Positions 1 to 58,723 of a DNA stretch of 58,723 nt are shown here, piece after piece. How positions within the stretch are numbered: position 1 is the stretch's first letter; each line of letters starts with the position of its first letter. A program made the translations under genes and the position numbers. Where the stretch lies: the IMG/VR virus record IMGVR_UViG_3300045955_000216, positions 1-58,723 of that record; one strand, written 5' to 3'. Under the pieces are notes generated by a model. That model was not told where the DNA came from. It ran no database searches and worked only from the letters and a program-made list of their open reading frames with translations. The DNA comes from a virus.

Positions 1-127
1 CCGGCGGCTCGGCCGCGTGGACCTTCCGGATATGCCGGGCGCGGGCCGGCCCGTGCGTGATCCGCGCGCATTCCCCGCACCCTGGCCGAGGCGACCACTT
101 CCCCGCTGCTCGTGTCATCCGCGGATC
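1..127. repeat. Terminal direct repeat, left copy (assembly overlap)
   Basis: These bases are identical to 58597-58723. An exact 127-base overlap at both ends is the usual sign of a circular or circularly permuted molecule assembled with a 127-base k-mer. The repeat lies inside a coding region, which argues against a biological terminal repeat. Confidence 0.9.
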
Positions 128-289
128 CTTCTGGGCGACCGGCCCGTCCCCCGTGAGGACGAGCGGCACCGTGCCGGGCGTGACCTCGATCCCATGCGCG
201 AGCCACTGATGCTTGGCGAGGTCGGCCATCGACGACCACGGGCCCGGGGCGGGGCACTTCGCGATCGGACAGCGGATCCCCGGTGCGAT
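1..289 (-). CDS. Tandem C2H2-like zinc-finger protein, N-terminal part (continues across the join at 58723)
   Basis: Read leftward and joined to 58454-58596, this makes a 143-codon frame if it starts at 289. The first finger reads CPIAKC, then HQWLAH; the second reads CGEC, then HIRKVH. The C-terminus is a basic stretch followed by a short helix rich in Ala, Leu and Lys. The frame has no ATG, GTG, TTG or CTG upstream of the first finger. The only well-placed initiation signal is GAGGGAGG seven bases before an ATC codon at 289-287. ATG at 229 would cut finger one and ATG at 118 would remove it. It heads the leftward operon that runs across the join. A DNA- or RNA-binding regulator is inferred; two fingers in a phage protein are seen directly, the role is not. 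Confidence 0.6.
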   Translation of the reverse strand, partial: MAPGIRCPIAKCPAPGPWSSMADLAKHQWLAHGIEVTPGTVPLVLTGDGPVAQKDPRMTRAAGKWSPRPGCGECARITHGPARARHIRKVHAAEPP

Positions 290-338
290 GGCGGCGCCTC
301 CCTCTGCCCGGCGGCCGCCACCGCTGGTAGGCGCCCCT

Positions 339-369
339 CTTCTACCACGCTAGCCCCGGTACCTGTCAA
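339..369 (-). promoter_or_regulatory. Candidate leftward sigma70-type promoter
   Basis: On the minus strand TTGACA (369-364) is followed after 19 bases by TAGAAG (344-339), preceded by TGG as an extended -10. It would transcribe the zinc-finger gene and the operon across the join. The spacer is long, so confidence is moderate. Confidence 0.4.
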
Positions 370-374
370 CAGGT
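361..374. promoter_or_regulatory. Operator-like palindrome over the leftward -35
   Basis: ACCTGT and ACAGGT form a perfect 6-bp inverted repeat with a 2-base centre. It covers the leftward TTGACA, so a dimeric repressor bound here would block that promoter. The binding protein is unknown. Confidence 0.4.
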
Positions 375-410
375 TCGGACGTCGCTGGTCCCATCGCGGG
401 AGGCCAACCA

Positions 411-439
411 TTGACCGAAGCCGTTTCGCGTGCTATAAG
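411..439 (+). promoter_or_regulatory. Rightward promoter P1 of the accessory operon
   Basis: TTGACC (411-416), 17-base spacer, TATAAG (434-439), with TGC just before the -10 (extended -10). The 16 bases 425-440 recur exactly at promoter P2 (1777-1792). It precedes the run of plus-strand genes that starts at 468. Confidence 0.75.
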
Positions 440-467
440 TTCTGACGTGGGAACGAGGACGCTCCGA

Positions 468-545
468 ATGCTCTGGCTCCGATGGGTGGTCGAGATGCTG
501 GCGGCCGCGGGCCTCGAGCTCGGCGGCTGGAACGAGGAGGTCTGA
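468..545 (+). CDS. 25-residue leader or small protein
   Basis: First reading frame after promoter P1: MLWLRWVVEMLAAAGLELGG followed by WNEEV and a stop. GAGGAC lies eight bases before ATG. Its stop is two bases before the next ATG and its last codons supply the GAGGAGG for that gene, so it may act mainly by translational coupling. The N-terminal half is hydrophobic. Function unknown. Confidence 0.45.
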   Translation: MLWLRWVVEMLAAAGLELGGWNEEV

Positions 546-547
546 CC

Positions 548-775
548 ATGACGCTGACGGCGGCCCTGGACGCGGCCACCCCGTTCGGCCTGGGCTATCG
601 GGTCGCGACGGCCTACGACGTGGCGCACGACGAGTACCTCGTGGCGCTCCGGACGCCCGACGAGCGGATCCGGGTCCGACTCTTCACCACGCACCCGGCG
701 GACAAGGGCTTCGCGGTCGAGCTGGCCGAGGCCCTCGAGATCCCCGTCCGGTGGACCCCGGAGACGGAGGGCTGA
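548..775 (+). CDS. Hypothetical protein, 75 aa
   Basis: Small acidic protein of an unrecognised family, mixed alpha/beta in composition, with GLGYRVATAYDVAHDEYLVA near the N-terminus. A strong GAGGAGG precedes ATG 548. The stop is two bases before the GTG of the TGT-like gene, so both are read from one message. No cysteines or membrane segment. Confidence 0.7.
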   Translation: MTLTAALDAATPFGLGYRVATAYDVAHDEYLVALRTPDERIRVRLFTTHPADKGFAVELAEALEIPVRWTPETEG

Positions 776-777
776 CC

Positions 778-1530
778 GTGATCTACCTGACTGGCGTGAG
801 CACCCCCGAGACGCGGCGCCTGCGGCGCGCGGACCTGGGGATCCTGGTCACGCCGGACACCGCCCGCTCGTACCGCCGCCACCTGGCCGACTACCCGGCC
901 GGCTTCGGCGTCGACAACGGCTGCTTCACGAACCCGGACCGGGACTTCGAGGCCTACCTCCGCTGGGTCGACACGCTACCCCGCGCGGCCTGCCACTTCG
1001 TCGTGGCGCCCGACGTGGTGGGCGACATGGCCGCGACCTGGACGCGGAGCGCCCCGTACCTGGCGCGGATCCGGGCCCTCGGGTTCCCGGCCGCCCTGGT
1101 CGTGGGCGACGGCCTGGTCGTGCGGTGGGACGGGCGGACGCGGACCACCACGGTCGAGCTCCCGGACGGGACCCCGTTCCCCTGGGACGCCGCGGACGTC
1201 TTCTTCCTCGGCGGGTCGACCGCCTGGAAGGTCTCCCTCGAGGCCGGCCGCTTCACCGACGAGGCCGTCCGGCATGGGAAGCGCGTCCACATGGGCCGGG
1301 TCAACAGCTTCGAGCGGCTCGAGCTCGCCGCGATCGCGTGCGCGACGGCGGACGGGACCTTCCTGGCGTTCGGGCCGCGCGCGAACCTCCCGCGGCTGCT
1401 CGAGTGGCTGGACGCCCTCGAGTGGATCGAGCCGGGGATGGGCCGGCCGCCGGAGCGGATGACGGCCCGCAACATCGTGCGACACGCCGCACCCTCACGT
1501 TACGCCCTGCCCCGAAAGGAGGCCGCATGA
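778..1530 (+). CDS. TGT/DpdA-like transglycosylase family protein, 250 aa
   Basis: It resembles the short phage proteins annotated as queuine tRNA-ribosyltransferase or DpdA, TIM-barrel enzymes that exchange guanine for 7-deazaguanines in tRNA or DNA. Visible motifs: VDNGCF near residue 50, FVVAPDVVGD near 80, FFLGGSTAWK near 145, VHMGRVNS near 170 and FGPRANLP near 205. GTG 778 is preferred because it follows the upstream TGA and leaves a normal N-terminus. It ends in an ATGA overlap with the next gene. No preQ0 synthesis gene is seen in this genome, so the base would come from the host. The assignment is from remembered family motifs; a non-enzymatic TIM-barrel paralogue is possible. Confidence 0.6.
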   Translation: MIYLTGVSTPETRRLRRADLGILVTPDTARSYRRHLADYPAGFGVDNGCFTNPDRDFEAYLRWVDTLPRAACHFVVAPDVVGDMAATWTRSAPYLARIRALGFPAALVVGDGLVVRWDGRTRTTTVELPDGTPFPWDAADVFFLGGSTAWKVSLEAGRFTDEAVRHGKRVHMGRVNSFERLELAAIACATADGTFLAFGPRANLPRLLEWLDALEWIEPGMGRPPERMTARNIVRHAAPSRYALPRKEAA

Positions 1531-1745
1531 CCCCCGAAGATCGTCTGGTACTCCACTACGGCGACGTCCGCCTGGTCCTCACGCGACGGACCCTGAGCCG
1601 GATCGTCACGTTCCTCGGGGCGCTCGCGCTGGAGGAGCCAGGGCTCGACGTCTGCGACTCGAACACCGGCTTCAACACGAGCTACCGGGATTGGGCCCGC
1701 GAGCTCCGCGCCGAGATCCTACCCGACCGAAAGGAGGCCGCGTGA
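1527..1745 (+). CDS. Hypothetical protein, 72 aa
   Basis: ATGA overlap with the TGT-like gene and AAAGGAGG upstream fix the start. The protein begins MTPEDRLVLHYGDVRLVLTR and ends in a charged helix. No known domain recognised. It is the last gene before promoter P2 and carries the same GAAAGGAGGCCGC motif at its end as the preceding gene, a short local repeat of ribosome-binding sequence. Confidence 0.65.
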   Translation: MTPEDRLVLHYGDVRLVLTRRTLSRIVTFLGALALEEPGLDVCDSNTGFNTSYRDWARELRAEILPDRKEAA

Positions 1746-1763
1746 CGGCGGTACGCCCCGGGC

Positions 1764-1791
1764 TTGACGAATCCGATTCGCGTGCTATAAG
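1764..1791 (+). promoter_or_regulatory. Rightward promoter P2
   Basis: TTGACG (1764-1769), 16-base spacer, TATAAG (1786-1791) with TGC before it. Bases 1777-1792 match P1 exactly while the flanks differ, suggesting selection on the -10 region or a shared regulator. Confidence 0.7.
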
Positions 1792-1815
1792 TCTAGTGGG
1801 AGAAAGGAGGGCGTC

Positions 1816-2184
1816 ATGGGCTGGGACTTCGCGAAGGGCGCCACGAAGGCGGACGTCGTGGCGGAGGTCGCGGCCGGCTGGACGGGGACGCGCTGCCTCC
1901 GGCACACGGTCAAGGGGCGGGTCGTCTGGGCGGTGATGGAGACGACGCACCCAGACCGCGTCGAGCGGTGGATCCGCTGCACGCTCCTGGACACCGCGCG
2001 CATCCACGGCGAGCTCTGCTGGGGCCGGAAGGACATGGACGAGACGATGGGCCCGTTCTACTACGACTGCCCGCTCGAGTACCTCGCGCTGGCGCCGGAG
2101 ACCAACCCCGCCTGGCGGGCGAAGGTCCTCGCGCACCACGGGGTCGCGGCGGTGCCGCCCGTGACGGCGGAGCTCTTCGCATGA
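1816..2184 (+). CDS. Phage protein resembling DUF6927, 122 aa
   Basis: Begins MGWDFAKGATKADVV and contains CPLEYL and NPAWRAKV, a pattern remembered from a common phage and plasmid accessory family (DUF6927-like) of unknown function. AGAAAGGAGG lies six bases before the ATG. First gene after promoter P2; it ends in an ATGA overlap with the next gene. Confidence 0.65.
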   Translation: MGWDFAKGATKADVVAEVAAGWTGTRCLRHTVKGRVVWAVMETTHPDRVERWIRCTLLDTARIHGELCWGRKDMDETMGPFYYDCPLEYLALAPETNPAWRAKVLAHHGVAAVPPVTAELFA

Positions 2185-2375
2185 CCGCGCTCGAGCTGGT
2201 CCGCGCGGTCGGCCGCCGGGCGGTGGTGACGACGGCCGAGCATCTCGCCATCACGGTCCGGATCCTCGACGGGAAGGTGAGCTATGGAACCCCGCGGTTC
2301 CTGGTGACGCCGCTCGCCGGCGCCGGGACCGCCTGGATCAACGCCGACCGGCTGACGCTGGAAGAGGAGGGCTGA
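2181..2375 (+). CDS. Hypothetical protein, 64 aa
   Basis: Start set by the ATGA overlap. Short beta-rich protein with the run VTPLAGAGTAWINADRLTL; looks like a small SH3-like barrel in composition, but no family is recognised. GAAGAGGAGG at its 3' end is the ribosome-binding site of the next gene. Confidence 0.6.
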   Translation: MTALELVRAVGRRAVVTTAEHLAITVRILDGKVSYGTPRFLVTPLAGAGTAWINADRLTLEEEG

Positions 2376-2378
2376 CCA

Positions 2379-2633
2379 ATGAAGGTCTGGGTCTACCGCG
2401 AGGCAAAGGACGGGATCTGGTGCGGGGAGTGCGTCCGCGAGGTCCCGGGCCCGGACGACCCGCCGGCCCTCGCCGAGCTGCGCGCGATCGAGCTCCCGCT
2501 CCGCCCGCGGAACCGGGTCCTCGACATCGCGCTCGGCCGGCTGGCCTGCGACGCCTGCGGCGGCAACCTCGAGGACCTCGAGGCGGAATTCGCCGCGCAC
2601 CCGAAGCTGGCGACCGTCAACCCCTACCTGTGA
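2379..2633 (+). CDS. Small zinc-ribbon-like protein, 84 aa
   Basis: Has CGEC near residue 16 and CDAC near residue 59, a four-cysteine arrangement suited to one zinc ion. The C-terminus is acidic. ATG 2379 follows GAAGAGGAGG. One of many small two-CxxC proteins in this phage; a regulatory or host-takeover role is only a guess. Confidence 0.65.
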   Translation: MKVWVYREAKDGIWCGECVREVPGPDDPPALAELRAIELPLRPRNRVLDIALGRLACDACGGNLEDLEAEFAAHPKLATVNPYL

Positions 2634-2645
2634 GGAGGGCGGACC

Positions 2646-3407
2646 ATGACGCGGCGTGAACGGCTCGAGGCCCGGATCGAGAAGCGGGCCGAGTGGGCGG
2701 ACAAGGCCCGCGCCCGCTCGGATGCCCGCTTCAAGACGGTTCGCACGATGCTCGACATGATGAACGGGAACCCGATCAAGGTGGGCCATCACTCCGAGCG
2801 GGGCCACCGGCGGGACATCGCCCGCGTCGACGCGAACATCTCGAAGGGCGTCGCCGAGGGGAAGCTCGCCGAGCTCCACACCAGCAAGGCCGGGAACCTC
2901 GAGGCCGCGCTCGAGCGGACGATCTTCTCGGACGACGCGAACGCGATCGAGGCCCTCGAGGCGAAGATCGCCGAGCTCGAGGCCGAGCGGACCCGGATGA
3001 AGGCGATCAACGCGGCCTACAAGAAGCGGGACGCCGGCAAGCTCGCCGAGTTGGGGCTCACGCTCGAGGCCCTCACGGCGAAGCTGGCGGCCGCCGGCCC
3101 TTATTGGGGCGACCGGCCGCACCTCCCCTATGAGCTCACGAACCTGGGCGCGCGGATCCGGGACGCGAAGGCCCGGATCGAGGAGATCCGGCGCCGGACG
3201 GCCCGGAACGAGCGCGCCGAGGCCGCGCCCGACGGCGTCCTGATCGAGGGCGCCGACTACGTCGCGGTCACGTTCGCGGAGAAACCCGAGCGCCGGATCC
3301 TCGAGGCCCTCAAAGCCGCGGGGTTCCACTGGTCCGGCGGCTCCTGGTGCGGATACCGTGCGAAGCTGCCGGCCGAGCTCGCGCCGGCGGAAGGAGAGAC
3401 GGCATGA
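2646..3407 (+). CDS. DUF3560-like coiled-coil protein, 253 aa
   Basis: The N-terminal half (about 1-65) has the Arg/Ala-rich helix and GHHSERGHRRDIARVD, characteristic as I recall of DUF3560 proteins of plasmids and phages. A long charged helix (about 75-140) follows. The C-terminal 60 residues (VLIEGADYVAVTF, AAGFHWSGGSWCG) form a small alpha/beta unit often seen with this family. GAGGAGG precedes ATG 2646. ATGA overlap with the next gene. Function of the family is not established. Confidence 0.75.
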   Translation: MTRRERLEARIEKRAEWADKARARSDARFKTVRTMLDMMNGNPIKVGHHSERGHRRDIARVDANISKGVAEGKLAELHTSKAGNLEAALERTIFSDDANAIEALEAKIAELEAERTRMKAINAAYKKRDAGKLAELGLTLEALTAKLAAAGPYWGDRPHLPYELTNLGARIRDAKARIEEIRRRTARNERAEAAPDGVLIEGADYVAVTFAEKPERRILEALKAAGFHWSGGSWCGYRAKLPAELAPAEGETA

Positions 3408-3865
3408 CGACCACCGCCGCCCCGATGGTCCGCACCTGGACCAACGTCGGGATCCTCCACTCTGAGACGCCGGAGCTGCGCGCCCGGCTCGAGGGGATGT
3501 TCGATCGGCTCCCCTGGAAGCGGTACACGCCGGGCGCCGAAGAGGCGATGATGCCGGCGCTCGGGATCCGCGCCGCGATCAACGAGCTCCGGATCCCGCG
3601 GGTCAGCCACTACGCGATCTCGAATGAGCTCGCGCCCTACGGGCTCTACGCCATCCGCGGGCACTTCCTCAACGGGCGCGTCGACGTGTACCTGGTCGAC
3701 GAGGGGAGCTCGCTGGTCGTCCTCGCGTCCGACCACTGGCCGGGCTGCACGACGCCGACCCCGATCGGCGAGTACGGCGCCACGGTCCCCTGCGGCGAGA
3801 CGGTGGCCGTGCCGGGCCGGAAGCCCTTCGCGCGCCTGTGCCCGCTCTGCCGGGGCGAGGGCTGA
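3404..3865 (+). CDS. Hypothetical protein with C-terminal CPLC motif, 153 aa
   Basis: ATG 3404 overlaps the upstream stop and follows AAGGAGAG. The central region (LAPYGLYAIRGHFLNGRVDV) is beta-rich; the C-terminus has CGETVAV and CPLCRGEG, a possible zinc site. Likely read in one message with its neighbours. Family not recognised. Confidence 0.65.
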   Translation: MTTTAAPMVRTWTNVGILHSETPELRARLEGMFDRLPWKRYTPGAEEAMMPALGIRAAINELRIPRVSHYAISNELAPYGLYAIRGHFLNGRVDVYLVDEGSSLVVLASDHWPGCTTPTPIGEYGATVPCGETVAVPGRKPFARLCPLCRGEG

Positions 3866-3867
3866 CA

Positions 3868-4095
3868 ATGGACGCCAAACTCGCCGCGCTCTACGGCACC
3901 GGCATGAGCCGGCTCCTCAAGGTCGCCGTCATCCGGGATCCCACGGTCCCGCCTGGCGCCCCCGCGCCGCTCTGGCTGAACTGCCCGTGCGGCGCCAAGC
4001 CGGCGACGACCTGGAGCGGGCCGCCGATCCGGTGCGCCTGCGGGGTGGTCTACAGCCGAACGGGCCGGGTCCTGACCCGGCCGACAGGAGCCTGA
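3868..4095 (+). CDS. Zinc-ribbon-like protein, 75 aa
   Basis: Cysteine pairs CPCG and CACG sit about 15 residues apart in the second half, a classical small zinc ribbon. The N-terminal half is a short hydrophobic helix. The start at 3868 lies two bases after the previous stop. A nucleic-acid-binding role is plausible but unproven. Confidence 0.65.
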   Translation: MDAKLAALYGTGMSRLLKVAVIRDPTVPPGAPAPLWLNCPCGAKPATTWSGPPIRCACGVVYSRTGRVLTRPTGA

Positions 4096-4096
4096 C

Positions 4097-4309
4097 ATGG
4101 CCTGGGCCGGCGAGGTTCACTTCATGATCGGGCGGTACTGGAAGAGCTTCGGCGTCCCCCCGGAGAAGACCGACCTTCCCGGGACCGCGGCGAACCGCGC
4201 GATTACCGCCGCGCGGCGCCGCCTCCCGAAGGGGACGCGCGTCGAAGAGGTCCGCGTCTACTTGCGCCGCTACACGCCGGCGGCCGCCGAGTCGCCGAAG
4301 GAGGGATGA
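4097..4309 (+). CDS. Hypothetical protein, 70 aa
   Basis: Basic small protein (MAWAGEVHFMIGRYWKSFGV) with an arginine-rich second half (RRRLPKGTRVEEVRVYLRRY). Begins one base after the preceding stop and overlaps the next ATG. No family recognised. Confidence 0.6.
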   Translation: MAWAGEVHFMIGRYWKSFGVPPEKTDLPGTAANRAITAARRRLPKGTRVEEVRVYLRRYTPAAAESPKEG

Positions 4310-4563
4310 TGGGCGCGCACGACGTCCGGAACCTCCGCTACTGCGACACCTGTCATGCGCTCGGCTGGAAGGACGAGTTTCTCGAGGACGGACCGCGGCG
4401 CGAGAAGCGGCCCTCCATCTGCGTCGCGTGCGCCTACAAGGCGGCCGGCAGTCTCGAGGCCTTCACGGCTCGATATGACCGCGCCGAATGGGGGAAGCTG
4501 CCCCTGGATCTGATCGGGGGCGACGCCATGTCACGGCTCCTCGACCTCGTGAAGGGGGGATGA
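4306..4563 (+). CDS. Small two-CxxC protein, 85 aa
   Basis: CDTC near residue 13 and CVAC near residue 40 suggest one bound zinc; the rest is helical. Starts at ATG 4306 or the next codon, ATG 4309; GAAGGAGG precedes both. Overlaps its neighbours by ATGA-type junctions. Confidence 0.6.
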   Translation: MMGAHDVRNLRYCDTCHALGWKDEFLEDGPRREKRPSICVACAYKAAGSLEAFTARYDRAEWGKLPLDLIGGDAMSRLLDLVKGG

Positions 4564-4799
4564 TGCCCACGTTCATGACCCTGACCGAGGCCCTCGCCCA
4601 CCACGGTCGCTACAGCGGGAAGACCTGGCTCGCCGCCTTCCGGCGCGGCGTCGAGGCCGGCTGGGCGAAGATGTCGATCGACGACAACCCGTACCGGAAA
4701 CGCGGCTGGGGGGCCGGGATGCACAACGCCTGGCACCGCGGCTGGCGCGACGCACGCGAGGGCCGGGTCCGCCCGGATCCTGGGGCGCCGGCCTCATGA
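4563..4799 (+). CDS. RMF-like small protein, 78 aa
   Basis: The pattern DNPYRKRGWGAGMHNAWHRG followed by WRDARE resembles ribosome modulation factor and its many plasmid and phage relatives (a GW-rich segment after NPY). RMF binds ribosomes and promotes 100S dimers; whether this protein does is inference. Two adjacent ATGs (4560, 4563) follow GAAGGGGGG. ATGA overlap with the next gene. Confidence 0.6.
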   Translation: MPTFMTLTEALAHHGRYSGKTWLAAFRRGVEAGWAKMSIDDNPYRKRGWGAGMHNAWHRGWRDAREGRVRPDPGAPAS

Positions 4800-5029
4800 C
4801 CACCTGGTCCGGCCACTACGAGGTCGCCCTCGCGGGCGGCCATCGCCACGCCGGCGTCGTCACCGTGCGCGCCTGGACACCGGCGCGCGCGATGGCGGCC
4901 GCCACCCAGGAGGCGATCGACGCGGCGCGGACGGCGACCTTCGGGGGGCTGTCGATCGGGGCCCTCATCGAGAGAGACACCGCGGTCCTTGAGGTCGCCC
5001 TCAGCCTGACGATGGAGGATCCGTCATGA
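4796..5029 (+). CDS. Hypothetical protein, 77 aa
   Basis: Start set by ATGA overlap. Beta strand-rich beginning (HYEVALAGGHRHAGVVTVRA) then an alanine-rich helix, reminiscent of small ferredoxin-like or dsRBD-like folds, but not identified. Ends in an ATGA overlap with the HTH gene. Confidence 0.6.
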   Translation: MTTWSGHYEVALAGGHRHAGVVTVRAWTPARAMAAATQEAIDAARTATFGGLSIGALIERDTAVLEVALSLTMEDPS

Positions 5030-5412
5030 CCACCTGTGCCACGCACCCCGCCGTCGAGCTCGTCTGCCCCGCGTGCCTGGGCGCGCGGAACGCCGGCCAG
5101 CGGTCCCGGGCGAAGCTCGAGGCCGCGGCGAAGAACCTCCGCAAGGCCCGGCGCGGCCGGCGCCAGGCCGATCAGCTCCGCTTCCGGGCCCTCGCGAAGG
5201 CCAGCCCGCGGTTCGATCCGACGGTCCCCGTCACGGGGGCCGTCGTCCGCGGGATCCGCGGCCGCTTCGGACTGACTCAGGCCCAGCTCGCGCGGCGCCT
5301 CGAGCTGACGCCGGCGACCATCGCCGCCTGGGAGACCGACCGCTGGCCGATCCCGAAGCGGCGGGAGCTCGCGCTCAGGAAGGTGTTCGTGAGCTGGATC
5401 CGGGCGTCGTAG
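5026..5412 (+). CDS. XRE-family HTH protein with N-terminal zinc motif, 128 aa
   Basis: N-terminus has a CPAC motif near residue 14 followed by a basic helix (about 28-60). Residues 78-120 form an XRE helix-turn-helix: GLTQAQLARRLELTPATIAA followed by WETDRWPIP. It is the last gene of the plus-strand accessory operon and probably a regulator, perhaps of P1 and P2. Its 3' end overlaps the convergent minus gene at 5375-5632 by 38 bp. Confidence 0.75.
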   Translation: MTTCATHPAVELVCPACLGARNAGQRSRAKLEAAAKNLRKARRGRRQADQLRFRALAKASPRFDPTVPVTGAVVRGIRGRFGLTQAQLARRLELTPATIAAWETDRWPIPKRRELALRKVFVSWIRAS

Positions 5413-5632
5413 GCTCCCCGCCCAGGAGCTCCCGCGCGTCGATCGCCCGGATCGGCGCCCCGAAGACCTCGGACGCCGCCTCCGCGGTGAGTCGCACCAG
5501 GAGGCGGCGGCTCACCCCTTGCGCGAGGAGCCGCTGGCTCAGGGCCGACACCAGCGCCTCGAGGACCTTCCGCACCAGGCGGAGCTCCTCCCCGTCGAGC
5601 TCGATCGTCCCGTCCTCCCGCTCCCGGATCAT
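5375..5632 (-). CDS. Hypothetical protein, 85 aa
   Basis: Begins MIREREDGTIELDGEELRLV and continues as a single amphipathic helix-rich domain. Last gene of the minus-strand early operon, tail to tail with the XRE gene. The pattern resembles small phage proteins lying beside RusA, but no function is recognised. Confidence 0.55.
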   Translation of the reverse strand: MIREREDGTIELDGEELRLVRKVLEALVSALSQRLLAQGVSRRLLVRLTAEAASEVFGAPIRAIDARELLGGEPTTPGSSSRTPS

Positions 5633-5642
5633 GCGTCCCCCC

Positions 5643-6308
5643 TCAGCGCGGCCAACCGCAGGGAGGGGGAACTGTTAGACTAGGGGTCAACCAAGCCGTT
5701 AGACGAGGGGAGGTCAATGGAAGCCCGCACCACGTCAAGCCATTCTCCGTTCCAATCGTGGCTTCGTGACGAGAAGAGGCGCCGTGGCGAGACGTGGGAA
5801 GCACTTGCGGCGCGCTCGGGTGTTTCGCGGATAGTGGTCCCTCCTCGACCCGGATCCGGAGGCCCCACCGCGCGCGATCGCGCCGGGTCTCCTGGCTGTA
5901 GGTGAAGACATGGCCGGCGCTCCGCCGGTCGTCCTGGATCAAGCCCGCCTTGATGAGCCCGTCCCGCGCGCCCTTGCACCCATACGGGAGGTTGTCGTCG
6001 TCCCAGGGCCCGCCGACGACGGCGTGGAAGTGGATCCGCTTCGGGGCCCGCGGGTCGATGACCCGGCGCCAGAGCGCCCGCTGGACTGTCCCCCAGACCG
6101 CGAGCTTCCACCGCTTCCGGTAGCCCGCCTCGATCCGCCAGTGGGTACTCCCCCGCCGGCCGGGGCCCTCGAGGCGCCCCGGGATCCAGAGCTCGAGGGG
6201 CCAGACGCCGTCTAGGCGCGTCCCCTCATCCTGGGACATAGCCGGCCCCATCCCGGGAGCGCCTGGCGGCCCTAGCGCCCCGTAGGCGCCGGATTCAGGC
6301 TGGGCCAT
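5643..6308 (-). CDS. RusA-like Holliday-junction resolvase with aberrant C-terminus
   Basis: Residues about 55-155 match the RusA pattern: RKRWKLAVWGTVQRALW, then FHAVVGG, WDDDNL, KGARDGLIKAGLIQDD. The acidic DNL and QDD residues correspond to the metal site that cleaves branched DNA. GGAG lies before ATG 6308 inside the 3' end of the initiator gene; ATG 6239 is an alternative. After the motif GLRIRVEE the frame reads through about 70 codons antisense to a separate plus-strand HTH fragment (5717-5905), so the original C-terminus was probably lost by a rearrangement near 5850. Confidence 0.65.
   Translation of the reverse strand: MAQPESGAYGALGPPGAPGMGPAMSQDEGTRLDGVWPLELWIPGRLEGPGRRGSTHWRIEAGYRKRWKLAVWGTVQRALWRRVIDPRAPKRIHFHAVVGGPWDDDNLPYGCKGARDGLIKAGLIQDDRRSAGHVFTYSQETRRDRARWGLRIRVEEGPLSAKHPSAPQVLPTSRHGASSRHEATIGTENGLTWCGLPLTSPRLTAWLTPSLTVPPPCGWPR
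5673..5710 (+). repeat. Two direct repeats upstream of the HTH fragment (operator-like)
   Basis: TGTTAGACTAGGGG (5673-5686) and CGTTAGACGAGGGG (5697-5710) differ at two positions and are 24 bp apart, just over two helical turns. They end seven bases before ATG 5717. Spacing and position suit two repressor sites autoregulating that gene. Confidence 0.5.
5717..5905 (+). pseudogene. Truncated HTH repressor-like gene fragment
   Basis: AGGGGAGG precedes ATG. The first 40 codons encode WLRDEKRRRGETWEALAARS and GVSR, the first two helices of an XRE-type domain. After about codon 42 the frame is antisense rusA sequence and no longer protein-like. Third positions in the first 40 codons are often A or T, unlike neighbouring genes, pointing to foreign origin. 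Best read as the 5' remnant of an acquired regulator with its operators still in place; a functional mini-repressor is possible. Confidence 0.5.
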
Positions 6309-6886
6309 TCGACGATCTCCGTCTGGATCCGGGCCAGGGTTGCCTGGAGCACGTCGCCGACCGCCCTCGGCTCGCCCCCCCGCCAGGTCGGTTCCGGCCG
6401 ATCCGATCCCCCCTGCATGGGTGCGTGAGCACCCCTCCGGCCCCCCTCGGACGGGACGGGAGTGGACGGGAGAGGACGGGACGGGAGAGGAGTAGACGCG
6501 GTGACTAACGCCGTCCGTAACGCGTGACTCTCCTGCTGGAGCTTCTCCCGGTGCCGGGTCTGGCGTAACGCGGACCCCTTCCGTTGCGCGGCGCGTTCCT
6601 GGGCGGAGAGGTTGTGCTCGAGGTAGTCATGGACGAACCACCCCCCGACCGCTTCATCCCAGAGGTCGGCCTGGACGAGGGCCTCGAGCTCCCGCTTCGT
6701 CGGCTTCGGCGCCCCTGGCATGAGCATGGTCAGGTCCTCGGCCCGGATCTTCCCGTCGGTCTCGTAGAGCTGGCAGAACTGGATGCTCGCGACGTAGAGG
6801 CCGTACACCGCCTTCGCGAGCGAGGGAGGGAGGGAGCGGACTTTGCGATGGTGCGCGAGTCGATCATCGAGCTTGACCCAGGACAT
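6272..6886 (-). CDS. Replication initiator-like protein, 204 aa
   Basis: The N-terminal 100 residues (MSWVKLDDRLAHHRKVRSLP, VYGLYVASIQFC, ETDGKIRAEDL, FVHDYLEHN) match the winged-helix N-domain of phage replisome organisers. The middle is a Pro/Ser linker encoded by tandem repeats (6449-6497) and the C-terminus is short. In lambdoid phages such genes contain the origin inside the coding sequence. GGGGAG precedes ATG 6886. No helicase or polymerase gene is seen, so the phage would recruit host replication proteins. Confidence 0.65.
   Translation of the reverse strand: MSWVKLDDRLAHHRKVRSLPPSLAKAVYGLYVASIQFCQLYETDGKIRAEDLTMLMPGAPKPTKRELEALVQADLWDEAVGGWFVHDYLEHNLSAQERAAQRKGSALRQTRHREKLQQESHALRTALVTASTPLPSRPLPSTPVPSEGGRRGAHAPMQGGSDRPEPTWRGGEPRAVGDVLQATLARIQTEIVEWPSLNPAPTGR
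6449..6497. repeat. Iteron-like tandem repeats inside the initiator gene (candidate origin)
   Basis: Four near-tandem units built on GGACGGGA with lengths about 15, 10, 15 and 10 bp on the plus strand, encoding the Pro/Ser-rich linker. Position inside an initiator gene parallels the lambda O/ori arrangement. No strongly AT-rich stretch adjoins it, so origin function is tentative. Confidence 0.45.
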
Positions 6887-6987
6887 TCAGTCTCCCCGCC
6901 GCCGCGGTGACATGGGAACCCCGACCGCCGCCGGCGTGGCGGCGCCGACGACGATCGGGTGCTTTCGGGATTGCCCCCGACCTACCC

Positions 6988-7176
6988 CTAGCAGCCCTTC
7001 CCCTTCCCCTTGCCGCCTGGGGTCGGGTAGCCGGGCTTGCTGCCGCCCTTGTCCTTCGCCATCGTGCGCCTCACCTCCTCCCCGTGCTTCATCCGCCGGG
7101 CTTGCGCCTGGCGCTTGTAGTCGGCCATGACGGCCCCGGACGAGAAGCCCATCCCCGGCGCCGGCCAGCGGCTCAT
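6988..7176 (-). CDS. Small basic Gly/Lys-rich protein, 62 aa
   Basis: ATG 7176 overlaps the upstream TGA (ATGA). The C-terminus (KDKGGSKPGYPTPGGKGKGK) is very basic and suggests nucleic-acid binding. ATG 7128 is an internal alternative. The roughly 100 bases between its end and the initiator gene hold no evident gene or promoter. Confidence 0.55.
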   Translation of the reverse strand: MSRWPAPGMGFSSGAVMADYKRQAQARRMKHGEEVRRTMAKDKGGSKPGYPTPGGKGKGKGC

Positions 7177-7583
7177 GCGTCCGCGGCCGCCTGGCGCTCG
7201 AGGGCGAGCTCCTGCTGACGCTGCGCCTCGGCCTTCATGCGGGCGAGCTCCCGCTCGTCTCGCGTCGCGCGCCGGCGGTAGAGCACCTCGCCGGTGTCTT
7301 TGCGCGCCGCGAGGATCTCGTCGTCCTGGCCGTCGTACCGGACGGCGACCTCCACCGGCTCCTGGCGGGACCGCTCGAGCACGAGGCGCTGCCAGTGGGT
7401 GACCTCGTGGTCCATCCGCTCGACGGCTTCCTTGAATTCCTTCCGGCGGGTCGCCTCCTCAAGCTCCGCGTCGCCCTTCTTCTGGAGGGCGCGGGCGAGC
7501 TGGTCCCCGGCCTCCTGGAGCTCCTCGGGGGTGAGTGGGACGGGCAGGATCCGGGTGTCGGTCCAAGTGACGTCGTGGGTCAT
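7173..7583 (-). CDS. Hypothetical coiled-coil protein, 136 aa
   Basis: AAAGGAG six bases before ATG 7583 sets the start. Central residues form a long charged helix, followed by VEVAVRYDGQDDEILAARKD and a C-terminal alanine/glutamine helix. Overlaps both neighbours by four bases. Family not recognised. Confidence 0.65.
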   Translation of the reverse strand: MTHDVTWTDTRILPVPLTPEELQEAGDQLARALQKKGDAELEEATRRKEFKEAVERMDHEVTHWQRLVLERSRQEPVEVAVRYDGQDDEILAARKDTGEVLYRRRATRDERELARMKAEAQRQQELALERQAAADA

Positions 7584-7900
7584 GGGCGCTCCTTTCGGAA
7601 GTCGTCGGCGTTCGGGCAGGTGGCGAAGTGGCTCTCGTGGCCGAGGATCCTGCAGGGCCCGTCGACCACGCGCCGACGCCCGCCCTCGAGCTCCTCGACC
7701 ATCTGGAAGACGCGCAGGGTGTCTCCCTCGGGCGTGACCAGGACCAGCGGCTTGATGATCCGGCCGGGCCCAGGATCCGGGGGCCGCTCCGTCCAGACGC
7801 GGTACTCCTCCGGGGTCCGGGACTCGACGGGGATGTACTTCTGGGTCCGCGGGCTCGCCACGAACCCGATCTCCGCCTGGCACCCGCGACAGCGGGCCAC
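7580..7900 (-). CDS. Zinc-ribbon-like protein, 106 aa
   Basis: Begins MARCRGCQAEIGFVASPRTQ and ends CPNADDFRK, leaving a CxxC and a distant Cys/His pair, a pattern common in phage proteins of unknown function. The middle (IIKPLVLVTPEGDTLRVFQM) is beta-rich. GTG start overlaps the upstream TAG. Confidence 0.65.
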   Translation of the reverse strand: MARCRGCQAEIGFVASPRTQKYIPVESRTPEEYRVWTERPPDPGPGRIIKPLVLVTPEGDTLRVFQMVEELEGGRRRVVDGPCRILGHESHFATCPNADDFRKERP

Positions 7901-8127
7901 TAGCCGCCGTCCACGATGCGGGCGATCGACTCGACCTCCGCCTTCTGCCGTTGCACCACCGCTCGGATCTCGCGCGCCAGGTCAGCCAGGAGCCACGTTG
8001 ACGCCTCGATGGTGATCCGCTTGGAGCGGCTCTCCACGACGAGCTGGATGCTCCCGAGGGTCGGGCCCGAGACGTTGACCGTGTGGAGGTCCTCCCGGGA
8101 CACGCGGAGGCACCGGCGGCGCGTCAC
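7900..8127 (-). CDS. Hypothetical protein, 75 aa
   Basis: Beta-rich N-terminus (LHTVNVSGPTLGSIQLVVES) followed by a helix (LADLAREIRAVVQRQKAEVE). Coupled to neighbours by overlapping stops and starts. No recognised family. Confidence 0.6.
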   Translation of the reverse strand: MTRRRCLRVSREDLHTVNVSGPTLGSIQLVVESRSKRITIEASTWLLADLAREIRAVVQRQKAEVESIARIVDGG

Positions 8128-8300
8128 GACGCCCGCCGCTCCTCGCGCGTCACCGGGTCGATGACCGCGACGACCTTCCCGGTCTCGGGGTCGATCCGCC
8201 GGCAGAGGCTCGGGGCGTAGGTCACGCCACGACGGACGGGCACCTCACCCCGGAGCGTGTGGGCGTCGGGACGGACTGGAACGGTCGCGGATGGGGTCAT
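8124..8300 (-). CDS. Hypothetical protein, 58 aa
   Basis: Start at ATG 8300 by the ATGA overlap with the upstream gene. Sequence includes YAPSLCRRIDPETGKVVAVI. Short, one cysteine, no domain recognised. Confidence 0.55.
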   Translation of the reverse strand: MTPSATVPVRPDAHTLRGEVPVRRGVTYAPSLCRRIDPETGKVVAVIDPVTREERRAS

Positions 8301-8617
8301 GCGTCGTCTCCTTGCCATCGCCAGACGGGCGACTCGTGTCCGTGGTTGCTTGGGTGCGCGGACCGTCGGGCCCCGACCTTCTGCCAGCCCTTGCCGGCGA
8401 AGATGGGGCCCCACGCCTTGCCGCTCGAGGGCTCGAGCCCGAGCTCGGCCGCCCGCACCCGGAGGTCGTCGATGTGGACGCTGCCCCGCTCGACCGACAG
8501 CCGGATCGCCTCGGCCCGCATCCGGAGGACGAAGGCCCGGTCCGCGCTCACGGCCTGATCCATGCCGATCCGCTTGCGCCGGAGGCCGGTCGGGAGGTCA
8601 AGCTGGATGGGCGTCAT
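8297..8617 (-). CDS. Conserved-type phage protein, 106 aa
   Basis: The motif AWGPIFAGKGWQKVG followed by SAHPSNHGH and WRW is familiar from small phage proteins of unknown function next to methyltransferase or resolvase genes. Helix-rich N-terminus (LRMRAEAIRLSVERGSVHID) suggests a winged-helix-like fold. ATGA overlaps at both ends. Confidence 0.6.
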   Translation of the reverse strand: MTPIQLDLPTGLRRKRIGMDQAVSADRAFVLRMRAEAIRLSVERGSVHIDDLRVRAAELGLEPSSGKAWGPIFAGKGWQKVGARRSAHPSNHGHESPVWRWQGDDA

Positions 8618-9635
8618 CGCGTCTCGAGGTAGGCCCGGAGGAAGACCGCCGCGACCTGCGGGACGATGGCGTTGCCGTAGGCGCGCAGGCGTCCCACACG
8701 GGCGGGAACCCCATGAGCCAGCGGACGAATGCCGGATTCAGCCGGGGGGACTCGCCGGAGCTTGCCGTCGGAGCAGGCGAGCCACTCGGCCCCCCCCCAC
8801 GCCGCGGACGCTGCCCCCCGAGCACCTGGTCCGTCAGACTCATCCCCGGGTGCGCCGTCGAGCCCGCGAGGTTCCGATTGCCCGCGCCCACCGCGTCCAT
8901 CCGGGTCGGCGTCGTCCAGCCGGCATAGAGCTGCGTCGCCATCCCGAGCTGGAGCCCCGCGCCGTTCCCGTTGTGCCACCGGGCCTTGAGGCGCGCCTGG
9001 CGCGCCTCGTGCGTCGCCGGCTCGGCGTGGACATTCATCGCCTGCGCGTCCGGCGTCGGCCAGCCCGCGGCGAGTAACGCAAAGTCCTGGAGATTCCGTC
9101 TCTCGCCCTGCGTGCGCTCCACCATCCCGCCCCGCTCGGCATTCGTCACCGCGGGACTCGGCCACCCAGTAGAGCCGCTGCCGGATGTGCGGTGCGCCGA
9201 CGCCCGCAGCGCACAGATCGGCGGCCCCGACGGCATATCCCAGGTCTTCCAGGTCAGCGCGTACTCCGGCGAGCCAGTGCCGGCCAGCGCGGCTCGCAAC
9301 CTGCTCGCCAGCGATGACTGGAGGGCGGCACTCGGCGATGAGCCGGAGAAAAGCGGGCCAGAGGTGCCTCTCGTCGAGAACGCCCGCAGCGCGGCCTGCG
9401 CTGGAGAAGGGTTGACACGGGCAGGACCCGGTCCAGATCGGCGCGTCATCCGGCCAACCGGCGAGGGCGAGCGCCTGCTCCCACCCGCCGAGCCCGGCGA
9501 AGAGGTGGACCCGCCGAGCCCCGGCAAGGTCGCCTGGTCGCACGTCGAGGATGCTCCGGCCGTCGACGTGGGCGTCGGGGTAGAGGGCCCGGAGCCAGGC
9601 GGCGGCGTAGGGGTCGTGGTCGTTGAAGTAGACAT
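8598..9635 (-). CDS. Second open frame of the methyltransferase gene, frame B (345 aa)
   Basis: This frame has no stop over the whole gene and contains runs recalled from database proteins linked to DNA methyltransferases: SLASRLRAALAGTGSPEY, LTWKTWDMPSGPPICALRAS, then GWPSPAV, GWPTPDA, GWTTPTR and LNPAFVRWLMGFPPVWDACA. GC3 favours this frame at about 8820-9110, favours frame A at 9450-9640, and is similar for both between. No clear ribosome-binding site was found for ATG 9635. It may be an overprinted gene, the target-recognition part of a frameshifted enzyme, or a shadow preserved by constraint on frame A. Confidence 0.45.
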   Translation of the reverse strand: MSTSTTTTPTPPPGSGPSTPTPTSTAGASSTCDQATLPGLGGSTSSPGSAGGSRRSPSPVGRMTRRSGPGPARVNPSPAQAALRAFSTRGTSGPLFSGSSPSAALQSSLASRLRAALAGTGSPEYALTWKTWDMPSGPPICALRASAHRTSGSGSTGWPSPAVTNAERGGMVERTQGERRNLQDFALLAAGWPTPDAQAMNVHAEPATHEARQARLKARWHNGNGAGLQLGMATQLYAGWTTPTRMDAVGAGNRNLAGSTAHPGMSLTDQVLGGQRPRRGGGPSGSPAPTASSGESPRLNPAFVRWLMGFPPVWDACAPTATPSSRRSRRSSSGPTSRRDDAHPA

Positions 9636-9642
9636 CCCTCAC
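8614..9642 (-). CDS. C5-cytosine DNA methyltransferase, frame A (342 aa)
   Basis: Transfers a methyl group from S-adenosylmethionine to cytosine C5 in DNA. Motif I is VHLFAGLGGWEQAL (about 45-58), motif IV GSCPCQPFS (about 72-80, catalytic Cys), then GEQVAS in place of the usual ENV, motif VIII IRQRLYWVAE and motif X RAYGNAIVPQ near the end. GTG start overlaps the upstream TGA. The target-recognition stretch in this frame (about 8820-9110) is Gly/Arg/Asp-rich with many A/T third positions, while the overlapping frame there has normal GC3 and looks like protein (see 8598-9635). Either the product shifts frame or two proteins are made. A role in protection from host restriction is likely. Confidence 0.8.
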   Translation of the reverse strand: MRDVYFNDHDPYAAAWLRALYPDAHVDGRSILDVRPGDLAGARRVHLFAGLGGWEQALALAGWPDDAPIWTGSCPCQPFSSAGRAAGVLDERHLWPAFLRLIAECRPPVIAGEQVASRAGRHWLAGVRADLEDLGYAVGAADLCAAGVGAPHIRQRLYWVAESRGDECRAGRDGGAHAGRETESPGLCVTRRGLADAGRAGDECPRRAGDARGAPGAPQGPVAQRERRGAPARDGDAALCRLDDADPDGRGGRGQSEPRGLDGAPGDESDGPGARGAASAAWGGAEWLACSDGKLRRVPPAESGIRPLAHGVPARVGRLRAYGNAIVPQVAAVFLRAYLETR

Positions 9643-9848
9643 GCGGTCCCCTCAAGGGCCGGCTCCGGCGCCGCGGTCCCCTTCTTCGCCGGCTTCGCGT
9701 AGACCGATACCAGGTCGGCCCGGTCGATGACGTCCGGCCGGAGGCCCTCGTCCCGGATGACGGCCGTACACTCCGCCACCACCCGGGCGAGGCCCTCCGG
9801 GGTGTAGGTGGAGCGGAAGAACAGCGCGCGGAGGGCCGGCTCGGGCAC
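9639..9848 (-). CDS. Hypothetical protein, 69 aa
   Basis: GTG 9848 overlaps the TAG of the nuclease gene. Sequence MPEPALRALFFRSTYTPEGL followed by a helical second half; C-terminus Ala/Pro-rich. The stop overlaps the methyltransferase GTG. No family recognised. Confidence 0.55.
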   Translation of the reverse strand: MPEPALRALFFRSTYTPEGLARVVAECTAVIRDEGLRPDVIDRADLVSVYAKPAKKGTAAPEPALEGTA

Positions 9849-10750
9849 TACGCCTTCCCCACCAACTCGAGCTGCTTGCCGTTCGCGGCCTGGGCCTGGG
9901 CGAGACTCGTCTCGAGGACCGGGGTCAGGTCCCGCTCGACCGCCGGCGCCGGGGGCGCCTCCGTCTTCGGTGGGAGGATCCCCCACCAACAGGCGTGCTT
10001 GTAGACGCACTTGTTACAATTCATCGGGCTCGGGCGCCGCGGGAAGAGGCCGGCGTTGATCTGCGCGTCGATCGCCTCGACGTCCCGGATCCGCGCCTCA
10101 ACCAGGGGCGCCGTGATCTGGAGCGCGAGCGGCTCCTGGGCCTCTGGCTTCGGCTCCTTCGCTCGGCCCGTGCGGACGACGTCGAACAGGAAGAGGGGCC
10201 AGCGCCCGACCTTGTCGAAGAACATCTTCCCGTAGAGGGGCGGCTGGTCCTGATAGTGCAGCTCGTCGCCGGCCATCTTGTCGGTCGGGAACTTGGCATC
10301 CCGAATCCGCATCTGATCGTCGACGACGTCGAGCTTCCCGGTCAGCCGGAGGCCCGACGGGAGCGTGGTCTCGACCTTCTCCTCGACCATGAGCGGCTGG
10401 ATCCCGGGCGCGACCTTCTCAAGGTAGACCCGGAGGCCCGCCTCCCCGTCCTTCCGGACCTTCGCCTCGCTCTGATCGTCGAAGAGGACGATCTCCTCGC
10501 CCCCCATCGGGGAGAAGGCGAGCTTCACCTCCTCATGGAAGACCTCGACGCACTCGTCGACCGGGAGATCCTGGCCCGTCTCGATCTTCTGGCGGAAGTT
10601 GTGCTCGAGCGCCTTGTGCTGCGCCCGGCCCTTGATCTGCCAGACGTTCGCCAACTTCACCTTCTTGAGGTACTGGTACTCGAAAGCCCGCGGGCAGCGT
10701 TCGTAGCTACTGACCTGCGACGGGGAGCGGGACCAGCGGCGTGTCGTCAT
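9848..10750 (-). CDS. Cas4/RecB-like PD-(D/E)XK nuclease with Fe-S cluster motif, 300 aa
   Basis: N-terminal SPSQVSSYERCPRAFEYQYL is the typical helix with the first cluster cysteine. GKLDVVDDQMRIRDAKF (about 135-150) holds the catalytic Asp and Lys of the D-x(n)-(D/E)xK site. CNKCVYKHACWW (about 245-256) supplies the other three cysteines. Such nucleases resect DNA 5'-3' and in phages pair with annealing proteins; here the RecT-like gene lies immediately upstream with a four-base overlap. The unusual AK for the more common YK is noted. Confidence 0.8.
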   Translation of the reverse strand: MTTRRWSRSPSQVSSYERCPRAFEYQYLKKVKLANVWQIKGRAQHKALEHNFRQKIETGQDLPVDECVEVFHEEVKLAFSPMGGEEIVLFDDQSEAKVRKDGEAGLRVYLEKVAPGIQPLMVEEKVETTLPSGLRLTGKLDVVDDQMRIRDAKFPTDKMAGDELHYQDQPPLYGKMFFDKVGRWPLFLFDVVRTGRAKEPKPEAQEPLALQITAPLVEARIRDVEAIDAQINAGLFPRRPSPMNCNKCVYKHACWWGILPPKTEAPPAPAVERDLTPVLETSLAQAQAANGKQLELVGKA

Positions 10751-11640
10751 GCCGCCACCCCCACCGGACCGGCCTTCCCCGCCTTGTGGTCGGCCAGGAG
10801 CCGGTCAAACCCCGCCTTGAACGTGGCGAAGGTCTCGGCCTTCTGCTTGTCGAGTGCCGTCTTGTTGCGGACGCCCGCCCCGAAGTACCCCTCGAGCATC
10901 TTCCCGTCGAAGCGCCCGCCCGCGAGCTCGTTAACCATGTTGATCGCGGCCATCGCCTCGTAGGACGGAGGCGGCTCGTCGGCGACCGAGGCCGGCTCGG
11001 GCGTCGGCCCGTGGCCGTTCTGGACGACCTCGGCCTCGACGATCCGGGCCGCCGCCGCCTCGGGCGTCGTCACCACCGGCCGCGACGGCGGGGCCGGATC
11101 CTCCTCGAGCTCCTGGGGCGTGTAGACCGGCCCGCCGAAGACGTCGGGGCAGTACCACTTGACCCCGTTCGACATGGACCGGGCGAAGTACATGTTCCGG
11201 GGAAAGGCCCCATAGTTGTAGCTGTTGAGGCCGGCCCGCTTCGCGTCCGCCTCCGTGAAGGCCGAGACCCCGAGCTCGTGGCGCTTGCCCTCGCGGCGCT
11301 CAATGAAGGTCAGCACGCAGCCGGTGTCATCAAGCCGCGTGACCTCGTAGTCGTACCGCCCGCTCCGCTTCACCGTCGCGGCCATGAGGTTCGCGTGCAT
11401 CCCCAGGCGGGCCGGCCGCCCGTTCTTCGACTCCGCGAGGTAGATGCCCGTCATCGCCGCGAAGGGCGGGAAGCCGAGCTCGCGGCCGGCCATGATCTTG
11501 ACGAGGGCCTGGGCCTCCTGGCGCGAGTCGTGGAAGAACCCACTGGCCGCGAACACCTTCGCGATCGCGAGGGTCCCCTCAAAGGTGGCGGGCCGCAGGA
11601 CCGGGTCCGCCGGGATGGTCTCGAGACTGTCTGTCGTCAT
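10747..11640 (-). CDS. RecT-like single-strand annealing protein (candidate), 297 aa
   Basis: The N-terminal 180 residues contain FPPFAAMTGIYL, RLGMHANLMAATVKRSGRYD, FTEADAKRAGL, FPRNMYFARSMSNGVKWYCP and DVFGGPVYTPQEL, a signature I associate with phage annealing proteins of the RecT type. A Pro/Ala linker and a helical tail follow. AAGGAGG lies seven bases before ATG 11640. Next to the Cas4-like nuclease it forms a recombination pair. The family name is from memory; the role is inferred from context. Confidence 0.6.
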   Translation of the reverse strand: MTTDSLETIPADPVLRPATFEGTLAIAKVFAASGFFHDSRQEAQALVKIMAGRELGFPPFAAMTGIYLAESKNGRPARLGMHANLMAATVKRSGRYDYEVTRLDDTGCVLTFIERREGKRHELGVSAFTEADAKRAGLNSYNYGAFPRNMYFARSMSNGVKWYCPDVFGGPVYTPQELEEDPAPPSRPVVTTPEAAAARIVEAEVVQNGHGPTPEPASVADEPPPSYEAMAAINMVNELAGGRFDGKMLEGYFGAGVRNKTALDKQKAETFATFKAGFDRLLADHKAGKAGPVGVAA

Positions 11641-11672
11641 CACGTTGCCTCCTTCGCTCGTTAGTGGGCGGC

Positions 11673-11714
11673 GCCTGACAGGGGATGTCACTCTTCTCGC
11701 GGGCCCCGTCAGGC
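11673..11714. promoter_or_regulatory. Inverted repeat upstream of the RecT-like gene
   Basis: GCCTGACAGGGG (11673-11684) pairs with CCCCGTCAGGC (11704-11714), leaving one bulged base and a 19-base loop. It lies between the small membrane protein gene and the RecT-like start. It has no U-tract on the minus strand, so an RNA processing or attenuator role is more likely than a simple terminator. Confidence 0.5.
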
Positions 11715-11759
11715 TCGGCGGCCGCCGCCCGGCGACCGGAACGAGCCCCGCGAGACGCT

Positions 11760-11939
11760 CTACTCGAGCAACACGAACAGCGCGGTAATCCCCGCCGCGG
11801 AGAGCATCACCACGGCGGCGAGCACGACCCCATCCCAGAGCCGGCGCCCGAAGGCGCGGAGCTCGACGTAGGGGGTCAGCTCGCGGTAATCCCCGTTGCG
11901 GGTCGTCAGCTCTTTGCGGGCCCGGACCGTGGGCCTCAC
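11760..11939 (-). CDS. Small membrane protein, 59 aa
   Basis: GTG 11939 overlaps the upstream TGA (GTGA). A basic N-terminus (MRPTVRARKELTTRNGDYRE) is followed by one C-terminal membrane helix (VVLAAVVMLSAAGITALFVL). Located between early regulators and the recombination genes. Function unknown. Confidence 0.55.
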   Translation of the reverse strand: MRPTVRARKELTTRNGDYRELTPYVELRAFGRRLWDGVVLAAVVMLSAAGITALFVLLE

Positions 11940-12154
11940 GCCGCCCGCTCCACCCCGAGGATGTCGCCCAGGGTGACGCCCTGGATCGCGACCGTCCGCA
12001 CCTGGACCGGCCCGCCCTCGACGACGGCGTCCGCCAGGCCCTCGGCCGCGCGGAGCTTCGCCCAGGCCAGGCCCTCCGAGGCCGCGAGGACCTCGATCCC
12101 CTTCGGCCCCCGGCCGGCCACCTGGAAGCGCCAGACCGGGACCGCCGCGGTCAC
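11936..12154 (-). CDS. Hypothetical protein, 72 aa
   Basis: GTG 12154 by GTGA overlap. Beta-alpha-beta pattern (VWRFQVAGRGPKGIEVLAAS, then helix, then VRTVAIQGVTL) like small single-domain phage proteins. Coupled on both sides. No family recognised. Confidence 0.55.
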   Translation of the reverse strand: MTAAVPVWRFQVAGRGPKGIEVLAASEGLAWAKLRAAEGLADAVVEGGPVQVRTVAIQGVTLGDILGVERAA

Positions 12155-12393
12155 GCGCCCACTCCGGCCGGGGCCGAGGCCATGTCGGCCCCGGTCCCGG
12201 GACGCTGCCGCGGCGCCCGGACCCGGCGCGCCTTCCCGTTGCCGGCGTGGCTCGCTGCGCCGTGGCTGTTCTGGATCAGCTCGCGGAGCGCGTGGGCCAT
12301 CGCCCGGGCGATGATGGTCTTCGGCTCGACGGGGATCGCCGGCGCGATCTTGTCGAGCATCTCGAGCGCGGACTCCTTCTCGTCCTTGGTCAT
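12151..12393 (-). CDS. Hypothetical protein, 80 aa
   Basis: Acidic helical N-terminus (MTKDEKESALEMLDKIAPAI) then ARAMAHALRELIQNSHGAA and a basic tail. Could bind nucleic acid through the tail. ATG 12393 overlaps the upstream stop. Confidence 0.55.
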   Translation of the reverse strand: MTKDEKESALEMLDKIAPAIPVEPKTIIARAMAHALRELIQNSHGAASHAGNGKARRVRAPRQRPGTGADMASAPAGVGA

Positions 12394-12584
12394 ACCCCCT
12401 CCTTCTGGATCGCCCGCTCGAGGAGCGCCGCGAGCGCGTGACAGGTGACGGACGTGCAGCCGACGTGCGTCGGCCGGTTGACCGTGAGGAACCGCTCCCC
12501 GCAGACGTCGCCGGCCGGGTCGAGGACGCCGAGCTCGCGGTCGTCGGGGTAGTCGTGGGGGGAGGCGCCGTCGGCGTCACTCAT
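12390..12584 (-). CDS. Small cysteine-containing protein, 64 aa
   Basis: Start ATG 12584 by ATGA overlap. Contains CGERFLTVNRPTHVGCTSVT with C, H, C and further Cys/His (CHA), a possible metal site. No family recognised. Confidence 0.5.
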   Translation of the reverse strand: MSDADGASPHDYPDDRELGVLDPAGDVCGERFLTVNRPTHVGCTSVTCHALAALLERAIQKEGV

Positions 12585-12871
12585 GCCAGGACCTCCTCGG
12601 GATCGGGCGGCGCCGAGGCCGGCAGCCGCGCGATGTAGGCGAGCAGGAGCGCCAGCGGGGCCGGCGCGTGCGCGCCACAGAAGCACCGGGTCCGGACGCG
12701 CCAGAGCGCCCGGAGCCGGTCGGGCTCGACCTCGCGACTCAGGAGCGCCTCGTCCCGGAGGGTCCACATGGACTTGGAATCCATCCGCCGGGCGCCCCAC
12801 TGGCGCGCGCAGGGCCGGCAGAGCACCGGCCACGCGCCGACCGTCCCGCAGCACAGGCAGGGCGACTCCAT
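12581..12871 (-). CDS. Zinc-ribbon-like protein, 96 aa
   Basis: MESPCLCCGTVGAWPVLCRP with CRPC gives two CxxC pairs within 22 residues, a small treble-clef or ribbon. CFCGAH follows later and a leucine-rich helix (LALLLAYIARLP) ends it. ATG 12871 overlaps the upstream TGA (TGATG). Confidence 0.6.
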   Translation of the reverse strand: MESPCLCCGTVGAWPVLCRPCARQWGARRMDSKSMWTLRDEALLSREVEPDRLRALWRVRTRCFCGAHAPAPLALLLAYIARLPASAPPDPEEVLA

Positions 12872-13116
12872 CACCGGCGCCCCACGGCCCGGAGGCGCGC
12901 CGCCGCGGCCGCGAGCGGCTTCGGGGCCGGCCCCCGGCCCCGCGCCGGAATGAAGCCTTCGGCGAGGATCCGCGCGATCTCGGACTCGGGGATCAGGGCG
13001 GTCCGCCCGACCCGCACCTTGTCCAGCCGGCGCAGGGCGAGCCAGTTGCGGATGGTCTTCTTCGCCTGGTGGAGCCGGGCCGCGGCCTCGTCGACCGTCA
13101 ACAGGACGGGCGTCAT
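12871..13116 (-). CDS. Excisionase-like HTH protein, 81 aa
   Basis: Residues 4-55 match the MerR/excisionase HTH_17 fold: LLTVDEAAARLHQAKKTIRN, WLALRRL, VGRTALIPESEI. The basic C-terminal tail could contact minor groove. It may direct excision with the integrase, or regulate early transcription. ATG 13116 overlaps the upstream stop. Confidence 0.65.
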   Translation of the reverse strand: MTPVLLTVDEAAARLHQAKKTIRNWLALRRLDKVRVGRTALIPESEIARILAEGFIPARGRGPAPKPLAAAAARLRAVGRR

Positions 13117-13403
13117 CGTGTCCCATGCCGGGACGCGGGGCCGGCGGCCGGCGCGGGCGCGCCCTCGAGGCCCAGCAACGTCCCAAGTGTGTCGTAGACG
13201 TGCCGGAACCGGCCGGCCACAATCCCCTCGATGAGGAGCGCCTTCGCCGTCGAGTGCAGGAGGAAGTCCCCCTTGCCGACCGTCGCCGGCCGCGCCTGCT
13301 CGAAGACGGCCGCGAGCGTGGGCTGGAGGCGGATCTTCTCCCCGCACCAGGGGAAGCCGAGCGGCCAGTGGAGGTCCTTCGACTCGTCGAGCAGCGCGTT
13401 CAC
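13113..13403 (-). CDS. Hypothetical protein, 96 aa
   Basis: GTG 13403 by GTGA overlap. Contains LHWPLGFPWCGEKIRLQPTL and a helix GDFLLHSTAKALLIEGIVAG. No domain recognised; early-operon position suggests a regulatory or recombination accessory. Confidence 0.55.
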   Translation of the reverse strand: MNALLDESKDLHWPLGFPWCGEKIRLQPTLAAVFEQARPATVGKGDFLLHSTAKALLIEGIVAGRFRHVYDTLGTLLGLEGAPAPAAGPASRHGTR

Positions 13404-13600
13404 GTTGCCTCGTCGTCCGGCAGGGGCTGGAGCCGGATCCAGCGCCCCGTGGTCGTCGTCTCGAAGTGGAAGGACCAGACGTCGCCCTGATCGTCCAGGG
13501 CGTACAGATCGCGCTCGAGGGCCCCGTCCGTCCGCGTCATGTTGGCCTCGATCTGGACAATCCGCCGGGGTCGGCGGGTGACCTCCTCGGGGGGGCTCAT
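13400..13600 (-). CDS. Hypothetical protein, 66 aa
   Basis: ATG 13600 by ATGA overlap. Beta-rich (RDLYALDDQGDVWSFHFETT, GRWIRLQPL), like a small single-sheet protein. No family recognised. Confidence 0.55.
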   Translation of the reverse strand: MSPPEEVTRRPRRIVQIEANMTRTDGALERDLYALDDQGDVWSFHFETTTTGRWIRLQPLPDDEAT

Positions 13601-13809
13601 CCCTCGCGCTCCGCGATGAGGGCATCGGCCAGCCGCGCGAGGCGGGCCGAGGGCCCGTGGCGGCCGGCGACCCAATGGCAGACGTGGCCCAGGGTGACCC
13701 CGGCGCGCCGCGCGAGCGCGGCCTTCATCCCCGGCGTCCCGAGCAGACGCTTGTAATCCCGGAGGCTTCGTGCCCTAGTAGGGGTACGGCTTGCGGTTGC
13801 GGCATTCAT
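13597..13809 (-). CDS. Cro-like HTH regulator, 70 aa
   Basis: The second half reads LARRAGVTLGHVCHWVAGRH, a Cro/YdaS-type helix-turn-helix, followed by GPSARLARLADALIAERE. ATG 13809 lies nine bases after a candidate -10 and has no ribosome-binding site, so its message may be leaderless. ATG 13851 would add 14 residues but sits upstream of that promoter. First gene of the leftward early operon, divergent from the repressor-like gene: the classic cro/cI arrangement. Confidence 0.65.
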   Translation of the reverse strand: MNAATASRTPTRARSLRDYKRLLGTPGMKAALARRAGVTLGHVCHWVAGRHGPSARLARLADALIAEREG

Positions 13810-13818
13810 CGTGGGTTG

Positions 13819-13847
13819 ACTATCGTCCAATGCGCGATGCGTGTCAA
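13819..13847 (-). promoter_or_regulatory. Leftward early promoter
   Basis: Minus-strand TTGACA (13847-13842), 17-base spacer, GATAGT (13824-13819). It would start transcription two or three bases before ATG 13809. It lies in the short divergent region facing the repressor-like gene. Confidence 0.55.
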
Positions 13848-13867
13848 GCAATATCTGAGGGGGACGA

Positions 13868-14332
13868 GTGCGACAGGATTTCCCCGCGGTTCCGGCTCGC
13901 CTAGAGCGGCTCCTCCGCCAGCGCGGGTATGTGAACCCCGATGGCTCTTTGAACTACGTCCGGGCGGCGGCCGCCCTGGGGGTCAACAAGACGAGCTTGT
14001 GGACCTGGGCGCGGCGCAGCCGCCCGGAATGGCACGACCTCCGCACGATCGCCGCCGGGCTCGAGGTGCCGGCGGTGTGGTTACTCCTCGGCGAGGATGC
14101 CCTCGCCGAGGTCCCGCGCCTCCAGGCCCAACAGGCCGAGCTCCGGGCCCTGGACGCGCCTCACCCATCCGTGAGTCAGGAGGCCCCGCATGCCCGGCTC
14201 GTTCCCGTTGCGCCCGCGCCTGTCCCGCCGCCGCGCCCGCCGCCGCCCCCCGGCCGACTCCGAACCGCAAACCTGGGCCGTCAGCGGTCTTCCGGAGCGG
14301 CGCGGCGACGAGCGCGTCGTCGAAGTGCCTGA
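13868..14332 (+). CDS. Repressor-like DNA-binding protein (CI-like candidate), 154 aa
   Basis: GAGGGGGA precedes GTG 13868. Residues 13-75 look like an XRE-type domain: NYVRAAAALGVNKTSLWTWA, then RTIAAGLEVPAVWLLLGEDA, the usual end of CI-type HTH domains. The remaining 70 residues are Pro/Arg-rich and overlap the next gene by 143 bp, so no peptidase S24 domain is present. Divergent from the Cro-like gene and upstream of integrase, it is the best lysogeny repressor candidate. Confidence 0.65.
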   Translation: MRQDFPAVPARLERLLRQRGYVNPDGSLNYVRAAAALGVNKTSLWTWARRSRPEWHDLRTIAAGLEVPAVWLLLGEDALAEVPRLQAQQAELRALDAPHPSVSQEAPHARLVPVAPAPVPPPRPPPPPGRLRTANLGRQRSSGAARRRARRRSA

Positions 14333-14645
14333 CGGCTATCTCCGGCTGGACGCGGGCCTCCGCGTGCGGGCCATCCGCGGCCGCCCGGATCTCGACTGGT
14401 GGTGGCCCGTGTCCACCCGCATGGTGATCGGCCGCCCGTTCACCGAGGCCCTCGGCGGCGCGGCGTCCGACTGGCTGCGTGCGGTGCGCTGGGCACGCCG
14501 GCTCGAGGGCAAGACCGCGGTGGCCGTCACCTACGAATGGGAGCGCGAGGGCCTCGTCCATCTGCGGACCGCCTGGTTCCGTGGACTCGCGGATGGGGGC
14601 GTCGGCATCTTCATTAAGCACATCGAGACCTGGCTCGAGGACTAA
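14190..14645 (+). CDS. Hypothetical protein, 151 aa
   Basis: Basic, disordered first 35 residues, then a domain with WWWPVSTRMVIGRPFTEAL, TAVAVTYEWEREGLVHLRTA and WFRGLADGGVGIFIKHIETW. No family recognised. Its first 48 codons overlap the repressor-like gene in another frame; the true start could be later. Confidence 0.6.
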   Translation: MPGSFPLRPRLSRRRARRRPPADSEPQTWAVSGLPERRGDERVVEVPDGYLRLDAGLRVRAIRGRPDLDWWWPVSTRMVIGRPFTEALGGAASDWLRAVRWARRLEGKTAVAVTYEWEREGLVHLRTAWFRGLADGGVGIFIKHIETWLED

Positions 14646-14653
14646 GTGCCCCC

Positions 14654-14980
14654 ATGCCCCGCCGCTCCCGGCCGGCCGCCCGGAATGTCCCCTTCGAGAC
14701 GGCGATTGCCCTCGCCGGCAGCCGGGCCCGCTTGCTCGCGTCGGTGAACCGCTCGACCGCGGCGAACTGGCCGGCGCGCGGGGTGCCCTGGAACGTCCTC
14801 GGGCCGATCCTGCGCGAGCAGCTCGAGGCGAACGGCGGGCGGACCGTCGTGCCCCGAACGCCCGAGGCCCTGGCGGCGCATCGTGAGCTCGAGGCGCTCG
14901 CCCTCACCACGCACGGCCGCGGCGCCCGCTGGCGCGCGGCGCGCGTGCTGCTCCGCTCTCTCACCCGGAGGCGACAATGA
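14654..14980 (+). CDS. Small DNA-binding-like protein, 108 aa
   Basis: The pattern FETAIALAGSRARLLASVNR followed by STAANWPARGVPWNVLGPIL resembles the YdaS/Cro-type HTH in which a tryptophan follows the recognition helix. The C-terminus is basic. It ends in an ATGA overlap with the lipoprotein gene. Possibly a second lysogeny regulator. Confidence 0.55.
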   Translation: MPRRSRPAARNVPFETAIALAGSRARLLASVNRSTAANWPARGVPWNVLGPILREQLEANGGRTVVPRTPEALAAHRELEALALTTHGRGARWRAARVLLRSLTRRRQ

Positions 14981-15420
14981 GGCCTGTTTTCACTTGGTCG
15001 AAGCGGAGCAGTTATCTCAGGGGCCTGTGCCTCGCAGCGGCGCTCCTTGGGTGTAGCAGCGGGGGCGGCTCCGCCTCGAGCTCGACGGTCCCCGAGGCGC
15101 CGGTGACCTGGCGCGGCGCGACCGTCACCGGCGAGCGGCCGCGGAGCGCCCTGCCGCATCTCGAGGCCGGCTGGGCGGAGGGGATCCAGCGGGCGGGCGG
15201 GGCGGGCCCGAATCCGACCGGCTGGACGATCGAGCTCTACCCGGATCTCATTCGCGGCTGCGTCGATGCGCCGCTCTGCCTCGGGGAATTCGACCCGAGG
15301 ATCCGCCGGATTCGCGCGAGCTGGGAGGGCGGGATCGAGGAGACCCTGGCCGAGGAATTCTGTCACTACCACCGCGTTCGCCGGGGCCTGCCGACCGAGG
15401 GCGGCGGCTGTCCAACATGA
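14977..15420 (+). CDS. Lipoprotein of the lysogeny module, 147 aa
   Basis: A basic N-terminus, a hydrophobic stretch GLCLAAALLGC and Gly/Ser after the cysteine make a lipobox (LLGC at about 23-26). The mature domain has paired cysteines (GCVDAPLC) and EEFCHYHRVRRG near the end. It is expressed with repressor and integrase, as expected for a prophage surface protein such as a superinfection-exclusion factor; that role is inference. ATGA overlaps on both sides. Confidence 0.65.
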   Translation: MRPVFTWSKRSSYLRGLCLAAALLGCSSGGGSASSSTVPEAPVTWRGATVTGERPRSALPHLEAGWAEGIQRAGGAGPNPTGWTIELYPDLIRGCVDAPLCLGEFDPRIRRIRASWEGGIEETLAEEFCHYHRVRRGLPTEGGGCPT

Positions 15421-16448
15421 TCCGGCCGTTCGACGGCGCGCGCGGGCGCACCTATCGGTTCCGGATCGTCCGCCAGGGGCAGCTCTACCAGGGCAAGGGG
15501 TTCGCCTCTTACCAGGCCGCCCAGGACGCCGAGGACCTCCAGCTCGCGCGGCTCGCCGGCTCCGGGCTCCCGGCGAGTGACCTCTTCTGGGCCACGGCCG
15601 TCCAGCAGTACCAGGCGGCGAAGGCGAAGAAGGTGGACCTCCTCGCGCACGACGTCCCGCGGCTCGACTGGTGGGGCCGCTTCTTCGCCGGCCACCAGGT
15701 CGCCACGCTCGGGGGCATCACCCCGGAGCTCCTCGACCTCGCGAAGCTCCGCCTCGAGGCCGAGGGCCGACACGGGTCGACCCAGGTCCGCTACTTCGCC
15801 GTCCTGCGCGGGCTCTTCCGCCTGGCGATCCGCCGGCGGTGGGTCGTCGGCCTGGCGGACCCGACCGCGGCCGTCGACTGGCCGAAGGAGACCACGGTCC
15901 CGCGCCGGGTGCCCACGGCGCTCGAGGTCCGCCGGCTCGTGAATGCCGCCGAGCCCGTGATCCGGCCGCTCGTCCTGGTCGCGATGCTCACCGGCCTCCG
16001 GATCTCGTCCATCCTCCGGCTGACGGCCGAGGATGCCCGGATCCGGCCGGGGCTGCTCCGCGTGGTCCAGAAGGGCGGCCGCGAGCTCTGGCTCCCGATG
16101 ACGCCGGTCCTCGCGGCCGTCGTCCGCCGCGCGCCGTTCACCTGGCCGGACGGGCGCCGCGTGACGCGCTTTCCACGGAAGGCGTGGCGCCGGAGCCTCG
16201 CGGCCGCCGGCGTCGCCCCGTTCGGGTTCCACCAGCTCCGCCACCTGGTCGGCGACTGGCTCACTGAACGCCAGACGCACGGTCGGGTCGTCCAGGCGAT
16301 GCTCGGGCACTCCTCCCAGCGGATGACTGAGCGGTACACGCGGCCGCGGGATCCGGCCCTCCGGCGCGCCCAGGTGACGATGGCGCGCCTGCTCGGGCCT
16401 GTACCTCCGCGAGTACCCCCGCGTCAGCTAACTACGCGCCGCGGTTGA
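15417..16448 (+). CDS. int: Tyrosine-family site-specific integrase, 343 aa
   Basis: Arm-binding and core-binding domains occupy about 1-160 and the catalytic domain follows. Catalytic residues are visible: R195 in TGLRISS, K219 in VVQKGGRE, H272 and R275 in FHQLRH, H298 in LGHSS and nucleophile Y307 in TERYTRP. ATG 15417 overlaps the lipoprotein stop. The stop codon is directly followed by a partial tRNA-Phe gene, so the enzyme very likely recombines attP with a host tRNA-Phe gene. Confidence 0.92.
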   Translation: MIRPFDGARGRTYRFRIVRQGQLYQGKGFASYQAAQDAEDLQLARLAGSGLPASDLFWATAVQQYQAAKAKKVDLLAHDVPRLDWWGRFFAGHQVATLGGITPELLDLAKLRLEAEGRHGSTQVRYFAVLRGLFRLAIRRRWVVGLADPTAAVDWPKETTVPRRVPTALEVRRLVNAAEPVIRPLVLVAMLTGLRISSILRLTAEDARIRPGLLRVVQKGGRELWLPMTPVLAAVVRRAPFTWPDGRRVTRFPRKAWRRSLAAAGVAPFGFHQLRHLVGDWLTERQTHGRVVQAMLGHSSQRMTERYTRPRDPALRRAQVTMARLLGPVPPRVPPRQLTTRRG

Positions 16449-16451
16449 CTC

Positions 16452-16506
16452 GCGCACGGGACTGAAAATCCCGGTGTCGGGGGTTCAACTCCCTCCCTGT
16501 CCACCA
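16452..16506 (+). other. attP: attP core: 3' half of a tRNA-Phe(GAA) gene
   Basis: Anticodon stem CGGGA/TCCCG (16457-16461, 16469-16473) encloses loop CTGAAAA with anticodon GAA at 16464-16466. The T arm is GGGGG/CCCTC with loop TTCAACT, followed by CCTGTCC, A and CCA (16504-16506). No D arm or 5' acceptor strand lies upstream, because integrase coding sequence ends at 16448. Integration at this identity would restore an intact host tRNA. The host acceptor 5' strand is predicted to be GGACAGG. Confidence 0.85.
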
Positions 16507-16528
16507 TTTCTTTCCGCGGTTTTCCTGA

Positions 16529-16544
16529 CGTTTCCCGTGAAACG
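16529..16544. promoter_or_regulatory. parS-like palindrome next to attP
   Basis: CGTTTCCCGTGAAACG matches the bacterial parS consensus TGTTTCACGTGAAACA at 13 of 16 positions, including both GTTTC/GAAAC arms. It lies 23 bases after the tRNA CCA. ParB binding is a hypothesis. Apart from this site, 16507-16650 shows no gene. Confidence 0.35.
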
Positions 16545-16650
16545 TGGCGACCACTAGAGCCTGACCCCGGCCCGCGGGGACCCGCAAAATCCCGCGATGT
16601 CCGACCGGCCCTGTACCCCCGTTGTACCTCCGTGGCGCGCTCGCTTGTGG

Positions 16651-16887
16651 TCAGGGGAGGATCATGCCGTCGGCGTGGTTGCACCCGCAGGCCTCACACC
16701 AGGTCGAGATGTGGGGCGTGTCCTTCGGCGTGTCCCCGCGTCGCGGGGGGATCAGGAAGTCGAGCTCCCGGGGCGCCGGCCCGGGCACGAGCTCGCCCCC
16801 GTACTCCGTGGGCCACTGGCCCCGGTGACAGCGGGCGATCATGCGGAGGATCCGCCGGCGGGAGTCAGCCCGCTGGCGGGCGGTCAC
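16651..16887 (-). CDS. Small CxxC protein, 78 aa
   Basis: GTG start; N-terminal basic helix, then a proline-rich segment (GELVPGPAPRELDFLIPPRR) and CEACGCNH near the C-terminus. Last gene of the leftward lysis/late module, next to attP. Family not recognised. Confidence 0.45.
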   Translation of the reverse strand: MTARQRADSRRRILRMIARCHRGQWPTEYGGELVPGPAPRELDFLIPPRRGDTPKDTPHISTWCEACGCNHADGMILP

Positions 16888-16942
16888 AGAGTCGGCACGG
16901 CCAGGGGCGCATGTGGTACCAGCACCACCGGCCCCCGGTCAC
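16865..16942 (-). CDS. 25-residue Cys-rich mini-protein
   Basis: GTG 16942 overlaps the TGA of the DUF1353-like gene. The product has C, H, C and CRLC (WCWYHMRPWPCRLCDRP), a possible zinc knuckle. It overlaps the next start by 23 bp. Supported mainly by coupling style and composition. Confidence 0.35.
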   Translation of the reverse strand: MTGGRWCWYHMRPWPCRLCDRPPAG

Positions 16943-17391
16943 GCACGGAGCTCGGGCGCGGCCGCCTGGTCCCAGGCGGTCCGGCCGCCCCACCGCAGCC
17001 CGAGCCAGGCGAGCCACCTGAGCCACCGCGGCACGTCCTCGGAGACGGAGACCGCCTCGGGATAGACGGCGTCCGCGATGGCCCGGCGCTCCGCGTCCGA
17101 GAGGCTCGGGAACATCCCGAGGAGGTGCTCGCGGTAGACGTAGTCGTGGATGACCCCGGCCTTCCGGGCCCGGCCGCCGAGCAGACGATAGAGCAGGAAC
17201 CGGCGCGGGACGGAGGAGAGGTCGGTCCGGAACCCGACGGGCACCTCGAGCCGACACCTGAGCACCGCGGAGTCGTACCGGAGGACGCCCAGGAGGTCCC
17301 AGACCGGCTCGCCCTCGAGGTTGACCCCGACCTCCTCGAGCTTGAGGGGGTCGAGGAACTTCGGGCGAATCCCCCCGGTTACGGCACCCAC
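16939..17391 (-). CDS. DUF1353-like protein, 150 aa
   Basis: VPVGFRTDLSSVPRRFLLYR and AGVIHDYVYREHL match the remembered DUF1353 phage pattern (GF-x-TD-x-SVPR and HDYxYR). The C-terminus is hydrophobic with tryptophans (RWLRWLAWLGLRWGG). Often found near lysis genes. GTG start at 17391 inside the end of the upstream gene. Confidence 0.7.
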   Translation of the reverse strand: MGAVTGGIRPKFLDPLKLEEVGVNLEGEPVWDLLGVLRYDSAVLRCRLEVPVGFRTDLSSVPRRFLLYRLLGGRARKAGVIHDYVYREHLLGMFPSLSDAERRAIADAVYPEAVSVSEDVPRWLRWLAWLGLRWGGRTAWDQAAAPELRA

Positions 17392-18593
17392 GGGAGCGGC
17401 GGGATGGGCGGCGGCGGGAGCTTCTCGGCCTCGGGAAGAAGGAGCGCCCGGGCCGCGTCGCCCTTCGTGTTGTTCGTCTGCGTGCCACAGCCGCTCTTGA
17501 GCCAGATGTCGTTATACCCGCCGCTCGGGAGCAGATTGCTCACGACGTTGTTGCGGTAGAGGTTGTCGTGGCACCCGGTCTGCCCGGTCTTGTAGAACGC
17601 CCCGAGCCCGATGTTGCCCGTGCTGAGTGAGGGGAGGTTGGTGTCGAGGACCTTGTTTTCTTCCACCAGCGCGAAGGCCGCGTTCGAGGCGTTGAAGCCG
17701 CACTGGCTGGTCCGCACCATCACGTTGCGGGCCACGTAGATGTGCGCGGCCGACTCAAAGGCGACCCCGCACCCGCTCGCCGCCCGGCCCCCGATCAGGT
17801 AGTTATCCGTGATCCGCGCGTGCGCCGAGTGGCCGACGTTGATCGCGTCCTCCTGGCCGGCGCCCCCGTTGTGGACCTCGGTCTCGGTGTTCGCGTAGTA
17901 GTTCCGGTCCGCGACGCACCCCCGTTCCAGCGGGCCGTTCTGATTGCACCGCCAGAACTGGACATGCTGCCCGCGTGGAAACGGCCCCTTCGGGTTCTCG
18001 GAGTAATTGCCCTTCACGGTGACGCTCTGGCAGTCCATCGCCTCGACGCCGGTCTCGAAGTCGCGCAAGATGTTGCCTTGCACGAGGACGTCCGCGCAGG
18101 CCGTCGCGAAGACGCCATGCTGCGAGTCGAGCGTCGTCTTCGTCCGGCGCGGGACCAGGAGGCTATTCGAGACCCGGATCCGCGCGGCCTGGTCGATCCG
18201 GATGGCATGGCCGCCGCACCCCTCGAGCTGGACGTCGTGGATGACGACGTCGGTCACGCCCACCACCCGGATACAGTCGCCGGGCGCGCCCGTGATGCGG
18301 ACGCGCGTGATGGTCTGGCCGCTGGTCGCCACGAGGGGCCCGCTCGGCGTGTAGTCGGGCGGCGGGGGAGGCGGTGGAGGAGGCGGTGGGGCCTCGAGCG
18401 CGGCGACCCGCGCCCGGAGGGCGTCGAGCTCCTGGTGGAGCGTCTCGAGCCGGGCGTCCAGCGCGTCCAGGCGGGCGACCAGGGCGGCCACGGCCGCAAT
18501 CACGGCCGCGTGGTCCTCCTGGGTCGGGACCGTCACGACCGCGTGCGCGGTCGTCGCGAGGAGGCAGAGGCCCAGCCCGAGGCGTCTCAGCAT
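17379..18593 (-). CDS. Exported parallel beta-helix (pectate-lyase-like) protein, 404 aa
   Basis: ATG 18593 gives a signal peptide (MLRRLGLGLCLLATTAHA). A coiled coil follows (about 25-70, LDALDARLETLHQELDALRA), then a run of 11 prolines and a right-handed beta-helix (about 90-380) with repeated short strands, Asn and Gly (VTVKGNYSEN, ARITDNYLIGG, YVARNVMVRT). Such folds bind or cleave polysaccharide in tail spikes. The export signal and position beside lysis genes fit a surface polysaccharide-acting protein as well as a spike. Overlaps the nuclease gene by 7 bp. Confidence 0.75.
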   Translation of the reverse strand: MLRRLGLGLCLLATTAHAVVTVPTQEDHAAVIAAVAALVARLDALDARLETLHQELDALRARVAALEAPPPPPPPPPPPDYTPSGPLVATSGQTITRVRITGAPGDCIRVVGVTDVVIHDVQLEGCGGHAIRIDQAARIRVSNSLLVPRRTKTTLDSQHGVFATACADVLVQGNILRDFETGVEAMDCQSVTVKGNYSENPKGPFPRGQHVQFWRCNQNGPLERGCVADRNYYANTETEVHNGGAGQEDAINVGHSAHARITDNYLIGGRAASGCGVAFESAAHIYVARNVMVRTSQCGFNASNAAFALVEENKVLDTNLPSLSTGNIGLGAFYKTGQTGCHDNLYRNNVVSNLLPSGGYNDIWLKSGCGTQTNNTKGDAARALLLPEAEKLPPPPIPPLPWVP

Positions 18594-19207
18594 TTTCGCA
18601 CCAGGAGCCGAAGCGCCTCGCGGTCGGCGTCGCTCGGCGTCAGGTCGTAGAGGACGAGCATGATCGCCCACCGCTGCCCGTAGTCGCAGGACGCCGTCCC
18701 GTCCCGGGGCGGCACCCATTCGGCAGGCCCCTTGCTCCCCTTGCTGCGGTTCACCGCGGCGATCGTCGCGGCCAGGGCGCCGGGGTAGCCGAGCTCGTTG
18801 GCGAAGGCTCGCTTCCGCTCGGTCGACCACGCGGCGCCGCCGTGGGCATGGGCCCAGGCGAGCGGGACGACATGGTCGATGTCCAGATGCGCCGGATCCG
18901 TTCGGCGCTCGCCGGTGTAGGGATCCCGCCAGAGACCGCGGCGGACCTTGCAGCCCTCGTCGTCCCAGACCACCGTCCCGGGGAAGGCTTCCCGCGCGAG
19001 GACCTCCTGGCGCGTATCGCGGCAATTCCCGTCGGCATCCTCCCAGCGGGGATGCCACTCCTGGCGGTCATAGGCCGGCGCCCCGGCCAGCACGCGCGGC
19101 AGGCGGTCCGCCCCCCGCGCCACCCCGTGGATCGCCAGGATCCACAGGAAGAGCGCGAGGAGCGCGACGATGAGGGTCCAGGTCGCCGGCCCGAGCCGCT
19201 GGGGCAT
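18587..19207 (-). CDS. Secreted HNH nuclease (DUF1524/GmrSD-type), 206 aa
   Basis: An N-terminal signal or anchor (LIVALLALFLWILAIHG) precedes YDRQEWHPRWEDADGNCRDT, LDIDHVVPLAWAHAHGG and NRSKGSKGPAEWVPP, which I recognise as the pattern of exported bacterial HNH nucleases; the DH pair and downstream N form the metal site. Placement among lysis genes suggests action outside the cytoplasm, perhaps digestion of released or incoming DNA. That role is inferred. Confidence 0.75.
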   Translation of the reverse strand: MPQRLGPATWTLIVALLALFLWILAIHGVARGADRLPRVLAGAPAYDRQEWHPRWEDADGNCRDTRQEVLAREAFPGTVVWDDEGCKVRRGLWRDPYTGERRTDPAHLDIDHVVPLAWAHAHGGAAWSTERKRAFANELGYPGALAATIAAVNRSKGSKGPAEWVPPRDGTASCDYGQRWAIMLVLYDLTPSDADREALRLLVRKC

Positions 19208-19210
19208 GGG

Positions 19211-19534
19211 TTACTTTCCGGGCGGCGCCGCCGTCGCCTTCCCTGGAAACATCTTGTCAATGAGCGCCTGGGCCCCGAGGACCAGGCCGCCGCCCCCGAG
19301 CCCCGAGAGCACGAACGACACCACGCCGGCCTTGATCGGCTTGGCGTCGGCCGCGAGCTGCCAGGACTCCGGAAGCATCCCGCTGTCGATCGCGAGGTAC
19401 GTCACGCCGGCGGCGAGCATGACGTAGTAGAGCGTGCCCACCGAGGCGGTCGGCTTGTTCTCGCTCGACCAGCGCGCCAGGAACGCGCCCACGACGGCGG
19501 CCAGGAGCACGACGAGCTGGAGCTTGACGGTCAT
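19211..19534 (-). CDS. Holin-like membrane protein, 107 aa
   Basis: AAAGGAGG precedes ATG 19534. Three hydrophobic segments: LQLVVLLAAVVGAFLA (about 5-20), LYYVMLAAGVTYLAI (about 35-49) and VVSFVLSGLGGGGLVLGAQA (about 71-90), with a charged tail. Size, topology and location near the endolysin fit a class I holin; no sequence family was recognised. Confidence 0.55.
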   Translation of the reverse strand: MTVKLQLVVLLAAVVGAFLARWSSENKPTASVGTLYYVMLAAGVTYLAIDSGMLPESWQLAADAKPIKAGVVSFVLSGLGGGGLVLGAQALIDKMFPGKATAAPPGK

Positions 19535-19545
19535 GGTGGCCTCCT

Positions 19546-19884
19546 TTACGGCGTGTAGGGCGTCAGGGCCCGCTTCCCCAGCGCCCCGATGACCGCATCG
19601 ACATACGGCAGCACCTTGTCCCAATCGGGCTCGGCCTTACTGAGCTCGGAGTCCACGAGTGGTTTCAGGCGGTAGACCTCGGCCTGGGCGCGCACGGCCT
19701 CGGCGCACAAGGCCTGCCGATCGCGCGGCACGGGGCTCGCACAGTGGAGCTCCATGAGGCTCTCCGCTCGGCCCCAGAGGTATTGCACGCGGCCGTAGGT
19801 AATCCAGAGCTGCGGGCTCTTCGGTTGGCAGCCCGCCAGAACGAGGAGCGCGAGCAGGAGTCCGGCGGGCCCGGCGCGCCGCAT
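19546..19884 (-). CDS. Lipoprotein, 112 aa
   Basis: ATG 19884 overlaps the upstream TGA. Signal sequence with lipobox LVLAGC (cysteine 19). The mature part is helical with two cysteines (LHCASPVP, ALCAEAV). In the lysis module it could be an outer-membrane spanin component or a surface protein. Confidence 0.6.
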   Translation of the reverse strand: MRRAGPAGLLLALLVLAGCQPKSPQLWITYGRVQYLWGRAESLMELHCASPVPRDRQALCAEAVRAQAEVYRLKPLVDSELSKAEPDWDKVLPYVDAVIGALGKRALTPYTP

Positions 19885-20117
19885 CACTCGGCGCTCTGTT
19901 TGCCCGGGGTGCAGCCGGACTCGGCGGAGGCCTTCCCGCCCACCGCGCCGGGGCCGCCCTCCGCGCCTTCCCCCCCGACCGACCCGCCGGGACCGCCGGT
20001 GCCGCCGTCTGAGCTCGCGCGCGCATGGCACCCCGGCGACTCGGAGGTGAGCTTCACGCAGGCGCCGGCGACCAGGAGCAGCGCCACCAAGAGGAATCCG
20101 GTCAGACCTCGGCACAT
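19884..20117 (-). CDS. Small glycine-rich lipoprotein (o-spanin candidate), 77 aa
   Basis: GGGAGG precedes ATG 20117. Lipobox VAGAC near residue 20, followed by a low-complexity Gly/Ala region and a second cysteine. Size, lipobox and neighbourhood resemble Rz1-like o-spanins, which would imply a Gram-negative-type envelope. No clear Rz partner sits upstream, except possibly 20578-20781. Confidence 0.5.
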   Translation of the reverse strand: MCRGLTGFLLVALLLVAGACVKLTSESPGCHARASSDGGTGGPGGSVGGEGAEGGPGAVGGKASAESGCTPGKQSAE

Positions 20118-20131
20118 GACACAGCCTCCCT

Positions 20132-20581
20132 TCACGCGCGGACCTGGAGGAAGGTGTGTCGGCCGATCGTGGCCGTTACCTTGCTCGGGTCCACCTGGGT
20201 CGGGTCGTGCGGATGGGCGGCCCACGGCGGGAGTCGGCCCGCGTCGCGGAGGACCGTCTCGACGTTCAAGTAGTGGTCCGCCCCGTGGGTCGGATCCGGC
20301 AGCATCCGGAGGAGCGCCCCGCAGGCCGCCCGGTAGCACTCGTGATAGACGTCCGGATCAAGCCGATCGAGCGTCAGCCGGCGCGGGCTGTCCGTGTTCC
20401 ACGCCGAGAACTGCCAGGCCTTGAAGACCACGTCCTGGACCGACTCCCGCCAGCGGGCGCTCCGGTTCGCGATGACCCAGGCGACGGCGAGCTTCCCCTC
20501 GGGCGCCTCCCCTTCGGCCTCGAGGTACACGGTGAGCGCGCACCAGGAGAGGTCGTCGACCATCGGGATCCGCGGGCTCAT
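20132..20581 (-). CDS. SleB-type cell wall hydrolase (endolysin), 149 aa
   Basis: LTVYLEAEGEAPEGKLAVAW followed by VIANRS is the Hydrolase_2/SleB core, in which the first Glu is the presumed catalytic acid. FKAWQFSAWN and YHECYRAACGALL complete the fold. No signal peptide, so a holin should release it. ATG 20581 overlaps the upstream stop. Confidence 0.85.
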   Translation of the reverse strand: MSPRIPMVDDLSWCALTVYLEAEGEAPEGKLAVAWVIANRSARWRESVQDVVFKAWQFSAWNTDSPRRLTLDRLDPDVYHECYRAACGALLRMLPDPTHGADHYLNVETVLRDAGRLPPWAAHPHDPTQVDPSKVTATIGRHTFLQVRA

Positions 20582-20781
20582 CGCCGGCGCCCCTCGCGAA
20601 ACTCGCGGCGCATCTCCTCGACCGCCCTCGCCAGCCCCAGCATCGCCTCGACGAGGGTCGCCAGCTTGCCGTTCAGGCGCCAGAGAAAGACCCCGGCCAC
20701 CATCGCCGGAAAGCCGACCGCCTGAAACAGGTACACCGCCCACCGCAGGCTCGAGGGAAGATCCTCGGGCGCGTCGATCAT
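20578..20781 (-). CDS. Holin/i-spanin-like membrane protein, 67 aa
   Basis: AGGAG five bases before ATG 20781 selects this start. One membrane helix (AVYLFQAVGFPAMVAGVFLW) then a charged helix (LVEAMLGLARAVEEMRREFR). Such proteins occur beside endolysins as holins or holin accessories. Confidence 0.6.
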   Translation of the reverse strand: MIDAPEDLPSSLRWAVYLFQAVGFPAMVAGVFLWRLNGKLATLVEAMLGLARAVEEMRREFREGRRR

Positions 20782-20859
20782 GAGTGCTCCTGTATGGGAC
20801 ACGCGGCGTCCCGTCCTGGGACTCGGCCTATCCTCACACAGGTTCCCCGGTGCCCAGCG

Positions 20860-23800
20860 TCATCGGCCGAGGCGCTCCCGGACCCCGTCGAGGAGGTCCC
20901 CGCGGGCGTCCCGCTGGGCCCGATGGACGATCGACTGGATCTCGCGCTTCTGCTCGTCGCGATCGAGCGCCCGGTAGGCCGGATCCTCGAGAAGGCCCAG
21001 GAGGTCCTCGCGGGCCTCGGCACCCCAGGTCCGGTGGTAGAGCCGGCGCTCCCGCTCGAGGAGCTCCACCTTCTCGCGGTCGACCGTGAGGCTCCGGGGC
21101 GGTGCGGCCGGGACGTAGCCGACCCGGGCGAGCTCCCGCTCGACGGCCTTGTCCGGCCGGGGGGCGTTCCGCCGGATCGGCGAGACCATCCGCTCGAGCG
21201 CCGTCTCGCCGCTCGTGAGGGCGCCGCCGAGAGCCCCGCGCTTCGCCGGGAGCTGGTTCCGGAGGCCGGGGAGCTGGGCCTGCATGGCCGCCACCGGCCC
21301 CTCGATCTCGCGCTCGGTGTCGTCCAGGCCGCGGGCGATCGACCCGAGGAGCCCGCCGGCCGGGATCATCCCGCGCGCCTGGCCCTCGAGCCACGACTCC
21401 CCGTACCGGAGCGGATCCGCGAGCATGTTGGAGAGCCCGAGGAGCCCGCCCAGGAAGGTCTTGTTCGTGATGTTCTGGGCCACGGCCCGGAGCATCGCGT
21501 CGGCCTTCTGTGCCGCCTTCTGCTCCTCACCGCCCCGGGCGAGCTCGACGATGTCGGCCGCCATCCCGAGGAGCCCGCCCACCGGCTCGAGCCGGTTGTA
21601 GGCGAAGGACCCGACGCCCGGCACCGTGACGCTGTAGGGCTGCCAGCCGGCCTCGCGCTTGGTGCGGAGCGTGTCCCGGTCCTCGCCGCCGCCGCCGCCG
21701 GTGACGTACCCCGCGGCCGCCAGGGCACCGGCGGCCAGCATGACCATCGACCCGAGGAACGGCCGCGCCAGGTCCTCGGCGAGCGCGCGCGGGACGCCCC
21801 CGAGCTCCCGCTGGCCCTGGGTGTACTCGCCCCGCCGGGCCCGCATCACGACCGGCACGAACCCGAGCGGCGTGCGCTCAAGCGTGGCCTTCATGATGTT
21901 CGCCGGCGTCCGGACAAACGGGATGACGTACCGGAGGGCCGGAATGGTCTCGCGGCCCCAGAGGACCCACTGGCCCATCTTCCCGAGCTTCTGCTGGAAC
22001 GTCCGGTAGTCCTGGGCGCCCTGGGCCCGGAGGAGCATCCCCGGCGTCGGGTCGGCGATCAGGGCCGACATCCGCCGCGCGAGGGCCTCGCCCTGGTGGC
22101 CCTCTTGGAGCGCGATCCGGAGCGCGCCGGCGTGAATCTCCGCGTCCCAGACCATCGCCTTGAAGGCCGCGTCCTCCGCGGAGAGCGCCCGGAGCGGGGC
22201 CCGGATGACGCGCCCCGCGCGGCCGCCGATCGCCGGCGGGCGCGCCTCGACGCGCCCCAGGTCGGCGCGCGTCTCGAGCTGCCAGGCCGCGACGGCCTTC
22301 CCGAGGGCCCGGCCGCTCGTGAGCGCCGACAGCATCCCCGCGACCTCGGCCATCCCCTCGCGGGCGAAGACCTCCCGCTGCCGGCCGGTGAGCTTCGCGA
22401 GGACCGCGTCGATCCCGCCGGCCAGCGTCCGCTCCGCGGTGTTCGACGCCATGAAGAGGGTGTTCCCGATCATGTTGGCCGCGTGCGATTGCGGGCCCGA
22501 GAGGATCGAGGACAACCAGGCCTCATAGAGCTTGTCGGACCAGCGGCGCTCCTGGGCCTTCCGGAGGAACGACGAGAGGCCGCGCGTGTCGCCGTCCGGC
22601 AGCGCGGCCGCGAGCTCGAGGACCTCGAGCGTCCGGGCCCGGTTCCGCGCGCCCGTGGCCTCGCCGCGCTCGCCCGTGACGGCGCCCTCCCCGCCGAAGA
22701 GCTCGAGGGCCGCCTGGAGCGCCTTCCCCTCAAGGGGCTTTCCGGCCTTGGCGCTCTTCGCCAGGATCCGGTGCGCGGCGAGCGCGCGCGCGATCTCCGT
22801 CGTCGCCCCTTCGACCTCGCCCTGGAGCGCGATGTGCGCGGCGGCCGCGCGCGCGAAGCGGTCGACCAGGGCGTCGGGGATCGGCTGGCCCTCGTGCTGG
22901 AGGGTCCGGTACTCCGCCTTGATCCCCGCGAGCCGCTCCGCCGAGGCCAGGAGAATGTTCCGCGCCTGCGTGATCTGCTCGGCGTTGAGCGTCCCGCCGA
23001 GGACCCGCCGGCGGATCCTGCCCTCGTCGAGGCCCGCCTCGAGGGACAGCCGCTCGATCTCCTCGAGCGTCATCGTGCCGCGGCGCCGCTCCATCATATG
23101 CCCGTGGTGCTGCTGGTGGAGCTGCGAGTACAGGTACTTCACGTCGACCGCCGTATCGAGCCGGTCGAGGTTCGTGCCGGTGTCGGTGTCCACGCCGGCC
23201 CGGCCGGTGGCCCGCACGACGAGGTCCGTGTCCGACGCGGTCGCGGTGGGCGCGGCGGCGCCGACGCTGCGCGCCGGCGTGGCCGCGGCGCGCGCGAGCC
23301 ACTTGGCGTGGGCGCCGCCGAAGAGGGCCTCCGATTTCGCGATGTCGGCCGCGCGCTCGGCGCGCTCGGCGGGCGTCAGGGTCTCCACCTTGCGGCCACG
23401 CCACTTCTCGTAGATTTTCCAGCCGGCGTCCTGCACGGCCCCGACGTCCTGGCCGACGAGCTGGAGCTCGGCGATCAAGCCCGTCGGGAGCTCGATGGCG
23501 ACGTGGATCGCGCGGTAGCCGCCGATCTTCGGCTTCTCGAGAAAGTTTTCGATGTCGACGACCGGAAACTCCCGGCCGACGGCCTCGAGGACCCGCGCGG
23601 CGTCCCCGGGGGCGTCGATCCAGACCCGGCCGCCTAGGTAGTCGACCCAGGCATCGCCCGGACGGGCCTGGAGCTTCTCGGTAATCCGGTGCTTGGCGTC
23701 GCTCTTGACCCTGGGCGGGTAGCGGTCCGGGAACGTCAGCCCCGGGGTATCGACGGCCAGCCGCCGGAGGCGCTGCTCGTACTGTGGCCGATCGTCCTCG

Positions 23801-26800
23801 GCGCGGGCCAGGAGGGTCGGGACGTCCGCCGTGTCCTGGTACGCCTCATAGGTCGGCTCGGACGGCAGCGGCGCGGTGTTCGGGCGCTCCGGCAAGGTGC
23901 GGAGGCGTGTGCGCCCTGGGGCGCGGACGACCTCGGCCGGGTCGAAATTTGCTATACTTGGGTCGATGGAGCCCACCGTGGTCAAGGTCTGGGAGGTCGG
24001 CCGCGAGGACGGGGGCGGATTTATCCGCACCGTCGAGCTCTCGAGCGGCTCGGTTCGCGGCGAGGTCTGGTCCGCCGCGGCCAAAGCCTGGATTCCGGCG
24101 CCCGGCATGGACGCGGGCCGGATCTTCCGCGCCTCTCGGCCCTCCGCCGAAGAGCTCGCCGCCGCCGGCATCCCCGCCTGACCCTCGAGGCTCTGCCCGA
24201 CCCGTATATCGCCCTGGGCCGCCATCCGCTCGCGGAGTCGCTCCTGGAGCGTGGCTTCATCGGCGGCGCCCCGCGCGCCTTCCCGGGACACCCCGCGCGA
24301 CGCGACGTACTCGCCGGTCGCCGGCTTCCCGAACCGGACCGCGTACACGCTGACGTGGCTGCCCGTCTGGAGGTCCTTGTCGGCGGCCTGGACGAGGAAG
24401 TTTAGCGTCCCGCCGACCGTCCCCGCGTTCCGGCCGGCGAGACCGGAACCCCGCCCGCTGCCCACGCGGAAGACGAGGTCCTCGCCCGGTTCCGCCTTCG
24501 GGTCGCCGAGGTTCTCGACGAACGTGCGATAGGCCCCCTGGGGTCGGAGCTCCTCGAAGAGGTTGATTCCGCGGAGCGCCTGGTCGAGCGGGATCGTCGA
24601 GAGGCGCCGCTCCGTGTACGCGCCGCCCTCGGGGAAGTAGTACCAGCCGCCCAGCTTGAAGCCGACCGGCGGCCGCGGATCCTCTCCGCCCCGCGGTTCC
24701 GCCGCCCCGACCCCGCCGAGGTCCGGCTCCCCCGCCGTGCGCGCCGCGAGGTCCGCCGGCGCCCCGAAGAGGTCGCCCTGGCCGGCGGCCCGCGTGTCGG
24801 CCTCGTCGCGCGCCTCGAAGTTGAAGAGGTTCCGCTCGCTCCGCTCCGACTCAAGGGGCGGCTTCGTCGACCCCTTCCGGATCGGGCCCGCCGACATCTC
24901 GCGCCGCTCGGTGCCGGGCATGACGTACTGGTCGCCGGCCTCGGTCTTCTCGACACGCGGCGCGGCCGCCCCTACGCCCTCGAGCTCCGGCTCCCCGGCG
25001 ACGCGGGCGGCGAGGTCGGCAGGCGGAACCGCCGTGGCCGCTCGTCCCCGAGGGACGTCAGGTGCGGCATCGCCCGCCGTAGCTCCCGCAGGACGACCGC
25101 CTGGTCCGCCTCGGAGAGCTTGGGGTAGCGCCTTGCGGAGGGCGCTGTACGTTTGTTCCCGGACCGCATGGCGTCCCTCCCCGGCCGCGAGGCGCGCGGC
25201 CCCCTGGTTGAGCACGTCGGCCACCGGGCCTTGGACGTGCTTCAAGCGATCGAAGAGCTCGAGCAGGACCGCGGCCTCCTGGCTGACGCCCTGGCTCCGG
25301 GCGACGTCAATCACGTTGCCCTCGGCCTGGAGCCGCTGCGCCGCGCGTGACTTGCTGACGGTCGAGAAGAGGCGCTTGTCCTGCGAGAGCCGATCGCGAA
25401 GGTCGGCGACCAGCTTGGCCTTCTCGACGACGGCCGCCTCTTGGCGCGTGTCAGTCCCGAAGAGCGTCTCCTCGGTGACCGCGCGGGTCGGCGCCGAGGC
25501 CGCCATCCCCGCGAGCTCGGCGACGTCCTTGTCCCGGAGCGGCCGGCGCTTCTCGAGGCGCTCGAGGGCCTGGACGAGCTTGAGCTGCGCGTCTGGATCC
25601 TGGACCCGCTCCCCGATCAGGACCGCCCGCGGCGTGGAGAGCTTCCCCGTCTGGACGCGCGCGAAGACGGGCGCCGTCAGGTTCCCGAGCGCGAGGCCTT
25701 CGCGGACCACCGACTCGCGCATCGGGACGCCCTGGGTGCGGAGCGTCTCGGCCGTAAGCCCGGTGTCGCGGAAGAACTTCGCCGCGTCGAAGGCGGTGCC
25801 CCGGCCCTCGGCGATGTTCATAAGCGCGCCGACCGCGCGCGCCTGCTCGGCCGTCTCGGCCTCGACCTCGAGGACGGCGATCGACGCCGGCGCGGACGGA
25901 TCCCCCGCGGCCCCGAGCTCGCGCGCCTTGTTGACGCGGTTGTGGCCGTTGAGGACCTTGAGGCGCTGGTCCGCGGGATCCCGCCAGACGGCGACGACGC
26001 CGGCGAGGTTGGGATCCCACCGCCGGACGCCGGTCAGGCTGCCGGTGCTGCCGCTCTTCTCCCGGTTGGAGACCTTGAACTGGAAGCGGTCTGGCTCGAG
26101 GTCCAGCTCGGCGAGCGGCACCTCGCGGACGCGGGTCGGCGCGGCCTCGGGGCCGGCCTCCACCCGGAGCTCGGCCTCGGTGGGGCCGATCATCCGCGCG
26201 GTGCCGGCCAGCCGGAGGCCCTCGCGGACCAGCGGACTGTCGGGATCCACGCCAAAGGCGCGGAGCTGTTGCGGGCCGAGGCCGTACTCCCGGAAGAACG
26301 CGGCCGCGTCCTGGGCGGAGGTCCCCGTCGTGGACGGGCGGTCCACCGCGAAGCCCTGCTCGGCGCTCGCCTTGGGTCGGCGGTCGCGCACGAGGTTGTC
26401 GACGACCCCGAGCGTCCGGGCGGTCTCGGCATTCGGGGCCTGGAGGAACCGGACCCGGATCTGCGGGACCCCCTGGGACTTCGCCAGGTTGAGCCGGTTG
26501 TGACCGTTGATGACGTACACCTGCCCGTCGGCCGGATCCCGCCAGACCAGGAGCCCGTTCCGGTCCCGCGCCGGGTCGTACCGCTGGCGGGGGTCGAACG
26601 TCCCGCTGGCGCCGCTCTCCGTCTCGAGGCCCGCCAGCTTGAACTGGAACCGGCCGGGGTCGGCCTTGACCGATCCGGTCGGGAGGAGCGCCTGGCCGGG
26701 CTCGAGCGGGATCTCCCGCGACGGGATCTCGGAAATCCCCTCCTGGGACGCCGGGGCGGGCCCAGGCGCGCGATCGGCCGGAGGGGCCGGTATCTCCCCC

Positions 26801-28710
26801 TCGGCGGCCTCGGCCTGGCGCGCCCGGATCGTCTCGAGGATCCGGGGCCCGCTGGCGGGTGGGGGCGTGACCTCCACCTGGCCGCCCTCGGGTGTCACGG
26901 GGGCGACCGCCGCGGCGGCCGTCTCGGCCTCCCCGGGGCGGGTCAGGACCGTTTGGACCTCGCGGCCAGCGTCGTCCTGGACCTGGACCTGGCTGGTTGG
27001 GTCGCCCGGGGTCGGCTTGGCGTCGACGCCGTACCCGAGGAGCCGCCCCGCCCGGCCAGCCCGGTACTCCTCGGCGACCCAGCGGTCGAGCATCCGGCCG
27101 GACAGCCCGGGCGGCGCCATCGCCTCGATGGCCGGCCGGCTGTAGTAGAGGGCGTTCCCGTTCGGGAGCTGGGCGACGCGGATCCGCTCGCCGCGCCGCT
27201 GGGCGCCCGGGCGAAAGTCGGCGTCCCACTCGAGCGGGACCTCGACCGCGGGCTTGTCGCCACGGGCCAGGGCGTTGAGCTGGGCCCGGACCGCCCGCGG
27301 GCTTTCCGGGAGCGTGCGGCGCTCGGCCTCGGCCTGGGCCGCTGCCTCGCGGGGGGCCGCCTGGGGCCCGCGGATGACGGCCCCACCGCCCGCGCCGAGA
27401 ATCCCGCCGATCGAGGCCGCCTCGAGGATCTCGCTCGACGGCGCCTGTTGGCCGGCCGCGGTCGCGCCGATGCCGGTCTGCATTCCTTCTTCGATCGCTT
27501 CGCCGGCGCCGCTCCGGAGGCCCCGCCGGACGAGCCTGCCCGTCCCGAGGATCGGGCTGAATCGTTGGGTGATGGTCAGGAGGAGCGCGTTCCCCACCGC
27601 CGCGCGGTTGCCGGCCGCGACCGCTTGCGTCGCGTCGCCGGTCTCGGCGAGGACGCGACTATACGTCTCGCCCGCGCCGGAGAGCGCCTGGCCGAGGCCT
27701 TCCACCGCGACGCCGGTGAGGCGCGCCAGGCGCGGCGCGATCTGCATGATCCGCGCGCTGACCGCGGCGGCGCCCATACCCGGGACCAGGAAGGCGGCCA
27801 GCGAGCCGATCCCCTGGAAGAGCTTGTCCGCATAGGTGGGATCCTTGACCCCGAGCGTGTCGGCGACCTCCGTCGCGGCCAGGCGGAAGTCCCGGAAGAG
27901 GTCCTCGGGGATCCCGACCTGACGCGCGAGAAGCTCGGCGCCGCCGGCCACACTCGCCACCGCCCCCGCGACGCCGGTCCCGACGCCCCGGCCGATCCGC
28001 TCGGCCGCGTTCATCGGTGGAGCCGGGCCTGGCTCCGGCCGGTCCGCCGCGACCCGCCGCGCGATGTCGGGGCTTGACTCCACGCCGGGGCCCACCTCCA
28101 CGCTCCCGCCCTGCCCGGACATCACGAGGGCCCGGGCGGCATCCGGCATGATCGCGCCCTGGGCGGCCGCGAGGCGGCGCCCCGTCGGGGTCCGGCCCGC
28201 CGCGTCCGGCTGGTCCAGGCCCGGGGTAACCTGGATCGGCCGCTCGCCGGCCAGGGGCGTCGTCACCGGGACGTCCGTGTTGCGCGCGACGGGCGGCGGG
28301 ACGGGCTGGCCGGTGCGCGTGTCCTTCCCGTCGACGATGAGGTTCGGATGGCCCGCCAGCTTGAACGTGCTCGGCCAGTGCCCCGTCGCGTCGGGGGCGG
28401 CGCCCGCGCGGTAGGCGGCGCGGTAGTCGTACTGGTGCGTGGGATCATCCGGATCCGGATGGAGGCCCTGCGCCTGGGCGTGCTTCGCGTACCAGGTGCG
28501 GAAGCCGGGGTCGTCGGGGCCGTCCTCGACGACCGTCCCGCCGGCGGAGACGGTGCCTTCCGCGCGGGCCCGCGGCGGCCGCTCGAGGCCGAAGAGTCGA
28601 TCGAGGTCGTCGACGCTCGGGCCCGACGCCGCGGCTGACGCGGCCGGGGTGCCGCGGGCGGCCGGCCCCGGCCCCCCGAAGAGCCGGTCCAGGTCTTCGA
28701 CCGTCGGCAC
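20860..28710 (-). CDS. Giant polyvalent ejection protein with ParB-like and RelA/SpoT-like domains, 2616 aa
   Basis: N-terminus carries two copies of VxDLDRLFG. Residues 60-120 hold a podoviral motif (YDYRAAYRAG, GHWPSTFK). About 230-470 is Gly/Ala-rich and membrane-like. Two DdrB-type ParB-superfamily domains follow (about 690-850 and 870-1010; VINGHNRLN and VLNGHNRVN). Near 1410 lies a small domain (VFRVGSGRG, SVYAVRFG) that could be ADP-ribosyltransferase-like. About 1610-1815 looks like a RelA/SpoT synthetase (VDYLGGRVWID, KPKIGGYRAIHVAI, AELQLV). The last 700 residues contain the polyvalent-protein pattern YEAWLSSILSGPQSHAANMI and hydrophobic segments. Phage polyvalent proteins enter the cell with DNA and act on the host. 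Acts between tail and coiled-coil ejection genes; the nested plus-strand gene at 23966 lies in a linker. Confidence 0.8.
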   Translation of the reverse strand: MPTVEDLDRLFGGPGPAARGTPAASAAASGPSVDDLDRLFGLERPPRARAEGTVSAGGTVVEDGPDDPGFRTWYAKHAQAQGLHPDPDDPTHQYDYRAAYRAGAAPDATGHWPSTFKLAGHPNLIVDGKDTRTGQPVPPPVARNTDVPVTTPLAGERPIQVTPGLDQPDAAGRTPTGRRLAAAQGAIMPDAARALVMSGQGGSVEVGPGVESSPDIARRVAADRPEPGPAPPMNAAERIGRGVGTGVAGAVASVAGGAELLARQVGIPEDLFRDFRLAATEVADTLGVKDPTYADKLFQGIGSLAAFLVPGMGAAAVSARIMQIAPRLARLTGVAVEGLGQALSGAGETYSRVLAETGDATQAVAAGNRAAVGNALLLTITQRFSPILGTGRLVRRGLRSGAGEAIEEGMQTGIGATAAGQQAPSSEILEAASIGGILGAGGGAVIRGPQAAPREAAAQAEAERRTLPESPRAVRAQLNALARGDKPAVEVPLEWDADFRPGAQRRGERIRVAQLPNGNALYYSRPAIEAMAPPGLSGRMLDRWVAEEYRAGRAGRLLGYGVDAKPTPGDPTSQVQVQDDAGREVQTVLTRPGEAETAAAAVAPVTPEGGQVEVTPPPASGPRILETIRARQAEAAEGEIPAPPADRAPGPAPASQEGISEIPSREIPLEPGQALLPTGSVKADPGRFQFKLAGLETESGASGTFDPRQRYDPARDRNGLLVWRDPADGQVYVINGHNRLNLAKSQGVPQIRVRFLQAPNAETARTLGVVDNLVRDRRPKASAEQGFAVDRPSTTGTSAQDAAAFFREYGLGPQQLRAFGVDPDSPLVREGLRLAGTARMIGPTEAELRVEAGPEAAPTRVREVPLAELDLEPDRFQFKVSNREKSGSTGSLTGVRRWDPNLAGVVAVWRDPADQRLKVLNGHNRVNKARELGAAGDPSAPASIAVLEVEAETAEQARAVGALMNIAEGRGTAFDAAKFFRDTGLTAETLRTQGVPMRESVVREGLALGNLTAPVFARVQTGKLSTPRAVLIGERVQDPDAQLKLVQALERLEKRRPLRDKDVAELAGMAASAPTRAVTEETLFGTDTRQEAAVVEKAKLVADLRDRLSQDKRLFSTVSKSRAAQRLQAEGNVIDVARSQGVSQEAAVLLELFDRLKHVQGPVADVLNQGAARLAAGEGRHAVREQTYSALRKALPQALRGGPGGRPAGATAGDAAPDVPRGRAATAVPPADLAARVAGEPELEGVGAAAPRVEKTEAGDQYVMPGTERREMSAGPIRKGSTKPPLESERSERNLFNFEARDEADTRAAGQGDLFGAPADLAARTAGEPDLGGVGAAEPRGGEDPRPPVGFKLGGWYYFPEGGAYTERRLSTIPLDQALRGINLFEELRPQGAYRTFVENLGDPKAEPGEDLVFRVGSGRGSGLAGRNAGTVGGTLNFLVQAADKDLQTGSHVSVYAVRFGKPATGEYVASRGVSREGARGAADEATLQERLRERMAAQGDIRVGQSLEGQAGMPAAASSSAEGREARKIRPASMPGAGIQALAAADQTSPRTEPLESSTVRINPPPSSRPTSQTLTTVGSIDPSIANFDPAEVVRAPGRTRLRTLPERPNTAPLPSEPTYEAYQDTADVPTLLARAEDDRPQYEQRLRRLAVDTPGLTFPDRYPPRVKSDAKHRITEKLQARPGDAWVDYLGGRVWIDAPGDAARVLEAVGREFPVVDIENFLEKPKIGGYRAIHVAIELPTGLIAELQLVGQDVGAVQDAGWKIYEKWRGRKVETLTPAERAERAADIAKSEALFGGAHAKWLARAAATPARSVGAAAPTATASDTDLVVRATGRAGVDTDTGTNLDRLDTAVDVKYLYSQLHQQHHGHMMERRRGTMTLEEIERLSLEAGLDEGRIRRRVLGGTLNAEQITQARNILLASAERLAGIKAEYRTLQHEGQPIPDALVDRFARAAAAHIALQGEVEGATTEIARALAAHRILAKSAKAGKPLEGKALQAALELFGGEGAVTGERGEATGARNRARTLEVLELAAALPDGDTRGLSSFLRKAQERRWSDKLYEAWLSSILSGPQSHAANMIGNTLFMASNTAERTLAGGIDAVLAKLTGRQREVFAREGMAEVAGMLSALTSGRALGKAVAAWQLETRADLGRVEARPPAIGGRAGRVIRAPLRALSAEDAAFKAMVWDAEIHAGALRIALQEGHQGEALARRMSALIADPTPGMLLRAQGAQDYRTFQQKLGKMGQWVLWGRETIPALRYVIPFVRTPANIMKATLERTPLGFVPVVMRARRGEYTQGQRELGGVPRALAEDLARPFLGSMVMLAAGALAAAGYVTGGGGGEDRDTLRTKREAGWQPYSVTVPGVGSFAYNRLEPVGGLLGMAADIVELARGGEEQKAAQKADAMLRAVAQNITNKTFLGGLLGLSNMLADPLRYGESWLEGQARGMIPAGGLLGSIARGLDDTEREIEGPVAAMQAQLPGLRNQLPAKRGALGGALTSGETALERMVSPIRRNAPRPDKAVERELARVGYVPAAPPRSLTVDREKVELLERERRLYHRTWGAEAREDLLGLLEDPAYRALDRDEQKREIQSIVHRAQRDARGDLLDGVRERLGR
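23950..23966 (+). promoter_or_regulatory. Extended -10 promoter of a leaderless transcript
   Basis: TGCTATACT (23950-23958) is followed after seven bases by ATG 23966, so RNA would begin at or next to the start codon. No good -35 is seen. It shares TGCTATA with P1 and P2. It lies antisense in the polyvalent gene. Confidence 0.5.
23966..24181 (+). CDS. Nested antisense small protein, 71 aa
   Basis: Encodes MEPTVVKVWEVGREDGGGFI, then RTVELSSGSVRGEVWSAAAK, AWIPAP and a C-terminal SAEELAAAG. It has normal amino-acid composition and mostly G/C third positions. The opposite strand here (polyvalent residues about 1510-1582) is low-complexity Pro/Ser/Ala with more A/T thirds. There is no ribosome-binding site but a -10 seven bases before ATG. 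It may be a small gene inserted into a linker, possibly an immunity-type partner of the adjoining domains; that is speculation. An accidental frame is the alternative. Confidence 0.5.
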   Translation: MEPTVVKVWEVGREDGGGFIRTVELSSGSVRGEVWSAAAKAWIPAPGMDAGRIFRASRPSAEELAAAGIPA

Positions 28711-28711
28711 G

Positions 28712-30265
28712 CTACCGGAGCTCCGCGGCGACGGCCTGCTTCTCGGCCGCCGACAACCCCTCGTAGCTGGTCACGTCCTCGCGGATCTTTCCCGCGCGCT
28801 TGAGCCGCGCGATGACCTTCTGGACGCGGAGCTTCTGCTGGTCTGGCGTGAGGCCCCCCCAGGTCTTCTCGCTCGTGCGCGTCGACGCGGTCGGCTCGGC
28901 GTCTTTCGCGTCGGCCCCGCGGCCCTTGCCGCCGCCCTGGAGCCGCGCGAGCTCGCCCTGCCAGTAGTCGACGTCGCCCTGCCGGCGGTCGCGCTCGTCT
29001 TCCTTGTCCTCGGGGTCGACGGACCGATCGCGGTCCACATCCCGGAGCGCCCGGCGCGCGCGGTCGAGGTTGAGCTGGGCCTCGCCCACGGTCTTCGCCC
29101 CGCCCTGGCCCCGGCCCGTCGTCCGGGCTTTGATGTCGGCGGTGCGCGCCTCGGCCTCGGCCCCGCGGGCCTGCTCGGTCTTGAGCTTCGCGGCCGCGAG
29201 GTCCTTCTCCTCGGAGGTCTGGGCCCCGGTCTTCGCCGCCGCCCGCATGTCGTCCTTGAGGAACCCCGGCATGTACTTCTCGCCGAGGGTCATCATCCCG
29301 ACGGCGCCGACCGGGTTCTCGCCGAAGACGGTGGCGAAGGCGTCCTTCGGGGGAACCTCCTGCATCCGGAGCTGGGCGTACCGGAAGCCGGCCTTCCCGA
29401 TGGGGCTTTCGGACGCCGCGACCGCCTGGCCGATCTCGTCGAAGTAGCGCGCGACGATGGGGGCCCGCCGGTGCTCATAGAGCGCCTGGGCCAGGTCGAG
29501 TTGCTCCGTCTCGGTGAGCGGCTTGTTCTGGGCCAGCTTCGACCAGACGGGCCGCGACGCCACCAGGAAGGCGTCGTTCTCCTCCTGGCCGCGCTCCGAG
29601 GCCTGGAGCTCCATGATCGTCTTGACCTCGCCCGGCGAGAGCTTTTCCTCGTCGACCAGGGCGCGCGCGAAGAGGAGCAAGCCCGCCGCCCGCTGGCCCG
29701 GCTCCTTCTTCGCCATGAGGTCAACGGCCTCGAGCTTCTTCGTGCGGGCCTGGTCCTTCCGATCCTTCCGGTCGAGCTCCTCCTGGGTCTGCTCGACGGT
29801 CTTGATCCCGAAGGCGGACGCCGCGCCGAAGGCCGGCTTCTTGGTGGCGCGCACCACGTTCGCGGCCGCCCGCGCGGCGCCCGGGTGCTCGCGGAGCATC
29901 TCGGCCGTCGAGCCGTAGGGCTGCCGGAACCCCCGCGGGTCCAGCGCGGCGCCCTCCACGTCCTCGGCCCCGCCCATCTCCGACGCGGGGACCTGGTACG
30001 GGATCCCGGCATACTCGCGGCCGCCCAGCGCGGTCTCGAGCGTGGCGAGGTCGGTCGGGAGCCCCTCGAGCCGGGTGGCCTCCTCGCGGGCCCGCGTGGC
30101 CTCCGCCTCCTCGAGGCGGATCCGCCGCTCCCGGAGGTCCATGTCCCGATTCCACCGCGCCTGTTCGGCGGCCTCGCGGGCCTGCCGCTCCTCATCGCGG
30201 CGGCGCTCGAGCATCGCCCGCGCTACGGCGTCCCCTGCGCTCGCGATGCCGCGTCCGAGTCCCAT
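28712..30265 (-). CDS. Coiled-coil internal virion/ejection protein, 517 aa
   Basis: Starts MGLGRGIASAGDAVARAMLE, followed by a long charged coiled coil (about 20-65), a middle globular part, and further helices (about 365-460, Lys/Glu/Ala-rich). Adjacent to the polyvalent gene (two-base gap) and unlike any enzyme. Position between tail and ejection genes suggests a channel-forming ejection protein. Confidence 0.65.
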   Translation of the reverse strand: MGLGRGIASAGDAVARAMLERRRDEERQAREAAEQARWNRDMDLRERRIRLEEAEATRAREEATRLEGLPTDLATLETALGGREYAGIPYQVPASEMGGAEDVEGAALDPRGFRQPYGSTAEMLREHPGAARAAANVVRATKKPAFGAASAFGIKTVEQTQEELDRKDRKDQARTKKLEAVDLMAKKEPGQRAAGLLLFARALVDEEKLSPGEVKTIMELQASERGQEENDAFLVASRPVWSKLAQNKPLTETEQLDLAQALYEHRRAPIVARYFDEIGQAVAASESPIGKAGFRYAQLRMQEVPPKDAFATVFGENPVGAVGMMTLGEKYMPGFLKDDMRAAAKTGAQTSEEKDLAAAKLKTEQARGAEAEARTADIKARTTGRGQGGAKTVGEAQLNLDRARRALRDVDRDRSVDPEDKEDERDRRQGDVDYWQGELARLQGGGKGRGADAKDAEPTASTRTSEKTWGGLTPDQQKLRVQKVIARLKRAGKIREDVTSYEGLSAAEKQAVAAELR

Positions 30266-30278
30266 TGGCGTCGCTCCC

Positions 30279-30641
30279 CTAGTAGGCCGTCTCGAGGCCG
30301 CCCATCGGCCCCGGGGGTGTCATGTCGACCGTCGGCGCCATGCCGCCCGGCTCGATCCCGACCTCGAGGCCGGGTCCGCCGCCGGGGACCTCGGCCGGGG
30401 CCGGTTCGCCGGGGGCCTCCGCCGACTCGTACCGCATCCGGAGGTCCTGCACCGCCCGCTGAAACTCCGCGCGCGCCTCTTGGATCTGGCGCTCGAGCAT
30501 CGCCCGGAGCTCGCGGAGCTGGGTCTCATACTCGAGCTTGCGCCGCCGCGCGGCCTCGGCGTCGGTCTTGCTCTTCGACGACGCGACCATCGCTCCGCCC
30601 AGCACGCGCCCCGCCTGGGCGAGCCCCTGCCCCGTGTCCAT
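30279..30641 (-). CDS. Small helical virion protein, 120 aa
   Basis: Residues 25-70 form a helix (YETQLRELRAMLERQIQEAR); the C-terminus is Pro/Gly/Met-rich. Its N-terminus (GQGLAQAGRVLGGAMVAS) resembles the Gly/Ala starts of the two neighbouring proteins, hinting at a shared membrane-insertion or assembly motif. Confidence 0.6.
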   Translation of the reverse strand: MDTGQGLAQAGRVLGGAMVASSKSKTDAEAARRRKLEYETQLRELRAMLERQIQEARAEFQRAVQDLRMRYESAEAPGEPAPAEVPGGGPGLEVGIEPGGMAPTVDMTPPGPMGGLETAY

Positions 30642-30651
30642 TGGTCGCCCC

Positions 30652-31752
30652 CTACATCATCATCGCGGCGGCGCCCAGCGAGCCGCCGGCCCCGATGAGG
30701 CCGCCGAGGAGCTCGTTGCCCGCGTCGAACCGCTGGCGCGCGGCGGCGCCCTGGTTGGCGTAGTAGTCGCGGAGGAGCGCCCCGCCCACGCCGTACTGCG
30801 TGCCGAAGACGTCCACCGCGTTCCGCGCCTGGGTGTTGTAGAGCCCGGCGTTGAAGAGGTTCTGCTGGTTGCGCCCGGTCTGGAGGATCGACAAGAGGTC
30901 GTTCCCGCCCTGGACCGGCGTGCTCGTGAACGAGAGGATCGGGCCGGCGCTCGTCATCGGCGACGACGCGGCGAAGAGGTCGCCGCGTTGCCCCATGAGC
31001 TCCCGCGTCATCGGCGCCGCGGTGTAGGCGGGCGCCAGGAACGGGAGGAGCCCTTCCGTCGCCGCGCCGCGCGCGGTATCCATCTCGGCCCGGTTCATCC
31101 GGTAGAGGCCCTCGCGGACCGCCGTGTCGAAGTCCCCGCGCCGGCGGCTCCCGGGCGTCGTGCTCTCCCAGCCCGGCCCGTACTGCGCGCGCATCCGCTC
31201 GTCGAGCGCCTGGCGCTCCTCGGCGATGATCCGCGCGACGGCCGGATCCGCGACCTCGCCGGCGGCCGCCTTGCGGAAGCGGTCCATGTACGTTCCGGCG
31301 ATCTCGCGCTGGCGGCCGATGTCCTCGTCGAGGTAGCCCGAGAGCGTGACCTCGCGCCGGGCGAGCTGGGCGGCGACCTCGCCCGGCGCCATCCCGACCG
31401 CGGCGGCGTACTCCTTCCGGAACGTCTCTTGCTCGCCGATCGCGGCGGCTTGCTGGTCGAGCATCCGGACCTGGAGCTCCTGGTACTGCTTGAACTGCTC
31501 GGCGAAGACGTCCGCGAACGGCCGGCCATACTGCCGCTCGAGGCTCGCGAGGATCGCGTCCTGCATCGCGGCGGCCTTCTTCAACCGCTCGAGCTGGAAC
31601 CCGAGGAGCGCCTTCTCCTCGTCGGAGGCGCCGACAAACGCCGGCGCCGCGGGGAGCTCGGGCCCCCCGCCCTCGAGGACGATGCTCGTCGGCCCCGGCG
31701 CGGGGGCCGGCGGGCCGTTGTCGCCGGAGAAGAAGTCGCCGAGGAAGCTCAT
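30652..31752 (-). CDS. Internal virion/ejection protein, 366 aa
   Basis: ATG 31752 (MSFLGDFFSGDN) overlaps the upstream stop by ATGA. Helix-rich with LEGGGPELPAAPAFVGASDE early and a Gly/Ala/Met-rich C-terminus (LLGGLIGAGGSLGAAAMMM). The FLGDFFSG start and hydrophobic end are typical of podoviral ejection proteins that meet the cell membrane. Confidence 0.65.
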   Translation of the reverse strand: MSFLGDFFSGDNGPPAPAPGPTSIVLEGGGPELPAAPAFVGASDEEKALLGFQLERLKKAAAMQDAILASLERQYGRPFADVFAEQFKQYQELQVRMLDQQAAAIGEQETFRKEYAAAVGMAPGEVAAQLARREVTLSGYLDEDIGRQREIAGTYMDRFRKAAAGEVADPAVARIIAEERQALDERMRAQYGPGWESTTPGSRRRGDFDTAVREGLYRMNRAEMDTARGAATEGLLPFLAPAYTAAPMTRELMGQRGDLFAASSPMTSAGPILSFTSTPVQGGNDLLSILQTGRNQQNLFNAGLYNTQARNAVDVFGTQYGVGGALLRDYYANQGAAARQRFDAGNELLGGLIGAGGSLGAAAMMM

Positions 31753-32141
31753 GCCGTGGCCTCCGTGGGGGCCGTCCACCACTCGAGGGCATCCGTCACC
31801 GCGTAGCACCGCCAGCCGAGGTACGCCAGCCCGAGCCCGTAGGGCGAGCCCGTCGGGATCGCCAGGCAGACGCGCGCCCAGCGGCTCGCGAGGTCCGCGC
31901 GGATCGCCCCGAGCAAGGTCCGGATCCCGGCGAAGGACCGGGCCGCCGCGTCGATGGCGACGTGCTCGAGGTAGAACTCGCCGCGGATCGGGCCGCCCGA
32001 CGCGACGCCGATCGGGGTCCCGTCTCGGTCCAGGCGCCACCAGGTCCGATCGGGGCCGTGATGCACGGGGCCCGGGATCATCGCGAGGAGCCGGGGCACG
32101 AGCGGGTCGTCCCAGCCGATCCGCTGGACGGTGTGCGTCAC
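31749..32141 (-). CDS. GNAT-fold-like protein, 130 aa
   Basis: FYLEHVAIDAAARSFAGIRT followed by LLGAIRADLASRWARVCLAI and YGLGLAYLGWRCYA resembles an acetyltransferase fold in strand-helix order. The acetyl-CoA loop (Q/RxxGxG/A) is not evident. Small GNAT-like proteins occur near podoviral ejection genes. Coupled by ATGA at both ends. Confidence 0.5.
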   Translation of the reverse strand: MTHTVQRIGWDDPLVPRLLAMIPGPVHHGPDRTWWRLDRDGTPIGVASGGPIRGEFYLEHVAIDAAARSFAGIRTLLGAIRADLASRWARVCLAIPTGSPYGLGLAYLGWRCYAVTDALEWWTAPTEATA

Positions 32142-32626
32142 GGCTGGTCGAACCCCCGCTCCTGGATCAGGAAGAGGAGCGCGCGCACGACGCGGCGGAA
32201 GAAGGTCCGCTGGGCGTCGGTGTAGGTCGGATCCGGAAAGAGCGCGTCCACCATCGCCGCGACCTGGGCCGGCGTCGGGAGGTTCTCGCCCTGGATGGCG
32301 ACGTGCGCGGTCTCGGTCCGTGTCCGGAGGGCGAGCTCCGCCGCCAGGCGGGCCGCCTCGCGGGCCTCAAGGCTCGACGGGAGACCGGGGTTGTGAGCGA
32401 GGACGATCGCCTCGGCGGCCGCCGCCTGGGCGTCCGGCACCGTGATTCGGAGCCGTTGCCCGCCGTCGGATTCGACGACCGCGGGGATCCCCGCCGCCTG
32501 GAGCTGCTCCTGGAGGAGCGGCGCCTTGTGCGGCCGGAGATAGGTGCGCGTCTCCGCGCCGGCCTCGAGGGCCAGCGTCCCCACCAGGACCAGGACGACT
32601 CCGACGTGTCGCATCGCGTGCCTCAT
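32138..32626 (-). CDS. Exported helical protein, 162 aa
   Basis: ATG 32626 overlaps the upstream stop; ATG 32614 is also possible. Signal peptide MRHAMRHVGVVLVLVGTLAL with a cleavage site after EAGA. The mature protein has a beta segment (RLRITVPDAQ) and helices. It lies in the tail gene block, so either a secreted protein or a virion protein with an unusual signal. Confidence 0.6.
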   Translation of the reverse strand: MRHAMRHVGVVLVLVGTLALEAGAETRTYLRPHKAPLLQEQLQAAGIPAVVESDGGQRLRITVPDAQAAAAEAIVLAHNPGLPSSLEAREAARLAAELALRTRTETAHVAIQGENLPTPAQVAAMVDALFPDPTYTDAQRTFFRRVVRALLFLIQERGFDQP

Positions 32627-33927
32627 GGCCCGAGCCAGTAGATCCAGAACTCCGGGGCGTAGTTGGTCGCCGCCTGCGTGTTGAGCGACCCGCCCGAGTC
32701 CTGGAAGGCGTTGCACTCGACATAGTTGGTGGCCGCCAGGCTGTACGCGGTGACGACCGTCGTCTCCTTGCCGGCGGTGGCGTTCGCGGCCGGCTGCCGC
32801 TGCCGCGCGAGGCTCGTCGTCCCGCCGAGCATGATCTCGACCCCGCGGTCCCCGGTGGCGTGCCCCGCCCACTGGAGGGAGCACCCGATCAGGTACTTCC
32901 CGGCCCCGCCCGCGGGAATCGTGAGCCGGCTCGTCTGGGAGCTCGTCGAGTGGAAGTCCGAGGTATCGAACCGCTCGGTGTCGAACGTCACCGCGGTCCA
33001 GGCGTTGTTGCCGATCGAGATGTTGAGGCTGTTGTAGACGCGCGCCCCGGTGGCGGCCGTCGCCGTCGCCTCCGAGGGGTGCGGGGTGAAGACCGGCGAG
33101 AGGTAGCCCTCGACCAGGATGGCCGCGTCGATGTAGGCGGTCGTGTCTCCGGTGTCGACGCTGAGGGCCCCGGTGATGCCCGTCGCCGACCCGGAGAGGG
33201 TCCGCGTGACCGTGAGAAATTCCCAATTCGCGCCGCCCGTGTGGTAGCTCGAGAAGGTCGTCGCGACCCCGTCCGCGAGCGAGAGTCGGGCCCGCGTCGC
33301 CACGGTGGCCCGCACCCAGGCCCCGAAGGTGTACGTCCGGTCGCGGAAGTAGCTCGTCCCGCCCGCGGCCGTCGAAATGGCCTGGCTCAGGCTGGCGTCG
33401 GCGCCGCTCCGCGTGACGGCCGCGCTGTAGACGGCGTGCTTGATCTGGCCGGCGTCGCGCGCGATCGTCGCGCCGGCCCCGGACAAGGTCCAGTTATCCG
33501 GCGCGACGGTGGTCCCGTTCGACCACTTCTCCATCGACCCGTTGAGGAGGTAATTCGGTCGGTTGGGCTCGACGGGCGTCTGGTACCAGTAGACGCCGCT
33601 CGAGGCCCCGCGGGTCAGGAGCTTGAGCTGGTACCGGAGGCGCTCGAGCTCGCCGGCGAGGGAGGTGGCCTGGCTCTCCGCTCCGCTCGGATACGGGTTC
33701 ACCGCCGACTGCATCTGCGACACGGTGGCGGAGTAATCGTCGACGCATTGGGTCGTGCTGTTCGTGGTGGCGGCCTGGGTCATGCTGTTGTTCAGGTCCG
33801 GCGCCGTGAGGACCTCGTTGTTCGACCAGACCTTGTAGACGCCGCAGTTCCCGGCGCCCTCGGCCTGGGCCCCTGCGAGGATCAAGACCGCCAGGGCGAG
33901 GCCGCTCCACTGTCGTCGGTTGAGCAT
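32623..33927 (-). CDS. Exported fibre/receptor-binding protein with CBM and C1q-like domains, 434 aa
   Basis: ATG 33927 gives signal peptide MLNRRQWSGLALAVLILAGA. Residues about 120-290 resemble carbohydrate-binding modules (NYLLNGSMEKWSNGTTVAPD, NWTLSG, YTFGAWVRA, WEFLTVTRTL). The last 120 resemble a C1q/TNF-like trimer (AWTAVTFDTERFDTSDFHST, RLTIPAGGAGKYLIGCSLQW). Such heads cap tail fibres and bind receptors or glycans. An export signal is unexpected for a virion part. ATGA overlap downstream. Confidence 0.7.
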   Translation of the reverse strand: MLNRRQWSGLALAVLILAGAQAEGAGNCGVYKVWSNNEVLTAPDLNNSMTQAATTNSTTQCVDDYSATVSQMQSAVNPYPSGAESQATSLAGELERLRYQLKLLTRGASSGVYWYQTPVEPNRPNYLLNGSMEKWSNGTTVAPDNWTLSGAGATIARDAGQIKHAVYSAAVTRSGADASLSQAISTAAGGTSYFRDRTYTFGAWVRATVATRARLSLADGVATTFSSYHTGGANWEFLTVTRTLSGSATGITGALSVDTGDTTAYIDAAILVEGYLSPVFTPHPSEATATAATGARVYNSLNISIGNNAWTAVTFDTERFDTSDFHSTSSQTSRLTIPAGGAGKYLIGCSLQWAGHATGDRGVEIMLGGTTSLARQRQPAANATAGKETTVVTAYSLAATNYVECNAFQDSGGSLNTQAATNYAPEFWIYWLGP

Positions 33928-33929
33928 GG

Positions 33930-35561
33930 TCACTCCGCCACCTTGGCCCCGATGAAGGCCTTGATGATCTTGAAGCTCGCGCCGGCTTCGCTGTTGTAGC
34001 CGCGGAAGGAGATGCGCGTCCCCCGCCAGAGGAGCCGCCGGCGCCGGTGGATGATGCGCGCCTCCGCTAGGCGGTCGACGTCGAGCACGAACACGCCGAG
34101 CGGCACCCCGGTCGCGGCGACATTGAACGCGAGCGGCGTCAGCGTCTTGAGGATCCCGTCGATCCAGACGTCGACATACAGCGTGTGCTCCCCGAGCCCC
34201 TCCACCCAGAACTCGAGGTAGTCGAAATTCTTGATGCGCCCGCGCCACTCCGGGACAACCTCGCCCAGGTCGGTGTGGTCGGTCTGAAACTCGCCGATGT
34301 AGCCGGCCCCGTCCTTCGAGCGGTCCGGCATGTCGAGGCGGTACACATGGCCGGAGGTCGTCCCGATGTAGGGGCGGGTGATGCCCTGGTGTCGGCGCAT
34401 GGTGAGGCACGTCGCTTCGTCCCGGTCGCTGTAACAGAAGCGGGGCCCGACGGCCGGATTGTTGAAGTCGAGCGTCAGCCGATAGGGCGCCAGGGGGCCC
34501 GCGGCCTGCGTCCCGAAGGCGTCGGCCTGGAACGCATCCGCCTGGAAGGCGGGGACGGTCTGGCCGACCGAGCCGCGGGCCGGGAGGAGCGCATAGGCGA
34601 GGGATTTATCCCCGTACCAGACGATCGTCGCGCGCCCGAGGGCCTCAGCGTCGACATGCTCCCGGATCCAGGTCCCGAGCTTCGGCGTGGTGAGGTCGGA
34701 GCTCTCCGCGTCCCGCTCGACCGAGGTGGCGGACAGCGCGTGGACCGAGCCCTCGGTGTCGATGAAGGCCACGTCATTCGGGATCGGCGTGACGCCCCAG
34801 GGGCCCGAGGTCCCCACCGCGCGACTCTGGATGTCGTACCGCCAGGCCGCCGGATCGGGGTTCGACGTGTCAATGACATAGACCCCGTTCGGCCGCTTCC
34901 AGAGGACGAGCATCTTCCGGAAGGACATCGCCGCGACGATCTCGTCGCCCTCGCCGGGCCCGATCGGGATCGAGCCGGCGCCGGTCCCCACGAAGTCCTC
35001 GTGGTCGCTGGACGGCGTGTAGTAGGCCGTGTGCTGGAGGAAGGCCCAATGCCGCCCCTCGTGGATGATCCCGACGGACGGCTGGCGGGCCCCCACCCAA
35101 TCGAGGGGCCGCTTGGCGGGGTCGAGCGGCGCCATCGTGAGGAAGTCCCCGACGCCGACCTGGATGGGCGAGGCCCCGGTGTAGAGGAAGAGCTTCTTCG
35201 GGGCCCCGGGGACCTCCTGGCCGCCCTCGACGAAGTAGGGCGGCCGGCCCGTGTTGATCGCCCCCTCGGGCCGGGCCGTGATCGCGAAGGTCCAGCTCAC
35301 GCCGTCGTCGAGGTAGATCCCCCCGCCGATGGTGACGGCGACGGTGCGCTGGGTCGCCGACTCCGGCCACCAATCCCAGAGCCCCCGGATGGGGCCGGGG
35401 AGCGCCGAGACGTTCTGCCGCTGGGCCCCGCCTTCTTTCTCGATCTGATTGTTCTCGAGGGTGATGCCGCGGGCCAGGATGAGGCCCGTGATCGGGACCC
35501 GCCGGGGCCCATACATCCCGTCCTCGCCGACGGGGATCTGGGGCTTGAGGCCGGTATACAT
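33930..35561 (-). CDS. Beta-propeller-like tail (nozzle/stabilisation) protein, 543 aa
   Basis: Repeated blades with Trp and Asp (VDTSNPDPAAWRYDIQS-type, AFIDTEGSVHALSAT, PYIGTTSGHVYRLDMP) fit the propeller tail proteins that follow the head-tail adaptor in P22-like phages. A short duplication reads FQADAFQADAFG. Directly after the adaptor gene (three-base gap). Likely tail nozzle. Confidence 0.65.
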   Translation of the reverse strand: MYTGLKPQIPVGEDGMYGPRRVPITGLILARGITLENNQIEKEGGAQRQNVSALPGPIRGLWDWWPESATQRTVAVTIGGGIYLDDGVSWTFAITARPEGAINTGRPPYFVEGGQEVPGAPKKLFLYTGASPIQVGVGDFLTMAPLDPAKRPLDWVGARQPSVGIIHEGRHWAFLQHTAYYTPSSDHEDFVGTGAGSIPIGPGEGDEIVAAMSFRKMLVLWKRPNGVYVIDTSNPDPAAWRYDIQSRAVGTSGPWGVTPIPNDVAFIDTEGSVHALSATSVERDAESSDLTTPKLGTWIREHVDAEALGRATIVWYGDKSLAYALLPARGSVGQTVPAFQADAFQADAFGTQAAGPLAPYRLTLDFNNPAVGPRFCYSDRDEATCLTMRRHQGITRPYIGTTSGHVYRLDMPDRSKDGAGYIGEFQTDHTDLGEVVPEWRGRIKNFDYLEFWVEGLGEHTLYVDVWIDGILKTLTPLAFNVAATGVPLGVFVLDVDRLAEARIIHRRRRLLWRGTRISFRGYNSEAGASFKIIKAFIGAKVAE

Positions 35562-35564
35562 GGC

Positions 35565-36449
35565 CTAGCGGTAGGGCCCCGTCGTGGGGTACCGGGGCCC
35601 GTTGAGCGCCTGCTTGAGGCGGCCGTCCTCGACGATGAGGATTTCGACGCCCTTCCCGAAGAGCACGCCCGCCCCGTCCGCGCGGTTGTCGTTCCGCATG
35701 GCATGGAGGAAGTAGAGGCCCGCGTCGGCGATGAGCTGGCGGTACGGGGTCGGGACCAGGATGGTGACCCCCACCCCGTCGAGGTCCGGGGGGTAGAGCG
35801 TGTGCGGGACCTCGTAGCGGCGCGCGACGGTCGGGTAGTGGCTCAGGCGGATCCCGGTCATCCCGATCCGGGCCGCCCGGAGCGGCTCGTCGGCGCCGGT
35901 GCGCGGCTCCGGCCAATCCTCCCGGAGCTTCTCTTCGCTGATGAGCTCGATCTCGCGGCCGTCCTGGGCGCTGTAGATGCCCAGGAGATGCCGGAGGGTG
36001 CCGCCGCTGTAGGGCGTCGTGAGGGTGTACTCGTCCTTGTAGACCGTGAAGGGCACCGCCCCGTCCGTGCCCTGCCAGGCCACGTCGAGGTCGAAGCTGG
36101 CGCTCCCGGCCGTGTGGGTCAGGATCCGGTAGAACCCCTGGCTCGAGCTCAGGGGGTAGAACTTCCGGCCGGCGAAGGACCCGAGGCCCACCGCCGGCGC
36201 GATCGAGAAGGTCGCGGTCGCCGAGCCCCCGGTCAGCGTGACCAGGCCCGCGGCATACGGGGCGACCGTGACGAAGGCCGCGGGCTGCGGGGCCCGGAGG
36301 AACAGGAACGGGTGCCGGTTGCAGAGCTCCCGGTACCCGCGGACCGTCGCCCGCTGCGCGGCGACATAGAAGTCGCCGCTGGTGTCGGCGAGGTTCTCCC
36401 CGGCTCGATCCAGGACGTCTTGAAATAACTCAGTAAAGGTGCTTAGCAT
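35565..36449 (-). CDS. Head-tail adaptor / tail tube-like protein, 294 aa
   Basis: Starts MLSTFTELFQDVLDRAGENL; contains beta stretches (VTLTGGSATATFSIAPAVGL) and LISEEKLREDWPEPR and LYFLHAMRNDNRADG. Size and position next to the nozzle fit a P22 gp4-type adaptor. The start lies nine bases from the divergent HNH gene, with a hairpin between. Confidence 0.6.
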   Translation of the reverse strand: MLSTFTELFQDVLDRAGENLADTSGDFYVAAQRATVRGYRELCNRHPFLFLRAPQPAAFVTVAPYAAGLVTLTGGSATATFSIAPAVGLGSFAGRKFYPLSSSQGFYRILTHTAGSASFDLDVAWQGTDGAVPFTVYKDEYTLTTPYSGGTLRHLLGIYSAQDGREIELISEEKLREDWPEPRTGADEPLRAARIGMTGIRLSHYPTVARRYEVPHTLYPPDLDGVGVTILVPTPYRQLIADAGLYFLHAMRNDNRADGAGVLFGKGVEILIVEDGRLKQALNGPRYPTTGPYR

Positions 36450-36470
36450 GTCCCATCGTGGGACGACATG
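36446..36470. promoter_or_regulatory. Hairpin between adaptor and HNH genes
   Basis: GTCCCA (36450-36455) pairs with TGGGAC (36459-36464) around a TCG loop, inside outer CATG copies. It covers the 5' ends of both divergent genes and may be a site left by insertion of the HNH gene or its own recognition site. Confidence 0.4.
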
Positions 36471-37030
36471 TCGGTCCTCCGGGGACGCGGTGGTGTCCGA
36501 GATGCCGTGACTTTCGGCCGCGCGAGACCTTCGGGCCCACGCGCGCCCGGGCGTACTGCCATCCGTGCTATGCCGCCTACATGGCCGAGCGCACAGGCGG
36601 CTACCGCGTGGGGCCCCGAGGGCGCCGCACGCAGATGCCGCTCGCGAGCGGTCGGCGGCGATGTACCGCCTGTGGCCTGGTAAAGGCGCTGGACGCCTTC
36701 TGGCGCCTGGGCCGCTCGTACCGTTCTCAGTGCGGTGCCTGCTCCGCCCCGCGAAACCGGCGATACGACCAGGTCGTGAGAGCGGAGGTTCTCGCCGCCT
36801 ATGGCGGCAAGTGCGCCTGTTGCGGGGAGACTGAGAGCGCGTTCCTTACCATCGACCATGCGAACGGCGATGGAGCTCGGCATCGTGCCCTCGTTGGCCG
36901 GACCAGTGTGTGTTGGTGGCTGCGCCGGCAGGGGTTCCCCCAGGGGTTTCAGGTGCTCTGCTGGAACTGCAACGTCGCGAAGCACCTCCTTGGGGCGTGC
37001 CCTCACCCAGCACGCGACCTCTTGCCCTGA
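36458..37030 (+). CDS. HNH endonuclease with tandem zinc ribbons, 190 aa
   Basis: Two treble-clef-like ribbons precede the nuclease: CPRC...CHPC (about 13-37) and CTAC...CGAC (about 69-94). The HNH core is CACCGETESAFLTIDHANGD then FQVLCWNCNVAKH. GTG start at 36458. It is the only sizeable non-overlapping plus-strand gene in the structural block and sits between two minus-strand virion genes, as free-standing homing endonucleases do. Third positions are less GC-rich than in its neighbours. Confidence 0.8.
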   Translation: MGRHVGPPGTRWCPRCRDFRPRETFGPTRARAYCHPCYAAYMAERTGGYRVGPRGRRTQMPLASGRRRCTACGLVKALDAFWRLGRSYRSQCGACSAPRNRRYDQVVRAEVLAAYGGKCACCGETESAFLTIDHANGDGARHRALVGRTSVCWWLRRQGFPQGFQVLCWNCNVAKHLLGACPHPARDLLP

Positions 37031-37033
37031 CCG

Positions 37034-37312
37034 CTAGGCCGGCCGCTGCTTGCCCGGCTTGGTCTTCGACTGGATCTCGGCCTCGCGGGACTGCATGAAG
37101 GGGTCATTGACCTTCGCCCGCGAGGTCTGGTCGTGGCGCGTGGTCTCGAGGCTCTTGCCGAAGAGCTCCATCCCCTTCGAGGGGCCCGGACCGGCGTTGG
37201 CCCCCCCGTGGAGGCTCACGTCCTTCGGCTCGCCCTTCGGGGCGAACGCCCCGTAGCTCGAGCGGACCTCGTCAGCGCAGGGGGCGCTCTTGCCCTGGTA
37301 GTCGGTGCCCAT
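37034..37312 (-). CDS. Small virion-region protein, 92 aa
   Basis: GAGGAGG before ATG 37312. Basic, largely disordered (DVSLHGGANAGPGPSKGMEL). Located between adaptor and head genes; similar small proteins occur in podoviral head clusters. No known function. Confidence 0.6.
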   Translation of the reverse strand: MGTDYQGKSAPCADEVRSSYGAFAPKGEPKDVSLHGGANAGPGPSKGMELFGKSLETTRHDQTSRAKVNDPFMQSREAEIQSKTKPGKQRPA

Positions 37313-37377
37313 CACAGCCTCCTCAGCGTGTGAAGCGTGGGTCGTTACACTTCGGGTCCCGGTCGCGCCGGCCCGGT

Positions 37378-37884
37378 TTAGGCGCCGGTCAGCACCTCCG
37401 CGCTGATGCCGCGGTCGTGCGGCGGGAGCCCGGTGCCGTCGCCGAGGTCCGGATCGCCCTGGCGGAAGGTCACGCCGGCGGCGTTGTAGGCGGTCGTGCC
37501 GAAGGTGAAGCCGGCCGCCACCGCGATCTCGATGATGGCGACCGTCGTCTTGTTGGCCGAGCGGCGCGGGATCGGCGCCAGGGCGATCGCCGAGGCGATG
37601 GCGCCCTGCTTGCCCGTGATGGCCCCGGCCGTGTCGATCTCGAGCCGGACCCGGCAGCACTCGCCGGCGCCCAGGTTCGTGAAGCTGTTGTCGAAGTCGG
37701 CGACGGGATCCGCGGCGGCCACCGTATACGCCTGGTCCTTGATCCAGAACGAGTGGGCGTCCGCCCGGACGCGGGTGGTCGTGGTGCCGACCCGATAGTT
37801 CCCGTAGGTGGTGCGGTTCACGAGCGCCTGGAGGAGGTTGAAGAGGTCCTTCTCCCCTCCCACGCCGCGCGGTTGAATGACCAT
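37378..37884 (-). CDS. Putative head decoration or minor structural protein, 168 aa
   Basis: Beta-rich with RVRLEIDTAGAITGKQGAIA and TTVAIIEIAVAAGFTFGTTA. Follows the major capsid region. No family recognised; a decoration protein is plausible by size, beta content and place. Confidence 0.55.
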   Translation of the reverse strand: MVIQPRGVGGEKDLFNLLQALVNRTTYGNYRVGTTTTRVRADAHSFWIKDQAYTVAAADPVADFDNSFTNLGAGECCRVRLEIDTAGAITGKQGAIASAIALAPIPRRSANKTTVAIIEIAVAAGFTFGTTAYNAAGVTFRQGDPDLGDGTGLPPHDRGISAEVLTGA

Positions 37885-37905
37885 GTCTGCCTCCCGCCCG
37901 GCCGC

Positions 37906-38481
37906 TTAGGCCAGGCCCATCGCGGCCAGCACCGGCCGGCCGCGGTCCACGTCTCGGCGCTCGCGCTCGAGCTCCATCCGCACGAACCGCTCAATGCGAT
38001 GGGCGACCTCCGGCGTGGCCCGCACCGAGAACTCCGGCGCGTCGTCCGCGCCCTCGTGTCGGAGGAACCAGGCGAGGTGCCCGATGTGGCGGACCACATG
38101 CCAGGGCTTGCCTTCCTTCCGCGTCTGCCGCTCGCGGATCGGGAGGCCGTTGGTGTCGACGGCGGCGAAGTCGTAGCTGGTCGCCCCCTCGGTCGAGGGG
38201 AGATAGAGCTTGCCGCCGGGGCGGCTGGGATCCGCGATCTCCCGGACGGAGCCGCGGAGATACACGTTCTTCGAGGGGTGGTTGCCGAGGTACACGACGC
38301 GCGCCTCGACCGCCCACATCGTCGGATCCGACCGCTCCTGCCGCGGGGGCCGGAGGGTGATCTCCTGGTCCTCGGGCTCGAGCGTCCGCATCGGGACCGG
38401 CTCGGCCTCGCGCTCGAGCGGGTCCATCACGGCCACCGCCCCCTGCGGGGCGAGCTCCTTGTCCGACGGCTTGCGCGGCAT
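37906..38481 (-). CDS. Head-region hypothetical protein, 191 aa
   Basis: Acidic/basic N-terminus, then ARVVYLGNHPSKNVYLRGSV, KLYLPSTEGATSYDFAAVDT and a helical end. Lies directly downstream of the capsid gene. No domain recognised. Confidence 0.55.
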   Translation of the reverse strand: MPRKPSDKELAPQGAVAVMDPLEREAEPVPMRTLEPEDQEITLRPPRQERSDPTMWAVEARVVYLGNHPSKNVYLRGSVREIADPSRPGGKLYLPSTEGATSYDFAAVDTNGLPIRERQTRKEGKPWHVVRHIGHLAWFLRHEGADDAPEFSVRATPEVAHRIERFVRMELERERRDVDRGRPVLAAMGLA

Positions 38482-38551
38482 AGCACGCGACTCCTTCTCC
38501 CGCGCCGGCGACCCCGGAGGGCGCGGGCCCCCCGGGGTCCGGCGTCAGGGG

Positions 38552-39697
38552 TTACGAGATGTTGCTGCGGAAGGTCCGCACGGTGATGACACCGTTGTCC
38601 ACGCTGTTGAAGACCGCCTTCGTCACGTCGTAGATCGCGGAAATGGCGAAGCCGATCTTGTTGGCGTAGTCGAAGGACTGCTCCACCCACTGTGGGCGCT
38701 CGCCCCAGGCGAAGACGCCGGCCTGGCGGCCCAGGAAGAGGTTCTCGGAGCCGGCGAGGTTGCTGCCGGCGCCCCAGGTCGTCGCGAGCGCGGTCCGGGT
38801 CGAGCTCCGGATGACCACACCGTCCCAGATGCCCTCGGCGCCGGTGAAGAGGGGGTTCATCTTCCCCCGCTCCTGCGCCTCGCGCTGGGCCTGGGACCAC
38901 GCGGGATCCTTGAGCTTGAGGTCATGCAGCGAGTCCGGGGAGACGACGAGCAGGAAGTAGTCCCCGCCCTCGATCCGGACCGGGAAGATCTGCGGCGTCG
39001 CCTTGCGGGCGATGACCTTGACCCGCGAGATGAGGGCCAGGTCGAGGTAGTCGCCCGACTCGATCGTCGCCGTCGAGACCGCGTCCCCGCCGTAGGCCAC
39101 GCGGCCGGACGAGGGCGAGGTCGAGAGGGCGGTGAAAATCTTGTCGTCGATCTGGTCCGCCAGCCAGTCCTTGAGGAGCTGCTTCGCCACCTTGCGCTGC
39201 TCGAACGCCGTGCGGCGCTCGGACAGCCGGCCGGCGAGGCGGACACCGTTCCGGTACTGGTTGAGGGTGACGTCGTCGGAGTGGAACGTCATCGCCTCTT
39301 CGGAGCCTTCCAGCGTCGTGTCGCCGGTGACGCCGGCGCCGGTGAGCTGCCGCGCCAGGGTGAAGGTGATCTTCTCGCCGGGCTTCCCGTCGAGCTCTTC
39401 CTTGACCTGGATGATGGCGTTGACCTCCTTCTGGAGGTACGGCGCCATGAAGACGGCCTCGGGCAGTTCGAGCCAGATGTCGTCGGACCAGGCCTGGACG
39501 GCGATCGCGGCGCCGCCGGCCACGGTCGTGTCGGCCCCGCCCGAGATGGACAGGCCGAGGCGGAGGAGCCGCTGGGTCGGCGTCTCGAGGAGGCGTGGGG
39601 CCTCACCGGCCGCACGCAGGAGACGGGTCGGCGTCCAGAACAGCGTGACGAGCGCCGCGAGGACGCTCGCCCACAGGGTCCGGATGGTGGCGATCAT
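38552..39697 (-). CDS. Major capsid protein, N4-gp56 family, 381 aa
   Basis: WSDDIWLELPEAVFMAPYLQ, RQLTGAGVTGDTTLEGSEEA, VRLAGRLSERRTAFEQRK and LLKDWLADQIDDKIFTALS are typical of N4-gp56-type capsid proteins. GGAGGAG before ATG 39697 supports the long form, which adds about 50 residues including a hydrophobic segment (LWASVLAALVTLFW). That extension may be a scaffold-like or membrane-interacting arm. Next to scaffold and portal genes as expected. Confidence 0.85.
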   Translation of the reverse strand: MIATIRTLWASVLAALVTLFWTPTRLLRAAGEAPRLLETPTQRLLRLGLSISGGADTTVAGGAAIAVQAWSDDIWLELPEAVFMAPYLQKEVNAIIQVKEELDGKPGEKITFTLARQLTGAGVTGDTTLEGSEEAMTFHSDDVTLNQYRNGVRLAGRLSERRTAFEQRKVAKQLLKDWLADQIDDKIFTALSTSPSSGRVAYGGDAVSTATIESGDYLDLALISRVKVIARKATPQIFPVRIEGGDYFLLVVSPDSLHDLKLKDPAWSQAQREAQERGKMNPLFTGAEGIWDGVVIRSSTRTALATTWGAGSNLAGSENLFLGRQAGVFAWGERPQWVEQSFDYANKIGFAISAIYDVTKAVFNSVDNGVITVRTFRSNIS

Positions 39698-39716
39698 GGG
39701 AGTCGACTCCTCCGGG

Positions 39717-40634
39717 TCAGGCGCCCCCCAGGTACCATTGCCACACGTCCGGGCGGTCCTTCTTCAAGCGCGCCTTTTGGTCGTCGGTCATGGCGTGAAT
39801 CTGCGGGCGCGTGAGCCCGGTGCGAGCGGAGGTGGAACCGGGAAGAGCGCCGATCCCACGCGGCCGGTCGGCCGCGGCTACGACCTGTTGAACGGTCTCG
39901 CGGCGCCCGCGGGCTTCCCCACGGATCTCCGCGTCGGCTTCGCGTTCTTTCGCGAGGCGGCCCTGGGCGTACTCGTAGGCCGTCCGCGCGGGGTCTTCGG
40001 ACTGGTAGATGTGCTGGTAGAGCCACGGGTCCCGGGGGCGCCCGCTTTGCGCGTCCGGTCGGATGTCCGCCAGGACGCCGCTCCGGCGGAGGACGTCCCG
40101 GTAGTCCTTGTGGTCGCGCTCAAAGGCCGTCTGCGTGCGGGCCACCTTCTCGGCCACCAGGGCCGCATCGCGCGCCGCGAGCTCGCCCCGGACCCGTTGC
40201 TCGATGCGCTGCTCGAGGTCCGCGGCGATGTCGTTGAGGCTCTTGAAGCGGTTGGTGTCCTCGTAATTCGGCCGTTCCGGCTGACGCCGGGCTTCGGCTT
40301 CCCGGCGCGCCCGGGCGGCCTCCTGGTGGTACTCCTCCCGGAGCCGCTCGGATTCCTCGAACTTCCGCTGATACTCCTTCCGTCGGCTGCGCTCAGCATC
40401 GAGCGCCGCCTTCGGCACCATCGGGGCCCGCTTCTCCCCGTCCGGGGGGCGGGTCTCCGTCGCCGGGGGCGCGCCCTCGGCGGTCGTCGCGGCCGGCTCG
40501 CTGCCCTCGGCGCCCGGTGTCGGGGTCTCGGCGTCCGCCGGAACCTCGACCGGGACGTCCTGGAGCAAGTCCGCCGGGAGCTGGACCTCGAGGACCTCTT
40601 GATCCGGGTCGACCACTTGGGTCTCTGGTGCCAT
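39717..40634 (-). CDS. Capsid scaffolding protein, 305 aa
   Basis: An acidic disordered N-terminus, central coiled coil (about 80-125, KEYQRKFEESERLREEYHQE) and a basic C-terminus are the hallmarks of tailed-phage scaffolds. It lies directly upstream of the capsid gene and downstream of the portal. No protease motif seen. Confidence 0.75.
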   Translation of the reverse strand: MAPETQVVDPDQEVLEVQLPADLLQDVPVEVPADAETPTPGAEGSEPAATTAEGAPPATETRPPDGEKRAPMVPKAALDAERSRRKEYQRKFEESERLREEYHQEAARARREAEARRQPERPNYEDTNRFKSLNDIAADLEQRIEQRVRGELAARDAALVAEKVARTQTAFERDHKDYRDVLRRSGVLADIRPDAQSGRPRDPWLYQHIYQSEDPARTAYEYAQGRLAKEREADAEIRGEARGRRETVQQVVAAADRPRGIGALPGSTSARTGLTRPQIHAMTDDQKARLKKDRPDVWQWYLGGA

Positions 40635-40698
40635 CGCTGCCTACCTCCCTGTGCCGGGTCTCACGGGCCGGCGTCCGATGGGCCTTGGTAACGGGGGG

Positions 40699-40791
40699 GC
40701 CTCCCCGAAAAACGACACGCGCGCCGGAGAGCTCCTGGGAGCCCTCGGGCGCGCGTGGTTCGCGTCTGCCCCGGTCGGTCTCGGCGACCGG
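40699..40791 (-). ncRNA. Structured intergenic element, copy 1 (terminator plus second hairpin)
   Basis: Between portal and scaffold genes. Hairpin A: arms 40718-40729 and 40744-40755 (11 of 12 pairs), followed on the minus strand by a T-rich stretch, as in a rho-independent terminator. Hairpin B: CCGGTCG/CGACCGG (40771-40777, 40785-40791). Between them lies a conserved linker CGCGTCTGCCCCG (40761-40773) shared with copy 2 at 53681-53778. The rest of 40635-40891 shows no gene. Confidence 0.6.
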
Positions 40792-40891
40792 TGCTATCTC
40801 ATACGGGGACCTCGCGGGATCTCAACCGGGGACCGTTGTCGCATCGCTTCCTCTCTACCACACGTTTCCCGCGGCCTCGCGAGAACGGCCC

Positions 40892-42940
40892 TCACGGGGT
40901 CCGCATCCCGGCCTGGCGACGGGCCGTCGTGACGCCGTCCTTCGGGATCGGGAGCGCCCCCGGCTCGTAGGCGTTCGGCTGGCCCCGCTGGGTCCGCCCG
41001 GGGATCGGGGGCGGCCCGGCGGCCCCGGGCATCGCCGCCGCGGGCGGGGTGGCGACGGGGTTCCCGTCGGCGTCGATGAGGCCCTGCCGCTGCATGAGGG
41101 TCCGGATCCGGGCCAGGACCCGCTCCCGCTCCGGGATGTCCGAGAGCTCGACCACGAAGTCGACCAGGACCGGGGCCAGGGCCGGCGCGCGCTGGATCAG
41201 GTCCATGAGGGTCTGGGTCGCCTGCATCCGGGCGGTCGGGGTCGACGGCGAGTCGGCGATCATGACGTCGATCTTCACGTCGGGGATCCGGTTCGACGTG
41301 GTGATCGCGCCGCTCTCGGCGTCGACCTGGCGCTGGTTGAGGGTCACGAAGTCGGTGTCCGCCGCGCCGGTGTCCAGGCGGACCGTCCGCTCCGCGGTGT
41401 AGACCTGTTGGACGCGCTTCGCGAAGCGCCGGGCGATCTGCCGGCGGGACCGCTTGTAGTTGTCGAAGATGGCGGTCGCGATGATCTGCCCCTGTTGCTG
41501 CCGGCGCGCGATCGCGATGCCCGAGGCGTCGGCGTCCCGCTGCCCCATGAGGTCCGCGTTGACGCCGCTGATCTCCTTGATCTCCTGCTTCGCGACGGCC
41601 TGCATCTGCCAGACCCAGGGGGGCATCTGCGGCGGGGTGACCTGTTGCGGGACCGGGGCCTCGCGGCTCCGGAGCCAGTAGACGTGCCCGGCGCCCTGGC
41701 CGCTCTCGAGGCCGGACTCGTTCTCGAGGGTCCCGCGGTGGGCGAACCAGCGGATCGCGCCGAAGCGAGCGATGTTGTCGGCCATCGCGGAGCGGCGCTT
41801 GTTGACCTCCCGCTGGGGGTCCTTGAGGTTCCGGACGATGCCCAGGATCTCGTCGAGCTCGCGGTAGCAGACGAACGGGACGAAGGGGTAGTCCTGGGTG
41901 TCGTTCTCGAAGGGGTTCCCGTGCTCGAGCTCGATCCCGAGGGCCGGCAGGATGACGCTCATCTTGACCACGCGGCGCTGCCGGCGAATCACCCGGACGT
42001 CCTCGTCGCGCTGGGCCCAGGCCCGGGCGGCCTCGAGGGTGACGGGGTCGTCCGGGATCTCCTCGACGCGGTCCTCCCGGAGGTCCACGAGGAGGTGGAC
42101 CGTCTCCCACTCGCGGAACCAGGCTTCGACGATCCGGACCTCGTGGGCCGTCTCGTCGTAGAAGCTGATCGCGTCGAGGATGTCGCGCCGCCGGTAGTTA
42201 TCGAGCGGGTCGACGCCCTCGACGATCTGCTCGCGCACCTTGCCGGCGGCGACGGCGTAGGTCTCGACCGCCCGGCGAATATCCGTCTCGTGGTCCGGCC
42301 AGGCGGCCACCACGTCGTCGACCGGCACCATCCGATGCCAGAACTGCTCCCGGGCGTCGCTCCAGTCGTACCGCTCGCTGTAGGGATCGGCGAGCCACTC
42401 GCCCAGGCGGATCTTCCGGAGCTCGACCTCGCCGTGGATCGGGTCGCTGTCGTAGTTGATGCCGACCCGCCAGGTCCCCAGGCCCGTGACGACGCCGTCC
42501 TTGAAACCCTCCGAGAGGATCCACTCCCCGTCCTGGTTGTCCATCTCGCGCTTCATGAGGCGCCCCAGGAGGGTGACGTTCTCGAGGTCCTCGCGCCCCT
42601 CGGGGATCGGCTTGGCCTCGAGGCGCGCGGACCGCTCGTAGCCGGTCAGGACCTCGACGACCGGGCGGATCTCGTTGATCGTGAGGACCGTGCGCTCCTG
42701 GGCCTCGAGCTTCCGGCGGACGTCCGGATCCCACTGTTCGCCGATGACGAAGAGGTAGTCTTCGCCGGCCTGGCGGCGCCACCGCTGCCAGAGCGGGTGG
42801 GTCCAGTATTCGACGAACCGCTGCCGGAGCCGGTCCACGCGCGCCTGGGCCGCCGCCGGCTGGTCGGGCGACGCCGCGGCCCAATCGGGGTACCCGAGGA
42901 ACTTGCCAAGGGTCCGGGAGTGCAGCTCGCCGACGGCCAT
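40892..42940 (-). CDS. Portal protein, P22-like, 682 aa
   Basis: RFVEYWTHPLWQRWRRQAGE, YLFVIGEQWDP, RPVVEVLTGYERSARL, DGVVTGLGTWRVGINYD and WLADPYSERYDWSDAREQFW match P22-type portals. The C-terminal 150 residues are Pro/Gln-rich. Forms the dodecameric DNA gateway at one capsid vertex and docks terminase. Large for the family's core, as usual in this group. Confidence 0.88.
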   Translation of the reverse strand: MAVGELHSRTLGKFLGYPDWAAASPDQPAAAQARVDRLRQRFVEYWTHPLWQRWRRQAGEDYLFVIGEQWDPDVRRKLEAQERTVLTINEIRPVVEVLTGYERSARLEAKPIPEGREDLENVTLLGRLMKREMDNQDGEWILSEGFKDGVVTGLGTWRVGINYDSDPIHGEVELRKIRLGEWLADPYSERYDWSDAREQFWHRMVPVDDVVAAWPDHETDIRRAVETYAVAAGKVREQIVEGVDPLDNYRRRDILDAISFYDETAHEVRIVEAWFREWETVHLLVDLREDRVEEIPDDPVTLEAARAWAQRDEDVRVIRRQRRVVKMSVILPALGIELEHGNPFENDTQDYPFVPFVCYRELDEILGIVRNLKDPQREVNKRRSAMADNIARFGAIRWFAHRGTLENESGLESGQGAGHVYWLRSREAPVPQQVTPPQMPPWVWQMQAVAKQEIKEISGVNADLMGQRDADASGIAIARRQQQGQIIATAIFDNYKRSRRQIARRFAKRVQQVYTAERTVRLDTGAADTDFVTLNQRQVDAESGAITTSNRIPDVKIDVMIADSPSTPTARMQATQTLMDLIQRAPALAPVLVDFVVELSDIPERERVLARIRTLMQRQGLIDADGNPVATPPAAAMPGAAGPPPIPGRTQRGQPNAYEPGALPIPKDGVTTARRQAGMRTP

Positions 42941-44269
42941 CTAGAGGAGCTCCACCAGGATCAGGTAGGGGCGGACGCTCAGGTTCGAGCTCGCGCTACT
43001 GTGCTGCGCCGTGATCTCGAGTGTCTGGTCGGCGGTGGAGTCGACCGTCAGGCCCGTGTGGGGCGAGTGCCCGGCCGGGAGCGCCGCGCCTGGCTGCCCA
43101 CCCGTGACGCCCGCGTTCCCGGCCGACGGATCGTAGAGGCCGGAGAGCGAGCCGATCTGGGCGTTGGTCGCTCCGACCGCGTGGAGGAGCCCATCGTACC
43201 GGAAGGCGAAACGGGTCGCCGAGGCGTCAATGGCTACGCCGTTGAGCGTGCCGAAGGTCGTGCCGCCGTATTTCATCCGGACGGTCGTCGTGATGCCGCC
43301 GCCGGTGTCGTTCAGAAGGTCGAGGAAGACCGTGACGCGGAGGCCTCGGCTCGTGCCGAGCGTCCCGCCCTTGATGGTCGGGGCCGTCGTGAAGAGGGAG
43401 GTTTCCGTCGTCGTGTTGACAATGTTCTTGATCGGGTTCCCGACCTCGCGGAAGAGCACCCCGCTCAGGGCGACCGTCTGCCCCGTCGCGTCGAGGACGT
43501 TCAGCCGGTTGACCGCCGGGGTCTCGGTCGGGACGAAGAGCCGGACGCGGTTCGCCGACGGGGTCGACGGGGGCGTCATCTCCTCGAACTGGAAGTAGCT
43601 CGCCCCCGGGAGGGAGGCCGGGTCCACCTGGGGGAGCGTCGCCCCCAGGAGGACCGCCGTGACCGTGCCGGCGCCCCCGCCGCCGTAGGCGGTCGTGGCG
43701 ACCGCGAAGGCCCCCGCTGGCGGGGAGGCCGAGCTCGTCATGAGCGTCCCGCTATCCTGGGCGGCGAGCGTGGTGGCGCTCTTGACCAGGTAGCGGCCCC
43801 GGGTGACGTTCCCCTGGACCTTTACCGTCACCAGGCCCCGGTGGTAGAACTTCCCGGCGACGTTGTTGGAGATGGACTCGGCGGCGACGACATAGGTCTG
43901 GAGGCTGTTGAGCGTGTCCCCGAGCGTCACCGCGGAGTCGTTCGCGGTGTCGATGGCGACGACGTCGTTCACCGCGAGGGAGCCGCCGGTCTTGTTGGTG
44001 AGGGTCAGGTAGCTCGGGCCGTAGATGTCCGGCGCGGCGACCCAGGACCAGCCGTCGGACGCCCCGGTGTCCCGCTGGAAGAGCTGGCCCGTGGTGCCGC
44101 CGTCGATCTGGTGGCAGTCGTTCCAGTCGCTCGGCCGGACCAGAGAGGCGTCGGCGCCGTCCGGCTTGCCGGACACGAAGGAGTGCTTGAGGCACTGGGC
44201 GTCGGCCAGGCCCGGCGCCAGGCCGAGCCCGAGGGCCGCGAGCAGGATCCACGCGAGCGTGCGTCGCAT
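42941..44269 (-). CDS. Exported fibre-like protein, 442 aa
   Basis: GGGAGGTGAGG precedes ATG 44269. Signal peptide MRRTLAWILLAALGLGLAPG with ADAQ before cleavage. The mature protein is beta-rich, with DNDxA-type repeats and RVRLFVPTETPAVNRLNVLD; the C-terminal 140 residues could be a receptor-binding head. It lies between portal and other fibre-like genes. Confidence 0.6.
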   Translation of the reverse strand: MRRTLAWILLAALGLGLAPGLADAQCLKHSFVSGKPDGADASLVRPSDWNDCHQIDGGTTGQLFQRDTGASDGWSWVAAPDIYGPSYLTLTNKTGGSLAVNDVVAIDTANDSAVTLGDTLNSLQTYVVAAESISNNVAGKFYHRGLVTVKVQGNVTRGRYLVKSATTLAAQDSGTLMTSSASPPAGAFAVATTAYGGGGAGTVTAVLLGATLPQVDPASLPGASYFQFEEMTPPSTPSANRVRLFVPTETPAVNRLNVLDATGQTVALSGVLFREVGNPIKNIVNTTTETSLFTTAPTIKGGTLGTSRGLRVTVFLDLLNDTGGGITTTVRMKYGGTTFGTLNGVAIDASATRFAFRYDGLLHAVGATNAQIGSLSGLYDPSAGNAGVTGGQPGAALPAGHSPHTGLTVDSTADQTLEITAQHSSASSNLSVRPYLILVELL

Positions 44270-44282
44270 CGTCCTCACCTCC

Positions 44283-45074
44283 CTAACAGCCCACACCCAT
44301 GAGGCTGCGCGTCATCGGACAGGTCACCACCGCACCCTCTAGGGCGATCGTCATCATGCCCTTCGTGCTGTTGGCCGAGGTCGTGTTGGTCGTCGCCCCG
44401 TAGGCTCCGGCCGTCGCCTTCTCGCCGGTGACGAACATCACGCGCCCGTCGTTCCCCGAGGCGTGGCCGAAGTTGTTGGCGGCCGTGTCGTAGCTCGTGG
44501 TGATGTTCGCGAGGTCGGTGTTGGTCCAGGTCGCGCCGAAGTTCTGCGCGTCGTCCATGAGCGTCGCCGCGATGACCACGAGGCAGTTATCGGCCGTCGT
44601 CGTGGCCCCGGTCGCGGACAGGCTCGTGTCGCTGGTGGCGTCCACGTTGCCGGCCGTGATGTTCCAGGGGTCGCCGGTCGTCTTGACCCCCCGGAAGCAG
44701 ATCATCATCCCGGCGTTGTGGTCGCCGGCATCGTTCGTGGTCGGCCCGGTTGTGCCGCCGCCGTCGTAGCGCGCCCAGAAGACGGCGAGCCGGGTCGAGG
44801 ACGCGCCGCCGGCCGCCCCGGTGCCCTGGGGCGAATTGGTCACCTGCGCCCAGGTCTGGCTCCCTTGGGTCGCGATGCTGGAGGCCGTGGCATCGTTCGC
44901 GGTCTCGATGAAGAGCAGACACACATCGTTCGTCGCGAGCCCGGCCGGGAAGGCGACCTGGACCCCGCCGACGCCGTTGTTCGTGGTCACGTCGTTGACG
45001 ACGGTCGGCATCCCGGCCAGGGCCGGGCCGGCCAGGGCGAGGACACACGCGAGGGCGGCCAGCAAGCGGCGCAT
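44283..45074 (-). CDS. Exported beta-sandwich protein, 263 aa
   Basis: Signal peptide MRRLLAALACVLALAGPALA. The mature part has VCLLFIETANDATASSIATQ, LAVFWARYDGGGTT and CLVVIAATLMDDAQNFG, a jelly-roll-like pattern common in phage and surface proteins. Two cysteines close the C-terminus. Starts directly after the upstream stop. Confidence 0.6.
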   Translation of the reverse strand: MRRLLAALACVLALAGPALAGMPTVVNDVTTNNGVGGVQVAFPAGLATNDVCLLFIETANDATASSIATQGSQTWAQVTNSPQGTGAAGGASSTRLAVFWARYDGGGTTGPTTNDAGDHNAGMMICFRGVKTTGDPWNITAGNVDATSDTSLSATGATTTADNCLVVIAATLMDDAQNFGATWTNTDLANITTSYDTAANNFGHASGNDGRVMFVTGEKATAGAYGATTNTTSANSTKGMMTIALEGAVVTCPMTRSLMGVGC

Positions 45075-45716
45075 TCAGTGGACCGGCACCGCGCCGGGGG
45101 TGCCGTGTAGCGGGACGGCCCCGGGGGTCCCGTGGTCGGGCGGGCTCGGGAGGGGACCGTGTTCGTCGCCAAGCTGCTCGAAGGACACATGCGCGAAGGT
45201 CGACGGTCCGGTCGCGCCGTCCCCGATCACGATTTGGGCGACGGTCGACGCGAACGCGACCGATTGCGGCGTGTTGCTCGACACCCAATCGTTGTGCGTC
45301 AGGTCGGCACTGGTGGCGTCGAGGAAGTTGTTAGCCGACGCCGTGTTCCCCGAGACGGTGAACTTGTCGGACCCGTTGTCCCGGATGATGGCTTTCATGC
45401 CGGTGCGGGCGTAGCTAGGATCGCCCATCGCCACACGCACGTTGTAGGTGCCGGCGGCGGTCAGATCGACGCGGACGGTGACCTCGCTGGCTTCGGCGCT
45501 GGGGAAGTGAAACCCCGCGAGCTTGGCGTTGTTGCTGCTATTCCGGTCGCGCTCCTGAATCCCAATCACCGAGGTATACCCGAATGTTACCCCGTTGCGG
45601 GTGACAGGGTAGTCTTCGCCGTTATCTCCGCCATCGTCGAGCAGATAGGTGTCATCGGCCGCGTCGGTGACGTATCCCGACGTCTGGCGGAAGTTGATCC
45701 CCTTCGTCCAGGCCAT
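45075..45716 (-). CDS. Beta-sandwich protein with C-terminal GTPGAVP repeats, 213 aa
   Basis: No signal peptide. A jelly-roll-like domain (VTVRVDLTAAGTYNVRVAMG, KAIIRDNGSDKFTVSG) resembles carbohydrate-binding modules. The tail ends with two HGTPGAVP copies. Likely a fibre or receptor-binding protein. Confidence 0.6.
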   Translation of the reverse strand: MAWTKGINFRQTSGYVTDAADDTYLLDDGGDNGEDYPVTRNGVTFGYTSVIGIQERDRNSSNNAKLAGFHFPSAEASEVTVRVDLTAAGTYNVRVAMGDPSYARTGMKAIIRDNGSDKFTVSGNTASANNFLDATSADLTHNDWVSSNTPQSVAFASTVAQIVIGDGATGPSTFAHVSFEQLGDEHGPLPSPPDHGTPGAVPLHGTPGAVPVH

Positions 45717-46018
45717 CAGTGCGTCCCGCTCATCGAGCCGTCATCGGGGATGGCGAAGATGCAGAGACTCACGGTGTCGGGGTCCAGCGCCACGAGATCA
45801 TGCATCGCTCGCGCCGGCACCTCGATCCACTCGCCGGGGCGCAACGTCTGCACCCGCGCCGGGGCGTTCTGGATGCGGACCTCGAGCCGCCCCGCGCAAC
45901 ACACCGTGATGTGGTCCTGCCCGTGGGTGTGGGCGGGCAGCGTGTCGCCCACGCCGTCGTAGTCCACGCGGCGCACGAACACGTGCCCAAAGAGCCCGTT
46001 ATCGACGGCGAGAGCCAC
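45716..46018 (-). CDS. Small cupin protein, 100 aa
   Basis: HTHGQDHITVCCAGRLEVRI holds the cupin metal motif (HxH and a later H), and LRPGEWIEVPARAMHDLVAL holds the second motif with PxxxxH. Single-domain cupins bind metal and may be enzymes or sugar-binding. GTG start overlaps the upstream stop. Its place among fibre genes suggests a sugar-related or structural role. Confidence 0.75.
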   Translation of the reverse strand: MALAVDNGLFGHVFVRRVDYDGVGDTLPAHTHGQDHITVCCAGRLEVRIQNAPARVQTLRPGEWIEVPARAMHDLVALDPDTVSLCIFAIPDDGSMSGTH

Positions 46019-46455
46019 TAGGTCGGCTCCGTCGCCGTGCCGGCATCGGGCCAGAGGCTTTGGTGGGGCGGCACCGTGGCGAGGAGCGTGTCCATGCCGT
46101 TGTTGATCTGCGCCGCGGTCGGGGTGCTTGTCGACAAGTTGAACTGTGCCGTGATGACGGGGTCCAGTTCCGTCAGGATGTCCACCGCGTCACTCTCCAC
46201 GACGCCGACGCGCTGGAAGCCGTTGAGCAGGACATCTCGCTTCGTGCCCGGCACGCGGAACGGATCGAGCCAGTCGAGGCGCTTGCGATACTCCCGGGCG
46301 TCCTGCTCCATGACGATCGCGACCTGCGCCGGGGTCCGGCCCGCCGCGAGGTTGGCCTTGTACGATTTGGCGTTGGCGCGCATGTCGCGCCGCAGCCCTT
46401 CGAGGTTGCGGATCACCTGGAGAAGCAGGGCAATACTTTCGAGCGCAGCCATCAT
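46018..46455 (-). CDS. Hypothetical virion-region protein, 145 aa
   Basis: AAGGGGGA precedes two ATGs (46455, 46452). Helical N-terminus (LLLQVIRNLEGLRRDMRANA) and KRLDWLDPFRVP in the middle. No signal peptide, no recognised family. Confidence 0.6.
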   Translation of the reverse strand: MMAALESIALLLQVIRNLEGLRRDMRANAKSYKANLAAGRTPAQVAIVMEQDAREYRKRLDWLDPFRVPGTKRDVLLNGFQRVGVVESDAVDILTELDPVITAQFNLSTSTPTAAQINNGMDTLLATVPPHQSLWPDAGTATEPT

Positions 46456-46461
46456 TCCCCC

Positions 46462-49065
46462 TTAGTCGTTCGCCGCGACTTCATACGAGATGAAGCCGGT
46501 AATGCGGCTTGAGCCCACTTGGGTCAGGCACACGTTGTTGGTGTCCACGCCGGTTTGCATGAAGGGCACCCCGGTCGCCATCGCCACCCCGCCTTGCGCC
46601 GCCGACGACACCCCGCTGCCCTCAGTCGTCGAGCCGATGATCGCCGTCGGCGAGGTCGCGCAGACGGAGCCCGTGCCCTCGATGAGGTTCCATGTCTCGG
46701 CCGCGTTCGCGTTGATGAAGATGGCGCAGAAGTAGACCCGCTGGCCCGAGGTGCCCGTGATGAGCTGCGTGTCGGCGGTCTGGCTGATCGCGATTTTCTG
46801 CGTGCAGGCGATCGGCTGCCGCACCGTCAGCCCGCGATCCGCGTTGAGCGGCCGCCCGGTCGAGGACTTGATCTCGTTCCCGGCGTCGTCCCGGATGCGG
46901 ACCGCCGAGTCGTTCGAGACCGTGACGCGCGGGATGCCGGACCCGCTCGCGCCCGTGCCGGTCACGGTGGCCGAGCCCCCGAACTGCGCGACGTTGACGC
47001 TCGCGTTCGCAGGGAGCGAGAGCACGTCCACCTGCAGCTCGCCGCTCGTATCCGTCGCGATGTCCTGCGTGTTGCCCGAGCCGTCCTTGCCGCCGATCCG
47101 CACGGGGTTCCCGGAGACGGCCGCCCCGTCGGCCGCCGTGCCGGCCACCGTGGCCGTCGGCAGCGTGAGGATGTCGACCTGCAGCTCCCCGTTCGTGTCC
47201 GTCTTGAGGCCCCGGAGGTTGGTCCCGTCCGTGCCCCCGGCATACATGGCGTGCGTCGGCGGGGACCCGCCCGGCGGGCGCTCGGCTCCCCACGGCGGGA
47301 CCGAGGGCGCGGACGTGGCGCGGAACGCCACCGTCGCGGTGCCCGAGGTGTACGCGTCCGCGCGGACGCGGACGTTCGAGACGCCGGCCAGGAACGGGAA
47401 CACGAACTGCCCGTTGGCGGTGATGGACTGCGTCATCGCCTCGCCCGCGATGGACCAGAGATCGGTCGCGGACCAGGTCGTCCCGCCGTCGAGCGAGACC
47501 TCGGGGATCAGGGTCGCGACCCAGGTCCCGGTGATCGTGACGCCGGCCCCGTTGATGCCCGCGCTCAGCGCGAGCGCCGACGTATCCTCGTCGGCCGTGA
47601 TGGTGTCGGACGCGGTCTGGACCGAGGCCCCGCCCGAGACCCGCAGGGCTCCGGTGCTGTCGACCTGGAGGACCGTGCGGTCCTGGTCGGCCGCGAGGGC
47701 GGTGCCCGCGTCGTTGCGGACCACCCCAGCGAGCGTGAGCTTGTCGCCGGAATTGTGGGCCGTGTCCTCGTCGTACTGCGTGCCGCCGCCAGCCGAGACC
47801 TCGTTGCCCGAGGCATCCCGGAGGTTGACGTGGAAGGCCCGGTTCTCGGTCAGACGCGCCGCTCCGGCCTCGCCTTCGGCAAGCGTCGACGGGGACGTAT
47901 CGTCCCGGTAGCCACCGACGGGCACCATGTTCCCGGATCCCGCCGTGAAGCCGGTCTTGTCTTGCTGGCTGACCCCGGAGCCCGTGCAGTTGCCGCAGTT
48001 GACGGCGAGCTGGTTCGAGCCGTTGACACTGGCGGTGTTGGTCCCGTCCCACACACGAACCGCTGAGTCGTTCGAGACAGTGACTCGAGGGATGCCCGCG
48101 CCCCCGGTGCCGGTCCCCGTGGCGACAGCCGATCCGCCGAACTGCGCGACGTTGAACGGCTCGTTGTCGGGGAAGCTCCCGATCGTGACCGAAGGAAGCG
48201 TCAGGACATCGACTTGTAGCTCCCCAGACGTATCGGTCGCGATGTCCTGGGTGTTGCCGGAGCCGTCCTTCCCACCGATCCGTACTGGGTTGCCGCTGAC
48301 CGCCGCACCATCGGCGGCGGGACCAGCCACCGACCACGGAGCCCCGCCCTGGTTCGCGGTGACCGTGCCCGAGACCGGCTGCGTGACCCCGGACCCGTCG
48401 ACGTGGAGCCGGCCGCTCGACACGTTGGCCTGCGTGGTGTCGCCCGCGCCGTCGCGGATAATGCCGTCCTGGTTGGCGGCGGTCGCGGCACCGGTGGGCA
48501 GCGGGAGCGACGCCGCGCTGATCGGCTGCGTGACGCCCGAGCCGTCGACGTGGAGCCGGCCGCTCGAGACGTTCGCCTGGGTCGTGTCCCCGGTGCCGTC
48601 GCGGACGATCCCGTCGTAGTTGGACACGGAGACCGTGCCCGTGACGGTGACGTCGTTGTTGGCCCCGAGGTTGACCAGGAGCCCGTCGGTGCTGTTCCCG
48701 GGGCAGCGGTCCCAGGTCGACCCGTCGAAGCAGTAGAGGTACGAGCGGATGATCGAGAGCGTGACGCTGTTGGACTCGTTGTCCGCCGGGGTGCCGCCGG
48801 CCGGGAAGCGGCCCGTCAGGGTGCTGTTGAGGAGCAAGGTCCCGAGGGTCGCCTCGGTGGCGGCGCCGGTCGGGAGCGGCAGCGAAGCGGCCGACACCGG
48901 CGACGTCACCCCGGAGGGATCCACCAGGAGCCGGCCGCTCGTGACGTCGGCCTCGCCCTGGCCGGCGACGCCGTCCTTGATCCGGACCGGGGTCTCGCCC
49001 TGGGCGAGGGCCAGGGTCGGGAGGAGGAGGAGCTCGAGGAGCCAGAGCGCCAGGATCCGTCGCAT
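46462..49065 (-). CDS. Exported repetitive beta-fibre protein, 867 aa
   Basis: ATG 49065 forms TGATG with the upstream stop. Signal peptide MRRILALWLLELLLLPTLAL, then AQ. The body is built of imperfect repeats: GRLHVDGSGVTQP, NPVRIGGKDGSGNTQDIATD followed by TSGELQVDV (twice, near-identical), and FNVAQFGG-type with GIPRVTVSNDSAVR (twice). The C-terminus has paired cysteines and TGVDTNNVCLTQVGSSRITG. Looks like a trimeric fibre or adhesin. Confidence 0.65.
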   Translation of the reverse strand: MRRILALWLLELLLLPTLALAQGETPVRIKDGVAGQGEADVTSGRLLVDPSGVTSPVSAASLPLPTGAATEATLGTLLLNSTLTGRFPAGGTPADNESNSVTLSIIRSYLYCFDGSTWDRCPGNSTDGLLVNLGANNDVTVTGTVSVSNYDGIVRDGTGDTTQANVSSGRLHVDGSGVTQPISAASLPLPTGAATAANQDGIIRDGAGDTTQANVSSGRLHVDGSGVTQPVSGTVTANQGGAPWSVAGPAADGAAVSGNPVRIGGKDGSGNTQDIATDTSGELQVDVLTLPSVTIGSFPDNEPFNVAQFGGSAVATGTGTGGAGIPRVTVSNDSAVRVWDGTNTASVNGSNQLAVNCGNCTGSGVSQQDKTGFTAGSGNMVPVGGYRDDTSPSTLAEGEAGAARLTENRAFHVNLRDASGNEVSAGGGTQYDEDTAHNSGDKLTLAGVVRNDAGTALAADQDRTVLQVDSTGALRVSGGASVQTASDTITADEDTSALALSAGINGAGVTITGTWVATLIPEVSLDGGTTWSATDLWSIAGEAMTQSITANGQFVFPFLAGVSNVRVRADAYTSGTATVAFRATSAPSVPPWGAERPPGGSPPTHAMYAGGTDGTNLRGLKTDTNGELQVDILTLPTATVAGTAADGAAVSGNPVRIGGKDGSGNTQDIATDTSGELQVDVLSLPANASVNVAQFGGSATVTGTGASGSGIPRVTVSNDSAVRIRDDAGNEIKSSTGRPLNADRGLTVRQPIACTQKIAISQTADTQLITGTSGQRVYFCAIFINANAAETWNLIEGTGSVCATSPTAIIGSTTEGSGVSSAAQGGVAMATGVPFMQTGVDTNNVCLTQVGSSRITGFISYEVAAND

Positions 49066-49532
49066 CACCACTCCGTCACGCGCGCGGCGCCCGCGCCGTC
49101 GCCCGTCCAGATGCCGTCAATGATCCCGGTGTACCCGGGGCGGACGTCGTGGGCTTGCTGGGGGGCGAGCTTCGCGGTGTAGCTCGTCGAGCTCGCGGTC
49201 GCGCCGTACTTGAGGAAGAGGGTCTCGGTGGAGTCGTTCACGATGATCGCCCCGATCCGCTCGGCGTTCGCCGCGAGGAGCGTGGTGCTGACATTGGCGT
49301 CGGCGACATTCGCGAGGGTCGCGGTCCCGTTCGTGCGCTCCCGGGTCCGCGTGACCAGGCCGGCGAGGCCGGTGGTCGGGTTCGCGCTCTTGACCTCGGC
49401 GATCTCCACCTGGGCGACGCCGCCGACCTGGACGGTCTCGCGGACGACCTTCGGGGTCCCGCCGTAGTCCTCGCTGTCGAGGTAATGGCCGGGGGTCGCG
49501 GAGCCCTCATAGGGGATCTGGGCGCGCGCCAT
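49065..49532 (-). CDS. Virion-region beta protein, 155 aa
   Basis: The second half reads ERIGAIIVNDSTETLFLKYG and APQQAHDVRPGYTGIIDGIW, a small beta-domain often found at fibre bases. Coupled to the fibre gene by TGATG. No signal peptide. Confidence 0.6.
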   Translation of the reverse strand: MARAQIPYEGSATPGHYLDSEDYGGTPKVVRETVQVGGVAQVEIAEVKSANPTTGLAGLVTRTRERTNGTATLANVADANVSTTLLAANAERIGAIIVNDSTETLFLKYGATASSTSYTAKLAPQQAHDVRPGYTGIIDGIWTGDGAGAARVTEW

Positions 49533-49535
49533 CGG

Positions 49536-49703
49536 CTAGGTGCGCCATGCGCGGAGCAGCGCCTCGAGGAGGACCGCCAACGGCCAGATGATCCGGAGGC
49601 GCTTGTGGCGACGGATCGCCACTAGGAAGAGGGACGGGGGCGTCGCCGGCGGGCCGCCCCCACCGGCCACGTTGCCCGCGTTGAGGAGGGGCGCGAGCGG
49701 CAT
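49536..49703 (-). CDS. Small basic hydrophobic protein, 55 aa
   Basis: ATG 49703 is six bases after the upstream stop. Gly/Pro-rich N-terminus then LFLVAIRRHKRLRIIWPLAV and LLEALLRAW, one amphipathic or membrane helix. Frame is compact between two real genes and fills the gap exactly. Confidence 0.45.
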   Translation of the reverse strand: MPLAPLLNAGNVAGGGGPPATPPSLFLVAIRRHKRLRIIWPLAVLLEALLRAWRT

Positions 49704-49706
49704 CGA

Positions 49707-50237
49707 CTACTCGAGCTCGCGGATCTTCCGGACGGCCTCGGCGCGCGCCTCGTCCGCCGCCTGGCGCTTGGCCTCCGCCTCGGCGGCGGCCGCCTCGTGG
49801 GCCTCGCGCTCGGCCTTCGCCGCCGCGAGCGCCTCGCGGGCGGCGATGAGCTCGGCCATCACGTCCGCGTGGTCGACGCGAAGCTGCGTGAGGTCCCGGT
49901 CCGCCTGGTCGCGGTCGGCCGTGATCCGGGTCAGCTCGGCCTTCATCGCGCCCAGACCGTCGGACAGCCCGCTCCAGGCCTGCTTGAGCCGCGCGATCGC
50001 CTGCTCGAGGTCCTGGCGCTCGGCCTCGCGCTCGACCGCCTGCGCGACGGCCGCCTCCTGGTCCTGCGCGATCTCGCGCTCGATCGCCTGGCGCCGGCGG
50101 TCCGCGTCCTCGGCGGCGCTCGTCGCCGCGTGGGCCAGCCGCAGGAGGTCCTCGAGCTTCCCGAGGGCCTGGCGGTACGGAGTGAGCGCCCCCAGGACGT
50201 TGAGGGCCTGCCCGTAGGTCATCTCGCGCTCTGCCAT
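49707..50237 (-). CDS. Coiled-coil protein, 176 aa
   Basis: Almost entirely helical, Ala/Glu/Arg/Gln-rich (DADRRRQAIEREIAQDQEAA, AAAKAEREAHEAAAAEAEAK). Possibly a scaffold-like or fibre-shaft protein. GC3 is normal for the genome. Confidence 0.6.
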   Translation of the reverse strand: MAEREMTYGQALNVLGALTPYRQALGKLEDLLRLAHAATSAAEDADRRRQAIEREIAQDQEAAVAQAVEREAERQDLEQAIARLKQAWSGLSDGLGAMKAELTRITADRDQADRDLTQLRVDHADVMAELIAAREALAAAKAEREAHEAAAAEAEAKRQAADEARAEAVRKIRELE

Positions 50238-50247
50238 CGCCGCCCCC

Positions 50248-50586
50248 TTACCCGCCGACCGTGAGCCGGACGGTCACGGTGGTGCCGGTCGTCACCAGCG
50301 GCCGGATGCTGTCGGTGTTCTCGAGGACCTCCCGGATGTCGGCGGCCGAGAAGGTCAAGGCGTTCCCCTCGCCGCGCGAGTCGTTGAGGACCCGCGCCGT
50401 CCCGCCGGCATCCTTGCCCTGGATGTCGACGGCCGTCACGGCGGCCCCGGACACCTCGACGGTCTTGTTCGGGTACTTGGCAAGGCCTGACATCCAGGCC
50501 CCGTCATCGCCCGAGCCCATCGAGGCCCAGGTGATCCGCTGCACGCCGACGCCGAGCTGCTCGATCGTAGGGACGACGGTTGCCAT
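50248..50586 (-). CDS. Virion-region protein, 112 aa
   Basis: IEQLGVGVQRITWASMGSGD and NKTVEVSGAAVTAVDIQGKD with a C-terminal VTTGTTVTVRLTVGG; a single beta-sandwich. Looks like a small conserved structural protein seen near terminase genes in several phages, by memory. Confidence 0.6.
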   Translation of the reverse strand: MATVVPTIEQLGVGVQRITWASMGSGDDGAWMSGLAKYPNKTVEVSGAAVTAVDIQGKDAGGTARVLNDSRGEGNALTFSAADIREVLENTDSIRPLVTTGTTVTVRLTVGG

Positions 50587-50598
50587 GATGGGGCCCTC

Positions 50599-51771
50599 CT
50601 ACCAGCGGTCATCCGGCACGCCGGCCGGGGGTTGGAAGCGTCGGTTGAGCGCCTCGAGCTCCGGGCCCGCCTGCCGCGCGGCCTCGGTGTTGACGATGAA
50701 TTCGCCGCGCGTCGCGTTGATCGGGACGCGGTCCCGCCCCGCCGGCCCCTGCACGCGGCCGCCGTGGTAGTAGTTGCCCAGCGCGTCGCCGCGCCCGGGA
50801 TCCCCGACGCCCCCGCCGGCCGCGCTGCCGGCCCCCCCGCCGGCCGGATCCGCGCCGCCGAAGCCATCCCGGGAGGCGTCGGCCCGGCCGACCTGGATCC
50901 CCTCGCGCGTGTTGTCGACGGGGCCCCAATCTCCCTCGTTGAGCCCGCCGTAGGACTGCTCGCCCCGGTCCGGCGCGGAGAGGGCCGTCGGCGCGGGCGC
51001 GCGGGTCGAGCCGCCGCCGCTGGACCGCCGGCTCGAGCTCGACTGGACCAGGGGCTCCGGCTCCGGGGGAGGCGGTGCCGGCGTCCGGTAACTGTAGAGG
51101 AGCGGCGCGTCCTGGCCGTAGCGGTAGCGGGCCTGGAGGGCGAAGAGGCGCGGGTCGATCGGGATGCCGAGGAGCCCGCCCGCGTAGTTGAACGCTTCGC
51201 CGGGGAGCTGAGTCCCTGCCGCCGGCGCCGCGAAGGTCGCCGTCTGGGCCTCGGTCTCGAGGCCGGCCTGGACGGGGGTGCCCGTGCCCTTGTAGACCCA
51301 GGTCCCCAGGATCGGGTTCCAGTCGGCGTCGATCCCGAGGGGCTTCGGCGGCGGCGCCGTGAGCGCCCCGCCCGCCATCGGGGCGAACTGGAACTTCGCG
51401 TCCTGGGGCCCGCCCTGGTAGCCGTAGTGCTTGTAGACCTGGCCGCCGTAGCTCGTGTCGAAGTCGCCGTACCCCGGCGTCAGGCCGGCGCCCACCACCG
51501 GGTCGAAGGCCATCGCGGAGATGGCGTCAAGGAGCCCCTGCTTGTACTCCTCGGGCGCCGTGATCCGGAAGCGGCCCGCGTCGGAATTCTCGAAGCGGAC
51601 CTTCCCGGCCCAGCCGGGGTTCCGCATGGACACGAGGTCGTGGAGGAAGTTGATCCCCCCGGTCCCCGCGGGCCCCCGGCCGAAGCGCGGATCTTCCCCC
51701 TCGAGGCGCATGAGGCCGCCCTCGAGCCCGGGCGTGACGGTCACGGGGACGACGGCACCCATAGGCGGCAT
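50599..51771 (-). CDS. Structural protein with GEFIVN motif, 390 aa
   Basis: After a beta-rich first half comes a Pro/Ser/Gly linker (about 225-330) and a C-terminal segment GGRVQGPAGRDRVPINATRG then EFIVNTEAARQ, a motif typical of phage virion proteins. Immediately downstream of terminase. Role unknown. Confidence 0.6.
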   Translation of the reverse strand: MPPMGAVVPVTVTPGLEGGLMRLEGEDPRFGRGPAGTGGINFLHDLVSMRNPGWAGKVRFENSDAGRFRITAPEEYKQGLLDAISAMAFDPVVGAGLTPGYGDFDTSYGGQVYKHYGYQGGPQDAKFQFAPMAGGALTAPPPKPLGIDADWNPILGTWVYKGTGTPVQAGLETEAQTATFAAPAAGTQLPGEAFNYAGGLLGIPIDPRLFALQARYRYGQDAPLLYSYRTPAPPPPEPEPLVQSSSSRRSSGGGSTRAPAPTALSAPDRGEQSYGGLNEGDWGPVDNTREGIQVGRADASRDGFGGADPAGGGAGSAAGGGVGDPGRGDALGNYYHGGRVQGPAGRDRVPINATRGEFIVNTEAARQAGPELEALNRRFQPPAGVPDDRW

Positions 51772-51774
51772 GGC

Positions 51775-53250
51775 TTACACCCCCATCCACGCGAGGTCCC
51801 GCCGGGCGGTGGGGCTCGGCAGGGTCGGGCGCGCGGGCTTGCGGTAGTAGTCCTCGACGGGGAAGCAGACGGACGCGAAGTAACAGGCCATGTGGCCGAC
51901 GTGGTCGTGGAGGCCCGAGGCGCGCTTGGCGGCCATCAGGGTCGGCGTGATCCGGCCGAGCGCGTCCTTCGGGTAGTGCCAGCCGCCGCGGAGCGCCCGG
52001 CGGAAGAGCTTGTCCTCGGGGTCGACCTGGAGGATCGGCCGGCCGCGGGACATCCGATTGAGGAGCGCCTTCAAGGCGTCGCGCCGGGCCGGCCAGGTGA
52101 TCGGCCCGTCCTCGAACATGGCGCGCGGGGCGTTCCGGCCGATCTGGGACGTCAGCCGCGTCTCGATGACCATGACCGCGGTGTGCTCGGCGTTCGATTG
52201 CTCGCGCTGCCGGCCCGCGGGGTCGCCCATGTCGCGGATGGTGCCCTCGAAGTGCCCGAGCCACTCCGACTCCCAGGGAAGGATCTGCTCGTCGATGAGC
52301 TGCTCGACGCCCTGGTTGACGCCCTGGAACGTCATGAGCTTGTTGACGTGGGCCAGCGGCGTGATCTGCCAGTAGCCGCACGTCGGGGTGAGCCCGAAGT
52401 CCCAGGCCCGCGCGATCGTGCCGTAGCGCAGGATCGGGAGCGGTTCCGCCGCGACGTGGGTCTGGTCGTTGTACTCCGGGATGACCGGCTCGCCCAGGAC
52501 GATCTGCCCGACCTGGCCCTCGACCAGGCGGGCCACCAGGTCGCCGCGGCCGGTCGCCTCGAGGGCCAGCCGGTTCTCCGCGCGCCGCTGGTCGGAGTAG
52601 TGGGCGTTCTCGCCCTTCGGGATCCGGAAGAGCCGGACCATCGGCCGCGTCCCGAGGGCCGGCATGGTGGCCCGGATCTTCGGCTCGAGCTCGAGCATCC
52701 GCTCGCCGACCTTGAGGGTCCAGTGGTCCTCGTCGGGCGGGTTGTAGGTAATCTGGATCCAGGCGTCGACGATGCCCGCCTGGCGGAGCGAGGTCGCGGC
52801 CACGCCGAAGACCTCGACGGGGATCCCGCCGGAAATGTCCGCGGCCGGGGCCGGCTCCTCGAGCCAGATGACGCCGGCGCCCATGCCTTGCAGCTTGTTG
52901 ACCTCGGCCATCCGGTCGAGCCCGAGGAAGCGGAGCTCGAGGAGTCCGTTGCCGACCAGGGCGCCCGTCTCGTGGCCCTGGCTATGGTCCCACTCGACGG
53001 CGAGCCCCTTGGCCTCAAGCTCGTGGAGCGTCTTGATCGCCGAGTCCCGGAGGTTGACCATCGTGTCGCGGATGACCACGCACTTGAGCGGGAGCGCCGC
53101 GCGGGGGATGTACCGCTGGGCCCGGTGGAGTAGGCGGTAGTAGCCGTGGGTCGTCTTGCCCTCGCCGCGGGGCCCCATGAGCATGACCACGAAGGCGGGC
53201 GACTCCATGAATTGCCAGCCCGTCCGCGAGGGCTGCATCCGGAAACTCAT
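51775..53250 (-). CDS. terL: Terminase large subunit, 491 aa
   Basis: ATG 53250 overlaps the small-subunit stop. Walker A is GPRGEGKT (26-33), Walker B VIWLEE (127-132, catalytic Glu), and the RNase H-like nuclease begins at RAWDFGLTPTCGYW (near 280) with its metal-binding Asp. Pumps DNA into the prohead and cuts it. Confidence 0.92.
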   Translation of the reverse strand: MSFRMQPSRTGWQFMESPAFVVMLMGPRGEGKTTHGYYRLLHRAQRYIPRAALPLKCVVIRDTMVNLRDSAIKTLHELEAKGLAVEWDHSQGHETGALVGNGLLELRFLGLDRMAEVNKLQGMGAGVIWLEEPAPAADISGGIPVEVFGVAATSLRQAGIVDAWIQITYNPPDEDHWTLKVGERMLELEPKIRATMPALGTRPMVRLFRIPKGENAHYSDQRRAENRLALEATGRGDLVARLVEGQVGQIVLGEPVIPEYNDQTHVAAEPLPILRYGTIARAWDFGLTPTCGYWQITPLAHVNKLMTFQGVNQGVEQLIDEQILPWESEWLGHFEGTIRDMGDPAGRQREQSNAEHTAVMVIETRLTSQIGRNAPRAMFEDGPITWPARRDALKALLNRMSRGRPILQVDPEDKLFRRALRGGWHYPKDALGRITPTLMAAKRASGLHDHVGHMACYFASVCFPVEDYYRKPARPTLPSPTARRDLAWMGV

Positions 53251-53678
53251 TCGGGCATCACCACCGCGACGTGGCCGTGCTCGTCCGGGGCGCCGACCGG
53301 GGCGGGGAGCTCCGCGTCCGGGGTCGCCGGATCCGTGCCGGGCGGGAAGACGTACATCGGCTGGAGCCCCTCGAGGTTGACCTTGACGGCCTGGGGCGGC
53401 CGGCCGAAGCCGTGGTCCATGAGGTCCCGGCGGGCCGCGGCCCGGGCGGCCCAGGGCGATCGCGCGTTGCGGAGCGTGTGGAGGGCGTGGTCGACGAGCT
53501 CCTGGCCGTCGGCGGTCTGACTGCGGATGTACTCCCCGAGGCCCTTCGCGCGGCCGCCGGGGTTGCCCGACTGCCCCGGGAGCCACCCCTTCCCCGTGAC
53601 GCCGCCGAGCTGGTAGCCCTCACGGGCCGCCGGCGGGGCCGGGGGGATCGGGTCGTGGATCTTCGGGCCCTTCGCCAT
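53247..53678 (-). CDS. Terminase small subunit-like protein, 143 aa
   Basis: KGWLPGQSGNPGGRAKGLGE is the DUF5681-type signature common in genes just before terL. A helical segment (LVDHALHTLRNARSPWAARA) and a Pro-rich C-terminus follow. ATGA coupling to terL supports the terminase role. Confidence 0.75.
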   Translation of the reverse strand: MAKGPKIHDPIPPAPPAAREGYQLGGVTGKGWLPGQSGNPGGRAKGLGEYIRSQTADGQELVDHALHTLRNARSPWAARAAARRDLMDHGFGRPPQAVKVNLEGLQPMYVFPPGTDPATPDAELPAPVGAPDEHGHVAVVMPE

Positions 53679-53680
53679 CC

Positions 53681-53778
53681 GCCTCCCCGAAACAGAAACG
53701 CCCGCCGTCCTCCGTAGAGAACGACGGGCGCGCGTGATACGCGTCTGCCCCGATGCCTTGACTCGTCGCCGTCGAGTC
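53681..53778 (-). ncRNA. Structured intergenic element, copy 2
   Basis: Hairpin A arms CGCCCGCCGT (53699-53708) and ACGACGGGCG (53721-53730), one mismatch, with T-rich minus-strand tail. The linker CGCGTCTGCCCCG (53740-53752 region) equals copy 1. Hairpin B is GACTCG/CGAGTC (53760-53765, 53773-53778). Stems differ from copy 1 yet pair. Located between 53783 and terS. Confidence 0.6.
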
Positions 53779-53782
53779 TACG

Positions 53783-54025
53783 CTAGGTTCTGCGCTCTCC
53801 CGCGAGAGGGAACGGCGTGACCCCGTCGGTGGTCTCATACGCGACCACTTGCCCGCCGCCACAGGTCCGACAGACGTAGCGCGTGCTCGTCTTGCGGTGG
53901 CCCTTGTCCGAGAAGCGGCCCTGATGGAGGCTCACCGTGATGCTCCCCGTCCAGTCGGCGGGCCCGAGTGGAAACCCGACGCGGTGACCGTGGAGCATCA
54001 TCTCGAGGACCAGCGGGCCTTTCAC
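53783..54025 (-). CDS. Small zinc-motif protein, 80 aa
   Basis: GTG 54025 overlaps the mini-membrane gene stop. Contains CRTC (near 51) with nearby His residues (GHRKTST, LHGHRVG). Last gene before the element at 53681. Confidence 0.5.
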   Translation of the reverse strand: MKGPLVLEMMLHGHRVGFPLGPADWTGSITVSLHQGRFSDKGHRKTSTRYVCRTCGGGQVVAYETTDGVTPFPLAGERRT

Positions 54026-54114
54026 CGCCGGCGGCGCTCGCGCTCGAGCAACCAGGCCCCCCAGACCAGGACCGCGAGGGCCCCGAGGCAGACGCCGAGG
54101 AGGAGCAGCTTCAC
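54022..54114 (-). CDS. 30-residue single-pass membrane protein
   Basis: GTG 54114 and TGA 54024-54022, with GTGA overlaps at both ends. MKLLLLGVCLGALAVLVWGA then WLLERERRRR: one helix, positive C-terminus. Too short for usual gene finders. Confidence 0.55.
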   Translation of the reverse strand: MKLLLLGVCLGALAVLVWGAWLLERERRRR

Positions 54115-54512
54115 TCGAGCCGCCCGAGCGCCTCGAGCTTCTCGGCCACCTTCGCCTCGACCATCGCCTTCTGCTCCTGGAGCGTGACGATCTCCGCGGT
54201 CAGGCGCGCGACGATCTGCCGGAGCTCGAGGACGCGCGCATCATGGTCCGCCTTCGCCTGGGCCAGCGCCGACCGGAGGGCCATCAGGGTCTCCGCCGAC
54301 CGGCGCCGCGAGTCCTCGAGCGCCGCCTCCGTCTGGGCTAGGAGGACCTGGCGCTCCTCGAGGCGCTCCGCCTCGATCGTCGCCGCGTCCTTCCGCTGCG
54401 GGGCCCGGATCTTCACCTTCCGGCGTGGGGCCCGGAGCCCCGCCGGCGGCGCCGGCGGGCTCGGACGCGACGAGGGGGGGGGCGGGGTCGGCTTCGCGGG
54501 ACGCGGACTCAT
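54111..54512 (-). CDS. Coiled-coil protein, 133 aa
   Basis: Proline-rich first 30 residues, a basic patch (RAPRRKVKIRAPQRK) and a long helix (about 55-130, EERQVLLAQTEAALEDSRRR). ATG 54512 lies inside the 3' end of the neighbouring frame, which overlaps it by 272 bp. The coiled coil has normal composition, so this frame is taken as real here. Confidence 0.6.
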   Translation of the reverse strand: MSPRPAKPTPPPPSSRPSPPAPPAGLRAPRRKVKIRAPQRKDAATIEAERLEERQVLLAQTEAALEDSRRRSAETLMALRSALAQAKADHDARVLELRQIVARLTAEIVTLQEQKAMVEAKVAEKLEALGRLE

Positions 54513-54882
54513 ACGGGACCTCCCCCCGGCCCTCGCAGACCGGGCACGCGGGACGACACTCGAGGCCACGGGGGCCGGGCGGGGTAAGGAACCCGGCCCC
54601 CCGGCAGCGCGGACACCGCTGGGCTTCGCCCAGGCGGAAGCGGACCTCGCGCAGGACCAGGCCCCGGTCGGGCTTCAACCACTCGGCCCAGACACAGTCC
54701 GGCTCCCAGAGCCGGCGCCGCAGGAAGTCGACGGCCTCGGCGATCTGCGCGGTCCGGTACTTCCAGCCATACCAGCTCCGGGCGGCCCGCGGCGGTTCGG
54801 GCGGGAACGGCCGGACATCGTCGAGCGCCTTGGTGAGGACCGCGTGCGTGAGGATCCGCCACGGCTCCCACTCGTCGGCCAC
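54241..54882 (-). CDS. Zinc-finger (DnaJ-like) protein, up to 213 aa
   Basis: GTG 54882 abuts the upstream stop. Residues 1-85 are protein-like (WEPWRILTHAVLTKALDDVR, AVDFLRRRLWEPDCVWAEWL). CPRCRGAG and CPVCEGRGEVPYE give a CxxCxGxG pair, as in DnaJ zinc fingers. The last 85 residues are Gly/Pro/Ala-rich and overlap the coiled-coil gene out of frame. Confidence 0.6.
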   Translation of the reverse strand: MADEWEPWRILTHAVLTKALDDVRPFPPEPPRAARSWYGWKYRTAQIAEAVDFLRRRLWEPDCVWAEWLKPDRGLVLREVRFRLGEAQRCPRCRGAGFLTPPGPRGLECRPACPVCEGRGEVPYESASREADPAPPLVASEPAGAAGGAPGPTPEGEDPGPAAEGRGDDRGGAPRGAPGPPSPDGGGARGLAAPVGGDPDGPPVGAGPGEGGP

Positions 54883-55428
54883 TCACCGGCCCAGCCAGCC
54901 CACGCCAGGCACGATGAGATGCGCGGCCCGCTCCGGGAGCTGCCACGTCGGGATCCAGCCGATCGAGGTCGGCGTCGGCCAGACGAGCGCCTGGTCCCCG
55001 GACGCGAACCCGATCCGCGTCACGCCGGCGCCTTCCTCGGTCTGCCCGCCCCTCGTGATCGACTCGATCCGCTGGCCGCCGAGCTTCTCGTTCATCTCCT
55101 GCATCACCGCCGAGCCGTCGCCCCGGTTGTACCGGCGGCGATGGACGCCCGCCCCCGGCGTCACGATGAGGCGGCGCCGGTCGCCGAAGACCAGGCCCCA
55201 CCGGAGCGTCCAGCGCGGGCCCCCGCTGACGGCCCGCACATGCTCGGGCACCTCGACAGCGCAGACGCCGACGACGTCCCGCGTGTCGGCGAGCTCGAGC
55301 TCGGTGCCGAAGCGCGTGCCGTCGACCAGGACGTCCGTCTCGACCCGCCGGATCGTCTGCCCCCGGAGGTAGTCCTCCAGCGTGAAGCGGCCCCCGGCGC
55401 GGCGGTCCTCGGTCGTGGGGGCGCTCAT
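54883..55428 (-). CDS. Beta-rich hypothetical protein, 181 aa
   Basis: ATG 55428 overlaps the upstream stop. Beta strands (RRVETDVLVDGTRFGTELEL, RWTLRWGLVFGDRRRLIVTP) and AAHLIVPGVGWLGR at the end. No family recognised. Pairs of Arg and Trp suggest surface interaction. Confidence 0.55.
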   Translation of the reverse strand: MSAPTTEDRRAGGRFTLEDYLRGQTIRRVETDVLVDGTRFGTELELADTRDVVGVCAVEVPEHVRAVSGGPRWTLRWGLVFGDRRRLIVTPGAGVHRRRYNRGDGSAVMQEMNEKLGGQRIESITRGGQTEEGAGVTRIGFASGDQALVWPTPTSIGWIPTWQLPERAAHLIVPGVGWLGR

Positions 55429-55742
55429 GCGTCCCGCCACTGTTCGACGAAGACGTCGTCCGAGAAGCACTCGATCGGGTCGTCATCCCGTAGATGTGTG
55501 AGTAGGCGCGTGGTGCCGGGGCCGATGGTATAGATCGCGTCCGGCGAGAAATAGATCAGGTCTTGCCCCAGGGTGACCACCGAGCGCGGGGCCGCGGCGC
55601 CCACGAACCGGACCCCCTCGAAGGTGCCGAGCTCGCCGCGGAGGAGCGGGGCGACTGGCGCCGCCGCCTCGAGGACGGCCGGCAGCGCCTTCGCCCCGAC
55701 GAGGGCCCCGAGCGCGGCGCGGAAGAACCCGCGGCGGTTCAC
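55425..55742 (-). CDS. Tat-signal-like protein, 105 aa
   Basis: GTG 55742 by GTGA overlap. N-terminus MNRRGFFRAALGALVGAKAL has the twin-arginine motif RRxFFR followed by a hydrophobic stretch and AAA near 28. The mature part is short (SVVTLGQDLIYFSPDAIYTI). Its end, ECFSDDVFVEQWRDA, resembles the mini-ORF at 56283. Export by Tat is inferred. Confidence 0.6.
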   Translation of the reverse strand: MNRRGFFRAALGALVGAKALPAVLEAAAPVAPLLRGELGTFEGVRFVGAAAPRSVVTLGQDLIYFSPDAIYTIGPGTTRLLTHLRDDDPIECFSDDVFVEQWRDA

Positions 55743-56023
55743 GACGCCGCCATCCGCCCGCGGCCGGCGGTGTGCGACGGGCCCTCCCAGGTGTCCTCGG
55801 GGGTCTCGCGCGCATGGCAGGCGTCACACAGGCGCCGGCCCTTCGACCGGCTGAGGAAGGGCAGGGTGCAATTCAGGCACGGGAGGCGCTTCGCCGCGAA
55901 GTCGGGCGTCCAGGCGTTGAGCTCCTTCCAGAGCTGCGCGCAGACGTCGCACGTCGGCGCGGCCGGCCGCCGGACGCGGCCGCATCTGCACCAGGCCCAG
56001 CCGGGCGGGGGGCGCTTGGTCAT
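55739..56023 (-). CDS. Zinc-ribbon protein, 94 aa
   Basis: CRCG, CDVC, CLNC and CDAC pairs give two zinc sites in 80 residues (WCRCGRVRRPAAPTCDVC region). ATG 56023 by ATGA overlap. Possibly a small transcription or translation factor of the phage. Confidence 0.6.
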   Translation of the reverse strand: MTKRPPPGWAWCRCGRVRRPAAPTCDVCAQLWKELNAWTPDFAAKRLPCLNCTLPFLSRSKGRRLCDACHARETPEDTWEGPSHTAGRGRMAAS

Positions 56024-56286
56024 CCCTCGCCCTCGGCGGCCAGGCGCGCCTCGACCTCGGCCGGTGTGGGGAGCGCCGTCGCCCGGGCGAAGACCGTGCC
56101 GAATTCGAGGGCCTCGCCGCCCTGGAACGCGGCCGCCGGGACCGCGAGCGCCGTGTAGTCCCCGTGGCACCAGACGCGGAAGACGGCCCCCTCCCGGCCG
56201 TGAATGACCTCGACGTCGCGGACGGGCCCGTTGCACGTCCCACAGTGCGGCCGCCCGTACTCGCCGAAGATCGTGGGGTCGCTCAT
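56020..56286 (-). CDS. Small CGTC-motif protein, 88 aa
   Basis: ATG 56286 overlaps the stop of the mini-ORF before it. MSDPTIFGEYGRPHCGTCNG with CxxC, then FRVWCHGDYTALAVPA and a helical end. A zinc-linked adaptor is possible. GTG 56301 is an alternative start. Confidence 0.55.
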   Translation of the reverse strand: MSDPTIFGEYGRPHCGTCNGPVRDVEVIHGREGAVFRVWCHGDYTALAVPAAAFQGGEALEFGTVFARATALPTPAEVEARLAAEGEG

Positions 56287-56354
56287 GGTCTGTTCCGCCA
56301 CTGTTCACGGTAGGTGTCTGCCGAGAAGAACCACCTCCCCACGACGGGACTCAT
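56283..56354 (-). CDS. 23-residue mini-ORF
   Basis: ATG 56354 to TGA 56283: MSPVVGRWFFSADTYREQWR then NRP. The FFSADTYREQWR ending resembles CFSDDVFVEQWRDA of 55425-55742. ATGA overlap with the next gene. Confidence 0.4.
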   Translation of the reverse strand: MSPVVGRWFFSADTYREQWRNRP

Positions 56355-56375
56355 CGCGTCCCATCCTGGCACACG

Positions 56376-56726
56376 TCAGACGGCCTCGAGCGGATAGCCC
56401 GCGCGCCGCGCGCAGTCGCGACAGAGCGGCCGATCGTCCTCCGGGCGTGCCGCCGGGTAGACGTCGACGTGCGTGTCCCGGTAGGTGAGCGCCTCGTCCT
56501 CGGGCTCGTGCGTATGCGGCCGCTCCCACTCCCGGGCCGGCCGGCCGAGCTCGTCGCGCCAGCCGAGGTTCCGATCGAACCAGCACCCATCGGCGGCCGA
56601 GAGGCTCGGCGTATGCCCGGGCCGGCCGCACGCGCCGCACGTCCCGCCGGTCCGCCGGAGCGCGGCCTGGGCGCGGACGCCGTCCTCGAGGTCACGGCGC
56701 GGGCGAACCGGGGGGCGCTGGGGCAT
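56376..56726 (-). CDS. Zinc-finger protein, 116 aa
   Basis: CGACGRPGHTPSLSAADGCW and CRDCARRAGYPLE form two Cys clusters with His/Asp-rich middle. ATG 56726 lies 35 bp inside the upstream gene; it gives a cleaner product than longer starts. No family recognised. Confidence 0.55.
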   Translation of the reverse strand: MPQRPPVRPRRDLEDGVRAQAALRRTGGTCGACGRPGHTPSLSAADGCWFDRNLGWRDELGRPAREWERPHTHEPEDEALTYRDTHVDVYPAARPEDDRPLCRDCARRAGYPLEAV

Positions 56727-57006
56727 CGGCGGGCTCGATGGAGATACGCCGGAGGAGGTCCTGGACGGCGATATTGTCCACTTGGGCGGCCAGCACGCGC
56801 ATCGCGTCCCGCCAGCCGTGTCGGGCCGAGTACCGAAGAGCCGCCACTTCCCCCTCCAGGCGTGCGTTCTCACGCTGGAGCTTCACGGCCGTTTCCTCGC
56901 ATCGCGCGACGGTGTCCACCAGCGCGCGTCGACACGTCGCGACTGCGTGGCGCTGCATGATGAACCTTCCGCACCACCGGCACCACCCGTAGGCACCCCT
57001 AGACAC
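56692..57006 (-). CDS. Small zinc/coiled-coil protein, 104 aa
   Basis: GTG 57006 overlaps the upstream stop. WCRWCGRFIMQRHAVATCRR gives CxxC plus H and C, then a coiled coil (TAVKLQRENARLEGEVAALR). Looks like a small regulator. Confidence 0.55.
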   Translation of the reverse strand: MSRGAYGWCRWCGRFIMQRHAVATCRRALVDTVARCEETAVKLQRENARLEGEVAALRYSARHGWRDAMRVLAAQVDNIAVQDLLRRISIEPADAPAPPGSPAP

Positions 57007-57235
57007 TCTCCACCTCGTCGGGGATGCAGCCGGGCCCGCTCTCGCGAGCCAGCCCCGTCAGGATGTACACCTGGGCGTCGTTCGGGATGTGCTCCCGGAT
57101 GAGGGTCGCGATCATGCGGGCGATGTTCCACGCGGCCTGCGGGAGCGCCTGGGGCGCCTGGCCCTGCGGCAGCCGGCCGCGGTCCTCGGGGCCGACGTCG
57201 TGGACCAGGCGGAGCTCGAGGCGGAGGGCTTTCAG
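56999..57235 (-). CDS. Hypothetical protein with CTG start, 78 aa
   Basis: CTG 57235 forms CTGA with the upstream stop, with GGGGAG eight bases before; no ATG or GTG lies near. Product LKALRLELRLVHDVGPEDRG and WNIARMIATLIREHIPNDAQ, small alpha/beta. Confidence 0.5.
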   Translation of the reverse strand: MKALRLELRLVHDVGPEDRGRLPQGQAPQALPQAAWNIARMIATLIREHIPNDAQVYILTGLARESGPGCIPDEVESV

Positions 57236-57459
57236 TGCGTGATCTCCCCACCGGGCCCGAGGCCCGCCACGAAGGCCCCCGGCTGGGGCAGCCGACCCCC
57301 GGCCTTGAGGTGCTGCTCGGCCGCGGTGACGAGGAGCTGCTGTCGGCGCTCGTTCGCCAGGACGGCGTCGCCCTGGGCGACCGCGAGCCGGGCCAGGGCG
57401 AAGAAGTAGACGCTCACGGGGACCGTGAGGGCCAGGGCCGCGATCTCGTATCCGGTCAT
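57232..57459 (-). CDS. Single-pass membrane protein, 75 aa
   Basis: MTGYEIAALALTVPVSVYFF then ALARLAVAQGDAV; one membrane helix, charged tail with GGEITH end. ATG 57459 by ATGA overlap. Function unknown. Confidence 0.6.
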   Translation of the reverse strand: MTGYEIAALALTVPVSVYFFALARLAVAQGDAVLANERRQQLLVTAAEQHLKAGGRLPQPGAFVAGLGPGGEITH

Positions 57460-58331
57460 GCGGACCCTCCTTCGGGTGGCGCCCCCCAGGGCACGCCGTA
57501 GAGGTCGGCCAGGCGCTCGCCCTCGGAGCGGAGGTGCGGGAACCCTGGCGGGAGCGGGACCATCGTCCCGACGATCCCCTCGCGCGCCGGAGCCCAGAGG
57601 CGGACCGGATAGGCGTACTGCGCCCGGTAGCCGCGCTGATGCTCGATGACGTGGCCCCAGAGCGCGACCTGGCCGACGATCGTCCCGGCCCCCGCCACTC
57701 GCTCGAGGTCCTCACGGCGCCGGATGGCGTAGACCCCGCAGCTACAGGGCCGCCACGGGGCCGGGATCCCCTCGTGGCTGGAGCGGAAGTGGACGTCGAG
57801 CTTGAAGCCGCGGGGATCCGGGGTCACCACTTGCTTGGCGACACACACGGCCGCGAGCGGCTGGCCCGGCCCCCACCGCTGCTTCCCCGCGCCGGTACTC
57901 CAGAGCGCGCCGTCCTTCACGAGCCAGGCGCGGTATCCGAGGGTCGGCCCCGCCACGAGCGCCCGCTCCGGCTGGCCGTCCTCGAGGAAGATCCGGCGCC
58001 CCTCGGGATCCCGGGCCCCGGAGTCGCGGAAGGTCCGGGTCTCTAGGTCGAAGTCGCGCGGGGTGTCCACCTCGAGCGGGTTCGCGAGCACAACCGGGGC
58101 CACCGCCACCCGGATCCAGTCGCCGCCGTCCGAGCGGTCCGCCGTGATCGTCCGCTGCCCGTCCCGCCCGACCAGGAGGACATCGCGCCGCTTCGGCGCC
58201 GCCGCGGGGTGGAGGTATTTTCCCCCGGGGAACTGTGTCGGCGCGAACTGCCGCTGGTGAGCCTCGAGCCACTCGGTCCTCTTACGGTAGGCCTCCCACT
58301 CCCGCTGCCACTCCGCCAGCGTCGGCGCCAT
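57456..58331 (-). CDS. GYRAW/CGVYA family protein, 291 aa
   Basis: GYRAWLVKDGALWSTG, CSCGVYAIRRREDL and GQVALWGHVIEHQRGYRAQY make a pattern I recall in uncharacterised phage and actinobacterial proteins. Includes a C-x-C pair. No enzyme family is known to me. ATG 58331 directly follows the upstream stop. Confidence 0.6.
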   Translation of the reverse strand: MAPTLAEWQREWEAYRKRTEWLEAHQRQFAPTQFPGGKYLHPAAAPKRRDVLLVGRDGQRTITADRSDGGDWIRVAVAPVVLANPLEVDTPRDFDLETRTFRDSGARDPEGRRIFLEDGQPERALVAGPTLGYRAWLVKDGALWSTGAGKQRWGPGQPLAAVCVAKQVVTPDPRGFKLDVHFRSSHEGIPAPWRPCSCGVYAIRRREDLERVAGAGTIVGQVALWGHVIEHQRGYRAQYAYPVRLWAPAREGIVGTMVPLPPGFPHLRSEGERLADLYGVPWGAPPEGGSA

Positions 58332-58457
58332 CTACGCCGGGACCTCCGCCGGCGTGGGCTGGGGCGCCGGCGTCTCCTGGGGCCGCTCGGCCGGGGCGGT
58401 CTGCGGCCAGGCCACCGGCTCGACCTCGAGCTCGCGGACGACCTCGCCGAGGTTCAT
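58332..58457 (-). CDS. 41-residue Pro/Glu-rich protein
   Basis: ATG 58457 by ATGA overlap; stop TAG abuts the next ATG. MNLGEVVRELEVEPVAWPQT then AERPQETPAPQPTPAEVP. Similar tiny Pro/Glu proteins precede the GYRAW family in other phages, by memory. Confidence 0.5.
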   Translation of the reverse strand: MNLGEVVRELEVEPVAWPQTAPAERPQETPAPQPTPAEVPA

Positions 58458-58723
58458 CCGAGCACCTCCACCAGCTCCGCCCGGAGGCGCTGGAGCTTAG
58501 CGATCTTCGCGTCGAGGGCCGCCACCGCCGCATCCGTCCCGAGGATCCCGGGGCCCGTCGGCTTCGGCCGGCGCCCGGGCTTCGCGCGCGCCGGGGCCGG
58601 CGGCTCGGCCGCGTGGACCTTCCGGATATGCCGGGCGCGGGCCGGCCCGTGCGTGATCCGCGCGCATTCCCCGCACCCTGGCCGAGGCGACCACTTCCCC
58701 GCTGCTCGTGTCATCCGCGGATC
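58454..58723 (-). CDS. Tandem C2H2-like zinc-finger protein, C-terminal part (continues at 1)
   Basis: This end encodes MTRAAGKWSPRPGCGECARI with finger two, a Pro/Arg linker and helix AAVAALDAKIAKLQRLRAEL. ATG 58714 (equal to 118) is internal: the frame stays open upstream in the join, where finger one lies. ATGA overlap with 58332-58457. Confidence 0.6.
   Translation of the reverse strand, partial: DPRMTRAAGKWSPRPGCGECARITHGPARARHIRKVHAAEPPAPARAKPGRRPKPTGPGILGTDAAVAALDAKIAKLQRLRAELVEVLG
58597..58723. repeat. Terminal direct repeat, right copy
   Basis: Identical to 1-127. Unique circle is 58,596 bp. Confidence 0.9.

What the first reader, a model, noticed from the sequence alone, without database searches (positions are those of the whole stretch)
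8598..9642. Methyltransferase gene open in two frames that both look like real protein
Frame A carries the C5-MTase motifs. Frame B, on the same DNA, has no stop over about 340 codons and contains runs (LTWKTWDMPSGPP, GWPTP repeats, WLMGFPPVWDACA) that I recall as a widespread phage protein type. GC3 supports A at the N-terminus, B over the target-recognition part (8820-9110), and A again at motif X. This could be overprinting, programmed frameshifting, or a compensated pair of indels.
Basis: partly seen in the sequence, partly recalled or inferred. Interest (0 to 1): 0.85.

Follow-up and report, generated by a model that had tools for sequence, protein, structure and literature searches.

The report
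Methyltransferase with second protein in overlapping frame
A phage DNA-cytosine methyltransferase gene encodes a second, evolutionarily conserved protein in a shifted reading frame of the same DNA; the second frame carries a part that the first one lacks, so the two products probably join to make one enzyme, and hundreds of other phages do the same.

Summary
Frame A (8614-9642, -) is a C5-cytosine methyltransferase. Frame B (8598-9635, -; +1 of A) is open for 345 codons. In this 72% GC window alone that is weak evidence (P about 0.07), but relatives are decisive. All 205 viral loci of the first survey carry B at +1 of A, including 80 fetched with A alone, in genomes down to 38% GC; 79 of 80 bacterial loci do too. 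Both frames are kept free of stops, and A's synonymous sites are frozen where B is conserved: one glycine is GGA in 119 of 119 loci.

A is selected at motifs I-VIII and X but neutral and predicted disordered between them. B is selected from about A residue 85 to 320 and carries C5-MTase motif IX (LNPxxxRWLMGFPxxW), which A lacks. Best reading: a two-polypeptide C5 methyltransferase with the motif layout of M.EcoHK31I, B probably also supplying target recognition. Programmed frameshifting is disfavoured. Translation of B and joint activity are not shown. PHROGs and some GenBank records hold both frames as separate 'methyltransferases'; no held paper was found describing the arrangement.

The parts
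8614..9642 (-). Frame A CDS (alpha): C5-cytosine methyltransferase, 342 aa, GTG start
   Evidence: Foldseek hits to M.HhaI and other C5 methyltransferases
8598..9635 (-). Frame B ORF (beta), +1 of A, 345 aa from the first ATG
   Evidence: conserved at +1 in 205 of 205 viral and 79 of 80 bacterial loci
9154..9642 (-). A residues 1-163: catalytic part with motifs I-VIII (PCQ at A74-76)
   Evidence: PF00145 match A68-163; pLDDT mostly above 80 up to A160
8809..9111 (-). A residues 178-278: spacer, neutral in A and predicted disordered
   Evidence: pLDDT below 50; dNN/dSN 0.91 over A164-285
8620..8694 (-). A residues 317-341: motif X (LRAYGNAIVPQVA) and C-terminal helix
   Evidence: alignment with single-frame relatives; helix 327-340
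8683..9390 (-). Stretch of B under selection (A residues about 85-320)
   Evidence: drop of A 4-fold synonymous divergence
9186..9338 (-). B residues 100-150: helix plus beta-hairpin (ALQSSLASRL...YALTWKTWDM...ICALRASA)
   Evidence: pLDDT about 86-91 in most blocks, AlphaFold2
8766..9170 (-). B residues 156-290: GWPSP/GWPTP/GWTTP repeat region, proposed target-recognition region
   Evidence: B wobble position is the fastest; dNN/dNS 0.42; recognition role is inferred
8685..8747 (-). B residues 297-317: motif IX (RLNPAFVRWLMGFPPVWDACA)
   Evidence: lowest synonymous divergence of A lies here
9447..9449 (-). Candidate internal start of B (ATG at A residue 65); ATG 9635 is the alternative
   Evidence: start not established

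Best explanation
The locus encodes a two-polypeptide C5-cytosine DNA methyltransferase from one stretch of DNA. Frame A (alpha) makes a catalytic chain with motifs I-VIII, a disordered spacer and motif X. Frame B (beta), read at +1 from its own start within or near the start of A, makes a chain with a helix/beta-hairpin, a GWPTP-repeat region and motif IX. The two chains assemble into the active enzyme: beta most likely supplies target recognition and the motif IX scaffold, alpha supplies cofactor binding, catalysis and the C-terminal helix. The enzyme presumably modifies phage DNA, for example against host restriction. Shown here: both frames open and under selection, in complementary regions; motif IX in B and not in A. 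Inferred: translation of B, its start site, assembly, the recognition role and the biological purpose.
For: B at +1 of A in 205/205 viral loci, 80 of them fetched by A only, and in 79/80 bacterial loci. Both frames avoid stops: 535 B stops and 1339 A stops expected from synonymous shuffles over 174 loci; ten lower-GC genes each P 0.0045 or less. A 4-fold synonymous divergence falls from 0.5-0.6 (A1-65) to 0.03-0.04 (A294-314) and recovers to 0.4-0.7 after A320. A ratio is 0.91 in the middle; B ratio 0.42 and 0.39 in middle and motif IX against 0.70 in neighbour-gene controls. Gly codon GGA 119/119 and Val GTG 112/119 keep Trp-Asp in B. Motif IX lies in B, not in A. Relatives exist in which the +1 ORF carries recognition region, IX and X as a split C-terminal half. 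A's middle is predicted disordered. M.EcoHK31I has motif IX alone on its small chain (PMC3404938).
Against: No expression data for B. B's start is not uniform: the window lacks the A86-90 start seen in most relatives, and the Shine-Dalgarno test there is weak. B's model is mostly low confidence and has no PDB match. B's first 60-80 codons are not selected. In L234-type relatives A has motif IX in frame yet a +1 ORF persists, so motif IX alone cannot explain B. The residue-level match of motif IX to M.HhaI is not significant by itself.
Confidence: 0.72

Rival explanations
1. B is a genuine overlapping protein with a separate function, for example a regulator or a counter-restriction protein, and A alone is the methyltransferase.
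For: B is selected independently and persists in relatives whose A frame already has motif IX and X (L234, L238, L245). B has no structural match.
Against: A of the window family lacks motif IX, which B carries; in the split relatives the +1 ORF is the C-terminal half of the methyltransferase; A's middle is neutral and disordered, leaving A without an evident recognition domain.
Confidence: 0.17
2. Programmed frameshifting joins A (I-VIII), B (recognition region and IX) and A again (X) into one chain.
For: Selection follows exactly this A-B-A order, and GC3 does so in the window.
Against: Two shifts would be needed. A would not need an open middle, yet it is kept open against an expectation of several stops per locus. 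B would not need to be open upstream, yet open B frames usually begin near A22-36. In the overlapping layout B's motif IX and A's motif X share nucleotides, so a shifted chain would lack the linker seen in single-frame relatives (inference). No frameshift signal was tested systematically.
Confidence: 0.07
3. B is an untranslated shadow of A in GC-rich DNA.
For: In the window alone B's openness is not significant, and parts of B's N-terminal half are largely dictated by conserved residues of A (inspection of the codons).
Against: Open in low-GC genomes with P 0.0045 or less per gene; synonymous constraint confined to B's conserved stretch; B's wobble is the fastest position in the middle; GGA in 119/119.
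Confidence: 0.02

Closest known systems
M.EcoHK31I (YGGCCR), two-polypeptide C5 methyltransferase (Lee, Kam and Shaw 1995, as cited in PMC3404938)
   Same: Large chain with motifs I-VIII and X, small chain with motif IX. That the small chain is read from an alternative frame inside the large chain's gene is from memory; the 1995 paper is not held.
   Different: PMC3404938 places the predicted recognition domain in the large chain; here the corresponding part of A is neutral and predicted disordered while B is selected there. M.EcoHK31I belongs to a restriction-modification system; this one is in a phage. Sequence homology could not be tested.
M.AquI (CYCGRG), split C5 methyltransferase
   Same: Enzyme in two chains, divided after motif VIII; resembles the actinophage-type split relatives.
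   Different: Motif X is on the small chain in M.AquI; in the window motif X is in A, and the two frames overlap along nearly the whole gene.
PHROG 363 / PHROG 1008 and the K1G 'C-specific methylase' / 'Mte8-like protein' gene pair
   Same: Same families; K1G annotates both overlapping frames, and Paenibacillus phage Genki annotates two overlapping methyltransferases as well.
   Different: Listed as independent families or genes, without the subunit relation, the selection evidence or the motif IX assignment.

Membership tests
C5-cytosine DNA methyltransferase (PF00145), frame A | Conserved PCQ and ENV/EQV-type motifs and motif VIII, fold of the catalytic domain | tested here: met
   PF00145 E 4.9e-14; invariant PCQ; Foldseek hits to M.HhaI
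C5-cytosine DNA methyltransferase (PF00145), frame A | All ten motifs in one chain | tested here: not met
   Motif IX absent from window-type A, present in frame B
M.EcoHK31I-type two-polypeptide C5 methyltransferase | Large chain with motifs I-VIII and X, motif IX on the small chain | tested here: met
   against the description in PMC3404938
M.EcoHK31I-type two-polypeptide C5 methyltransferase | Small chain encoded in another frame of the same DNA | tested here: met
   for the window family; for M.EcoHK31I itself this feature is from memory
M.EcoHK31I-type two-polypeptide C5 methyltransferase | Predicted recognition domain in the large chain | tested here: inconclusive
   A's middle is neutral and predicted disordered, B is selected there; recognition itself not assayed
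M.EcoHK31I-type two-polypeptide C5 methyltransferase | Both polypeptides required for methylation | not testable with these tools
   needs expression and assay
M.EcoHK31I-type two-polypeptide C5 methyltransferase | Sequence homology with the M.EcoHK31I chains | not tested
   sequences not held
Overlapping (overprinted) gene | Second frame open across divergent homologues beyond what the first frame forces | tested here: met
Overlapping (overprinted) gene | Purifying selection on the second frame | tested here: met
   with controls
Overlapping (overprinted) gene | Protein product observed | not testable with these tools
   no proteomic or ribosome-profiling data held

The most novel reading that the evidence does not exclude
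A very large group of phage C5 methyltransferases are obligate alpha/beta enzymes whose specificity subunit is a repeat-built protein overprinted on the catalytic gene. Gain, loss and frame-swapping of the PTP repeat units and of motifs IX and X between the two frames then diversifies sequence recognition while catalysis stays intact: a modular specificity system that uses both frames of one DNA segment.
Probability: 0.3. Interest if true: 0.88.

Novelty: new variant of a known kind. Interest (0 to 1): 0.72.

Why it matters
Same-strand overlaps of about 300 codons with both frames under selection are, to my knowledge, rare in double-stranded DNA phages. Here one is kept in phages of E. coli, Klebsiella, Pseudomonas, Xanthomonas, Vibrio, a cyanobacterium and Paenibacillus, and in bacterial genomes of several phyla. 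If the subunit reading is right, many phage 'solitary' methyltransferases will look dead or give misleading specificity when only one frame is cloned, many records called 'hypothetical protein' or 'DNA methyltransferase' are the other half of an enzyme, and annotation pipelines systematically drop one of two real genes. Laboratory phages such as N15, K1G and the BASEL phages Bas74 and Bas75 carry it, so it is directly testable.

Tried and rejected
Chance open frame in GC-rich DNA: rejected through homologues in genomes of 38-49% flank GC and shuffles, although the window alone would not exclude it. B as a forced shadow of A: rejected by the synonymous profile and the invariant GGA codon; it may hold for B's first 60-80 codons, which are not selected. 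One uniform start for B at A86-90: 132 of 177 loci have ATG/GTG/TTG at A84-91, but the window does not, and the Shine-Dalgarno test there is weak. Fold of B: no PDB match. Sequence searches of B in Pfam, NCBIfam and PDB: nothing useful. Literature on 'Mte8', overlapping phage methyltransferase genes and alternative-frame subunits: no description found; the 1995 M.EcoHK31I paper is not held. The first codon-position script ended in an error after printing its table; its table was used and the analysis repeated on 60 independent pairs. One Pfam call failed on a wrong coordinate and was redone.

Full report
What is there. On the minus strand, frame A (8614-9642) and frame B (8598-9635, +1 of A) are both open. 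A is a C5-cytosine methyltransferase: PF00145 over A68-163 and PHROG 363 over nearly its full length. B has no Pfam, NCBIfam or PDB match but matches PHROG 1008, E 8e-26, a family also labelled DNA methyltransferase. The window is a virus record of 58723 bases.

Chance in the window. At 73% GC in the gene, B's openness alone has P = 0.07 under synonymous shuffling of A, and the window has 65 frames of 300 or more codons.

Homologues. tblastn finds B in 54 phage records and A in 437. Viral contigs were fetched with B, with A, with a B profile and with an A profile. All 205 loci (177 unique, window included) carry both frames with B at +1 of A, median overlap 312 codons. Of these, 80 (L126-L205) came from the A-profile search alone, so they were not selected for B, although they are the best-scoring relatives of this A family. 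Genomes with flank GC 0.38-0.49 have the same layout, with gene GC raised to 0.49-0.63. Annotated phages include N15, K1G, eiAU, BcepC6B, PMG1, Vibrio phage Fayden, Klebsiella phage SBP, the Krischvirus Delraymugoa (42% GC), Paenibacillus phage Genki (44% GC) and the BASEL phages Bas74 and Bas75. K1G and Genki annotate both frames; in PMG1 the annotated gene is frame B. Of 80 bacterial-genome loci fetched with B, 79 have the A/B overlap at +1, in Proteobacteria, a Leptospiraceae genome, Verrucomicrobia, Planctomycetes and others.

Selection. Over 174 loci, shuffling A's synonymous codons within each gene would create 535 stops in B, and shuffling B's would create 1339 stops in A. The observed zero is partly by construction, because only the shared open stretch was counted. 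The unbiased facts are that the A-fetched loci all have B, and that single lower-GC genes have a longest +1 run that shuffles rarely or never reach (P 0 to 0.0045). On 60 independent pairs, 4-fold synonymous divergence of A is about 0.45-0.6 at A1-62, mostly 0.1-0.3 over A80-160, mostly below 0.25 in A164-275, 0.03-0.04 at A294-314, and 0.4-0.7 after A320. Divergence by codon position shows A as the main frame at the N-terminus (0.185/0.164/0.518) and B as the main frame in the middle (0.380/0.251/0.227, where A's first position is B's wobble). An OLGenie-like count gives A ratios of 0.25, 0.21, 0.40, 0.91, 0.49, 0.32 and B ratios of 1.13, 0.80, 0.64, 0.42, 0.39, 0.80 along six segments. Neighbouring genes with a fake +1 frame give 0.70, so only B's middle and motif IX segments are clearly below control by this measure; for A94-163 the evidence is the drop in synonymous change. 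Before A's motif X, glycine is GGA in 119 of 119 loci and valine GTG in 112 of 119, against 0.30 and 0.24 overall, which keeps Trp-Asp in B.

What B is. The most conserved end of B is LNPxxxRWLMGFPxxW. In single-frame relatives such as L234 the corresponding sequence LNAKFVEYMMGLPIGW stands in frame with A, directly before motif X; phmmer places it on motif IX-X of M.HhaI (ARVMGYPDSY...GNSVV), though that second domain is not significant alone, and PF00145 covers that protein to profile position 317 of 324. hhalign pairs B's motif with it (20 columns, E 7e-4, probability 26%). In the alignment of single-frame and window-type A proteins, window-type A lacks motif IX but keeps motif X. So motif IX lies in frame B.

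Relatives in other layouts. In some actinophage-type loci the A frame ends right after motif VIII and the +1 ORF continues with PTP repeats, motif IX and motif X (L246, L253, L256, L259, L270 read in full; Gordonia phage Upyo genes 54 and 53 look the same, L215). Others have IX and X in frame A while a +1 ORF with PTP repeats persists (L234, L238, L245), and L217 has PTP repeats in both frames. This is what frame changes around the recognition region and between IX and X would leave. It also ties B to the methyltransferase: in the split layout B is the C-terminal half of the enzyme. Which layout is ancestral was not determined.

Structure. AlphaFold2 gives A a confident catalytic part, a stretch below pLDDT 50 (178-278) and confident C-terminal elements, with Foldseek hits to M.HhaI and other C5 methyltransferases. 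For B only residues 100-150 are confident (helix and beta-hairpin), and there is no PDB hit. This fits A's middle being a spacer; it does not prove B's role.

How it works. The simplest account is one enzyme in two chains, A as catalytic chain and B as the chain with motif IX and probably target recognition. M.EcoHK31I is a characterised enzyme with this motif split (PMC3404938), and C5 methyltransferases divided between motif VIII and the recognition domain can reassemble (PMC3404938, PMC5944983). The start of B is unresolved: 132 of 177 loci have ATG/GTG/TTG at A84-91, many with AAAGGAG upstream, but the window offers only ATG 9449 (A65), a TTG at A39 and ATG 9635.

Novelty. Two-polypeptide C5 methyltransferases are known, and both protein families are in databases. 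New here, as far as the held literature shows, are the recognition that phage methyltransferase genes of this family are dual-coding along most of their length, the complementary selection map, the assignment of motif IX to B, and the frame-swapped relatives.

Noticed in passing
window 9400-9642 (-), A residues 4-80: Motif order in A looks rearranged: motif II/III-like VYFNDHDPYAAAWLRALYP...RSILDV precedes motif I (HLFAGLGGW), which is followed directly by PCQP. The natural circular permutations surveyed in PMC5944983 lie in the variable region, so this would be a different rearrangement.
   Followed up: partly
window 9639-9642 (-): A's GTG start overlaps the stop of the upstream ORF 9639-10010 (GTGA), with GAGGGG upstream; B's first ATG is 7 nt further on. 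Suggests translational coupling.
   Followed up: no
window 20860-28710 (-): 2616-aa ORF with PHROG matches to portal-annotated, internal virion protein and virion RNA polymerase families: a giant multi-domain virion protein.
   Followed up: no
window 9848-11691 (-): Two ORFs upstream of A look by eye like a Cas4/RecB-type nuclease (CxxCxxxxxC end) and a RecT-like recombinase; not searched.
   Followed up: no
L028, L034, L038, L039, L058, L165: Frame A is split into two ORFs while a B ORF is found; decayed genes or further split forms.
   Followed up: no
L052:320-1362 and 2415-3426: One contig carries two frame-A genes of this family about 1 kb apart.
   Followed up: no
L286:2364-3101 and L218:1849-2544: B-like ORFs with a longer N-terminus of their own (MSWLFSQALVEEYL... 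/ MSWHCSQGEVEAF...) overlapping another branch of C5 methyltransferase cores.
   Followed up: no
L217:2008-2951: PTP repeats appear in both the A frame and the +1 frame of one gene, as if the repeat array had been read into either frame at different times.
   Followed up: partly

What the first reader, a model, noticed from the sequence alone, without database searches (positions are those of the whole stretch)
23270..23900. RelA/SpoT-synthetase-like domain inside an ejected polyvalent protein
VDYLGGRVWID, KPKIGGYRAIHVAI and AELQLV follow the order and spacing of the (p)ppGpp synthetase core (metal Asp, substrate loop Tyr-His, catalytic Glu), with an upstream K/R-rich helix. If ejected with DNA it could alter alarmone levels or pyrophosphorylate another target on entry.
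Basis: partly seen in the sequence, partly recalled or inferred. Interest (0 to 1): 0.8.

Follow-up and report, generated by a model that had tools for sequence, protein, structure and literature searches.

The report
Alarmone-synthetase domain in phage ejection protein
A very large phage protein, probably injected into the bacterium with the phage DNA, carries a domain with the shape and active-site residues of the enzymes that make the bacterial stress signal (p)ppGpp; this is a kind already described in 2017, and this is a good new example of it.

Summary
Residues about 1578-1808 of a 2616-aa protein (20860-28710, minus strand) form a RelA/SpoT-type synthetase domain. Pfam RelA_SpoT matches only below its cut-off. 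A profile of the domain and nine relatives finds (p)ppGpp synthetases in the PDB at E down to 3.6e-9. AlphaFold2 gives a confident fold (pLDDT 82, pTM 0.80) that aligns to small alarmone synthetases at Z up to 14.2; unrelated folds start at 5.7. All eight catalytic positions checked are kept. The C-terminus resembles podophage "internal virion protein D", so ejection is likely but inferred. Nine of ten family rows lie in frames over 1000 codons, some with DarB-like, ddrB-ParB, LPD38 or helicase modules. Iyer et al. 2017 already described RelA/SpoT domains in phage polyvalent proteins and proposed this role; MuF-Apk2 prophage toxins are a tested parallel. So: a new member of a known kind. One oddity: syn4 has Val where canonical synthetases have Arg, in nine of ten family rows, so the acceptor is open. 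No alarmone hydrolase was found in the record.

The parts
20860..28710 (-). polyvalent, internal-virion-protein-like giant, 2616 aa (GTG start)
   Evidence: open frame and coding bias; phrog_21, phrog_6651, phrog_2206; tblastn to podophage internal virion proteins
23287..23979 (-). RelA/SpoT-type synthetase domain, residues 1578-1808; well-modelled part about 1620-1809
23674..23712 (-). syn1: R1667, K1669, K1679 (RelSeq R241, K243, K251), predicted ATP-phosphate contacts
   Evidence: residue roles recalled
23623..23646 (-). syn2: VDYLGGRV with D1690 (RelSeq D264, metal) and R1695 (R269)
   Evidence: role recalled
23503..23538 (-). syn3 / acceptor loop: EKPKIGGYRAIH with K1728, Y1732, H1736 (K304, Y308, H312)
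   Evidence: role recalled
23455..23472 (-). syn4: AELQLV with E1748 (E323, catalytic), Q1750 and the odd V1752 in place of R327
   Evidence: role recalled
25183..26748 (-). ParB/DdrB-like repeats (two NGHNRxN motifs, near residues 734 and 920), residues about 655-1176
   Evidence: phrog_21 4e-71; tblastn to Prochlorococcus and uncultured phages; motif positions. Pfam ddrB-ParB itself did not reach E<=1 in the window protein
21088..22626 (-). C-terminal region like podophage internal virion protein D, residues 2029-2541
   Evidence: best 2e-25, Roseobacter phage CRP-361; several hits annotated internal virion protein D; phrog_6651 1.4e-29
20132..20743 (-). downstream neighbour: cell wall hydrolase (endolysin-like)
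   Evidence: PF07486 5.8e-13
40892..42940 (-). context: P22-like portal
   Evidence: PF16510 2.7e-107
15417..16448 (+). context: integrase (temperate phage)
   Evidence: phrog_1 1.3e-35

Best explanation
It is an RSH-superfamily pyrophosphokinase (synthetase) domain built into an internal virion protein of a temperate podovirus with a P22-like portal. Packed in the head, the protein is ejected with the genome; inside the host the domain moves the pyrophosphate of ATP to a 3'-OH acceptor, most likely GDP/GTP, giving a burst of (p)ppGpp-like alarmone that slows host transcription and translation during takeover or biases the early infection decision. Shown here by computation: homology, fold, retained active site, family, protein context. 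Inferred: ejection, activity, acceptor, benefit to the phage.
For: Profile homology to (p)ppGpp synthetases, 3.6e-9. AF2 pLDDT 82, pTM 0.80. Foldseek: the 50 PDB rows shown are RSH enzymes; VIA Z 14.2 to 2be3, 14.1 to RelQ (5ded), 11.1 to Tas1 and to SaEAS, with non-RSH rows starting at 5.7. Eight of 8 catalytic positions match the majority of 21 reference rows while background identity to that majority is 14% over 178 columns. Syn2 Arg and syn3 His are kept, both of the guanosine type by the signatures in PMC12226406 section 16. C-terminus like internal virion protein D and gene order portal, coat, giant protein, lysis gene, tail spike (order read by me). Relatives of the domain lie in clear polyvalent proteins.
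Against: I saw no activity test of this family in print. Syn4 Arg (RelSeq R327) is Val in this family, against Arg in 21 of 24 non-family rows. RelSeq N306 is Gly here (my reading). Two relatives in the same kind of protein, L020 and L021, have lost Y308 and H312. The window's own Pfam score is below the curated cut-off. Ejection rests on resemblance to proteins named internal virion protein D, not on virion data. The 8-of-8 probability (1.5e-7) is optimistic, as the alignment is anchored on those motifs.
Confidence: 0.62

Rival explanations
1. Same fold and chemistry but another acceptor: tRNA 3'-CCA (toxSAS-like) or adenosine nucleotides ((p)ppApp, Apk-like), so the effect on entry is translation block or ATP drain rather than a (p)ppGpp signal.
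For: Family-wide syn4 Val instead of Arg (9 of 10 family rows). In the quick tree the family groups (SH-aLRT 94, not starred) with two Tas1/Apk-like proteins, L003 and L038, rather than with long RSHs and SASs; L003 matches Tas1 at 2.3e-5. CapRel and Tas1 are among the structural matches.
Against: Syn2 Arg and syn3 His are kept, unlike the Apk signatures RYT, GxN and YH reported in PMC12226406; L003 and L038 carry His at the syn4 position and lack the syn2 Arg, the window does not. Structural Z is highest to SAS enzymes, not to CapRel or FaRel2, though such a ranking does not fix the substrate.
Confidence: 0.23
2. Catalytically weak or dead relic: the domain survives as a structural or binding module of the giant protein, or as a decoy.
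For: Two of 10 family rows (L020, L021) have lost the acceptor-loop Tyr and His; the window domain is the most diverged full-length row by profile score (208.9 bits against 245.3-270.7 for the eight others; the cut L016 has 161.4).
Against: All eight catalytic positions are intact in the window domain and in five of the nine other family rows (L006, L015, L017, L018, L019); L024 and L016 have Arg for Lys at position 304.
Confidence: 0.12
3. It is a polymorphic-toxin style effector used by lysogens against competitors (like MuF-Apk2), not an entry factor.
For: An integrase marks a temperate phage; MuF-Apk2 prophage toxins have an alarmone-synthetase domain on a virion-associated protein (PMC12226406).
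Against: The domain is internal, not C-terminal; no HD_4 alarmone hydrolase in the record (0 of 1), and the next gene downstream is a cell wall hydrolase, whereas apk2 is followed by iapK and aph1 immunity genes. A small unrecognised immunity protein is not excluded.
Confidence: 0.1
4. Chance motif resemblance.
For: The single-sequence Pfam score is under the cut-off.
Against: Profile, fold and relatives all agree.
Confidence: 0.01

Closest known systems
RelA/SpoT domains of phage-type polyvalent proteins (Iyer et al. 2017, PMC5512222)
   Same: RelA/SpoT NTase domain inside a giant multi-domain phage protein, in company with DdrB-like ParB domains; same proposed role.
   Different: [quoted passage not shown] here a 72% GC temperate podovirus of unknown host. 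I could not compare with their sequences (figures are not held).
MuF-Apk2 prophage toxins (PMC12226406)
   Same: Alarmone-synthetase domain on a virion-associated protein of a temperate phage.
   Different: There a MuF N-terminus, C-terminal toxin, (p)ppApp product, immunity genes iapK and aph1; here an internal domain, no MuF match, guanosine-type syn2 and syn3, no hydrolase found.
Small alarmone synthetases (RelQ/YjbM, RelP/YwaC)
   Same: Fold (Z about 14) and catalytic residues.
   Different: Stand-alone cytoplasmic enzymes (recalled); Arg at syn4 where this family has Val.
Exported alarmone synthetases incl. SaEAS, and Tas1/Apk1 (PMC12691689)
   Same: RSH synthetase delivered out of the producing cell; SaEAS and Tas1 among structural matches (Z 11.1).
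   Different: Delivered by secretion systems, not by a podovirus internal virion protein; syn motifs of the Apk type differ.

Membership tests
RSH (RelA/SpoT) synthetase superfamily | RSH synthetase fold | tested here: met
   AF2 pLDDT 82, pTM 0.80; Z 13-14 to SAS structures, non-RSH rows from 5.7 down
RSH (RelA/SpoT) synthetase superfamily | catalytic residues R241, K243, K251, D264, K304, Y308, H312, E323 (RelSeq numbers) | tested here: met
   8 of 8 kept
RSH (RelA/SpoT) synthetase superfamily | recognised by the curated PF04607 model | tested here: inconclusive
   window 16.2-22.6 bits against a cut-off of 27; 4 of 4 relatives scanned whole are over it
RSH (RelA/SpoT) synthetase superfamily | pyrophosphokinase activity | not testable with these tools
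   needs biochemistry
Canonical (p)ppGpp synthetase (SAS or long RSH) | syn4 E-x-Q-x-R | tested here: not met
   Val for Arg; Arg in 21 of 24 non-family rows, Val in 9 of 10 family rows
Canonical (p)ppGpp synthetase (SAS or long RSH) | long form: HD hydrolase next to the synthetase | tested here: not met
   no HD_4 in the record
Phage-type polyvalent protein | giant multi-domain phage protein with DdrB-ParB, LPD or DarB-type modules | tested here: met
   window: phrog_21-type ParB-like repeats and phrog_6651; relatives: ddrB-ParB and LPD38 (L015), DarB-like, SNF2, phrog_6651 (L018)
Phage-type polyvalent protein | carried in the virion and ejected | not testable with these tools
   inferred from similarity to internal virion protein D
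MuF-Apk2 toxin | N-terminal MuF domain | tested here: inconclusive
   no MuF model among matches at E<=1 in Pfam or E<=0.01 in PHROGs; a missing weak match is not proof
MuF-Apk2 toxin | adjacent (p)ppApp hydrolase Aph1 (HD domain) | tested here: not met
   PF13328 HD_4: 0 of 1 record; control rings in 10 of 14 genomes
MuF-Apk2 toxin | syn motifs RYT (syn2), GxN (syn3), YH (syn4) | tested here: not met
   window has GGR, AIH, LV

The most novel reading that the evidence does not exclude
The phage polyvalent RelA-like domains form an effector-type RSH group of their own (guanosine-type syn2 and syn3, Val at syn4, ejected with DNA) that pyrophosphorylates an acceptor other than GDP/GTP/ATP, as the first act of infection.
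Probability: 0.2. Interest if true: 0.72.

Novelty: new member of a known kind. Interest (0 to 1): 0.42.

Why it matters
If the domain is active and ejected, the phage would deliver a ready-made stress-signal enzyme at entry, before any phage gene is expressed, and directly manipulate the stringent response. The enzymatic work that I saw is on MuF-Apk2, toxSAS and secreted enzymes; a compact, intact domain from a podovirus ejection protein gives a clear construct to test the 2017 prediction for polyvalent proteins, and the Val at syn4 raises a specific question about acceptor choice.

Tried and rejected
Close relatives: single-sequence scans of viral contigs with the whole protein and with the domain found none; tblastn of the window domain and of the L009/L018 domain against 50,697 phage records found none. 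The named plasmid hits I opened were an Enterococcus, a Rhodococcus and an archaeal RelA-type gene, an Arcobacter RelA/SpoT gene, and a Photobacterium place with two Tas1/Apk-like genes.

P22-like portal in the viral records of relatives: 0 of 7; the domain is thus not tied to one head module, but these records may be fragments.

Neighbour stretch at residues 1386-1520: an ADP-ribosyltransferase-like pattern was my recollection; AF2 on the single sequence gave pLDDT 54, so no claim is made. NCBIfam gave nothing for the window protein. Portal tblastn gave only distant phages of many hosts, so the host stays unknown. Absence of a family from the structural lists is not taken as evidence.

Papers seen: PMC5512222 passages and section 22; PMC12226406 outline with abstract and sections 3, 12, 16, 18; PMC12691689 outline with abstract, section 9 and passages; PMC11559606 passages; PMC7824862 and PMC11699363 passages; others in search listings only. 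I saw no enzymatic test of a polyvalent-protein RelA domain in the listings of the seven answered searches (the last returned none); most subscription papers are not held.

Rows dropped before counts: 34 of the 52 loci scored were aligned (other long RSHs left out); the 21 reference rows leave out L003, L038 and L072; L016 (cut fragment) was left out of the tree, so 33 rows. Relative L007, near-identical to L015 over the shared domain and cut at the contig end, was left out of A4.
Full report
What is there. The window is a 58,723-base virus record, 72% GC, with a P22-like portal, a PF13252 coat protein, a terminase large subunit, an integrase, RecT/exonuclease and a lysis and tail-spike end. 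On the minus strand at 20860-28710 lies a 2616-aa protein. Its parts: ParB/DdrB-like repeats at about 655-1176 (phrog_21; tblastn), the RelA-like domain at 1578-1808 (numbers it 1598-1827 because it counts from the previous stop, 20 codons earlier), and a C-terminal part at 2029-2541 similar to podophage proteins, several annotated internal virion protein D, with phrog_6651 'internal virion protein'. Internal virion protein D is the T7 gp16 class, which enters the cell with the DNA (recalled).

Is the domain real? Alone it matches PF04607 at E=4.6e-4, 20.9 bits, below the 27-bit cut-off, and no other family. Scans with growing alignments gave eight distinct IMG/VR contigs and two MAG contigs with relatives. 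Nine of the 10 members of alignment A4 match PF04607 at E<=1 on their own, best 6.1e-11. The A4 profile finds RSH enzymes in the PDB, best YwaC at 3.6e-9. AF2 on A4 gives pLDDT 82.0 and pTM 0.80; stretches under 50 are model residues 1-9 and 29-42, in the N-terminal part. Foldseek against the PDB: 59 matches at E<=0.001, the 50 shown being RSH enzymes. VIA: 2be3 Z 14.2, RelQ 14.1, YwaC 13.8, Tas1 and SaEAS 11.1, CapRel 10.7, RelSeq 9.0, FaRel2 6.8; the first non-RSH rows are at 5.7. Foldseek against BFVD: 18 matches at E<=0.001, several in phage proteins of about 1000 aa or more described as RelA/SpoT, DdrB-like or ART-PolyVal-like.

Active site. From the printed alignment to RelSeq and the multiple alignment: R1667=R241, K1669=K243, K1679=K251, D1690=D264, R1695=R269, K1728=K304, Y1732=Y308, H1736=H312, E1748=E323, Q1750=Q325. 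Eight of 8 positions usually called catalytic match the majority residue of 21 reference rows, at 14% identity over 178 other columns (roles of residues recalled). Within the 10 family rows R241, K243, K251, D264 and R269 are kept in 10; Y308 and H312 in 8 (lost in L020 and L021); E323 in 9 (L016 is broken there). RelSeq R327 is Val in 9 of 10 family rows and Arg in 21 of 24 others, His in the two Apk-like rows and Lys in one archaeal row. Signatures in PMC12226406 section 16: syn2 AVR, syn3 SxH, syn4 IR for guanosine enzymes; RYT, GxN and YH for adenosine enzymes. The window's GGR, AxH, LV is guanosine-like at two of three and like neither at syn4.

Family and context. Frame lengths in codons, stop to stop: L018 3819, L019 3001, L017 1029, L006 1412, L024 1122, L020 3913, L015 2434, L021 3983, window 2636, L016 423 (frame-broken); several are cut by contig ends. 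So 9 of 10 rows lie in frames over 1000 codons. L018 carries DarB-like antirestriction, SNF2-type helicase and phrog_6651 parts; L015 carries ddrB-ParB and LPD38. In a quick tree of 33 rows the nine phage rows are one side of a branch with weak support (47) and group with the Apk-like L003 and L038 at SH-aLRT 94; long RSHs are one side of a branch at 99*. None of seven viral records of relatives has the P22 portal. In 294 genomes of the phylum of the Pirellulales MAG the profile rang in 5 at E<=1e-5, of which only the MAG itself scored like a family member (253 bits; next 42). The family is rare and patchy, as far as these scans reach.

How it would work. Ejection with DNA (inferred), then pyrophosphate transfer from ATP to a 3'-OH (inferred from kept residues), most likely of GDP/GTP (weakly inferred). 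Consequence: alarmone burst, lowered host transcription and translation, possibly a push of the lysis-lysogeny choice in this temperate phage (inferred). The record has no HD_4 alarmone hydrolase and the downstream gene is a cell wall hydrolase, so the toxin-plus-immunity arrangement of MuF-Apk2 was not found.

What is known. Iyer et al. [quoted passage not shown] The finding is therefore a well-supported new member of a known kind, with an open question on acceptor specificity.

Noticed in passing
L020 and L021 (IMG/VR contigs), residues about 494-712 of giant frames: Relatives with an intact metal Asp and catalytic Glu but a changed acceptor loop (GFRSHT in place of GYRAIH), suggesting altered or lost acceptor binding.
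   Followed up: partly
L003:5776-6564 and L003:6718-7605 (Photobacterium plasmid): Two neighbouring Tas1/Apk-like genes with hydrophobic N-termini, 49% identical, one matching Tas1 at 2.3e-5; no gene is listed there in the plasmid table.
   Followed up: partly
L018 (3819-codon frame): One protein joins the RelA-like domain, a DarB-like antirestriction part, an SNF2-type helicase and an internal-virion-protein C-terminus.
   Followed up: partly
window 24150-24555, residues 1386-1520: A beta-rich stretch between the ParB-like repeats and the RelA-like domain that no library named; single-sequence AF2 pLDDT 54.
   Followed up: partly
L016:1082-2350 (Anaerolineae MAG): A relative of the domain in a short contig whose frame breaks after the acceptor loop; decayed prophage or assembly error.
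   Followed up: no
L005:2452-5463 (archaeal plasmid): A roughly 1000-aa protein annotated RelA whose synthetase-like part matches the phage family profile at 47.9 bits, with Lys at the syn4 Arg position.
   Followed up: no

What the first reader, a model, noticed from the sequence alone, without database searches (positions are those of the whole stretch)
23950..24181. Leaderless small gene nested antisense in the polyvalent gene
TGCTATACT lies exactly seven bases before ATG 23966 with no ribosome-binding site, the hallmark of leaderless transcripts. The 71-aa frame is protein-like with high GC3, whereas the opposite strand here is a low-complexity linker with degraded GC3. It sits between two possible effector domains.
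Basis: seen in the sequence. Interest (0 to 1): 0.75.

Follow-up and report, generated by a model that had tools for sequence, protein, structure and literature searches.

The report
Small gene hidden antisense in phage gene
Inside a giant phage gene for an injected multi-domain protein, the opposite strand carries a promoter-like box and a 71-codon reading frame that looks more like a real gene than the giant gene does there, so the phage probably hides a small self-driven gene in a spacer of a larger one.

Summary
The box, the 7-base spacing and the 71-aa frame are as described. The GC3 argument is wrong: third positions of the two genes face each other, so both read GC3 0.90. (1) TGCTATA occurs only three times in this complete, probably temperate phage genome (127-base terminal repeat). 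Two copies are the −10 boxes of early −35/−10 promoters; the third is this one, in a run of five A/T-ending codons unique in the decoded coding sequence. (2) Codon-based frame decoding flips to the + frame at 23949-24172. The ORF beats the sense frame by 13-17 nats, while 1423 other coding windows in the same relative frame reach at most −5.5, and synonymous resampling of the linker never reaches the observed value. The same decoder found a second nested ORF that is conserved in a relative. Limits: no homologue of the product found, the only near relative has exchanged this cargo region, other relative frames hold comparable anomalies, nothing shows transcription. Best reading: an autonomously transcribed, probably leaderless small gene embedded antisense between cargo domains of a virion polyvalent protein, acting like a prophage accessory gene. 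Relic, antisense RNA or chance remain possible.

The parts
23948..23958 (+). extended -10 promoter-like box TTTGCTATACT; no -35 match by consensus scan; seven bases before the ATG
   Evidence: TGCTATA occurs three times in the genome, the other two in early -35/-10 promoter-like sites; in the antisense gene it needs the rare codon run CCA AGT ATA GCA AAT
23966..24181 (+). 71-codon ORF MEPTVVKVWEV...AAAGIPA plus TGA; predicted four strands and a C-terminal helix (low confidence)
   Evidence: frame decoding 23949-24172; codon outlier; AlphaFold2 single sequence pTM 0.43 against 0.13 for the sense product of the same DNA
23965..24180 (-). interdomain linker (aa 1511-1582) of the polyvalent protein, sense product of the same DNA; predicted without secondary structure
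20860..28710 (-). 2616-aa polyvalent/internal virion protein gene that contains the ORF antisense
   Evidence: (phrog_21 and phrog_6651 matches)
23311..23913 (-). RelA/SpoT-like nucleotidyltransferase cargo domain downstream of the linker
   Evidence: PF04607 21.4 bits, E 3.3e-4, below the curated cut-off of 27; GTP pyrophosphokinases of the PDB, best E 0.0019
24175..24678 (-). cargo domain upstream of the linker, unidentified
   Evidence: no family match
411..439 (+). early promoter-like site TTGACC-N17-TATAAG with TGC before the -10; reference copy of the shared TGCTATA box
1764..1791 (+). early promoter-like site TTGACG-N16-TATAAG with TGC before the -10; second reference copy
24972..25169 (-). 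second nested ORF, same strand, shifted frame, 65 aa, Shine-Dalgarno-like GGGGAGGGA; conserved in the relative; positive control for the frame decoding

Best explanation
The + strand of the linker between two cargo domains of a virion polyvalent gene carries a genuine small gene. Host RNA polymerase would start from an extended -10 box (TGCTATACT) so that the transcript begins at or next to ATG 23966, giving a leaderless mRNA for a 71-aa protein. Because this box does not depend on the late-gene programme and points against the late genes, the gene would be expressed mainly when late genes are off (lysogeny), like a prophage accessory ('moron') gene, and shut down by opposing transcription in late infection. 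The likeliest origin is capture of a compact gene in reverse orientation when cargo modules were exchanged, its antisense being read through as a spacer. Shown: box, spacing, open frame, codon signature, absence from the relative. Inferred: transcription, leaderless start, timing, function.
For: TGCTATA occurs three times against 0.27 expected, all on the + strand; the other two sit in TTGAC-N16/17-TATAAG sites just upstream of early genes. The box lies in the only run of five A/T-ending codons in the decoded coding sequence, expected 0.013. Frame decoding switches to the ORF frame at 23949-24172; with three other training sets the switch starts at 23946-23966 and always ends at 24172. ORF minus sense log-likelihood is +13 to +17 nats (the value depends on how stops and codon number are treated) against a maximum of -5.5 in 1423 windows of the same relative frame; synonymous resampling of the linker gives z 4.5-5.0 and 0 of 5000. 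The decoder's other flip inside this gene is an ORF conserved in the relative. Same DNA, two readings: the + product is predicted as a four-strand sheet plus helix (pTM 0.43), the linker without secondary structure (pTM 0.13). The phage has an integrase and a repressor-like gene.
Against: No homologue in phages, plasmids, viral contigs or species genomes; the seed-based scans need exact short matches and are insensitive. The one near relative has exchanged this region, so conservation cannot be tested. Comparable codon anomalies in another relative frame occur at 9.3 kb, inside a real methyltransferase gene, and at 39.83-39.96 kb. No -35, no terminator. Mean pLDDT of the ORF model (58.8) is lower than that of the linker model (65.6). 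No RNA or protein data.
Confidence: 0.58

Rival explanations
1. Captured relic: the segment was once a small gene of another element, inserted in reverse during cargo exchange; it now serves only as a spacer of the polyvalent protein, and promoter, start and codon signature are leftovers.
For: The cargo region is a replaced module relative to the near relative. All codon evidence speaks for coding history, not for present expression.
Against: Promoter box, start, whole frame and stop are all intact, and the codon signature has not decayed, so the capture would have to be recent.
Confidence: 0.2
2. The box drives an antisense RNA whose effect, not its small ORF, matters: it would block expression of the internal virion protein in the lysogen or of a superinfecting sibling, as STnc6030 of prophage BTP1 does (antisense to a tailspike and a putative DNA-injection gene, superinfection exclusion; PMC7067206).
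For: Position and orientation match: antisense promoter-like box inside a virion/injection-type gene of a probably temperate phage; no terminator found after the ORF, so the transcript could be long.
Against: Does not explain why the codon signal of the + frame covers just this ORF or why the box stands at leaderless spacing. No Rfam match.
Confidence: 0.1
3. Chance: in this GC-rich gene the wobble-opposed antisense frame has few stops, a linker rich in Pro, Ser, Thr and Ala reads antisense as Gly, Glu/Asp, Val and Ala (protein-like), and the -10-like box is accidental.
For: The polyvalent gene has only 23 stops in that antisense frame over 2616 codons. The bare motif rule is expected 0.77 times per genome. 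The best outside match, E 0.1 on a plasmid without annotation, has no support as a gene. Codon anomalies of similar size exist elsewhere in other frames.
Against: Codon choice favours the ORF even with the linker's amino acids held fixed (z 4.5-5.0; maximum elsewhere in that frame 3.2-3.9). The box is the phage's own promoter heptamer, and box and codon signal coincide.
Confidence: 0.12

Closest known systems
Leaderless (TA-led) bacterial genes with a TANNNT -10 motif next to the start codon (PMC3160421, PMC12340547, PMC3898074)
   Same: -10-like hexamer TATACT directly upstream at suitable distance, no Shine-Dalgarno sequence
   Different: lies antisense inside another gene; has the TG extension; the host and its use of leaderless starts are unknown
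Prophage accessory ('moron') genes with their own promoter, antisense to lytic genes, such as STMMW_20121 of ST64B (PMC7067206)
   Same: own promoter-like box, orientation against the late genes, absent from the relative, phage with integrase and repressor-like gene
   Different: embedded within a late gene instead of between genes; no terminator found; expression unknown
Embedded antisense overlapping genes, such as pop antisense to ompA of E. coli O157:H7 (PMC7103648) and those reviewed in PMC7457138
   Same: open frame wholly antisense to a longer gene
   Different: 71 codons, limited to a linker, and with a codon usage typical of the phage's own genes
Antisense RNA STnc6030 of prophage BTP1 (PMC7067206)
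   Same: antisense transcript (here only predicted) against a virion/injection-type gene
   Different: here the + strand has coding character and a start at leaderless spacing

Membership tests
Leaderless (TA-led) gene | TANNNT-type -10 motif about 10 bp upstream of the start codon | tested here: met
   TATACT 23953-23958, ATG 23966
Leaderless (TA-led) gene | no Shine-Dalgarno sequence before the start | tested here: met
   CTATACTTGGGTCG before ATG holds no GGAG-like core
Leaderless (TA-led) gene | transcription starts at or within a few bases of the start codon | not testable with these tools
   needs 5'-end mapping
Prophage accessory (moron) gene | own promoter, independent of the late genes | tested here: inconclusive
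   the same heptamer stands in two early promoter-like sites; activity not tested; no -35
Prophage accessory (moron) gene | terminator after the gene | tested here: not met
   none after the ORF within 23700-24500 by a simple scan
Prophage accessory (moron) gene | inserted between phage genes | tested here: not met
   it lies inside gene 20860-28710, which stays open
Prophage accessory (moron) gene | absent from otherwise related phages | tested here: met
   not in the near relative, whose cargo region differs, nor found in 28 further records
Embedded antisense overlapping gene | open frame wholly antisense to an established gene | tested here: met
Embedded antisense overlapping gene | evidence of translation or of selection on the antisense frame | tested here: inconclusive
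   codon statistics favour the frame; no homologues, no ribosome data
Polyvalent protein (the gene that contains the ORF) | very long multi-domain phage protein with exchangeable effector-type domains | tested here: met
   2616 aa; conserved ParB-like and tail regions 56-60% identical to the relative, middle replaced: RelA/SpoT-like here, RadC/JAB there; RelA/SpoT in polyvalent proteins is described in PMC5512222

The most novel reading that the evidence does not exclude
The 71-aa protein is a self-protection factor encoded antisense in the spacer of the weapon it controls: made in the lysogen from a leaderless message, it would neutralise the RelA/SpoT-like domain of the injected polyvalent protein, or exclude superinfecting siblings, so that effector and immunity share the same DNA on opposite strands.
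Probability: 0.06. Interest if true: 0.85.

Novelty: new variant of a known kind. Interest (0 to 1): 0.52.

Why it matters
Gene callers mask antisense frames, so genes hidden in interdomain linkers of giant phage proteins would be missed everywhere. If linkers of polyvalent proteins regularly shelter small genes (two candidates in one gene here, one of them conserved in a relative), these modular proteins also carry a hidden gene set, possibly regulators or immunity factors of the cargo. A codon test that holds the sense protein fixed offers a cheap way to screen for them.

Tried and rejected
GC3 as a coding argument: rejected, third positions are shared. Homologue searches: phages and plasmids by tblastn, viral contigs and genome contigs by seeds, two degenerate peptide motifs over viral contigs (GEVW-x6-W[IV]P and GFIRxV[DE]L), 28 records of relatives, Pfam, PHROGs, NCBIfam, PADLOC, PDB sequences: nothing convincing. 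The Rhizobium plasmid match (E 0.1) was taken as chance. A short match of ORF residues 47-70 to the ParB-like region of the relative (E 0.005 in one genome, 13 bits) was judged too weak. Fold search of the low-confidence model: no match with E below 0.3. Short direct repeat 23912-23924 / 24210-24222 as an insertion scar: about 0.3 such pairs expected by my estimate, rejected. First codon tests used some misframed training genes and were redone with decoded frames. RNA family in the region: none. Bacterial relatives could not be sampled because the window is a virus record.

Full report
Setting. The window is a virus record whose ends share a 127-base direct repeat, so it looks like a complete genome of about 58.6 kb. 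It has an integrase (PF00589), a repressor-like protein, an exonuclease and a RecT-like protein, a major head protein distantly related to podovirus heads, a portal and a terminase. Most of 16.9-58.7 kb is coded on the − strand. The gene 20860-28710 (−) codes for 2616 aa with matches to an internal virion protein and a ParB-like region and fits the polyvalent proteins of PMC5512222. The nearest relative found, IMGVR_UViG_3300043178_000202 (G001), shares 55-60% identity in the conserved parts. The middle (window aa 1210-1828) is replaced: a RelA/SpoT-like domain and an unidentified domain here, a RadC/JAB domain there. The ORF lies in this exchanged part.

Observation. TGCTATACT is at 23950-23958, ATG at 23966, the stop at 24179-24181; there is no Shine-Dalgarno sequence. 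The two frames are wobble-opposed, so the high GC3 of the ORF is the GC3 of the linker (0.90 each); the abnormal feature is the inverted GC1/GC2 order of the linker. Few stops fall in this relative frame (23 in 2616 codons), so openness is cheap.

Promoter evidence. Nine hexamers within one mismatch of TATAAT exist on both strands. TGCTATA occurs three times, expected 0.27, with no shuffle of 100 reaching three. Two copies belong to TTGACC-N17-TATAAG (411-439) and TTGACG-N16-TATAAG (1764-1791), just upstream of early + strand genes. The third is this one, without a −35. In the sense gene it is written with CCA AGT ATA GCA AAT, the only run of five A/T-ending codons in the decoded coding sequence (0.013 expected). 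The other long runs lie in stretches that the decoding assigns to other frames.

Coding evidence. A codon model trained on the window's genes and a seven-state decoding keep the polyvalent frame across the ORF at a high switching penalty. At lower penalties the decoding flips at 23949-24172 to the ORF frame. The flip persists when the model is trained without the polyvalent gene, on it alone, or on + strand genes alone. The ORF beats the sense frame by 17.3 nats, or 13.5 when both frames are compared per codon; 1423 windows of other coding sequence in the same relative frame have mean −33.9, sd 10.7 and maximum −5.5. With the linker's amino acids fixed and codons redrawn, the observed value is never reached in 5000 draws (z 4.5-5.0; elsewhere in this frame at most 3.2 to 3.9). 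Caution: in the in-register antisense frame two other places show similar values, 9.3 kb inside a real C5 methyltransferase with atypical codons and 39.83-39.96 kb, so such a signal can reflect foreign codon usage. The decoder's other flip in the polyvalent gene, 25019-25126, turned out to be a same-strand ORF with an aligned ATG and a purine-rich ribosome-site-like stretch in G001. It has 41% identity over 56 aa, and over its last 38 residues it is better conserved than the main frame (BLOSUM sums 79 and 40). This supports the method.

Product. There is no homologue in any collection that could be searched; the seed-based scans only reach close relatives. A single-sequence AlphaFold2 model has four strands and a helix with low confidence (pLDDT 58.8, pTM 0.43); the sense linker has no secondary structure (pLDDT 65.6, pTM 0.13). 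Foldseek gives no significant match.

Mechanism. Most likely a compact gene with its own −10 box, in reverse orientation within an exchanged cargo segment; its product would be made when late genes are silent and its message would start at the ATG. This works like a prophage accessory gene but is not filed as one: no terminator was found and it is embedded in a gene. The antisense RNA reading has a precedent in STnc6030 of BTP1 (PMC7067206, read by passages). That the product controls the neighbouring RelA/SpoT-like domain is only a suggestion: the domain sequence shows DYLGGR, KPKIGGYRAIH and ELQ, which I recognise from general knowledge as synthetase-type motifs, and toxic small alarmone synthetases with antitoxins are known (PMC11782079, title and abstract only).

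Verdict. A plausible hidden gene with two partly independent lines of sequence evidence, no comparative or experimental proof, and function unknown beyond inference.

Noticed in passing
24972-25169 (-): Second nested ORF (65 aa) in the polyvalent gene, same strand, shifted frame, with a Shine-Dalgarno-like GGGGAGGGA; conserved in G001 (L007:3875-4042, 41% identity over 56 aa, start codons aligned, purine-rich stretch upstream in both). No match in phages.
   Followed up: partly
39834-39962: Stretch of gene 39717-40634 (-) where the in-register antisense frame fits the codon model better than the sense frame (z 7.5); gene without family match.
   Followed up: partly
window aa 1209-1828 of the polyvalent protein, + coordinates 23227-25086: Cargo region wholly exchanged between two phages whose flanking parts are 55-60% identical: RelA/SpoT-like plus unknown domain here, RadC/JAB there.
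   Followed up: partly
8614-9642 (-): C5 cytosine methyltransferase with codon usage unlike the rest of the phage, possibly a recent acquisition.
   Followed up: no
1-127 and 58597-58723: 127-base direct terminal repeat: the record looks complete.
   Followed up: no
411-439 and 1764-1791 (+): Two early promoter-like sites sharing TTCGCGTGCTATAAG, possibly with a common operator.
   Followed up: no

What the first reader, a model, noticed from the sequence alone, without database searches (positions are those of the whole stretch)
40699..40791. Repeated structured element with covarying hairpins
Two intergenic regions (40699-40791, 53681-53778) share a linker (CGCGTCTGCCCCG, and GGGCGCGCGTG beside it) and CCTCCCCGAAA, while both flanking hairpins have different sequences that still pair. 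Conserved architecture with changed stems suggests a selected RNA structure rather than two chance terminators.
Basis: seen in the sequence. Interest (0 to 1): 0.75.

Follow-up and report, generated by a model that had tools for sequence, protein, structure and literature searches.

The report
Phage late-operon RNA terminator switch
Two of this phage's late gene operons (DNA packaging and capsid building) begin with the same short RNA leader, which looks able to fold either into a stop signal for transcription or into an alternative hairpin that breaks it; relatives keep this arrangement with different letters, so it is probably an on/off switch for virion production, not yet tested.

Summary
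In detail: 24 of 27 aligned bases are shared and the hairpins differ but still pair. The relevant strand is minus. Element 1 precedes the scaffold and capsid genes; element 2 abuts the terminase-small start codon. Each is an intrinsic terminator, and the "linker" plus the terminator's first bases fold into a second, overlapping hairpin (GGGC-AGA-CGCG-loop-CGCG-C-GCCC).

Relatives carry equivalents. G001 has one before TerS, homologous by sequence. G002 has three, with its own linker GGGCCGACTC. Further contigs have promoter, overlapping hairpins, terminator and scaffold gene in the same gap. Ten of ten elements fold into one shape. If that hairpin forms, it usually moves the terminator base from 0-3 to 2-6 nt from the U-tract. 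Where the terminator abuts the next start signal, expression seems to need readthrough.

Best reading: a terminator/antiterminator switch coordinating late operons, probably helped by a trans factor that I did not find. Weak points: covariance models do not find held-out copies, G001 lacks U-tracts, and the 5' hairpin is not conserved. No Rfam match. New variant of a known kind.

The parts
40798..40825 (-). sigma70-like promoter of element 1: TTGAGA - 16 nt - TATGAG, downstream of the portal gene
   Evidence: score reached by 0.8% of shuffles and 0.5% of same-genome windows
40768..40794 (-). 5' hairpin of element 1, near the predicted transcript start; not conserved in relatives
   Evidence: absent from G001 and G002 copies
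40716..40757 (-). terminator stem-loop of element 1 (20-nt arms, 90% complementary); its 5' arm overlaps the antiterminator
40708..40712 (-). U-tract (UUUUU) after terminator 1
40692..40707 (-). small hairpin CGGGGAGGCCCCCCCG between terminator 1 and the scaffold gene; counterpart conserved in relatives
39717..40634 (-). scaffold-like gene, first gene after element 1 (role inferred from position before the capsid gene; no family match)
38552..39697 (-). major capsid protein (Phage_capsid_3 / N4-gp56 type)
40892..42940 (-). P22-like portal protein, upstream of element 1
53755..53783 (-). 5' hairpin of element 2; not conserved in G001 or G002
53698..53731 (-). terminator stem-loop of element 2
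53690..53698 (-). U-rich tract (UUUCUGUUU) after terminator 2
53682..53688 (-). GGGGAGG, Shine-Dalgarno of the terminase small subunit gene, immediately after the U-rich tract
   Evidence: sequence
53247..53678 (-). terminase small subunit-like gene (weak DUF5681 match), first gene after element 2
51775..53586 (-). terminase large subunit

Best explanation
Each copy is the 5' leader of a late operon (terminase; scaffold/capsid) carrying a transcription-termination switch read from the minus strand. RNA polymerase, at least at the scaffold copy starting from a sigma70-like promoter just upstream, transcribes a short leader. In the default fold a GC-rich hairpin plus U-tract stops transcription before the operon. 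The linker (GGGC-purine loop-inner stem-loop) can instead pair with the first 4-6 nt of the terminator 5' arm (GCCC or GGCC). That strips the bottom pairs of the terminator, so its stem ends several nt before the U-tract and should stop working. A factor (phage or host protein, or modified RNA polymerase) that favours the antiterminator hairpin late in infection would switch on the late operons together. Shown: repeated element, its positions, terminator anatomy, overlapping hairpin predicted in all ten copies, promoters at many scaffold-type copies. Inferred: that termination happens, that the switch is regulated, and that a trans factor exists.
For: Shuffle-significant minus-strand structure. 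Two copies at the starts of the two packaging/morphogenesis operons. Homologous copy before TerS in G001 (z 6.5, 0 of 500 shuffles) with the stem rewritten but paired. G002 has exactly two copies of its own linker GGGCCGACTCT plus a third with GGGCCGACTC before small membrane/lipoprotein genes, each followed by a different terminator. Within W and within G002 what is conserved is the linker-hairpin strands, and what varies is mainly the apical loop (AAC/TAT; TTA/TGTT/GTAGA). Loop length varies 3 to 5, which fits an RNA hairpin better than a fixed-spacing DNA operator. All ten copies give the same overlapping hairpin as unconstrained MFE; combined p 5e-4, or 3e-3 using one per genome. The overlapping shape occurs at 8 of 9 late-operon terminators found in the scan but 4 of 62 other terminator-like sites in the same contigs. 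Antiterminator formation moves the residual stem base from 0-3 nt to 2-6 nt from the U-tract in 8 of 10 (12 nt in G001), and energies lie within 0.6-7.5 kcal/mol in 8 of 10. Promoters TTGACA-18-TAACAT (G015), TTGACA-19-TATAGT (G002 third copy), TTGACT-17-TGTAAG/A (G018, L022) and TTGAGA-16-TATGAG (W1) lie upstream of the terminators. In W2, the G002 third copy and L023 the U-tract abuts or nearly abuts the Shine-Dalgarno sequence, leaving no room for a promoter in between.
Against: Covariance models built from one subgroup do not detect the others, so cross-clade homology rests on position and shape. Per-element folding p values are weak (0.02-0.19). The shape criteria were set after seeing the elements. 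G001 copies lack a U-tract. The TerS-type copies (W2, G1t, G2t) have no recognisable sigma70 promoter upstream. In W1 the residual stem calculation shows no loss of contact with the U-tract. No antiterminator gene was recognised among the proteins scanned. Closely related contigs L112-L114, L118 and L111 have no terminator in this gap.
Confidence: 0.5

Rival explanations
1. Processive antitermination site: the linker hairpin is a recruitment site (put-, nut- or dfn-like) for a factor or RNA polymerase itself, which then ignores this and later terminators. The overlap with the terminator arm is incidental.
For: Linker sequence is conserved within each genome (W twice, G002 three times) but differs between genomes, as expected of a site co-evolving with its own factor. 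Promoter-leader-hairpin-terminator order matches lambda pR'-tR', HK022 put and LoaP/dfn leaders.
Against: All ten copies overlap the terminator base by 4 or more nt, which a pure recruitment site would not need. No Q-, N- or NusG-type gene was recognised in the proteins scanned.
Confidence: 0.25
2. Plain intrinsic terminators that insulate adjacent late operons, with downstream genes served by leaky readthrough or by uncharacterised promoters. The shared linker is a recent copy or gene-conversion tract.
For: Intrinsic terminators near capsid genes are common, for example in Pam5, PBC5 and Skulduggery. GC-rich sequence easily forms alternative hairpins.
Against: Recent copying does not explain G002, where stems and loops have diverged while GGGCCGACTC stayed, nor the homologous linker in G001. 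Strong promoters lie before, not after, the terminators. W2 and the G002 third copy leave no room for a downstream promoter.
Confidence: 0.17
3. DNA operator: the linker is an interrupted palindrome bound by a dimeric repressor or activator just downstream of the promoter.
For: GGGC-N3-CGCG-N5-CGCG-N1-GCCC is palindromic and sits 10-38 nt after the -10 of several promoters.
Against: Half-site spacing changes by 1-2 bp among copies of the same genome (3, 4 and 5 nt in G002), and the palindrome always overlaps a terminator.
Confidence: 0.06
4. 5'-end or intergenic stem-loop that stabilises or processes abundant late mRNA (RNase site), unrelated to termination.
For: G001 keeps the stem but not the U-tract. 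Hairpins lie before highly expressed capsid genes.
Against: U-tracts follow the stem in most copies and relatives.
Confidence: 0.08

Closest known systems
Protein-dependent antiterminator RNAs (BglG/SacY/LicT RAT and related attenuators)
   Same: Short asymmetric hairpin whose 3' strand is the beginning of the terminator 5' arm; mutually exclusive with the terminator.
   Different: No RAT sequence match and no BglG-type protein recognised; sits in phage late operons. RAT details are from my own knowledge, not tested here with a model.
Lambdoid late control pR'-tR' with Q
   Same: Promoter, short leader and intrinsic terminator ahead of the late genes; readthrough needed for late expression.
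   Different: Conserved feature is a leader hairpin, not a recognised Q-binding DNA element; two or three separate late operons carry it; no Q homologue recognised.
HK022 put RNA (PMC9378689)
   Same: cis RNA near the start of phage operons, two copies per genome sharing sequence.
   Different: put is about 70 nt with two long stem-loops downstream of early promoters, acts without overlapping a terminator, and is described for early genes.
LoaP / dfn leader hairpin (PMC12691694)
   Same: Small leader hairpin between promoter and terminator that recruits an antitermination factor.
   Different: dfn hairpin is UNCG-type; loops here are AACCA, UAUCA, GACA, UUA and others, and overlap the terminator.
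ANTAR target (EutV) leaders
   Same: Hairpin overlapping the terminator arm.
   Different: ANTAR targets need paired hexaloop hairpins with conserved loop bases (own knowledge); loops here are 3-6 nt without them.

Membership tests
Rfam families (release 15) | Covariance-model match at gathering score | tested here: not met
   one search gave only chance-level hits (E about 1 or worse)
Intrinsic terminator | GC-rich hairpin directly followed by a U-tract | tested here: met
   W1 and W2; most relatives; not in G001
Terminator/antiterminator attenuator | Alternative hairpin sharing bases with the terminator 5' arm | tested here: met
   prediction only:
Terminator/antiterminator attenuator | Measured termination relieved by a signal | not testable with these tools
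   needs transcription assays
BglG/LicT RAT | BglG-type RNA-binding protein encoded with the operon | tested here: inconclusive
   none in proteins scanned, but not all ORFs were scanned and the factor could be host-encoded
Lambda Q-type late antitermination | Promoter-proximal terminator ahead of late genes | tested here: met
   scaffold-type copies; TerS-type copies lack a recognisable promoter
Lambda Q-type late antitermination | Q-family protein | tested here: inconclusive
   no PHROG/Pfam match among about 40 proteins
HK022 put | About 70-nt RNA of two long stem-loops acting without overlap with a terminator | tested here: not met
   elements overlap terminators in 10 of 10; 5' hairpin absent in relatives
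LoaP/dfn | UNCG-type hairpin | tested here: not met
   loop sequences versus description
ANTAR target | Tandem hexaloop hairpins with conserved loop A and G | tested here: not met
   loops 3-6 nt, variable

The most novel reading that the evidence does not exclude
A new class of phage RNA switch: a leader hairpin with a genome-specific recognition strand, read by an unknown phage- or RNA polymerase-linked factor, that unzips the base of the terminator at every late operon and so turns on packaging, capsid and possibly lysis operons together in a lineage of environmental P22/N4-capsid-type phages.
Probability: 0.3. Interest if true: 0.75.

Novelty: new variant of a known kind. Interest (0 to 1): 0.55.

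Why it matters
How late genes are turned on is known for few model phages. If right, this gives a compact, testable RNA switch that co-ordinates separate late operons in an uncultured phage lineage, and a bait (the linker hairpin) for finding the missing antitermination factor. It also shows that strands conserved within a genome but rewritten between genomes can mark a regulatory RNA that current covariance-model libraries miss.

Tried and rejected
Exact linker pattern in viral contigs: one hit, in an unrelated coding region, L003. G002 linker pattern: only G002 itself. Megablast against phages: nothing. MCP scan of GTDB contigs: one distant relative, L183, the same contig as L023, in a Thermodesulfovibrionales MAG; Nitrospirota-wide search gave only distant capsid matches. 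CM R1 (5 sequences) and R2 (3 sequences) found no held-out or extra copies; the best extra hits that I inspected lie in coding sequence. No third copy in the window. MAFFT alignments of all ten hairpins are not structural, so ten-copy pair types were counted on a hand alignment, which is fitted to the structure. Rejected: fixed-spacing DNA operator; chance terminators; plain promoter within the linker (no -10/-35 in the conserved stretch).

Full report
Observation. The window is the whole held virus record of 58,723 bases, 72% GC. The stated strings are present at the stated places; the joined 27-base pattern occurs exactly twice, against none in 100 shuffles. The inverted repeats differ between copies but pair. 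On the minus strand both regions fold far better than shuffles, z -4.8 and -4.4; on the plus strand less so. Local alignment of the copies has z 9.8.

Setting. The neighbouring genes run on the minus strand. Element 1 lies between the P22-like portal gene and the scaffold-like/major capsid genes; element 2 lies directly before a DUF5681-type terminase small subunit gene followed by the large subunit. So the two copies stand at the heads of the two packaging/morphogenesis operons. In element 2 the U-rich tract runs straight into GGGGAGG and the start codon, so there is no room for a promoter between terminator and gene.

Anatomy, minus strand 5' to 3'. A copy-specific 5' hairpin; the linker CGGGGCAGACGCG-N3-CACGCGCGCCC; a terminator stem that starts inside the linker; a U-tract (UUUUU; UUUCUGUUU); then CGGGGAGG. 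The linker itself can fold as GGGC-AGA-CGCG-(AACCA or UAUCA)-CGCG-C-GCCC, and its last bases are the first bases of the terminator. In element 2 the terminator 3' arm no longer pairs with the linker's second CGCG, yet those letters are unchanged, as expected if the linker hairpin itself is kept.

Relatives. Viral contigs were found by MCP scans. G001 (MCP 84% identical over the best segment) has a homologous copy before TerS: CAGGGCGGGACGCATTGACGCGCGCCCAGTCCCGGGAGGGGCTGGGCGCGCG (alignment z 6.5). The stem is rewritten and perfectly paired, but no U-tract follows. G002 (MCP 71%) has its own linker: GGGCCGACTCT occurs exactly twice in 52.8 kb, before scaffold and before TerS, and a third copy, GGGCCGACTC, precedes a small membrane-protein and a lipoprotein gene, probably lysis functions. 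Each has a different terminator. Within W and within G002 the conserved letters are those of the linker hairpin strands and the 5' internal loop; the apical loop differs in sequence (W) or in length, 3, 4 and 5 nt (G002). L022, G018 (L120), G019 (L122) and G015 (L117) have in the same gap a hairpin of the same shape overlapping a terminator.

Tests. Folding 30 nt upstream plus the first 6 nt of the terminator arm gave the same hairpin as MFE in 10 of 10; single p values are weak, combined 5e-4 (all) or 3e-3 (one per genome). Among 71 terminator-like sites in 13 contigs, the overlapping shape was found at 8 of 9 late-operon sites and 4 of 62 others; the criteria were chosen after seeing the elements. 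With the antiterminator formed, the residual stem ends 2-6 nt (G001: 12) instead of 0-3 nt from the U-tract in 8 of 10, 9 counting G001; W1 is the exception; the energy difference is 0.6-7.5 kcal/mol in 8 of 10 and larger in W1 and G1t. On a hand alignment three of seven core pairs show three pair types and two more show two; on a MAFFT alignment of five copies the covariation score is reached by 8 of 500 shuffles. Models from subgroups failed to find held-out copies: common descent of the linker hairpin beyond W/G001, and perhaps G002, is not proven.

Promoters. A sigma70-like promoter lies upstream of the terminator in W1 (TTGAGA-16-TATGAG), two G002 copies, G015, G018, L022, L023 and G003, each reached by 0.5-2.3% of same-genome windows; G019 is weaker (4.2%). 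TerS-type copies W2, G1t and G2t have none. The order promoter, leader, terminator, operon means that the operon is expressed from that promoter only by readthrough.

Interpretation. I consider a terminator/antiterminator switch for co-ordinated late expression most likely (0.5), a processive antitermination site next (0.25). A plain terminator pair does not explain the conserved linker strands. A DNA operator is disfavoured by the changing spacing. The trans factor is unidentified: no Q, N, NusG-like or BglG-like protein was recognised among the proteins scanned, but not every ORF was scanned.

Comparison. The mechanism works like RAT-type attenuators and, in operon logic, like lambda pR'-tR'; it is not put-like or dfn-like in structure, and there is no Rfam match. 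The literature searches in the held library found no description of such an element; most subscription papers are not in that library.

Noticed in passing
window 40680-40707 (-) and gaps before scaffold in G001, G002, L112-L114, L120, L122: A second conserved hairpin just upstream of the scaffold gene, CGGG(G)-[UC]GCCA-CCCCG followed by ANCAAGGC; could be a translational operator for scaffold autoregulation (speculation from P22).
   Followed up: partly
G013 (L190-L193): minus strand near 19991, 28998, 55191; G016: 6672 and 11282: A sister clade without the terminator shares its own late-operon motif (TGCGACA...CCCTCAGTAGAAGG; three copies in G013, two related copies in G016), so repeated late-operon cis elements seem general in this phage group.
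   Followed up: partly
window 53783-54025 (-): 80-aa CxxC protein directly upstream of element 2 has a homologue at the same place in G002 (36% over 42 aa); candidate regulator, no Pfam match.
   Followed up: partly
window 54241-54882 and 54883-55470 (-): Proteins upstream of the terminase operon conserved in G001 (the second also in G002); the first has a weak, below-cutoff zinc-ribbon match; possible regulators.
   Followed up: partly
window 15417-16448 (+), 9848-11691 (-): Tyrosine integrase, PD-(D/E)XK exonuclease and RecT-like genes suggest a temperate phage.
   Followed up: no
window 20860-28710 (-): 2616-aa open frame, conserved in G001 at 56% over its C-terminal part, without any Pfam match.
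   Followed up: no
window 40796-40834: Direct repeat on the minus strand, GGTCCCCGTATGAGAT / GGTCCCCGGTTGAGAT, 23 nt apart, covers the -10 and -35 of the element 1 promoter; may be an activator site or chance.
   Followed up: no
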